IMG/VR virus record: IMGVR_UViG_3300025543_000187
Location: 1 to 25,485 of that record
Source of the DNA: a virus
Length of the DNA stretch: 25,485 bases
Strand: one strand, 5' to 3'
The position numbers and the translations under genes were made by a program. Below, one piece after another: positions 1 to 25,485 of the stretch. Position 1 is the stretch's first letter; each line of letters begins with the position of its first letter. The notes beneath the pieces are model-generated. The model worked only from the letters and a program-made list of their open reading frames with translations, searched no databases and was not told where the DNA came from.

Positions 1-6
1 ACGTAC

Positions 7-354
7 TCATTTGTCGTAAGGATCCTTATAATCATTATCAAACTGCTTGTGGCGTAGATCTCCCCTGTACAGGTCGGGATCTTGATTAACATAATGACCA
101 GATGCCTCTTGATCTTGATGCTTAGCCTCTTCAATCTCAATCAACTTATCAATAAAATGCTTAGCCTTATTGAGATCTTGTATAGTGTAGAATGGCTGCT
201 TAGCTTTGAGGTAACATCGCTCAATATACTTAGTAGCGCACGCCTGGAAATAATTAAGACCGAGCCTAGACACCCTGTCCCAGTGCTCCTCACCACCAGT
301 CGTAGACTTATAATGATCCCCACCGATCTGAGTTTTATTAACTTTACTTGTCAT
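7..354 (-). CDS. DUF3310 family phage protein
   Basis: This 115-residue protein matches my recollection of the phage DUF3310 family. Near the N-terminus is IGGDHYK, then HWDRVSRLGLNYFQACATKY (about residues 24-43), then a helical stretch ending DLNKAKHFIDKLIE. The family is widespread in phages, often sits near nucleotide metabolism genes and is sometimes annotated as nucleotide-kinase-related, but I know of no firmly established reaction. The C-terminal 40 residues are charged and low in complexity. The ATG lies inside the end of the upstream HD-domain gene (11-base overlap), so the two are probably co-transcribed from the promoter at 868-896 and translationally coupled. Family assignment is fairly sure; function is unknown. 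Confidence 0.85.
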   Translation of the reverse strand: MTSKVNKTQIGGDHYKSTTGGEEHWDRVSRLGLNYFQACATKYIERCYLKAKQPFYTIQDLNKAKHFIDKLIEIEEAKHQDQEASGHYVNQDPDLYRGDLRHKQFDNDYKDPYDK

Positions 355-838
355 TAATCATCTCCTCAATAACATCAAATAACAATCTCTCGCGACCTTT
401 GAGAACCATTTGCCGAGCATAAGACATGTAAGTATCAAAGATCTTTTTTAGTTTAGTGTTCCCTAGGTTAACCTCAGTGGCACAGAAAATAGCTCCGGAA
501 GCAATGTCAGCTAATTTGAGTGTTCTTTTATCTTTTTCGTTTAGACTCGGAAACACTACACCTGCTTCACGCATAAGACTTTCCTCTAAGTCACTTACTT
601 GAGAGAGTATCCCATACTCTCTTTTAGCAGGACTAGGTATGTCTCCGGTTATATGTTCGCTCAGATCATGAAATAAAGCTGCCATCATTAAAGATTTACT
701 GGCGGTAATATCCATTAATAGGCACAGCATCGCAACATTATGTGAGTGATGACCGACAGTGTCTTGAGTGATGGTAGTGACGGTATGAAATCTTTTAACT
801 GCAGATCCGTCAATAATAAATTGAAGTGTCTTTTCCAT
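344..838 (-). CDS. HD-domain nucleotidase (YfbR-like 5'-deoxynucleotidase)
   Basis: The 164-residue product shows the HD phosphohydrolase metal set: H33 (in HHSHNVAM), H57-D58 (FHDLSEHITGDIPSPAK) and D111 (LADIAS). The sequence after the HD pair closely resembles the YfbR group, where the equivalent reads HDxSExxTGDxPxPxK. An early RFHT (16-19) also fits. YfbR removes the 5'-phosphate from deoxynucleoside monophosphates; E. coli YfbR is about 199 residues, so this is a compact phage version. The ATG has a good AAGGAG site six bases upstream and its own promoter (868-896), separating it from the hypermodification operon that ends at 900. It could shape the dNMP pool, for example by removing dTMP or dUMP; that role is inference. 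A dATPase of the DatZ kind is an alternative, but no PurZ is visible here. Confidence 0.85.
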   Translation of the reverse strand: MEKTLQFIIDGSAVKRFHTVTTITQDTVGHHSHNVAMLCLLMDITASKSLMMAALFHDLSEHITGDIPSPAKREYGILSQVSDLEESLMREAGVVFPSLNEKDKRTLKLADIASGAIFCATEVNLGNTKLKKIFDTYMSYARQMVLKGRERLLFDVIEEMINDK

Positions 839-867
839 TTAGTTCTCCTTTATAAGTTATGGAATAT

Positions 868-896
868 ACTATCGTTTATTTTACTACAAAAGGCAA
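868..896 (-). promoter_or_regulatory. sigma70-like promoter for the HD nucleotidase / DUF3310 genes
   Basis: On the minus strand this reads TTGCCT (-35), a 17-base spacer, then GATAGT (-10). It fills the 61-base gap between the thymidylate-synthase-like gene and the HD gene. The -10 box is weaker than at the other three sites, but spacing and position match. One intact ATAACT (855-860) follows, then the AAGGAG ribosome site. Confidence 0.6.
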
Positions 897-899
897 GTG

Positions 900-1871
900 T
901 TATTTTACTCGCCTCTCTAACCAATTACGAGTGGCTAATCTCCAGTCGGTAGCAGCTATATCGTCAACTATATGCATACCATCGCTTATTTTTTCTCTAC
1001 GCTCTTTATAAATTTGAGCCATAGGTACTGCCACTTGTTTAAAAAATGAATGTTTATAATCACTCGTGACACCTTGAAGATTACAAAACTTTTCACAGTC
1101 TTCTAAGAAAGCTGTCATATTCATATTGTCCATTATCGGGTACGCACTTACTGAGCCTGCATTATATGCGTCATGGTCTTTACTCGGAGGAGACTGTAAA
1201 AAATCTCCTATGTTATAAAGCTCAGTATATAAATGAAAGTTAACCGAGATTTGATTATACCGACCTACTTCTAAAGCTAATGACCTCGCAACAAACTCTT
1301 GCAGGAAACTGAAGTGAACTGCGTTAGCTCCGTAAGCTCCCCACCAAAGATCATTTGACCTGTTGAATACTGTCATCGTCAGCTTGTTGTCAATGACCTG
1401 AAATACTATCTGAGTATTGCAAGCCTTATCCAAAGTCTTTTTACATAAGTCATGTGAATCCCACATCTGCACAACAGCTTGGCGAGTATCAGGATCTTTT
1501 CTTAATAAGTCAATCACGTCAAGTAATTGATCATGACCGAAATGCTGCCTCCATCGCCAGCCATATGCAGCGTTGAAATCTATTTTATTATCAGAAAAGT
1601 TTGCCATGTTTTTATTGAATTGTTTGACAAACCTTACATCTTTACGACCTGCTATCATCCAAATAGCTTCCATCAGGTGGAAAATAGGATTAGCATCTCT
1701 TTGAGGATCAAACAGAACTCTCTCTTCGGGATGACGATAAGTCGTAGTTACTATCTCAGGATAAACCAGTGCAGGACCATTACGAGTCTGCTGAGGTTTC
1801 AAGTTAAGGACTTTAAACTTCCAGAAAATTTCTGAAAATGCCTCATTCACATTGTCAACTATTAATTCCAT
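900..1871 (-). CDS. Thymidylate synthase-fold enzyme, probable dUMP (or dCMP) hydroxymethyltransferase
   Basis: The thymidylate synthase fold is clear in this 323-residue protein. Visible are E68 (HLMEAIWMIAG), YGWRWR (103-108), DTRQAVVQMWD (128-138), catalytic C151 in ACNTQ, NRSNDLWWG (170-178), N183 and the HLY motif at 213-215. True ThyA proteins usually have PCH at the catalytic site. Here it is ACN, and RSND is followed by GAYGANAVHFS, which I associate with the phage hydroxymethylase-like subgroup that uses methylene-tetrahydrofolate without reduction. Next to a predicted 5-hmdU DNA kinase and amino acid transferase, a dUMP 5-hydroxymethylase is the best reading; plain dTMP synthase or dCMP hydroxymethylase remain possible. 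I chose the ATG at 1871 because it has GGAG seven bases upstream and sits one base after the upstream stop; a longer in-frame reading to 1919 lacks such support. Confidence 0.85.
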   Translation of the reverse strand: MELIVDNVNEAFSEIFWKFKVLNLKPQQTRNGPALVYPEIVTTTYRHPEERVLFDPQRDANPIFHLMEAIWMIAGRKDVRFVKQFNKNMANFSDNKIDFNAAYGWRWRQHFGHDQLLDVIDLLRKDPDTRQAVVQMWDSHDLCKKTLDKACNTQIVFQVIDNKLTMTVFNRSNDLWWGAYGANAVHFSFLQEFVARSLALEVGRYNQISVNFHLYTELYNIGDFLQSPPSKDHDAYNAGSVSAYPIMDNMNMTAFLEDCEKFCNLQGVTSDYKHSFFKQVAVPMAQIYKERREKISDGMHIVDDIAATDWRLATRNWLERRVK

Positions 1872-1872
1872 C

Positions 1873-2802
1873 TCAAAACTCCATCTCTGGTCTATACATA
1901 GTCTTAGGTTTTCCCTCACCTAAAACAGTTCTGGTATATTTACTGTACTCACACATGACATTTTGAACGTCATGTAAGGTAAGGTCAGTGATCTCTAAAT
2001 TAGACTTAATGTTTTCGTTAATACTCATAAGCTCGCTATTAAAATGATCCTGTGTCCAAGAAGCATAAGGACCTCTACCTAGCAAGTAATTCAAACCTTT
2101 ACTACTACCAGGACCGATAGGTGCGTAGCTGTAAAGGTCACTAGCCTTGGCCAATACAGCATCGCCATAAGTTAAATCAGCTGCAACCTGCCCAGCTATA
2201 AACGTGCTTATGCCAAAACAACCAGAGAGAACTTTTACAAAATCAGCTATTGAATTATGCTCAAAGAAAGAGCCATCAATATCATCTCCTATGTCAAGTG
2301 TAGGTTCAATAATATACCTCGCTAAAGATAGAGACTTGACTGATCCCACATCCTTTTTAGTGGGGTAGACCATGTAAGCTCCGGAGTAAACTTTCTTCCC
2401 ATTTAAGCTTTCTCTAAATTCTTCAATAGACTTAGAAAATTTAGCAGTGTTGAAGTCTCCCGCAGCTTGGAGTAATATACCTTCATTGATCAAGTGTTGT
2501 AGAGTCGGTGGCCAATTAACCAATCGACATATCAATAAAACGAACCATAAATCCTGCCTGTAATTTTCAGTAGGATAAAGATCTATCACGTTCTTAATGA
2601 TCCATTCACTAACTCGATCATCCTTTCTTCTAATGTTAGTAAACTTATATTTACTTAAAATAGGATCAAGAGTCAATGCACCGTTAAATCTATTTTCTTT
2701 AGCGATGCGCATAGCCTCTCGCTCCCACACAAAATAAAGTAATGCGTTCGTTGATATAACAGTATCTTTATCAGGCATGTTATACGGATTACTATCGATC
2801 AT
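1873..2802 (-). CDS. Putative DNA base hypermodification protein (5-hmdU DNA kinase helical domain / alphaGPT-pyrophosphorylase-like)
   Basis: The 309-residue product has the signature I associate with the helical domain of 5-hmdU DNA kinases and alpha-glutamyl/putrescinyl-thymine pyrophosphorylase-like proteins. It shows PILSKYKFTNIRRKDDRVSE (47-66), aromatic-rich helices (YRQDLWFVLLICRLVNW, 81-97) and a glycine-rich GPGSSKGLNYLLGR (about 230-243). Such proteins occur in phage operons that modify thymine in DNA. It may bind the flipped or hydroxymethylated base and work with the separately encoded P-loop kinase just upstream. That partnership is inferred from the 11-base gene overlap and from family knowledge. 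I chose ATG at 2802 (AGGA eight bases upstream) over an in-frame TTG at 2808, which lies too close to the ribosome site. The exact reaction is uncertain. Confidence 0.75.
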   Translation of the reverse strand: MIDSNPYNMPDKDTVISTNALLYFVWEREAMRIAKENRFNGALTLDPILSKYKFTNIRRKDDRVSEWIIKNVIDLYPTENYRQDLWFVLLICRLVNWPPTLQHLINEGILLQAAGDFNTAKFSKSIEEFRESLNGKKVYSGAYMVYPTKKDVGSVKSLSLARYIIEPTLDIGDDIDGSFFEHNSIADFVKVLSGCFGISTFIAGQVAADLTYGDAVLAKASDLYSYAPIGPGSSKGLNYLLGRGPYASWTQDHFNSELMSINENIKSNLEITDLTLHDVQNVMCEYSKYTRTVLGEGKPKTMYRPEMEF

Positions 2803-3373
2803 TTTCAAAGTCCTTTATTATTTTGAGTAATGGAGGATGAGTGTCAATATGACTTATGTCGACTACTGTTAAATCGGCATTAGTTAAATTTTTACGACAG
2901 TTTGACACACTCTTAAACTTGTCAATTAGATTTTTCGGGTTGAACTCTTTTTCATTACCTGCTTCTTTGCGTCGTCCGATAACTCTGTCTATACATTTAT
3001 CTTGAGGAGTGTCTAAGAATGCGTAAACAGTGCATCCTGTTTCCTCAGTCATTTGAGTAACTTTACCGCCCAAACCTGAAGCAGAAACTAAAGCACCCTC
3101 GTAGAGCACATGCCCATATTTATGAGCCTCTAATATTCTTTCAGCAATCGCGAGCTGAGTAGGCATACTATCAGTCCCCCCACAAACATTATCATATTTA
3201 CCGATAATATAAATAGGATTGTTTATACCGACTACTTTACAATCGATACCATAACCCATAATCTTATCATCTTTTTTCAAGATTGAGTGCGGGTAATCAT
3301 TTATAAACCTTCTAACAGCAGTCGTCTTACCACTACCGAATGTTCCTGATAATCTCAATATTATATTAGCCAT
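2792..3373 (-). CDS. P-loop kinase, probable 5-hydroxymethyl-dU DNA kinase
   Basis: The 193-residue protein has a Walker A loop GTFGSGKTT (10-18) at the N-terminus. It then has YDNVCGGTDSMPTQ (60-73), a Walker-B-like strand GHVLYEGALVSAS (87-99), FLDTPQDKCIDRV (119-131) and a lid-like RR at 134-135. The CGG-TD-TQ block and the YEG-LVS strand are what I recognise from phage 5-hmdU DNA kinases, which phosphorylate the hydroxymethyl group of 5-hmdU in DNA to create a leaving group. The gene overlaps its upstream neighbour by eight bases and its downstream neighbour by eleven. I chose the ATG at 3373, preceded by GAGGGGAG about ten bases away; an in-frame ATG at 3451 would add 26 residues that do not fit the usual family N-terminus and would overlap the transferase gene much further. 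Confidence 0.8.
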   Translation of the reverse strand: MANIILRLSGTFGSGKTTAVRRFINDYPHSILKKDDKIMGYGIDCKVVGINNPIYIIGKYDNVCGGTDSMPTQLAIAERILEAHKYGHVLYEGALVSASGLGGKVTQMTEETGCTVYAFLDTPQDKCIDRVIGRRKEAGNEKEFNPKNLIDKFKSVSNCRKNLTNADLTVVDISHIDTHPPLLKIIKDFENDR

Positions 3374-4373
3374 GTAAAAAATGCTCCCCTCGGAATGGTG
3401 TACCTGTGTTTGCAAATATAGCGGCATGTTTATTAATGTCAACCTTATCATTAGAACATTCGGCTCTAAGCCATGTCGGTAATAACTCAGATCTCATGTC
3501 CTTAAACTCTTCAACATCTAAGCCTTTTTCTTCTGCCCATTCAATACGTGACCACGCCATGTCAGCGTAAACTCCAGGATAACGTCTCCCAAAGAAATGA
3601 TTCTTGAAAGTACATAGATTGCTCTCAAAAGTAAAGTTACCTACGTTAGATACTTCGGGATTTAACTGAGAGTAACGATCTAAATAAGAACTCGCCGCAG
3701 TGTTCAGCCAATCACATATTTTAGAAAAGTCTGGATAATCGCCTGTGAAATCATTTTTCATACGCTTGTCCCAGACGTACTGATCAGCACCGTATAAAAA
3801 CATCATACCGTTACGATGAGATTTACTGCCTGATTTATCTTCAAATAATAAGTCATCACAGTCTGCACCGAATCCATTCAAGTATACGTATTCCAGGTAA
3901 CTAAATGCTGATAGCCTACCAAAAGAATCATACCCATCTCTGACCCTCTTCCACAGTGTTTGATAATTACCTGTGAGCATTTCCTCTTGAGACTTGAAAC
4001 CATCTAACAGGCTCGCATAAGACTTGATAGCTTCAACTGTATCTTTCTTTTGATATCTGCGGTCAGTGTCGTATTGCAGAGTTTCCCAGTTTTCATCAAA
4101 CCAATTAGTGAACCTAGTCAAAGCTGCCCCAGCAGGAGGCACCTCAGGAAGCTGCTCTAGGAGTCTTAATGATGTTATGGGGTTTTGGGTCATGCCATTC
4201 AAGAAAGCATACCAGAGACGCTGCTCAGTATCCCAGTTATAACGCTTAGCCAGTTCAGGCATGTACAAGTAAACTAATCCTGGCATAACACCATAATTTA
4301 AGTTTAAAGTGTAAAGCGCATCGAAGTATTTTGTTCGGTTTTCTCTCAACCGATAATCTATATCAGTTATCAT
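3366..4373 (-). CDS. Amino acid:DNA transferase-like protein (alphaGPT-pyrophosphorylase / ADDT type)
   Basis: The 335-residue protein resembles the transferases of thymidine hypermodification, which displace the phosphate on phosphorylated 5-hmdU in DNA with an amino acid. Family-like landmarks are QRLWYAFLNGMTQ (51-63), YDTDRRYQKK (101-110), GRLSAFSYLEYVYLNG (152-167) and the C-terminal-half block SHRNGMMFLYG (185-195). I recall this family from phages M6, ViI, SP10 and phiW-14; the match is from memory of motif order, not an alignment. The amino acid used cannot be read from the sequence. ATG at 4373 has AAGGA six bases upstream and lies two bases after the methyltransferase-like gene's stop. 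The last residues overlap the kinase gene's ATG, consistent with translational coupling. Confidence 0.75.
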   Translation of the reverse strand: MITDIDYRLRENRTKYFDALYTLNLNYGVMPGLVYLYMPELAKRYNWDTEQRLWYAFLNGMTQNPITSLRLLEQLPEVPPAGAALTRFTNWFDENWETLQYDTDRRYQKKDTVEAIKSYASLLDGFKSQEEMLTGNYQTLWKRVRDGYDSFGRLSAFSYLEYVYLNGFGADCDDLLFEDKSGSKSHRNGMMFLYGADQYVWDKRMKNDFTGDYPDFSKICDWLNTAASSYLDRYSQLNPEVSNVGNFTFESNLCTFKNHFFGRRYPGVYADMAWSRIEWAEEKGLDVEEFKDMRSELLPTWLRAECSNDKVDINKHAAIFANTGTPFRGEHFLHG

Positions 4374-4375
4374 AG

Positions 4376-5122
4376 TTATTCCTTTACTGGCTGTAAGCCT
4401 TTATAACCTTCTCCTGCTACAATCTTTTTAAATCTGACAGGAGAATATTCTAAGTTAGTAGGTTCTATTTTAATATAGAAACAGGTACCATGGTATGCCA
4501 TGGCAGTCACCCTATAACCATATTGTTCTTCAAAGTAATCGCTAAAGACTGTCGCATAACTCTCTCTATCATTAGAAACATCATGCCCTCTAGCAATTAA
4601 ATTAGGTACTGTAAAATGCCATCTACAGCTTGACCCATCAGTAATGATTATAGCTTCAGGTTCATGAGATATCATTCTTTCCATCTCAGTTCTCCATTTA
4701 CCATTACTGTGCTGTATCAATGTGAAAAATGGGAAGTCACAGACATAGATATCAGCTGGCATAACTCCGAGTCTTTCGTGGGCATCTTCTTTAGAGACTA
4801 CAACATTAGAATAATCAGCCATGCAATACTTGAGCTGATTAACACAGTCATCATCTAACTCTCCGATAAAATGATGCTGAGGTTTAACTACATGCTGTAA
4901 GGCAACCGAAAACACTCCGCATCCTCCGAATGGTTCTTGAATGACCGAAGCTCCTTTATGTTCGTTTAGAAGAAACTCCTGACATAAAACATTCTTTCCG
5001 GTTTCCTGCCAACGCTTATTAAGATATTGATAATAGCTGTAGTCGCCATCAGGCATCAACTGAGGCTCTCCTGGCAAAAGTTCAAAGTCATACTTTTCTA
5101 AAATTTTCCACTTGCTAGCCAT
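4376..5122 (-). CDS. SAM-dependent methyltransferase-like protein with DFPF motif
   Basis: The 248-residue protein has a Rossmann methyltransferase layout. Motif I is EPFGGCGVFS (63-72), an acidic strand end follows in GELDDD (87-92), an SKEDAHE segment lies at 110-116, and DIYVCDFPFF (124-133) sits where amino-methyltransferases carry [DNS]PP[YF]. The DFPF variant and the lack of a visible target-recognition domain make a classical sequence-specific DNA methylase less likely. It lies between a PLP enzyme and the amino acid:DNA transferase-like gene, sharing TAATG with the former. It might therefore methylate the amine or acid of a thymine adduct, or be a non-methylating derivative. GGAGG lies seven bases before the ATG. 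Fold is fairly sure; substrate is inference. Confidence 0.7.
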   Translation of the reverse strand: MASKWKILEKYDFELLPGEPQLMPDGDYSYYQYLNKRWQETGKNVLCQEFLLNEHKGASVIQEPFGGCGVFSVALQHVVKPQHHFIGELDDDCVNQLKYCMADYSNVVVSKEDAHERLGVMPADIYVCDFPFFTLIQHSNGKWRTEMERMISHEPEAIIITDGSSCRWHFTVPNLIARGHDVSNDRESYATVFSDYFEEQYGYRVTAMAYHGTCFYIKIEPTNLEYSPVRFKKIVAGEGYKGLQPVKE

Positions 5123-6075
5123 TAAGATGCCTCCGTATAAAATGGTCTAATAACATCTCTATTCGCAGCACTACCAACTATCCAAAACCCAGTGCTGTCA
5201 TCATAATCTAATGAGTTAGTCTCCCGCAGCCATCGCCACATCTTGGCTTCATAAGTTGGGTGAAAAGTTATATCTTCGTGAGTCTCCCCTGTAAACTTCT
5301 GCGAGTACGAGGCATAGTTATTAGAGTGCAAAGAATAATGCTTCCATTTGAAAGGCAGGTTCTTGTAGTCAACACCCATGATCTCTAACCTCTCTGCCAT
5401 CCAATCTCTTTTATCAGGACCTATTGCAATTGTAAATAATTCTTTTAAATTATTCGGGTTTCTACTCAAACCTAATACCACACTGGTGAGAGAGTTACAA
5501 GACCCAGCAGGTACGATTAATCTCTCAACATCATCAGGCATATTACTTGTTTGATGTGCACCTACTTCGTGAAACTTCTGAACATCTTCTGCGTCATATC
5601 TTTTATGCGGTACAGTGATACCATATTCTACGACAAGTGAAGTAGGCTGAGTCAGATCTGCAACTCTCTTTTGAATGATAGGATTATAAGGACCGTTCGC
5701 ATATTCAAATACCGCACCGAACCCTGCAGCAATCCTAGGATTGTCATGCGTAAGAACAGTATGGGGTTTGCTATAAACGACCTGTCTATTTTTGAGACCA
5801 TAATGAGAGCCCACGATGGCACTCATGCTCAGCTGAGGAGACTGAATAGAAGCTCCTGTGACTATGTGAGACTTACCCTCTTTGAAACGATTGACATACC
5901 ATATCAGCTGTCTCATTTTAGAACCATTAGGACCGCTATAACCGAGCGGTGCGAAATAGTCTTCTCTCTTGAACCACACCCCAGCTTTATTCTGCCAAGG
6001 AGTTAGAGTGGCCAAGTAGTTTTCCCACTTGACCTCCTCTCTATTTATCGCTAGCTTGTTAAACACGCTATCCAT
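5122..6075 (-). CDS. PLP-dependent enzyme, fold type II (tryptophan synthase beta / ACC deaminase-like)
   Basis: The 317-residue protein resembles the fold-type-II PLP family. WFKREDYFAPLGYSGPNGSK (34-53) places the predicted Schiff-base lysine at K53, as in the GNK of ACC deaminase and cysteine desulfhydrase relatives. TGASIQSPQLSMSAIVGS (73-90) corresponds to their substrate-carboxylate-binding AxQSNH helix. VPAGSCNSL (188-196) is the phosphate-binding turn. The usual SNH is replaced by SPQ, hinting at an altered substrate. PLP enzymes tailor amino-acid-modified thymines in known hypermodification pathways, for example by decarboxylation. Here the gene is embedded in that operon, overlapping its upstream neighbour by eight bases and sharing TAATG with the next. 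The reaction could instead be elimination or synthesis of the donor amino acid. Confidence 0.8.
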   Translation of the reverse strand: MDSVFNKLAINREEVKWENYLATLTPWQNKAGVWFKREDYFAPLGYSGPNGSKMRQLIWYVNRFKEGKSHIVTGASIQSPQLSMSAIVGSHYGLKNRQVVYSKPHTVLTHDNPRIAAGFGAVFEYANGPYNPIIQKRVADLTQPTSLVVEYGITVPHKRYDAEDVQKFHEVGAHQTSNMPDDVERLIVPAGSCNSLTSVVLGLSRNPNNLKELFTIAIGPDKRDWMAERLEIMGVDYKNLPFKWKHYSLHSNNYASYSQKFTGETHEDITFHPTYEAKMWRWLRETNSLDYDDSTGFWIVGSAANRDVIRPFYTEAS

Positions 6076-6556
6076 TACGCTTTAATCCTGACTGAGCTAA
6101 TTCAAATGTACGCTCGTTGATGGTTACAGATTCTCTAACCCCAGCCTTAGCAGCGGTGTAGAGCACTCGAGTGAGCCTGTCAACCTGAGCACCAGTGACC
6201 CATTTAGGATAAGCTTTCCAGAGCTGATGAACATTATTAAACATTCCTATTGATGAACCTTCAGTATCATAAACCATGATTGTGCGATCTAACTGAAGAG
6301 AAGAACTCATAGCCTGTCTCCTTGTCGGTACTTGAGGCTTGATAGGATCTTTACCATTAAGCGACTCTTTCAACTTAGTAGTAAGAGGTTCTGCAGTCTT
6401 ACCGTTCTGTTTAATAGTGATAGCAAAATCAGAAAGCTCCTGACACTTTTTAATGCCTGTGGCTTTATCACGAAACTTTTTAACTGGTTTCTCGCATAAG
6501 TTATTATAGAAAGCAACCAGCTCTTTAGACGACATTGTTTCAAATCCAGTATTCAT
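6068..6556 (-). CDS. Conserved phage hypothetical protein
   Basis: This 162-residue protein has a basic N-terminal segment, SSKELVAFYNNLCEKPVKKF, resembling a short helical motif seen at the start of various phage proteins with no function known to me. A Lys/Pro-rich linker follows (about residues 60-85). The C-terminal domain begins DRTIMVYDTEGSSIGMFNNV and ends with TINERTFELAQSGLKRNG. The basic character could mean nucleic acid binding, but no helix-turn-helix is obvious. It overlaps the PLP gene by eight bases and has AAGGAG seven bases before its ATG, so it is translated with the hypermodification genes and could be an accessory factor. That link rests on position only. Confidence 0.6.
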   Translation of the reverse strand: MNTGFETMSSKELVAFYNNLCEKPVKKFRDKATGIKKCQELSDFAITIKQNGKTAEPLTTKLKESLNGKDPIKPQVPTRRQAMSSSLQLDRTIMVYDTEGSSIGMFNNVHQLWKAYPKWVTGAQVDRLTRVLYTAAKAGVRESVTINERTFELAQSGLKRNG

Positions 6557-6558
6557 TT

Positions 6559-6762
6559 TTATTCTCCTTGTATTTCTGCGAGAGCATTATAAGCTTTATC
6601 GCAATATTGATATGTGTCGTTATAATCTGGCCAGATACCAGCTTCAACCATCTGGCAGTAATTTACTTGAGATCTGACCTCATATTCATAGTCTTCATTT
6701 CCTACTAGTCCTAAGACTAGCAGGAATGCTAAAAAACCTAAACCTATAAAAAGTTTGTCCAT
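6559..6762 (-). CDS. Small membrane protein with one N-terminal TM segment
   Basis: The 67-residue protein starts MDKLFIGLGFLAFLLVLGLVG, a membrane segment or uncleaved signal anchor. An acidic, aromatic-rich tail follows, including NYCQMVEAGIWPDYNDTYQY with paired cysteines (NYC and QYC). Similar short anchored proteins with a YC-MV-WPDY pattern are common in phages; their role is unknown to me. I chose ATG at 6762 because GGAG lies nine bases upstream; an in-frame TTG at 6777 overlaps that ribosome site. It stands two bases upstream of the 162-residue gene and near the beginning of the operon driven from 7140-7168. Confidence 0.6.
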   Translation of the reverse strand: MDKLFIGLGFLAFLLVLGLVGNEDYEYEVRSQVNYCQMVEAGIWPDYNDTYQYCDKAYNALAEIQGE

Positions 6763-6764
6763 TA

Positions 6765-7106
6765 TCACATGCTCCAATATGTTTCAGAGCGAGGTGAACA
6801 ATAATAAGGAGTGTTGAGCTTTTCTTTGAACTTTTCACCAGTCATTAAATTGGTGCGCTCAACCATTGGCTCATTTTCAGTGAATTCTTCTAATGTGACA
6901 TAACGACCCATATTCGCATCGTCTAAGCGATTTTCAAGATGCTTTATTTCATGAGGAGAAGGATACTTCGCATCCTTAGCTGCAAAAAATGCACGCTGAC
7001 GCTTTTTGCGCTCGCTAGTTAGACCGAGACCTGCGCCAATCTTGCTAGGGTAAGTCTTATCATTTAGAAGAAGATATGAGGGAGTTACTAATACGAATGT
7101 TGTCAT
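6765..7106 (-). CDS. Hypothetical phage protein
   Basis: I do not recognise this 113-residue protein. The N-terminus MTTFVLVTPSYLLLND is hydrophobic but short for a membrane segment. The middle is strongly basic (SERKKRQRAFFAAKDAKY), followed by an acidic helix (about residues 50-75). It is the first gene after the promoter at 7140-7168, with AAGGA about seven to nine bases before its ATG. It is therefore probably the leader gene of the operon carrying the hypermodification enzymes. No function is proposed. Confidence 0.6.
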   Translation of the reverse strand: MTTFVLVTPSYLLLNDKTYPSKIGAGLGLTSERKKRQRAFFAAKDAKYPSPHEIKHLENRLDDANMGRYVTLEEFTENEPMVERTNLMTGEKFKEKLNTPYYCSPRSETYWSM

Positions 7107-7119
7107 TTTTCAGTTCCTT

Positions 7120-7132
7120 AGTTATCAGTTAT
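7120..7132 (-). repeat. Tandem ATAACT element in a promoter leader
   Basis: The minus strand reads ATAACTGATAACT: two ATAACT units at a seven-base period, between the -10 box (7140-7145) and the AAGGA ribosome site. An identical or near-identical pair recurs at 7977-7989, 8480-8492 and 8885-8897. It lies where transcription should start, so it could be an operator or a 5' leader element. Confidence 0.75.
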
Positions 7133-7139
7133 AATATCT

Positions 7140-7168
7140 ACTATACCACCAATGATTCAAAAAGTAAA
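7140..7168 (-). promoter_or_regulatory. sigma70-like promoter for the operon 7106-900
   Basis: The minus strand reads TTTACT, 17 bases, TATAGT. The bases around the -35 box are shared exactly with the promoter at 8500-8528: the 18 plus-strand bases at 7161-7178 equal those at 8521-8538. It lies just after the SleB-like gene's stop codon and is the only promoter-like site before the tightly packed genes down to 900. Confidence 0.75.
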
Positions 7169-7171
7169 GGA

Positions 7172-7564
7172 TTATTTTTCCCTATAGAAAATATGTTTAC
7201 CAATCCTACCTATTGATACCATCTGAGAGCTCCATTTAGGATTAACATAAGTAGTGTGATAAAATAATGCGCTGTGCTTTAAGCCTTTCCCATTTAATGC
7301 GTCTCTGGCTTGTTTCTTGGCTCTTTCCCATCGCTCACCTTGATATGGTCTTTCCGGTTTACCATCACAGTAGAATGAAAATTGACAATCATATTTCCCA
7401 GGTCCCCAATCTTCTGTCACCACTCCGCATATCGTGTCTTCAAATTTAGGATGTTTTACTCTATTCAAAATAACTTCAGCTACAGCAAGCCCAGCATTAT
7501 AGCTAGGCTCCACTGCTGACTCAAAATATATAGCCATTGCTAAACACATTGATGCAGAAAACAT
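7172..7564 (-). CDS. SleB-like cell wall hydrolase
   Basis: The 130-residue protein matches the Hydrolase_2 (SleB catalytic) family. It has MCLAMAIYFESAVEP with the predicted catalytic Glu at 15, a helix LAVAEVILNRV, the FEDTICGVV segment, QFSFYCDGKPERP, ALFYHT and the C-terminal IGRIGKHIFYRE. These enzymes are lytic transglycosylase-like and cut the glycan strands of peptidoglycan. There is no signal peptide or binding domain, so the protein is essentially the bare catalytic domain and would need a holin or entry through the virion. It lies about 1.7 kb from the GH108 endolysin, outside the lysis cassette. ATG at 7564 follows the upstream stop by one base, with AGAGGAAGAG ahead of it. Confidence 0.88.
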   Translation of the reverse strand: MFSASMCLAMAIYFESAVEPSYNAGLAVAEVILNRVKHPKFEDTICGVVTEDWGPGKYDCQFSFYCDGKPERPYQGERWERAKKQARDALNGKGLKHSALFYHTTYVNPKWSSQMVSIGRIGKHIFYREK

Positions 7565-7565
7565 A

Positions 7566-7964
7566 TCACTCTTCCTCTTTCTTAAAAAGACTAGTCTTAT
7601 GAGGCGCGTGACCTACGGCATCCATTATATGATTCATAGCTAGATGTGCGGTTACTAAATGTTGATAAACATTTTCAATCTCTAATATACCCACCTCATC
7701 TCTAACGTAAGCTAGAGGAGTGCTGGTGGTGTTACCACTGGTTACTATTATGGGATCAACGTAATTAGGTTTCTGGCTCGGTATACGTTCTGGATCATGA
7801 TCTTCTGGAGACTTAGAACCAATGGTTACTTGGTTAGTGTTTAAGAACTCTAAGAGACCTTTCTTGTCATAAGGTACATCGCAAGTCTCAAATGGATGCC
7901 CTAGTTTTTTAGCATCCTCTTGATTACCTGCCCATTGACCGAGATGGTTTACATATAATTTCAT
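7566..7964 (-). CDS. Conserved phage hypothetical protein
   Basis: The 132-residue protein begins MKLYVNHLGQWAGNQEDAKK and continues to VPYDKKGLLEFLN (about 50-62). This N-terminal module is familiar from marine phage proteins of unknown role. The C-terminal half has a proline-rich linker and a helical LEIENVYQHLVTAHLAMNHI segment. ATG at 7964 has AGGAG six bases upstream. The tandem ATAACT element (7977-7989) lies immediately before that ribosome site, overlapping the stop codon of the upstream gene. Function is unknown. Confidence 0.7.
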   Translation of the reverse strand: MKLYVNHLGQWAGNQEDAKKLGHPFETCDVPYDKKGLLEFLNTNQVTIGSKSPEDHDPERIPSQKPNYVDPIIVTSGNTTSTPLAYVRDEVGILEIENVYQHLVTAHLAMNHIMDAVGHAPHKTSLFKKEEE

Positions 7965-7976
7965 ACTTAACTCCTA

Positions 7977-7989
7977 AGTTATAAGTTAT
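7977..7989 (-). repeat. Tandem ATAACT element without a clear promoter
   Basis: The minus strand reads ATAACTTATAACT, the same seven-base-period pair as at the three promoter leaders, followed by AGGAG and the ATG at 7964. The upstream gene's TAA stop falls inside the first unit. No convincing -35/-10 pair precedes it, so the element may act on translation or be a remnant of a lost promoter. Confidence 0.7.
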
Positions 7990-8468
7990 AGCCAAGCTGG
8001 CTGTTGAGAATTAGTGTAGTCTAAAAAAGCTGCTTTTTCAACTTTATAATATGCTCTGTATGCTTCAACATAATCATCACATTTGAACTCATCAGGCATA
8101 CATTGAGGTGGCGTGCTAATATGCCACTTTAAATTATTGTAGTCACTATTGCGAAAATATGCATCTTTGATGTCTTGAAGAACCTGAGTGCTCTTATGGT
8201 CACGCCCATAGCGACGAGTGTATTCCTTACCGATGGCTAAACCATGGTCAAGAGCCCACATAAAATTTTCTTTACAATCACCAACCCACAATGTCATAGG
8301 ATGATTTTTGAATGCAGTTTTATAAGTTGAGGGAAGAGGGTCAAGACCGTTACGTCTTAGAGCAGTGCTGCACATTTGAGCAGTCTCTAAAACCATCTTA
8401 ACGACGTGCTTGTCGCACAGGTCTTTTGCGGATAATTCAGGGCAGGTATGCAGAAAGAAAATGTTCAT
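7986..8468 (-). CDS. Conserved phage protein of the CDKHVVKM type
   Basis: The 160-residue protein belongs to a conserved group I recall from phages. The N-terminus is MNIFFLHTCPELSAKDLCDK followed by HVVKMVLETAQM. Further on come KNHPMTLWVGD, a helix ending EYTRRYGRDHKS, TPPQCMPDEFK and a C-terminal YYKVEKAAFL...PAW. Invariant-looking C18, D19, K20, H21, K24, E28 and H56 suggest a possible metal or active site. A distant relation to pyrimidine-dimer glycosylases has crossed my mind, but I cannot support it. It is the first and only gene directly behind the promoter at 8500-8528. Confidence 0.7.
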   Translation of the reverse strand: MNIFFLHTCPELSAKDLCDKHVVKMVLETAQMCSTALRRNGLDPLPSTYKTAFKNHPMTLWVGDCKENFMWALDHGLAIGKEYTRRYGRDHKSTQVLQDIKDAYFRNSDYNNLKWHISTPPQCMPDEFKCDDYVEAYRAYYKVEKAAFLDYTNSQQPAWL

Positions 8469-8479
8469 TAGTGTTCCTC

Positions 8480-8492
8480 AGTTATCAGTTAT
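8480..8492 (-). repeat. Tandem ATAACT element in a promoter leader
   Basis: The minus strand reads ATAACTGATAACT, identical to the copy at 7120-7132, between the -10 box at 8500-8505 and the ribosome site of the 160-residue gene. Confidence 0.75.
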
Positions 8493-8499
8493 AGAATTT

Positions 8500-8528
8500 A
8501 CTATACTCTCATTTTTCATGAAAGTAAA
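8500..8528 (-). promoter_or_regulatory. sigma70-like promoter for the 8468-7172 genes
   Basis: The minus strand reads TTTACT, 17 bases, TATAGT, in the 68-base gap between the 111- and 160-residue genes. It shares 18 identical bases around the -35 box with the promoter at 7140-7168, so the two appear to be duplicated promoter cassettes. Confidence 0.75.
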
Positions 8529-8536
8529 GGATTATT

Positions 8537-8872
8537 TTATTTCTTGTCAAGATGAGCTCTTAGTTTCTTTGCTCTTTGATCAAATGAATAGCCTCCCCAG
8601 TAGACGTCATAATCATCATCCCAGTGTCCCTCACGATAATCAATATCAGCACGATTGTTAAGATCTTGCCAGAACTCTTCAAGGATGTCACGATCGACCA
8701 AAGTAGATTTTGTGATACTGCCATCAAGAAGATCTTCAAGAAATTTAACGTAAGCATTTTTATGACTTACTGGCTCAATACCATCGGCACACTCTATGAA
8801 ATTAGAAACTTCACTAATTGCATAAGAAGTTTTGCGGAAGATGATGCCGAATGTGATTTGATTGTGAGCCAT
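8537..8872 (-). CDS. Acidic hypothetical protein
   Basis: I do not recognise this 111-residue protein. It is strongly acidic in the C-terminal half (YREGHWDDDYDVYWGGYSF, about residues 79-97) and ends in a basic helix. It has no membrane segment or known motif. It stands alone between two promoters, with GGAGG ahead of its ATG at 8872 and the promoter at 8904-8932 upstream. A small acidic product with its own promoter is typical of accessory phage genes (inhibitors or host takeover), but that is only a general analogy. Confidence 0.6.
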   Translation of the reverse strand: MAHNQITFGIIFRKTSYAISEVSNFIECADGIEPVSHKNAYVKFLEDLLDGSITKSTLVDRDILEEFWQDLNNRADIDYREGHWDDDYDVYWGGYSFDQRAKKLRAHLDKK

Positions 8873-8884
8873 GAGACCCTCCTA

Positions 8885-8897
8885 AGTTATGAGTTAT
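8885..8897 (-). repeat. Tandem ATAACT element in a promoter leader
   Basis: The minus strand reads ATAACTCATAACT, lying between the -10 box at 8904-8909 and the TTAGGAGG ribosome site of the acidic 111-residue gene. Confidence 0.75.
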
Positions 8898-8903
8898 AAG
8901 CTT

Positions 8904-8932
8904 ATTATAGCATATTCATTGTTAGAAGTAAA
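8904..8932 (-). promoter_or_regulatory. sigma70-like promoter for the 111-residue gene
   Basis: The minus strand reads TTTACT, 17 bases, TATAAT (a consensus -10 box). It lies in the 73-base gap after the EF-hand membrane protein gene, so it marks the border between the late (virion and lysis) genes and the accessory and modification genes. Confidence 0.8.
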
Positions 8933-8945
8933 GCCCTATTTTTAT

Positions 8946-9260
8946 TTATTTTTTAGACATCCACGCAGTCGTACCCATATAAGCCCCTACTATACCCGCA
9001 CCTGATATATAAAATAAATTTGAAATATCACTCAATGCCTTCACCCTTTCTATGGGTAAAAAGAACATCGCTAACGTAAAAGCAGCCATAGCTATTAATG
9101 TAGCTCTGGCCATTCTCAATTGGGCTATATGCTTACGCAGTGAGTCTTCTGTTTCTCTAATCTCCTTAGCTCTCGCTATCTCACTATCGCTGACCACGCC
9201 ATCAGAGTCTAAATCATATGCTGCATATTTAGAAGTAGACTCTAATTTTTTAGGAGTCAC
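8946..9260 (-). CDS. EF-hand membrane protein of the lysis cassette
   Basis: The 104-residue protein has a textbook EF-hand loop, D16-x-D18-x-D20-G21 to E27 (DLDSDGVVSDSE). A charged helix follows, then two membrane segments at about residues 51-67 and 80-98. Similar EF-hand plus TM proteins lie beside endolysins in marine phages. A role in lysis timing, perhaps as a second holin or a calcium-sensing regulator, is plausible but not shown. The start is GTG at 9260, overlapping the endolysin's TGA by four bases (GTGA), with AAGGA ahead; no ATG would keep the EF-hand with the same spacing. Confidence 0.75.
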   Translation of the reverse strand: MTPKKLESTSKYAAYDLDSDGVVSDSEIARAKEIRETEDSLRKHIAQLRMARATLIAMAAFTLAMFFLPIERVKALSDISNLFYISGAGIVGAYMGTTAWMSKK

Positions 9261-9778
9261 TTATTTTCCTTAGTTAATTTTTTAGCTTGTTTTAAAGCTT
9301 TTTTATTTCTAGCAGTCCAACCTTTTCCGAACGTATCGAACGTGCTAAGGTTTTCGTAAAATTCTTGTCTTCGTGTGTACATTTTATCTACTAGATATTT
9401 AACTTCATGTTTCTTTACTTCTTTTAAAGTCATAGGACCTATTGCTCCGTCTTGAGCTACTTCTATAATCCTCTGCAATGCCTTAGCACTCCTGCCAGTT
9501 CCTGAGTTAACACCCCAATCAAAACAAAAGAAATCAAGTCCACTGGGTAGCTCATCACATTTCAACCTGTCCCAGTATTCTTTTTTATAAAGATCTCCTA
9601 CATCTTCAATCTTTAATTTTTTCATTTCGCCATTTTTGATTTCACGTCCTAACCATTTTGCCCAAGTTTTACGAGTAACTCCTAAATTAGTTTCTCCTCC
9701 TGGGTCTCTCGGATGGTTAACATATCCTCCTTCGTGCTCTAATAACATTTCTAGAGCATTTTCAAAATTGTGTTTCAC
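9257..9778 (-). CDS. GH108 endolysin (N-acetylmuramidase)
   Basis: The 173-residue protein fits glycoside hydrolase 108. LLEHEGGYVNHPRDPGGETN (12-31) contains the predicted catalytic E16, followed by LGVTRKTW. The C-terminal half has ALQRIIEVAQDGAIGPMTL, the peptidoglycan-binding PG_binding_3 type helix pair, so the length is normal for the family. It cleaves glycan strands of the cell wall. There is no signal peptide, so export needs the holin encoded immediately upstream. It starts with GTG at 9778, overlapping the holin's TGA (GTGA), with AAAGG nine bases upstream. Confidence 0.92.
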   Translation of the reverse strand: MKHNFENALEMLLEHEGGYVNHPRDPGGETNLGVTRKTWAKWLGREIKNGEMKKLKIEDVGDLYKKEYWDRLKCDELPSGLDFFCFDWGVNSGTGRSAKALQRIIEVAQDGAIGPMTLKEVKKHEVKYLVDKMYTRRQEFYENLSTFDTFGKGWTARNKKALKQAKKLTKENK

Positions 9779-10176
9779 TTGGTCAGACCTTTCTGTTTTT
9801 CATATGTTCTAAGACCACCTAATCCTAACATACCCATGAGGACCGTTAGAAGAGATCCCATATCAAATTCGGGTATAGGTGGTATTTCTATCCCAAAAAG
9901 CGCAACTGCAAATAATATTAATGGGGAGAGAATAAAATGATACAATAAAGCTACACCGCAAGTCCATCCTACAAACGGACGCCATCCTCCTCTGAAGAAG
10001 GAACCTGAAGCAGCTTCTGCTTTATTGACTTCAATCTGAGCTAATGCTATTTGTTGAGCATGATTATCAGCCATGGTGGCTAATTCATGAGCCAGTTTAG
10101 ATTTCTGATCTTTGTCTTCAATAAACTTATCTAATAGACCAGATACAGGTCCTACTAAGCTAGTTATTAAACTCAT
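9775..10176 (-). CDS. 3-TM holin
   Basis: The 133-residue protein resembles the Holin_3TM family (as used in gene-transfer-agent release). It has an N-terminal helical region, then SGSFFRGGWRPFVGWTC (about 57-73), which is typical of the family. Hydrophobic segments follow around 65-95 and 105-122 (MGSLLTVLMGMLGLGGL), and the tail is basic. It would permeabilise the inner membrane to release the GH108 endolysin encoded directly downstream. ATG at 10176 lies eight bases after the upstream stop. Confidence 0.85.
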   Translation of the reverse strand: MSLITSLVGPVSGLLDKFIEDKDQKSKLAHELATMADNHAQQIALAQIEVNKAEAASGSFFRGGWRPFVGWTCGVALLYHFILSPLILFAVALFGIEIPPIPEFDMGSLLTVLMGMLGLGGLRTYEKQKGLTK

Positions 10177-10184
10177 TTTTCACC

Positions 10185-10658
10185 TCACTTGTTTACTTTT
10201 TGATCTAGTAGCCATACGGCACCTATAAATATAATAAGTCCTGTTATTAATAATATTAATCCAGTAACCCATTCAATTATAGTTTGACGTAGTTCAATCC
10301 TACGGTATTCTTCTTCTCTTTTTCTCTTACGAACTTCTGCTTCTATTCTAACTAATTCATCCCATTGACTAGGACCCATTACAGATGATATCCATTCTCT
10401 AAGCTCTTGACGCATCTGTTCTTTTTTCTTTTTAGCTACGAACAGATCCATTGCTTCGGCTTCAACCTGACCTCCGAGTGCTTTATACCATGGAGGATTC
10501 TTTTGCTGCTGTTCACAGAAATCTAAATCGGCCATGGCACCAGCCCACTGAGAAAGTTGATTACCCATATCGTGTAAATCTTTACCTACTGCTATGCCTT
10601 TTTTAAGACCATTAAATGCTCCAGTAGCCAAACTTATAGCGGCAGCAATCTCTATCAT
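10185..10658 (-). CDS. C-terminally membrane-anchored helical protein near the lysis genes
   Basis: The 157-residue protein has a hydrophobic N-terminus (MIEIAAAISLATGAFNGLKK), a PPWYKALGG segment, a long charged coiled-coil-like region (about residues 70-125, rich in K, R and E) and one membrane segment near the C-terminus (WVTGLILLITGLIIFIGAVW, about 130-149). Proteins of this build are common in marine phages next to lysis genes or virion genes. A spanin-like role is possible, but the topology (C-terminal anchor) is unusual for an i-spanin. It abuts the 54-residue gene upstream (TAAATG). Confidence 0.65.
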   Translation of the reverse strand: MIEIAAAISLATGAFNGLKKGIAVGKDLHDMGNQLSQWAGAMADLDFCEQQQKNPPWYKALGGQVEAEAMDLFVAKKKKEQMRQELREWISSVMGPSQWDELVRIEAEVRKRKREEEYRRIELRQTIIEWVTGLILLITGLIIFIGAVWLLDQKVNK

Positions 10659-10823
10659 TTATTTCTCTGCCCATAAACAAGCTATCGTTTCATTCGACTT
10701 AGTTACTATTACCTTTGCTTGTTCTTTTTCCTGTTGACATATTTCTTCTGACCCATGCGTACTAATCTGATAGTAATTTACTTCGCCAGCAGTCGTGAAA
10801 TTGATCCATACTAAAAACCACAT
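10659..10823 (-). CDS. 54-residue conserved small protein
   Basis: An ATG at 10823 directly follows the TAA of the 695-residue gene, and the reading frame runs without interruption to TAA at 10659, immediately before the next ATG. The product begins MWFLVWINFTTAGEVNYYQI and ends TIACLWAEK, with two cysteines (29 and 49). Small proteins with this pattern (hydrophobic start, a YYQ segment, paired cysteines about 20 apart) occur in marine phages. They may fold as a small disulfide-linked or membrane-associated domain. The exact fit between two genes is strong evidence that it is real. The Shine-Dalgarno is weak (GGTGA), suggesting coupling to the upstream gene. Function is unknown. Confidence 0.75.
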   Translation of the reverse strand: MWFLVWINFTTAGEVNYYQISTHGSEEICQQEKEQAKVIVTKSNETIACLWAEK

Positions 10824-12911
10824 TTAATCACCGAAAAGATTTGGATATGTTTCTTTCATTTCATCAGTTATCACTGTTGTAGAATTAGGAGTCTCAATTT
10901 CCATAGTTTCTTCAGATGTTTCTTCTATGGTAGGAGTTTTATCAGGACCTGATTTTCCAGGCAGTGAAGCAGTACCGATGATGTTAGCTGTTTCTCTTCT
11001 ATTTAATGCAACCTCTTTAGGTATTTTTCTTGTTCCAAAGTCTTCTAAAGCCTGCACAACTATTGCCACGTCTTCAGGATTATCAGACATCAACATTCGA
11101 GCCATTTTTTCTTGAGTTGTAGCAGGTAAGGTTGACTGCCTTATTACTTTACTAACCATCTGAACTAATGCGCTAGTGAGACCTGTTGTAGAAACAGCAT
11201 CAGCCATCACGTCACCCGCAGTTTGACCTTCTCCTATGGCAGCTTTACCTGCCTCCCTTTGAGCTGTCGGAGACCCTCCAGTTATCCTGCCAATCTCTTT
11301 GAATAATTGAGCTTCTCTTAACAACGCTGCTTCATAAAGAGCCAAGCCTTCTTCACCTGCTGCTGGGAAAAGCATCTGTATTTTCTTACGCATGTCAGGG
11401 GAGCCGATTATTCTCTGCGCATAGTTAGCGTTGGTACTCGGTTTCGTAAGTTTATCTAATAAGTGCCTAGAAGCTCCTGTTAAAAATGCCTGAGCTTCTC
11501 CTTCACTCATATTCTCAAACGCCTTAGACACTTCTTCAGGAGCCATTTTACCAAAGTTTGCAAAACCATTGTCTAAAGCTTCAATAACTTCCATATCTCC
11601 TGCGTAAACTTTTCTAGCGTTAGCGTATGCAGACACTCCGTCAACTTCAGTAACTTCGTCTAAAACATTTACAAATTGATTTTTAAGCTTTTTTAAAGAA
11701 TTAGCTTGTGCAGGTGCCATTCCGGTTCCGTCAAAACCTTTTCTAATTAGATCATCTAATCCTCTTTTAATGTAATCAAGAGTTCTAACATCAGGAAGCA
11801 TGTTTATAGAGGGTTTACCACCCTTCGTTACTATTTCATAAGGGATCAATTTAAATGCACTGCCGTCTCCACCTGCTAGAATGTCTGCATCTGCTTCATT
11901 TTGAGCAATAGCTTGGGCTCTCTTAAATGCCTCTTTGAAGTTAGGATTATTTTTCAATAGATTTAATATTCTGGGGTCGTCTACTGCACCAAATTGATAA
12001 GCCTCATCATAAGCTTTATTAGCGCCAGATCTCAAATTATTTATAAGAGTATCTTGTTGATCATAATATTTACCTTCTCCCAGAGCATCTGTAGTTTGTT
12101 TTATAACTCTGTCCCTAGCAGAAGATTGAACGTCTACTAAATTTTCTTGAATGATTTCAGGAACATCTCCTCTACCTGCGGTGTTCAAAGAATCAGCCAG
12201 TCTTAGAGTTTTTTCATTAACATTCGCTACAGTACTGGGTACGCCTAATTCAGCATCTCGTGAAATTACATTTAAAACGTCTTGAGGAGTTCCCCCATTA
12301 GCACCAACAGCCTCATAAACTTTTTGTAATACCAAGTCATCAACATATTGACCGCTCTGTTGCAATCTGTCTCTAATGAAACCGAATACTGCCGTCGCTC
12401 CTCTACCAGCCATAGGTAATGCGAAACCTATGGCACCTCCTAAGCCCCCACTGATGATGGCGTCTAAACTTCTATTATCAGGAGGAGCCATTCCTGCCCC
12501 AGTTATAGCTCCAGTAGTTAAACCTGTGGTAGTTCCAGTAGTTACCGCATTTCTGCCGACCGTACCTTTATAAGCCTGTCTAGCTTTGTTAGCTATGTTG
12601 GTTAAAGCTCCTACCGTCCTAGCTCCGCTTGCAGCAGCAACGGGAGCAGCGGCTCCCCCAGTAAATGGAGTGGCTATTAAAGCAGCTGCCGTAGGTATGA
12701 AACCTCCTACGATTTCACCAGTCAAAGACGCTCCTGGGTTTTCAGCAGAATATTGATTATAAGATTCATTTATGGCAGCAAGTTCTTCTTCATAAGTTTC
12801 ATCACCGCTCAGGGTTCTAAGTCGAGCTTCTAACTCATCTCCCCAACCCATGGCTAAACCTTGTCCTAACCATGAGCGAGCAGTATTTGTCCAGTAACCA
12901 TCAGACATCAT
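10824..12911 (-). CDS. Large Ala/Gly-rich virion protein, probably internal or ejected
   Basis: The 695-residue protein begins with a segment I recall from phage internal proteins: WLGQGLAMGWGDELEARLR (14-32), then an acidic helix, then NPGASLTGEIVGGFIPTAAAL. A hydrophobic Gly/Ala region (about 65-175) has glycine-zipper character and could insert in a membrane. The rest is helical and polar. Such proteins lie between tail and lysis genes in podovirus-like phages and are thought to be carried in the capsid and ejected with the DNA. Two ATGs are adjacent (12911 and 12908); the first gives an ATGA overlap with the upstream gene, and AGGAG precedes both. Assignment rests on build and position. 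Confidence 0.6.
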   Translation of the reverse strand: MMSDGYWTNTARSWLGQGLAMGWGDELEARLRTLSGDETYEEELAAINESYNQYSAENPGASLTGEIVGGFIPTAAALIATPFTGGAAAPVAAASGARTVGALTNIANKARQAYKGTVGRNAVTTGTTTGLTTGAITGAGMAPPDNRSLDAIISGGLGGAIGFALPMAGRGATAVFGFIRDRLQQSGQYVDDLVLQKVYEAVGANGGTPQDVLNVISRDAELGVPSTVANVNEKTLRLADSLNTAGRGDVPEIIQENLVDVQSSARDRVIKQTTDALGEGKYYDQQDTLINNLRSGANKAYDEAYQFGAVDDPRILNLLKNNPNFKEAFKRAQAIAQNEADADILAGGDGSAFKLIPYEIVTKGGKPSINMLPDVRTLDYIKRGLDDLIRKGFDGTGMAPAQANSLKKLKNQFVNVLDEVTEVDGVSAYANARKVYAGDMEVIEALDNGFANFGKMAPEEVSKAFENMSEGEAQAFLTGASRHLLDKLTKPSTNANYAQRIIGSPDMRKKIQMLFPAAGEEGLALYEAALLREAQLFKEIGRITGGSPTAQREAGKAAIGEGQTAGDVMADAVSTTGLTSALVQMVSKVIRQSTLPATTQEKMARMLMSDNPEDVAIVVQALEDFGTRKIPKEVALNRRETANIIGTASLPGKSGPDKTPTIEETSEETMEIETPNSTTVITDEMKETYPNLFGD

Positions 12912-15307
12912 TTATCTCCTGTAGGTGTTTTTCTTCCATATTCACCAGAACTGATTTGTTCTAATTTAATACGTCTTTTGCCTAGTATACTAGCCAGAGC
13001 TTCTGCGGCATTTCTAATTATTTTTTCTCTTTCTGCAGAACTTTTCGCTTCTATACCTTGCAGAGCACTTAAAGATTTTCTTTCTCCGTCTGAAATCTGA
13101 CCTCCGAAAGTAGATTTTAAAGAAGCTAATGCATTACTACTTAATATTTGTTCAAGTTCCATGGTAGCTATATATTGAGGGTTTTCAGGATCCATTGCAC
13201 TTAAAAAGGCTGTTTTTGAACTGTCATAAAAACTTTTGCTGAAAGCTATTTCATTCAACTCTAAAGCTTTATCTAACAGCATTAATGAAGATTCAGCTGA
13301 TTCAATTTGAGTTTGAGTGTCTGCTTTAAGGTTTAATTCACCTGTGCTTAGAGTGTCAACTTGTTTAGTTAGAGCTTCAAGTTCTAAAGCAGCCACTGCT
13401 TGTTCTCTTTCATAATACTCTTCAATGAAAGTATTATATGCAGCACCTGTTAACCCCATATCAGTTGCTATTTTAGCTGCTGCGGACTTAGGTTTACCTG
13501 CTTCGTATACTCTCTCACCAGCTATGACAGCAAGATCAAATTCCCTATCTTCAACTTTCTGTAATTGATCCCTCTCGTATTCTAATAGCTCTGCAGCCAT
13601 GCCACGTTTCCAATCTCTTTCAGCAGCACCTGCAGCGGTAGCTGCTGCTAAATCATCTTTCAAATAAGTTAAATTAAATTCTGCTCCTTGCATTAACAGT
13701 GCATCTGAAGCTGATTGAGCAGCTCTTTTATCTGATTTGAAACCAGCCAATGCTTCGTTAGCTAAGCCTAGGTTCTCCATGAAATGACCACTCTGAGTGG
13801 GTTTACCGAATGCAGCAGCTAGCCTAAACCATTTCTCAGATTCGCTAGGACCTTGTGCTGCAGTATCTGCTGATCGTTGTAACATAGCTGAAAAATCAGC
13901 TCTAGCAGTGTCTAATGCTGCACGAGCGTCTGAGGTTGCAGTGGAAGAAGGCATAGCACTATTAGCTAACATCATTTGCAAATCAGCAATATTACTATTA
14001 GAGTCTTGAATATTATTTAAATTTGCTAATGCTAACTCATCTAAGCTTGGCACATCAGTGACCTCTTCTAATGATTCATCATCAACACTCACCTCGCCAG
14101 CTTGTGCGTAACCTCTAACTTTTCCACCTTCTGCATTAAACCAATTAGATGGATTCCAACTAGACTCAGACCAGCTCCAATCGCCACCATCATCATTGTA
14201 CGTACTGTTCATGGTTCCGCTATAATTGTCGTCATCGTCGGGAACAGCTACGGTTCCTACTTCCCCATCTTCGTCATACGTTAATGTTCCATCAACATAA
14301 CTTGCTCCGTCCCAAGGAGTAAATAAATTAGCAAGATCTTCAGTAAAACTATTGTTACCGTAGATTTCTGCTTGTTCGGCAGCAGAGTTAAGAATTGAAT
14401 TATGAGTTTCAAAAGGGTCAGTGGGGTCGTCATCATTGGTGTTTATATTGGTGGTGGCAGTAGCGTTTGATAAACTTAAATCATCAACATTAATTACATC
14501 ACTATTGACACCATCAACACCGAACCCATCCACCCCATCAAAGATTATTTGACCATTTTCATCAAATTCATAACCGGATCCTGGGAGGTTACTTAAATCA
14601 ATTGTACCAGTTAAAGATGAATTTATTGAAGTGGGGAAATCTACTTGAGCTACATCAATGATCCCACCTTCAGTATTTGTAGCTCCTACCCCAGTACTGG
14701 TAGTTCCGTATATTGGATTTTTTAAAACATTGCCGTAATACTTACCTGACTGCTCCATTATAGCCTGATTACCCGTATTACCTATGCCTGTGCCGAGAGT
14801 AGGGGCTATGCCTTGAATAAACGCATTCCTAGCAGCTTGAGGGTTAGTTAATTGTATGCCGTCATCACCCTCCATGTCAAATGTTGTGTAAGGCTGCACT
14901 GCTGCCCCACCAGCTATGATTTGTTCTTCTGTACGATTAGGTCCTAAGTATTTATCAAATAATTGATCATAATTTTCAGGCTGAACCTGTTTCTGAGTTT
15001 GAAACTGCTTTGCGGCATACATAGGCGTACCTTGCATCCGCTGATCATAGCTTCCTGAATAAGTGTCATAAGCAGCTTTATCTGCATCGTAGGCATCTTT
15101 TTTAGGTTGATAAACTGTTAATGCGTCTTGATATTCTTTTAATATTTTGGCTCTTTCTATAGCCTGAGGACTTCCCTCAGGAAATGCTTGCGCAGTAAAT
15201 ATAGGTGCTTCAGGAGCAGGTCCAGGATCCTTAGCTCCTACATATCCAGCTTTACTAGCAGTGCTTACACCATATTGGTTCATTAATCTTTTTAAATTAT
15301 ATCCCAT
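12908..15307 (-). CDS. Large virion-associated protein with acidic linker
   Basis: The 799-residue protein has three parts. The N-terminal helical region (1-130) is rich in Tyr, Gln and Ala. The long low-complexity Asn/Asp/Gly/Thr region (about 150-420) contains runs such as NTNDDDPTD and VPDDDDNYSG, which could bind calcium or stay unfolded. The helical Ala/Glu-rich C-terminal half contains SEKWFRLAAAFGKP and ALASLKSTFGGQISDGERKS, which I recall from internal virion proteins of marine phages. It lies in the run of large structural genes, with AGGAG ahead of its ATG. Function is inferred as a virion core or ejection component. Confidence 0.6.
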   Translation of the reverse strand: MGYNLKRLMNQYGVSTASKAGYVGAKDPGPAPEAPIFTAQAFPEGSPQAIERAKILKEYQDALTVYQPKKDAYDADKAAYDTYSGSYDQRMQGTPMYAAKQFQTQKQVQPENYDQLFDKYLGPNRTEEQIIAGGAAVQPYTTFDMEGDDGIQLTNPQAARNAFIQGIAPTLGTGIGNTGNQAIMEQSGKYYGNVLKNPIYGTTSTGVGATNTEGGIIDVAQVDFPTSINSSLTGTIDLSNLPGSGYEFDENGQIIFDGVDGFGVDGVNSDVINVDDLSLSNATATTNINTNDDDPTDPFETHNSILNSAAEQAEIYGNNSFTEDLANLFTPWDGASYVDGTLTYDEDGEVGTVAVPDDDDNYSGTMNSTYNDDGGDWSWSESSWNPSNWFNAEGGKVRGYAQAGEVSVDDESLEEVTDVPSLDELALANLNNIQDSNSNIADLQMMLANSAMPSSTATSDARAALDTARADFSAMLQRSADTAAQGPSESEKWFRLAAAFGKPTQSGHFMENLGLANEALAGFKSDKRAAQSASDALLMQGAEFNLTYLKDDLAAATAAGAAERDWKRGMAAELLEYERDQLQKVEDREFDLAVIAGERVYEAGKPKSAAAKIATDMGLTGAAYNTFIEEYYEREQAVAALELEALTKQVDTLSTGELNLKADTQTQIESAESSLMLLDKALELNEIAFSKSFYDSSKTAFLSAMDPENPQYIATMELEQILSSNALASLKSTFGGQISDGERKSLSALQGIEAKSSAEREKIIRNAAEALASILGKRRIKLEQISSGEYGRKTPTGDK

Positions 15308-15316
15308 GATATACTC

Positions 15317-17065
15317 CTATGATGTTAAGCCTTTATATGTCGCAAACCCAGTGGCAATCTGAGACAGAGGTGAAGGATTATAAGTTGCCCCAGTAGTTGA
15401 ACCAGCTGTAGTAGTGGCAGTAGGAACAATCGGAGCCAGTCCTCTAATTTGAGTGCTGAGCCAATCCATGTTACGTTGAGGGTAAAGCTGTTCATCCATA
15501 AACTCTTTTTCAGCAGCACTAAGCTCAGTTTGTAATTGCTGCTGTTGAGCTTTACCAGCAGCTTCTAGAGCAGCTAAATCAGTATAAGTCATCGCTTGTT
15601 CCTGCGCAGCTAATGCGGCCATGTCATTTAATGCAGATTGTTGCTGTCTGTAATCTTGAGATTGCTGTGCAGCTGATGTTTGAGCTGCGTTTAGACCATA
15701 CTGCTGTTGGGATTGACCTGCTTGAGTTTGCATATTTGCAATATTAGCTAAATTTTGCTGCTCTTGTGAGCTTAATTGACCCGTAGTCTGAGCTAAGTTA
15801 CCGAGAGTAGAAGCCTGATCCCTTGTAACATTACTTAATGTTTGCCCTACTTGAGCTAGTCTACCTGCATCTTGACCTGTTAGTTGACCCATAGTCTGAC
15901 CAGCTTGCATTTGACGACCTGCATCCTGCCCAGTTAATTGACCTGCCGTTTGGGCAGCTTGCATCTGTCTGGCAGCGTCTTGGCCAGTTAATTGGCCAGC
16001 TGTTTGGCCGAGCTGACCATATTGGCTACCACCTTGAAGAACCCTAGATAAATCTGCACCTGATATACTACCTACCGATTGCCCTAATGAAGCCTGTCTC
16101 TGCTTATCAGCTGCAGATGCTCTAAGAGCTGACTCGTATCCTTGAGCTGCTAAAGGAGCTTGTTGGTTTAAAATAGCTTCTTGCGTATCTCTTAGAGCTC
16201 TGCTACCAAACTCACCCATACCTCTAGAGCCAAATTGACCAGCTTTAATAAAAGAGTCAGAGACGCCTGGAAGTAAATTTTCAGTTAAATTACGTGTTCC
16301 CTGCTTGGCTATAGTATCTAAAACATTTTGCTGGTAAGGATTCATATATTGATTGATATCTGAAACTGAAGTCTGAGCTGCCCTGCTGAAATAAGGATTA
16401 GCAGCGTTCAGAGCCTTGTCAGCTAATGCTTGTGCTGTAGTGCTTTGGGCTTGGTTTAAATAAGGATTGGCCGCGCTCGCACCGCTCATTTTAGTACCCT
16501 GAGTAAGATACGGATTAGCAGCACTCATACCACTCATCTGAGTGCCCTGAGTAATGTAAGGGTTAGCAGCACTAGCAGCACTCATATTGGCAGCGTCAGT
16601 TAAATATCCTTGACCTGCGCCTGCTATATTTAAAGCAGACTGTTGAGCCTGATCCATCATAGGTTGGGCACTACCTAAAACGCTAATCTCACCTGACCTA
16701 GCAAAAAGGTCTTGCCCTGCGTCTAAATTAGCTCCCACTAAATCTTTTCTCAAATAATCAGTTTGATCTTCTCTTAATTTAGTCGTAGTGTCTTGAGAAG
16801 ACAGGGTTTCCATACCAGTCTGAGCTTTGCCTAAATCTTCCTGCCCTATTCCTTGCGCTGCTACTATACCTGCGTATGCATCTTGTTGGAGTGGGCTTAA
16901 CCCAGCCACCGTAGGCATATCATAGCTTTCATATGGCTTGTTGGCTATATTTTGTGCCCAATTTATCTGATTATAAATTGCATCCTGCATCCACTTTGGT
17001 GTTTCAGTAGACGAAGTAGTGTAGGAAGTTGCGTTCTGCGGAGTGCCTTGAAATATGCTACCCAT
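15317..17065 (-). CDS. Gln/Ala-rich virion protein with two tandem repeat blocks
   Basis: The 582-residue protein has an N-terminal region with YDMPTVAGLSPLQQDAY (48-64), a motif I recall from marine phage structural proteins. A 16-residue repeat follows (SAANPYxTQGTxMSGx, from 165), then a conserved-looking QFGSRGMGEFGSRAL (277-291). Next is an 18-residue repeat (TxGQLTGQDAGRxxQxxQ, 355-444), then a long Gln/Ala-rich helical tail. Eighteen residues is five alpha-helical turns, so the repeat probably forms a regular amphipathic or coiled-coil helix. It is probably an internal or ejected virion protein. It shares TAATG with the upstream gene. Confidence 0.6.
   Translation of the reverse strand: MGSIFQGTPQNATSYTTSSTETPKWMQDAIYNQINWAQNIANKPYESYDMPTVAGLSPLQQDAYAGIVAAQGIGQEDLGKAQTGMETLSSQDTTTKLREDQTDYLRKDLVGANLDAGQDLFARSGEISVLGSAQPMMDQAQQSALNIAGAGQGYLTDAANMSAASAANPYITQGTQMSGMSAANPYLTQGTKMSGASAANPYLNQAQSTTAQALADKALNAANPYFSRAAQTSVSDINQYMNPYQQNVLDTIAKQGTRNLTENLLPGVSDSFIKAGQFGSRGMGEFGSRALRDTQEAILNQQAPLAAQGYESALRASAADKQRQASLGQSVGSISGADLSRVLQGGSQYGQLGQTAGQLTGQDAARQMQAAQTAGQLTGQDAGRQMQAGQTMGQLTGQDAGRLAQVGQTLSNVTRDQASTLGNLAQTTGQLSSQEQQNLANIANMQTQAGQSQQQYGLNAAQTSAAQQSQDYRQQQSALNDMAALAAQEQAMTYTDLAALEAAGKAQQQQLQTELSAAEKEFMDEQLYPQRNMDWLSTQIRGLAPIVPTATTTAGSTTGATYNPSPLSQIATGFATYKGLTS
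15734..16003 (-). repeat. Five-unit 54-base coding repeat (18 residues each)
   Basis: Residues 355-444 of the Gln/Ala-rich virion protein divide into five 18-residue units. The first three are nearly identical (TAGQLTGQDAARQMQAAQ, TAGQLTGQDAGRQMQAGQ, TMGQLTGQDAGRLAQVGQ) and the last two are diverged. Confidence 0.85.
16391..16573 (-). repeat. AANPY coding repeat (48-base units)
   Basis: Residues 165-212 hold three 16-residue units starting SAANPY, and a fourth AANPY follows at 221-225. The units are SAANPYITQGTQMSGM, SAANPYLTQGTKMSGA and a decayed third copy. Confidence 0.8.
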
Positions 17066-18891
17066 TATGCTACTCCTTTTAAATATTGAAGTGGTGATTT
17101 AGCATCTTTACTGAACTTACCTTTTGACAAGTTACCACCTTTGTGTTTTCTAACTGTTTTTCTCATATCGTCAAGCGCATTAGCACCAGCTTTATTTGAA
17201 CCGTCCCCTAATAAAGCCACTGTTTCAGCATCTATAACATATTCTCCGTCACTTAAATATGCGGGTATCTCATCAGACCGCCCAGTACCACGACCTTTAA
17301 CATACCTAGAGACTTGATTCAGCCCACCCATATTCATATTTATAGGACCTCCTGTATAATTACCTGCAGGTTCAGACATATTATAATAACCTTGGGATAT
17401 AGTTGGCATGTTATAAGCCATGTATGCCCCTAAAGTCATATTCGCATTATTAGCATCCAATCTCATTTTATCCCAATCCCAAGAAACTAATGGTCTATTG
17501 AAATATTCTTGCTGCTCAGGACTTAAAGAGCTTACTGCCTGAGTTACATCTTCTGGCGCATCTAAGGCACTGGCTGCGGTTAATGCTAATGTTGCAGTAG
17601 AAAATGGGTTTTCAGTGGCGTAATTCATCGCCTTTTGAAACATATTAGGTTCTGCAGTAGTATCTCCTGCCCCAGTGTTAACTACGCCCGCAGAAACAGG
17701 ACCTTTGAGTATTCCATTTTCATATACCTGCCCATTATAAATTCCAGAGACCATATCACTTCCAGGTCCTGTATACTCTGCAGTAACGTCTATAAGCTGG
17801 CCATTATCAAGCATGACACCTTCACTATTAGAGTAATCTATCATGTCAGAAGAGCTGGGCATTTCATTTTGAACTTCACTCAATACAGCGTTAGAAGGTC
17901 TGATATACTCTTTAGCTCCAGATAAAATACCTGAAGTTAAGCCTCCTTGAATAGCTTCAGTAGGTGAATAACCTGCGGTTAACATGTTACCGCCTGTGTT
18001 TACTCCAGATTGTAGAGCTGATTCAAAAGCATTAGTAGGTGCACCGCTAGGAACAGCATTCTTAAGGAGCTGCCCTCCTGCACCTTGAAGAGCTCCTGAT
18101 AAGAAATCACCTCCAGTAAGTTCTCCTGCGACACCACCAACTAAACCACTACCTAAGGTCGCTGCCATAGGTTGACTAAGACCTAAATTTAATCCTTCGT
18201 TTACGAAATTACCTGTTACGTCCCCTACTCCACCGCTAATGCCTCCCATTAGAGCACCTTTAAGTGGGTCTCCTCCAGTTATCGCAGCAGTACCTGCCCC
18301 TAATAAGCCACCGCCTACAACCGCAGCAGTTGTTCCAGTAAGACCTAGACTTGTACCTATAGCCGTACCCAAGCCAGGAGCAAAAACAGCTAAAGCTACA
18401 GGAAGAACAGTTTTAAATATTTTCTTAAGACTTTTATACTCTTGTATTCCGGTGTTAGGGTTTATAGTTCCTTGACCGCCCATCCTTCTGAGTATCTCAG
18501 CTTCACGAGGATTAATGTGAGCGAGCATACTGTCGCCACCCTGCCCTTGATTAGCTAATTTACGCCCAGCTACTGTCAAACCTCCTCTGGCAAAACCTTC
18601 AGCTGTTAAATTATCTCTCAATCCGTAAAGAGCTAACAATAAAGATATAATAAACACTGCGTCATACTGCTCAGGAGCATCGCCAGGATCTATTAATCCG
18701 TCTGCTATGGCAGCTTGAACCATTTCAGGGTAAGAGTTAGGATCTTGCAGAGCGATTTCTAACATCTGAATCGCTTCCATCAAATCTTCAGCTACAATCG
18801 GAGTGTTAGATAACCTCTTCTTTATTTCTTCTACACCTACTGCGAAATCTGGACTTGTTCTAGCGAACTCCATTAAGGTTTGTTCAATCAT
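17065..18891 (-). CDS. Large virion protein with glycine-zipper core
   Basis: The 608-residue protein has an acidic helical N-terminus (1-95) and then FARGGLTVAGRKLANQGQGG (100-119). MLAHINPREAEILRRMGGQG (122-141) follows, which I recall as conserved in marine phage structural proteins. A long Gly/Ala hydrophobic stretch (about 160-330) could span membranes. Near the C-terminus is GRGTGRSDEIPAYLSDGEYV followed by IDAETVALLGDGS, also familiar from that group. The build suggests a protein released from the capsid to help DNA cross the envelope. The end (KHKGGNLSKGKF) is basic. The function is inferred. Confidence 0.6.
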   Translation of the reverse strand: MIEQTLMEFARTSPDFAVGVEEIKKRLSNTPIVAEDLMEAIQMLEIALQDPNSYPEMVQAAIADGLIDPGDAPEQYDAVFIISLLLALYGLRDNLTAEGFARGGLTVAGRKLANQGQGGDSMLAHINPREAEILRRMGGQGTINPNTGIQEYKSLKKIFKTVLPVALAVFAPGLGTAIGTSLGLTGTTAAVVGGGLLGAGTAAITGGDPLKGALMGGISGGVGDVTGNFVNEGLNLGLSQPMAATLGSGLVGGVAGELTGGDFLSGALQGAGGQLLKNAVPSGAPTNAFESALQSGVNTGGNMLTAGYSPTEAIQGGLTSGILSGAKEYIRPSNAVLSEVQNEMPSSSDMIDYSNSEGVMLDNGQLIDVTAEYTGPGSDMVSGIYNGQVYENGILKGPVSAGVVNTGAGDTTAEPNMFQKAMNYATENPFSTATLALTAASALDAPEDVTQAVSSLSPEQQEYFNRPLVSWDWDKMRLDANNANMTLGAYMAYNMPTISQGYYNMSEPAGNYTGGPINMNMGGLNQVSRYVKGRGTGRSDEIPAYLSDGEYVIDAETVALLGDGSNKAGANALDDMRKTVRKHKGGNLSKGKFSKDAKSPLQYLKGVA

Positions 18892-18893
18892 TT

Positions 18894-19331
18894 CTAACTC
18901 CTACACCAGTCATGAGACATGTATTCTTCTTTTAACAAGCTATAAATGAACATGTCTTCGTCATTATCATAAGCCTTTCTCATTTTACCCTCTTTTTGAA
19001 ATCCTAAATGAGTTACAAATTTTTGACTTATTATATTTGATTCAGCTATTAATGCAGTGGCTCTAACTGCCTTTAATTTATTAAAAACTGTGTCGAACAC
19101 CCCATTAAATAAATCAACAGTTAATTTAGGTGTCGCCCAGCCCCTGTCTCCAGCTATGTTCAAATCTATATTTCTTTTAGTAAAATTAGTCAATAATACA
19201 ACACAAGTAAACTCATTATTTAAATTCACAGTTGAAAGAGCTTTAAATACGTTGGGAGCTTGTTTTAACCCAAGCCTGGATCTAGCCCATTTTTCAGCCT
19301 CATCTTCGTTATGATTACCAATATACTTCAT
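18894..19331 (-). CDS. GNAT-family acetyltransferase
   Basis: The C-terminal half reads KAVRATALIAESNIISQKFV, then THLGFQKEGKMRKAYDNDED and MFIYSLLKEE. This is the typical acetyl-CoA-binding and final-strand pattern of RimJ/RimL-like GNAT proteins (GF-KEG-MR). The preceding FTCVVLLTNFTKRNIDLNIA supplies the earlier strands. I chose ATG at 19331 (145 residues) because it makes an ATGA overlap with the upstream stop and gives the N-terminus MKYIGNHNED; in-frame ATGs at 19361 and 19370 would add 10 or 13 residues, and no start has a good ribosome site. It lies inside the tail and virion genes. Similar GNAT genes in phage structural operons have unknown substrates. It is not part of the DNA modification operon. 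Confidence 0.75.
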   Translation of the reverse strand: MKYIGNHNEDEAEKWARSRLGLKQAPNVFKALSTVNLNNEFTCVVLLTNFTKRNIDLNIAGDRGWATPKLTVDLFNGVFDTVFNKLKAVRATALIAESNIISQKFVTHLGFQKEGKMRKAYDNDEDMFIYSLLKEEYMSHDWCRS

Positions 19332-19579
19332 AGCGTTGTTTGCACAAACCTTTCTGCCCATTCTCTCCATTGACTAACATCATAGCCATAGGGATCTGGA
19401 AAATCTTCCACTAAATTAGTGGCTCTGTCGTATTGACTCGCCCAATCCTGCCACTTTGCAGGGTCTTCTAAAGGGTAATACGCACCAAAATTACTAAAAT
19501 CTGTAATCAAGCAATCTGCCCAGTCTTGTAAATTTATTCCAACTGGTAATGTTACGCTTAATCCGGTGTGTAATGTCAT
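19328..19579 (-). CDS. Small conserved protein of the tail gene region
   Basis: The 83-residue protein is acidic and aromatic-rich, with NLQDWADCLITDFSNFG (16-32), WQDWASQYD and a C-terminal QWREWAERFVQTTL. Small proteins with this DWA...WxxWA pattern occur next to gp10-like genes in marine phages. It may be a minor virion or assembly protein, but no function is known to me. It overlaps the gp10-like gene upstream and the GNAT gene downstream by four bases each (ATGA). Confidence 0.65.
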   Translation of the reverse strand: MTLHTGLSVTLPVGINLQDWADCLITDFSNFGAYYPLEDPAKWQDWASQYDRATNLVEDFPDPYGYDVSQWREWAERFVQTTL

Positions 19580-21114
19580 CCTAAATCCGTCCCATCACCG
19601 CTGTCAAAATGACCGATTATTTGACCCATTTCATAATCACCATATAATGCATTAGATTCAAATCTAACTCTTAACTCTCTTCTTTGTTCTTTCAACATAA
19701 CAATTTGTTCATAAGGTTGTGATGCCGTATCAGGAAATGTAAAAGTAGTCCCTATTACTTCAGGAGCCCTAGAATTAGCTCTACCTGTAACATTAACAGT
19801 CATGTCACCTGTTTGAACAAAATCAGGTTCTAACGTGGTTATTCTCAAATACTCATTTTTACCAGTAACTAAAGTTGATAAATCAGCTGTTTCAAAATAA
19901 GACTGTATCGGACTTACTACAGGACCATCGTATTCATCAACTTTGAATTCATGTTGCCACACTTTAAAACCTGAACCTCCAGGACCGCTAGTTGATTCTA
20001 CTCCAGTTAACACTGGGGCAGCAAAAGAATTATTAAAATGTCCTGCAGAGCGACCATTATTAGGAAGTTCAGTATCATACCAAGTATTTTCTCTAACATT
20101 GAACACTACCGCATGAGTACACTCAGTTGCAGTACCTTTAGGATAACACCACCATATTTCACCGTATTTAGGAATTTGAAATCCAAAACATTTAGTTTGT
20201 TGATCAACATTTATATTATCAAAGAAATAATTTAAATTCATTGTGTTAGGAACTTCCCTAACAACACCATTGAACATATAGAATCTATCAACGCCAACCC
20301 AATAAAAAACTCCGTCATAATCAACTACGCATTGAGGTGACATTATAGAAGTCCCAGTGGCTATAACATCATATTGAAATATAGTTGCTCCACCTACGAA
20401 TGTCGCTCTTAATACCGCATCAAAAGCCCAGAATAATCCTGCAGGAGCCGTACCTGAACCTGCTCTCATCGGCAGACCTTTAATTATTTTTTGCCCCCAA
20501 ACTCTGGCTAAACCTGAGCCTGTTCCAGTTAAATCAGTAGGTTGTCCTGCCACTGAATGCCCAATAACACCATCGGTGCCGTAATAAAATAAGTAAGGAT
20601 GGAGGCTGACTATACCTCCTGTTGCGTTAGCTCCCGAAGGTAAATTTATTGGGTTTAAAACACCCGTACCAAGAACTTCACCAAAGAATATTTGACCCCC
20701 TTCATCATTACATATGCAAGATAAATTAGGAGAAACGTGAGATATTAAATAATTTTGACTGGTTGAAGAATCATATTGGACGTCAAACATCCAAAGATTG
20801 TAAACGCTGTCTACAAGTGCAGAAGGAGTTCTATCAGTAACTATTGAACTATTACCAGTGGCGTCAAGGGTAAATCTATCAAGTGTCGTGGCTCCTCCTG
20901 AATGACAATAAACATAAGTCATTTGAGTGAATGTGGAAAACCCTCTACTTAACTCTTGAAGGTATTTTTGAGTTGTTTTAAAGCCTCCCATTTTACGAGG
21001 CAGACCTCTTTGCCAACGAACCCACTGCCCGTCAGTGTAATTGTCACCTTCAAATTTAGTACCGTCTCTTTTAATACCAGGAGAAGATTTTAAAACTGCT
21101 GTCTGGATGGCCAT
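19576..21114 (-). CDS. P22 gp10-like DNA stabilisation / tail hub protein
   Basis: The 512-residue protein starts with KSSPGIKRDGTKFEGDNYTD and WVRWQRGLPRKMGGF. Its body consists of repeated beta-blades, for example SLHPYLFYYGTDGVIGH, VVDYDGVFYWVGVDRFYMFN and KYGEIWWCYP, as expected for a beta-propeller. This matches the P22 gp10-like packaged DNA stabilisation proteins of short-tailed phages, which plug the portal after packaging and hold the tail spikes or fibres. The neighbours (adaptor, fibres) agree. It shares TAATG with the fibre gene upstream, with GGAGG twelve bases before its ATG. Confidence 0.75.
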   Translation of the reverse strand: MAIQTAVLKSSPGIKRDGTKFEGDNYTDGQWVRWQRGLPRKMGGFKTTQKYLQELSRGFSTFTQMTYVYCHSGGATTLDRFTLDATGNSSIVTDRTPSALVDSVYNLWMFDVQYDSSTSQNYLISHVSPNLSCICNDEGGQIFFGEVLGTGVLNPINLPSGANATGGIVSLHPYLFYYGTDGVIGHSVAGQPTDLTGTGSGLARVWGQKIIKGLPMRAGSGTAPAGLFWAFDAVLRATFVGGATIFQYDVIATGTSIMSPQCVVDYDGVFYWVGVDRFYMFNGVVREVPNTMNLNYFFDNINVDQQTKCFGFQIPKYGEIWWCYPKGTATECTHAVVFNVRENTWYDTELPNNGRSAGHFNNSFAAPVLTGVESTSGPGGSGFKVWQHEFKVDEYDGPVVSPIQSYFETADLSTLVTGKNEYLRITTLEPDFVQTGDMTVNVTGRANSRAPEVIGTTFTFPDTASQPYEQIVMLKEQRRELRVRFESNALYGDYEMGQIIGHFDSGDGTDLG

Positions 21115-22316
21115 TAGGGGAACGTGCCTCCATTTATATTACCTGCTTGAGCAATACCTAGCGCAGTCCACGCAGCTGCTTGGTTTGTGGCTTCAAACAG
21201 AGCTATACCTGTTGATGTACCTCCTAGATTTATTAAAGCTGCTCCTGCAGAAGTTGCCCCTGTACCACCTTGATTAACTTGTAAAGGTAAAGAAACAGTT
21301 GCCGTATCAGCATCTATAATGTCATTTCCGTCGCAGTAAAATATACCTCTTTCATTAGTAGCTAATACAACTCCAGTTTGACCAGAAACTTTAACTGTGA
21401 ATGTATGGCTTCCAGTAGTTCTATTATCTATCCAATATTGTTGAACCGTAGCAGGTATAATTATAGTTCTGCTCCCAGTTAATGTTCCAGTGAAGCGATA
21501 AGCTACCCTATTAAGTTCAGTCCCTGTTAATGTGTAATTACCGCTTCCAGGAACATCTATAACTGTGTAATCAAAAGCAAAAGTAGAAGACTGACCAAAC
21601 CCGATTGTGAAAAAGTTTGACCCATCACATGCTAAAATTGCTGATTCTCCTGGTTGAAAAGCTAAAGGAGAAACCCCATCCACCGTGGTAGAGCCTGGAG
21701 GAGTAGCTGCCAGCTGCCCTGATCCGGAGTTTCTAACATAAATAAACCAGTTATCAGTCACTACTGTCGGATCAGGTAAAGTTAACACGCCTCCTGCCCC
21801 TGTCCAATTAAACATTATTGCTCTAGAATCAGCAGTCGCTGTAAAATTACTATTGAACCCTGTTATTGGTACTGACTGAGAAAGTAATGCCCCTACTGCA
21901 ACAATACCTGTGCCTGCCAAGGCTGAAGCATTAGCACTAGAAGTTGTTGCCCCATATTGAAGTAGCTCCCAAGTACCATTGACAGTAGTGTTATTAGTTA
22001 AATATATCTGCCAAAGCTGCCCAGATGCTATTGAACCTACTTGAATACCACCAGCATTAAGAACAGTAAACGTATGACCACCTTTGTTGTTGAATAATAT
22101 AGTATTACCAGTTCCGCTTTTTGTCGCATCAGGTAAAGTTATATTCAACCCCGCAGAACTAGGAGTTACATCCATTATTCTAGTAGCTAAATTAACATTA
22201 GTTGAAGTTTCTTCTGGCCAGCTTAATACAATGTTCGCGCTTAAAGCAACTGAGCTATAGCTTATTTCACTTGGATATATATTTGCGCCACCAAAGACAT
22301 CGGTATAATTAGGCAT
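21114..22316 (-). CDS. Tail fibre-like protein with three beta repeats
   Basis: The 400-residue protein has three related beta-rich units around residues 50-120, 165-240 and 272-335. Each has an LPDxT-like turn (61, 180; IPATV at 287) followed by strands ending in motifs such as NKGGHTFTV or TGSHTFTV and then GQLWQIY, GESAILACDG or NERGIFYCDG. The C-terminus has LQVNQGGTGATSAGAALINL, the GGTGATxAxxAxxNLG motif common in phage fibre proteins. It is probably a trimeric fibre or appendage subunit binding the host surface or attaching another fibre. It shares TAATG with the adaptor gene. Confidence 0.7.
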   Translation of the reverse strand: MPNYTDVFGGANIYPSEISYSSVALSANIVLSWPEETSTNVNLATRIMDVTPSSAGLNITLPDATKSGTGNTILFNNKGGHTFTVLNAGGIQVGSIASGQLWQIYLTNNTTVNGTWELLQYGATTSSANASALAGTGIVAVGALLSQSVPITGFNSNFTATADSRAIMFNWTGAGGVLTLPDPTVVTDNWFIYVRNSGSGQLAATPPGSTTVDGVSPLAFQPGESAILACDGSNFFTIGFGQSSTFAFDYTVIDVPGSGNYTLTGTELNRVAYRFTGTLTGSRTIIIPATVQQYWIDNRTTGSHTFTVKVSGQTGVVLATNERGIFYCDGNDIIDADTATVSLPLQVNQGGTGATSAGAALINLGGTSTGIALFEATNQAAAWTALGIAQAGNINGGTFP

Positions 22317-22948
22317 TATGCTTCACTCCTATTTGCGGATCTATCCATAATTCTTGCTAAGTCTTCTCCGCTTAATGCCTGAGCAGCTCTATCGTACATC
22401 GATTGCCAAGTAGGTACTCTTTCATCATTTTTTAAAAATGGAGTAGCTTCTAGCAGAGACGCATAGAGAAGAACGTCTGGGGCATATTCAGTTAACCAGT
22501 TACTTTGCAGATCATCACCTAAAAGAGCTGGCTGTTCATAATAAAGTATTTCACACGTTTGAGCAGTTGAAGGAGTCGGAGTTATAAGCCAGTGTTGATA
22601 ATCGTAATCTGCATAAAACTGAGGCGCAGCTGTTTCTGCTTCATTTGGCCAGTAATTCCTGGAGTATTCATAAGATCTAGCAAAAATAGAAGATCCCCCA
22701 ACTGTCATAGAAACTGTGTCTCTCCATCTATCAGGTTTCAGATATGTAGAAGTACCTACTACCAGAGGCAAATTAACAGCTCTTATAAAACCTTCTATTT
22801 TTAACTCACGAGCTATACGTCTTTCACCTAAAGTGATAAGCCTAGGTAACTGGTCAAAGACAATCTGGTCGCTTGCTTGAGTAAACCCACGCTCTAAATA
22901 CCTGCGTAGATCTACTAGCAAACTGTCATATGTCATGGTATAACTCAT
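22316..22948 (-). CDS. Head-tail adaptor protein
   Basis: The 210-residue protein has DSLLVDLRRYLERGF (8-22), IVFDQLPRLITLGERRIARE (29-48), a FIRAVNLPLVVG strand, then YEQPALLGDDLQSNWLTEYA (137-156) and LLYASLLEATPFLKNDERV. This order resembles the head-to-tail adaptor proteins of short-tailed phages (SU10 adaptor or P22 gp4-like group), which bridge portal and tail hub. The position just before the gp10-like gene agrees. ATG at 22948 has AGGAG six bases upstream; an ATG at 22936 is less well placed. Confidence 0.7.
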   Translation of the reverse strand: MSYTMTYDSLLVDLRRYLERGFTQASDQIVFDQLPRLITLGERRIARELKIEGFIRAVNLPLVVGTSTYLKPDRWRDTVSMTVGGSSIFARSYEYSRNYWPNEAETAAPQFYADYDYQHWLITPTPSTAQTCEILYYEQPALLGDDLQSNWLTEYAPDVLLYASLLEATPFLKNDERVPTWQSMYDRAAQALSGEDLARIMDRSANRSEA

Positions 22949-22957
22949 CTACTTCTC

Positions 22958-23308
22958 CTAATACATTATACTTATCGCACCAGCGCAACTTTGCGGTGTG
23001 GACACTGAGAAAGTGAAAGTAGTGGAAGAGTCAAAACAAGTCACGTTATATTCTGCTACTTCATCTATATGCTTTGTATGTGATTCAGAATAAGGAGTTC
23101 CTACACCGTTAGGGTCAGTGGTCTGTATAGTTAAAGTATAGACGAAATCAGAAGCTGAGTTATCAGTAACTTGCACTGCCATTTTCATCAATCTTGGGGC
23201 AGCTGTCGTATCATCCATCGTAATAATGTAAAATGCGTCCGGATCACTCCCATTAGCATTAAACTTATGCGTCTCTACTATTCCTTCTGCGATTAATGCA
23301 CTCATCAT
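22958..23308 (-). CDS. Small beta-rich structural protein
   Basis: The 116-residue protein begins MMSALIAEGIVETHKFNANG and is beta-rich, with strands such as FVYTLTIQTT and TFTFSVST. No motif gives a function. Its place between a fibre-like gene and the head-tail adaptor suggests a virion or decoration-type protein. Two adjacent ATGs (23308 and 23305) are possible; the second has better spacing from AGGTGA. Confidence 0.6.
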   Translation of the reverse strand: MMSALIAEGIVETHKFNANGSDPDAFYIITMDDTTAAPRLMKMAVQVTDNSASDFVYTLTIQTTDPNGVGTPYSESHTKHIDEVAEYNVTCFDSSTTFTFSVSTPQSCAGAISIMY

Positions 23309-23313
23309 TTCAC

Positions 23314-24876
23314 CTACGTGTTATTAATATTTGTAACTCTTTGCTGAACAGAGCTAGTGTTAAGTTGGCTTCCAGTATAGTCATTCGGATTTCCTACACT
23401 AAATGTACCGTGTACAGGATTAGTAGAGTTGGTACCGCTAGTATAATTTACCAAAGTCACGTCAGTTGAAGAAGCATATGTTAGTGCGGAACCTATAACA
23501 CCTCCTCCCGTTCCTCCGTCTAAATCAATTCCGGTGCCGAACGCTACACCAGTTCCTTGTATGACTGAACCTGTGTCTGAGAGTTTAAAATTAACAGAAA
23601 GTTTACCGTCTTTATCTTCAAAAAGACAGTTGTCCATAAAGCTCAGACTATAACCGGAAGCAGGGGCAATAGCATTTTGCCATATTATTGAGCCGTTGGC
23701 AATGTTTATTTCCATTAAATAAAGTTTAGTTCCAGTTCCTGGGTTATATGACATGGCTATAAAGAACCTATTACTTATCATAACACCGCCTCTAGCTTCA
23801 GCATTCGCAGCGAAGGTTTTCTGCCACTGTAGAGTTCCTGAACTGTTATATTTAAGAATGAGAGGTTCCCAATTATCGTTTTTCCTCACACGACCAGATG
23901 CGTATACATTTTCAGAAGAATCTAATTGAATGCAGGAACTAGCATAATTATTTTGACCTGAGGTGTAATGGTTTCTTGTCCACTGTATTCCGCTACCGAT
24001 GGTATATTTTAAAAGCATAACTACATCTGCTCCTGAATTGCCAGGATTTATGTTTTCAGCACAATTAGCGATAAAATAAAATGTGCTTCCTGTTCCCGCT
24101 CTAACAAATGCTTTTACAGTCGTACCGTTGTTGTTGCTACCTCCAATTCTATAACCGTTACTAAAACTCAGTGAAGTTCCAGTTAAACTAGCAGTCACAA
24201 TCCTTATATTAGTCCCAGAAGAAGGACTGCTTGCGTAATCAGAAAATATAAGATAATAATCATCACTAGAACCATTAACAGTGTATAAAGTACCCTGATT
24301 ACCTAGATAATAATTACTATATCTCCATTGAAAGTTCTTTACTTTATTTAAACTACCATCTAATGTGTGGAACCACATTGAATTAGCATTGTAAGCGTAA
24401 TAATACCCATAAGAAATAGCAAATAAGTTAGTGGAAGGGTCATTTCCTCGGTAAGGATATACCGAATACATATCGCTACCGCTTTGAGTTCCCCAAATAT
24501 TATTAACTGCAGATATGCCATCTCCTGAAGATGTTAATTTGGTCACCATATTGGTAGGATTGCTAGCTGTCTGAACATTCGCTACATCGTTTCCATTCGG
24601 AGTAGTGTAAATAGTGCCGTCAGTATGTTGATAATACCAAGCAGGTGAGTTTGTCACTTGGCTCAAAGTACCGCTCGAGTTACTGGCATCACTCTGTATA
24701 AGATACGTTTGAAACGCAGGTTGTATTCTTCCCTGAGTTGGCCAATTATCTTGTTTTCTGTAATCTAGCGCTTGAGTTAAAGTCCACATCCCTGATGCAG
24801 TTGAATATTGCCATGGTCCGCTAGGAGTTACTGGGTCTTTTCTAATTACCCCTCCTTGCCAGTCTTTAATGCCCAT
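23314..24876 (-). CDS. Fibre-like protein with a propeller-type repeat region
   Basis: The 520-residue protein starts with WQGGVIRKDPVTPSGP and SGMWTLTQALDYRKQDNWP (28-46), a segment I recall from marine phage fibre proteins. The middle repeats strand patterns of the kind LLKYTIGSGIQWTRNH, ILKYNSSGTLQWQKTF and LMEINIANGSIIWQNA. These look like blades of a PQQ-type beta-propeller, each ending in a Trp. The C-terminus is Gly/Thr/Asn-rich. It is probably an adhesin or fibre part exposed on the virion. It has GAGGA ahead of its ATG and lies two bases after the 151-residue gene. Confidence 0.65.
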   Translation of the reverse strand: MGIKDWQGGVIRKDPVTPSGPWQYSTASGMWTLTQALDYRKQDNWPTQGRIQPAFQTYLIQSDASNSSGTLSQVTNSPAWYYQHTDGTIYTTPNGNDVANVQTASNPTNMVTKLTSSGDGISAVNNIWGTQSGSDMYSVYPYRGNDPSTNLFAISYGYYYAYNANSMWFHTLDGSLNKVKNFQWRYSNYYLGNQGTLYTVNGSSDDYYLIFSDYASSPSSGTNIRIVTASLTGTSLSFSNGYRIGGSNNNGTTVKAFVRAGTGSTFYFIANCAENINPGNSGADVVMLLKYTIGSGIQWTRNHYTSGQNNYASSCIQLDSSENVYASGRVRKNDNWEPLILKYNSSGTLQWQKTFAANAEARGGVMISNRFFIAMSYNPGTGTKLYLMEINIANGSIIWQNAIAPASGYSLSFMDNCLFEDKDGKLSVNFKLSDTGSVIQGTGVAFGTGIDLDGGTGGGVIGSALTYASSTDVTLVNYTSGTNSTNPVHGTFSVGNPNDYTGSQLNTSSVQQRVTNINNT

Positions 24877-24878
24877 AA

Positions 24879-25334
24879 TTAAGATTCCTCTTCTGAATCA
24901 AAAGGAGGGTTAGGTAGAGCATCCCAGACTTGATTTTCTTCATTCCATGTGAACCGATTTGTAGTGCTACTTGGATAAGCTACTGGCGGAACCATGCTAC
25001 ATGTAGCTTCATCAAAAGTCCAAGAAACATAAGTAGGGTACTCAGCTGAGAACTCATCTTGAACAGCTTGCTGCTTTGCTGCTATTTCTTCAGCGGTCAT
25101 AGGAGTCGCAGTCCATACATCAGTATAAGTCCCTGCTGTTCCATCTTTAAGACTATAAGTGACATTTAATTCTTTTTCATAAACTCCCAATCTAGGTCTA
25201 TTTACTCTCTCAAAAGGTGCAAAAGTAGGAGGGAGATTATTGAGATCTATTTCAGGAAAGGCTTCTCGCATATTCCACTCTGCTATCGGATGCTCATAAG
25301 GTTGCCCGTCTCTAATTTGTATGTATAATTTCAT
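24879..25334 (-). CDS. Fibre-associated conserved phage protein
   Basis: The 151-residue protein begins MKLYIQIRDGQPYEHPIAEW and continues MREAFPEIDLNNLPPTFAPF, a start I recall from cyanophage and pelagiphage proteins encoded next to fibre genes. It has MTAEEIAAKQQAV (79-91), YPTYVSWTFDEATCSM and a C-terminal FTWNEENQVWDAL. It might be a fibre assembly chaperone or a minor fibre part; position downstream of the glycine-rich fibre supports either. The ATG directly follows that gene's TAA. Confidence 0.65.
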   Translation of the reverse strand: MKLYIQIRDGQPYEHPIAEWNMREAFPEIDLNNLPPTFAPFERVNRPRLGVYEKELNVTYSLKDGTAGTYTDVWTATPMTAEEIAAKQQAVQDEFSAEYPTYVSWTFDEATCSMVPPVAYPSSTTNRFTWNEENQVWDALPNPPFDSEEES

Positions 25335-25485
25335 TTATATATCTCCTGTATTTGTACTTGGGAAGGATCTAGTGAGTCCACCAAATGAATAAATTATTCT
25401 AACTGCTCCATTTCCTCCGTCACCGCCAACCCCAGATCCGCTAGAAGCACCACCGCCTCCACCACCGCCATGGGTTCCCCCATCA
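25335..25485 (-). CDS. C-terminus of a glycine-rich tail fibre protein (partial)
   Basis: The minus-strand frame open from the window edge ends at TAA 25335-25337 and gives 49 residues. These include a Gly run (HGGGGGGASSGSG), then GNGAVRIIYSFG and SFPSTNTGDI at the end. GAVRII followed by FPSTNT is a characteristic ending of glycine-rich phage fibre or appendage proteins. The N-terminal part lies beyond the window. The TAA is immediately followed by the ATG of the 151-residue gene. Confidence 0.8.
   Translation of the reverse strand, partial: DGGTHGGGGGGGASSGSGVGGDGGNGAVRIIYSFGGLTRSFPSTNTGDI

Follow-up and report, generated by a model that had tools for sequence, protein, structure and literature searches.

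The window analysed here is a 25,485-base fragment of an uncultivated IMG/VR phage in which nearly every gene lies on the minus strand, and its positions 900 to 6075, together with their flanks, are, as judged from sequence comparison, a predicted thymidine hypermodification cassette of a known type, that of phages M6 and ViI. The new element of this cassette is DFPF, a previously unnamed protein that recurs next to the amino acid:DNA transferase gene (ADDT) in many phage contigs. All six gene identities proposed in an earlier sequence-only reading of this stretch were confirmed, each by a profile or a predicted structure, and a profile search against reference phages found a counterpart in the M6 and ViI pathways for every gene of the set, DFPF excepted. 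That reading had staked itself on profile matches of the kinase and the transferase; both were matched (PF18748 and PF18724, respectively). An amino-acid hypermodification built on hmdU is therefore predicted with high confidence, and a core cassette in which DFPF works at or after the ADDT step is likely.

As listed in Table 1, the six open reading frames are present on the minus strand, and their order from 5' to 3' is PLP, DFPF, ADDT, KIN, HEL, and TS. The genes had been described as contiguous and overlapping. The tight packing stands, with spacings between neighbours of -11 to +2 bp, whereas the overlap of TS and HEL does not: conservation and the relatives L004 and L005 place the TS start at ATG 1871 and not at GTG 1919, so that the two genes abut rather than overlap by 47 bp. 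The cassette reaches past both ends of the stretch, with g6068 upstream and HD and the DUF3310-like gene beyond TS. The order g6068-PLP-(DFPF)-ADDT-KIN-HEL-TS-HD-DUF3310-like is common to approximately 80 other IMG/VR contigs, a count that takes in related viruses, which argues that the arrangement is not due to chance. The DNA polymerase and the remainder of the genome are absent from the fragment. No tRNA genes were found in the window, and a megablast search of deposited phages with the whole window returned 0 matches, i.e., no close DNA relative. Caulobacter phages such as GB2A have tail and head genes similar to those of the window (50.6% identity across 504 residues, with similarity extending to the neighbouring structural genes). 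A search of GB2A for the cassette genes found no trace of any of them, and thus the cassette is not fixed in this morphogenetic lineage.

Table 1. Genes of the predicted cassette, in window coordinates
Gene	Position	Strand	Predicted product and remarks
DUF3310-like	7..354	-	Small protein; candidate nucleotide (hmdUMP) kinase or accessory protein
HD	344..838	-	YfbR-like HD-domain nucleotidase; candidate dTMP/dTTP remover
TS	900..1871	-	Thymidylate-synthase-fold 5-hydroxymethyl-dUMP synthase (predicted); ORF open to GTG 1919
HEL	1873..2802	-	Helical protein of 5-hmdU DNA kinase, HMUDK_hel; start ATG 2802
KIN	2792..3373	-	P-loop 5-hmdU DNA kinase (predicted); start ATG 3373
ADDT	3366..4373	-	Amino acid:DNA transferase (predicted), aGPT-Pplase2 clade
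DFPF	4376..5122	-	Class I SAM methyltransferase-fold protein (predicted), 248 aa, unnamed family
PLP	5122..6075	-	Fold-type-II PLP enzyme similar in type to ACC deaminase and D-cysteine desulfhydrase, of ViI lineage; candidate decarboxylase for tailoring
g6068	6068..6556	-	Conserved; first gene of the cassette

The proposal that TS is a hydroxymethylase-like thymidylate synthase homologue is borne out by its matches to phrog_5131 (E 3e-101) and PF00303 (E 2e-20); the E-values given here come from local searches and vary with the set searched. TS carries an Asn at E. coli position 177, and the retention of this residue points to dUMP, and not dCMP, as the substrate. At positions 146 and 147, the usual Cys-His is replaced by Cys-Asn, and Trp80 is missing; both features are shared by the enzymes of ViI, M6, PaMx11, and Pam3. 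Independently, residues 147 and 177 have been found to distinguish modifying enzymes from ordinary ones (PMC8670742). Among PDB sequences, TS matches a CMP hydroxymethylase best. A function as deoxycytidylate hydroxymethylase was nevertheless ruled out, since Asn177 is kept, in contrast to the Asp-containing motif found there in T4 gp42. A plain thymidylate synthase is less likely, because the Cys-Asn pair and the loss of Trp80 match the hmdU enzymes and the neighbouring genes are modification genes.

The product of HEL, read earlier as a helical, putative base-hypermodification protein, matches PF18723 HMUDK_hel (E 7e-39), and the profile search found homologues in M6, PaMx11, Pam3, and ViI (Vi01_130c). 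HMUDK_hel is elsewhere named aGPT-Pplase1. The P-loop kinase assignment of KIN agrees with a match to PF18748 HMUDK_HMUD1 (E 2e-6) that, at 27.8 bits, lies barely above the cut-off of 27. The P-loop motif GSGKTT is present in 73 of the 76 aligned rows, and the profile built from KIN relatives recovers the PaMx11 (E 1e-31), M6 (E 3e-23), and ViI (Vi01_061c; E 5e-13) kinases. The library label "terminase small subunit" (phrog_800) that KIN attracts is misleading and was set aside; the M6 kinase bears it too.

ADDT matches PF18724 (E 4e-18) and phrog_3271 (E 8e-63), as expected for the amino acid:DNA transferase-like protein proposed, and its profile finds Vi01_199 of ViI at E 1e-42; in the same reference-phage search, the profile of the window's ADDT relatives did not detect the ADDT of M6. 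Over 28 residues, ADDT also gave PDB sequence hits to influenza PB2, which were dismissed as chance. The PLP enzyme shows the same affinity to ViI, i.e., its profile matches Vi01_182 of ViI at E 7e-120 and the M6 PLP enzyme at just E 0.002. Its assignment to fold type II is upheld by phrog_3650 (E 3e-80) and by the predicted structure (pLDDT 85.5), whose best PDB matches are an ACC deaminase homologue and D-cysteine desulfhydrase (E about 1e-11); the PLP profile supports the same fold type. Lys53, in the GSK of the motif NGSK(M)RQL, is the putative Schiff-base lysine. On the L006 contig, a natural 712-aa ORF fuses a PLP enzyme to an ADDT, which is strong evidence for a shared pathway. PLP enzymes reportedly decarboxylate the DNA-attached amino acid. 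As a rule, however, members of fold type II act as dehydratases, deaminases, lyases, or synthases, which counts against a decarboxylase; the decarboxylation proposed for PLP draws on the ViI literature. Some cassettes lack PLP (L047, L061, L063, L066-L069, L078, and L089), and a search of four such contigs, two of them approximately 57 and 61 kb long, turned up no PLP homologue at another site. These cassettes may leave the transferred amino acid intact.

The flanking genes recur as well. The gene g6068 adjoins PLP or ADDT in approximately 60 distinct relatives and is weakly matched upstream of the modification genes of PaMx11, M6, and Pam3 (E 3e-6 to 2e-5). HD matches PF12917 (E 6e-14) and phrog_7076, a dATP triphosphohydrolase family (E 2e-14). 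Of the 64 distinct TS loci whose sequence continues far enough past TS, 61 have HD downstream of it, an arrangement also seen in M6 and PaMx11, and 62 have the DUF3310-like gene after TS/HD. The latter matches phrog_236, annotated as nucleotide kinase (E 1e-11), and its profile weakly matches (8.3 bits) the C-terminal region of T7 gp1.7. Cells infected with PhiW-14 have dTTPase activity and no dTTP, and the gene responsible was sought (PMC5977210). By analogy, HD is a reasonable candidate for the dTTP-removing role here; its recurrence beside TS makes it a concrete candidate for the PhiW-14 activity as well, which was long without an assigned gene (PMC5977210).

In the pathway that we propose, TS would convert dUMP to 5-hydroxymethyl-dUMP, which would be raised to the triphosphate, possibly with help from the DUF3310-like protein, and HD would hold the competing dTMP and dTTP low. 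The phage polymerase would incorporate hmdU into DNA, HEL and KIN would phosphorylate its hydroxymethyl group once the DNA is made, and ADDT would swap the phosphate for an amino acid. The transferred amino acid is probably serine, attached through oxygen, and PLP would decarboxylate it to leave an aminoethoxymethyl group. DFPF would most likely methylate the attached side chain, probably at the amino group. The ViI lineage of ADDT and PLP makes an O-linked, decarboxylated serine the best guess at what the core enzymes produce, and we consider a side chain of this ViI type somewhat better than an even bet. The presence of DFPF suggests a change beyond 5-(2-aminoethoxy)methyl-dU.

That the cassette instead yields an intermediate or decayed product, with hmdU incorporated and the later genes inactive or acting on nucleotides, is highly improbable: the record is only a fragment, but all motifs are intact, the genes are tightly packed, and conservation is strong across the approximately 80 contigs.

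The likeness of DFPF to methyltransferases, noted earlier from sequence motifs, is borne out by its predicted structure and not by sequence profiles. No sequence model in Pfam, PHROG, or NCBIfam matched DFPF, its profile gave nothing significant against solved structures, and by sequence DFPF resembles no methyltransferase significantly. The AlphaFold2 model (pLDDT 91.5, pTM 0.89) gave 1189 Foldseek matches in the PDB at E<=0.001 (best E 3e-8), the best 50 of which are all SAM methyltransferase-fold proteins, many of them nucleic-acid enzymes (Trm1, M.BseCI, METTL5). In BFVD, its near relatives are two uncultured phage proteins labelled AdoMet_MTases. A scan of the genome collection for DFPF relatives found none, and no Pam3-type DFPF was found in IMG/VR. 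Across 21 sequences, Gly67, Gly69, Leu89, Asp90, and Asp124 are invariant; among them are the glycines of motif I and the acidic residues, including motif II, predicted to bind SAM. Motif IV is variable (DFPF, DLPS, DFEQ, or DYNR) and departs from the standard (D/N)PP(Y/F/W), which marks nucleobase amino-methyltransferases and not every class I methyltransferase. Given this motif and the lack of sequence matches, DFPF is a putative catalyst.

The genomic setting of DFPF points to the amino-acid step. After removal of duplicates, 36 DFPF genes have sequence downstream, and in 31 of these the next gene is ADDT, in most cases slightly overlapping DFPF. Of the five exceptions, L144 is a tandem second copy and L013 a cut contig; in Pam3 and L145, DFPF and an ADDT-type gene are 3 to 5 kb apart; and in L006, the ADDT, which is fused to PLP, is approximately 10 kb away. 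Two settings recur. In the first, that of the window, DFPF occurs with TS, HEL, KIN, and usually PLP; in the second, it is accompanied by a TET/JBP oxygenase and a kinase of the Ploopntkinase3 family, with no TS, HEL, or PLP nearby (L083 and many of L146-L186). L012 is mixed and holds ParB, TET/JBP, PLP, DFPF, and ADDT. Mapped onto the ADDT tree, the DFPF label changes about five times, at least four of which are forced by well-supported branches, so DFPF has been repeatedly gained or lost. It keeps ADDT even though hmdU is made in two ways, which implies that DFPF serves a step after hmdU that both routes share.

A methyltransferase acting on the side chain, with N-methylation as the leading guess, is our preferred reading of the DFPF model, and we hold it tentatively, at somewhat below even confidence. 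The broader proposal, that DFPF represents a new family of DNA-side-chain methyltransferases that N-methylate an amino-acid-derived thymine group in both TS and TET/JBP phages, is more doubtful still.

The main rival to side-chain methylation, which we consider unlikely yet serious, is that DFPF is a non-catalytic, methyltransferase-derived partner of ADDT that handles DNA or flips bases and presents the phosphorylated hmdU, in which case the end product would be the ViI base, with no methyl group. Such a helper fits the strict placement of DFPF beside ADDT on the TS and TET routes alike, even where there is no other tailoring enzyme, and it also fits the degeneracy of motif IV; moreover, many close cassettes lack DFPF, which is thus not required for the core chemistry. 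However, most ADDTs function without DFPF, and the invariance of Gly67, Gly69, Asp90, and Asp124 down to approximately 20% identity suggests that SAM binding has been kept.

An ordinary DNA base methyltransferase (e.g., N6-adenine) that lies beside ADDT by happenstance is improbable. Its motif I, EPFGGCGVFS, recalls the D12-type adenine methyltransferases, one DFPF member matches MethyltransfD12 very weakly (E 0.14), and M.BseCI is among the best fold matches. On the other hand, the protein has only 248 residues and no target-recognition domain, (D/N)PP(Y/F/W) is not conserved in its motif IV, and linkage to ADDT across phage types would be unexpected for an unrelated function. Transfer of another part of SAM onto the base side chain, such as the 3-amino-3-carboxypropyl group by analogy with the fold relative TYW2, has a very small share of our confidence: TYW2 is the sixth-best PDB fold match of DFPF, but general likeness to the class I methyltransferase fold cannot separate donor groups.

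The published tailoring enzymes of amino-acid thymines are radical SAM isomerases, PLP decarboxylases, flavin lyases, and acetyltransferases, and to our knowledge a methyltransferase is new to thymidine hypermodification pathways. If DFPF is indeed a methyltransferase-fold partner of ADDT across two hmdU routes, it would constitute a further tailoring class, and N-methylation by DFPF would predict a DNA base not yet described, e.g., N-methyl-aminoethoxymethyl-dU.

When the profiles of the window's relatives are searched against the reference phages (ViI, M6, PaMx11, and others), the cassette emerges as a hybrid, with TS, HEL, KIN, and HD of the M6/PaMx11 kind and ADDT and PLP of the ViI kind. 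The profiles of TS, HEL, KIN, HD, and the DUF3310-like gene match M6, PaMx11, or Pam3 best, and those of the first four match M6/PaMx11 far better than ViI. The base of M6 is 5-(2-aminoethyl)-dU (5-NedU; PMC6449724), whereas Ackermannviridae such as ViI and CBA120 carry 5-(2-aminoethoxy)methyl-dU (5-NeOmdU; PMC11721090; PMC6449724), which accounts for approximately 40% of T in these two phages (PMC11721090).

The window shares with M6 and PaMx11 the gene set and, with little difference, the order ADDT/tailoring-KIN-HEL-TS-HD-DUF3310-like, which in both phages is followed by the DNA polymerase. Where the window has DFPF and the ViI-type ADDT and PLP, M6 has a radical SAM protein and a different PLP enzyme, and PaMx11 has FAD and acetyltransferase genes. 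No radical SAM protein, an M6-type feature, was found among the cassette ORFs of this incomplete genome with Pfam and PHROGs. Among phages of known base, the nearest relatives of the window's ADDT and PLP are Vi01_199 and Vi01_182 of ViI. ViI also has homologues of TS, KIN, and HEL, but its genes are scattered over a 157-kb genome, and the approximately 95% of that genome searched contains no DFPF homologue. The Pseudanabaena phage Pam3 has homologues of TS, HEL, KIN, and DFPF together with ADDT-type and PLP-type genes in one region; its DFPF, which is 28% identical to that of the window, is not adjacent to ADDT, and the region additionally holds Nmad5 and a gene annotated as photolyase. The same photolyase label is borne by the radical SAM gene in the phi_M6 record. 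The TET/JBP-type contigs (TET-DFPF-ADDT-KIN3; e.g., L146, L151, and L174) resemble the window in having DFPF immediately upstream of ADDT as well as a P-loop kinase. They differ in the family of this kinase (Ploopntkinase3) and in having no TS, HEL, or PLP nearby, and hmdU is presumably made in their DNA by the TET/JBP oxygenase.

The gene for the 5-hydroxymethyl-dUMP synthase is adjoined by an HD-domain gene in 61 of the 64 distinct loci, and likewise in phages M6 and PaMx11; the HD-domain product is a candidate for the dTTP/dTMP-removing activity of hmdU phages. The position of the DUF3310-like gene after the HD gene is also conserved, and the window protein, which weakly resembles the C-terminal part of T7 gp1.7, is possibly a helper in hmdUDP formation. 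The first gene of the cassette (g6068) encodes no known domain; PaMx11, M6, and Pam3 each have a weak relative of it that precedes their modification genes.

Features of the window and of related loci
Feature	Sequence	Position	Strand	Remark
DUF3310-like protein	window	7-354	-	PHROG label nucleotide kinase
HD-domain YfbR-like nucleotidase	window	344-838	-	
g6068, conserved	window	6068-6556	-	
Pyrimidine dimer DNA glycosylase, T4 endonuclease V-like	window	7986-8468	-	PF03013, E 4e-9
Morphogenesis genes	window	10824-25334	-	
Virion protein	window	19576-21114	-	
SU10-type adaptor	window	22316-22948	-	
Tandem DFPF pair, upstream of ADDT	L144	775-2321	+	
DFPF overlapping 2OG-Fe(II) oxygenase	L006	7441-8741	+	oxygenase PF13640, E 2e-14
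Natural PLP-ADDT fusion, 712 aa	L163	301-2439	+	contig of L006

The fold-type-II PLP enzyme is fused to the amino acid:DNA transferase (ADDT) at locus L163, where a Ploopntkinase3-like kinase comes next, and is absent from the cassettes L047, L061, L063, L066-L069, L078, and L089. No PLP homologue was found elsewhere in the four contigs of such cassettes that were searched, and these cassettes may keep the intact amino acid on the base. The 101.8-kb contig IMGVR_UViG_3300047121_000347 (L069 and L091) carries one cassette with PLP and one without, and is probably two viruses joined in assembly. Of the methyltransferase-fold (DFPF) genes, the tandem pair of L144 has no PLP in the available sequence, and the oxygenase-overlapping gene of L006 stands away from ADDT.

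Thymidine hypermodification pathways are concealed by label errors, i.e., the 5-hmdU kinase is named "terminase small subunit" by PHROG 800 and in deposited records (phi_M6 PP944330 CDS0045, locus L159), and ADDT is labeled "nucleotide pyrophosphohydrolase" in mycobacteriophages.

The adaptor and the virion protein of the window share approximately 50% identity with those of Caulobacter phages GB2A, RW, RLK, and KcrB, of which GB2A, the one examined, lacks the cassette. Similar to the window, ViI encodes a pyrimidine dimer DNA glycosylase (Vi01_119c).
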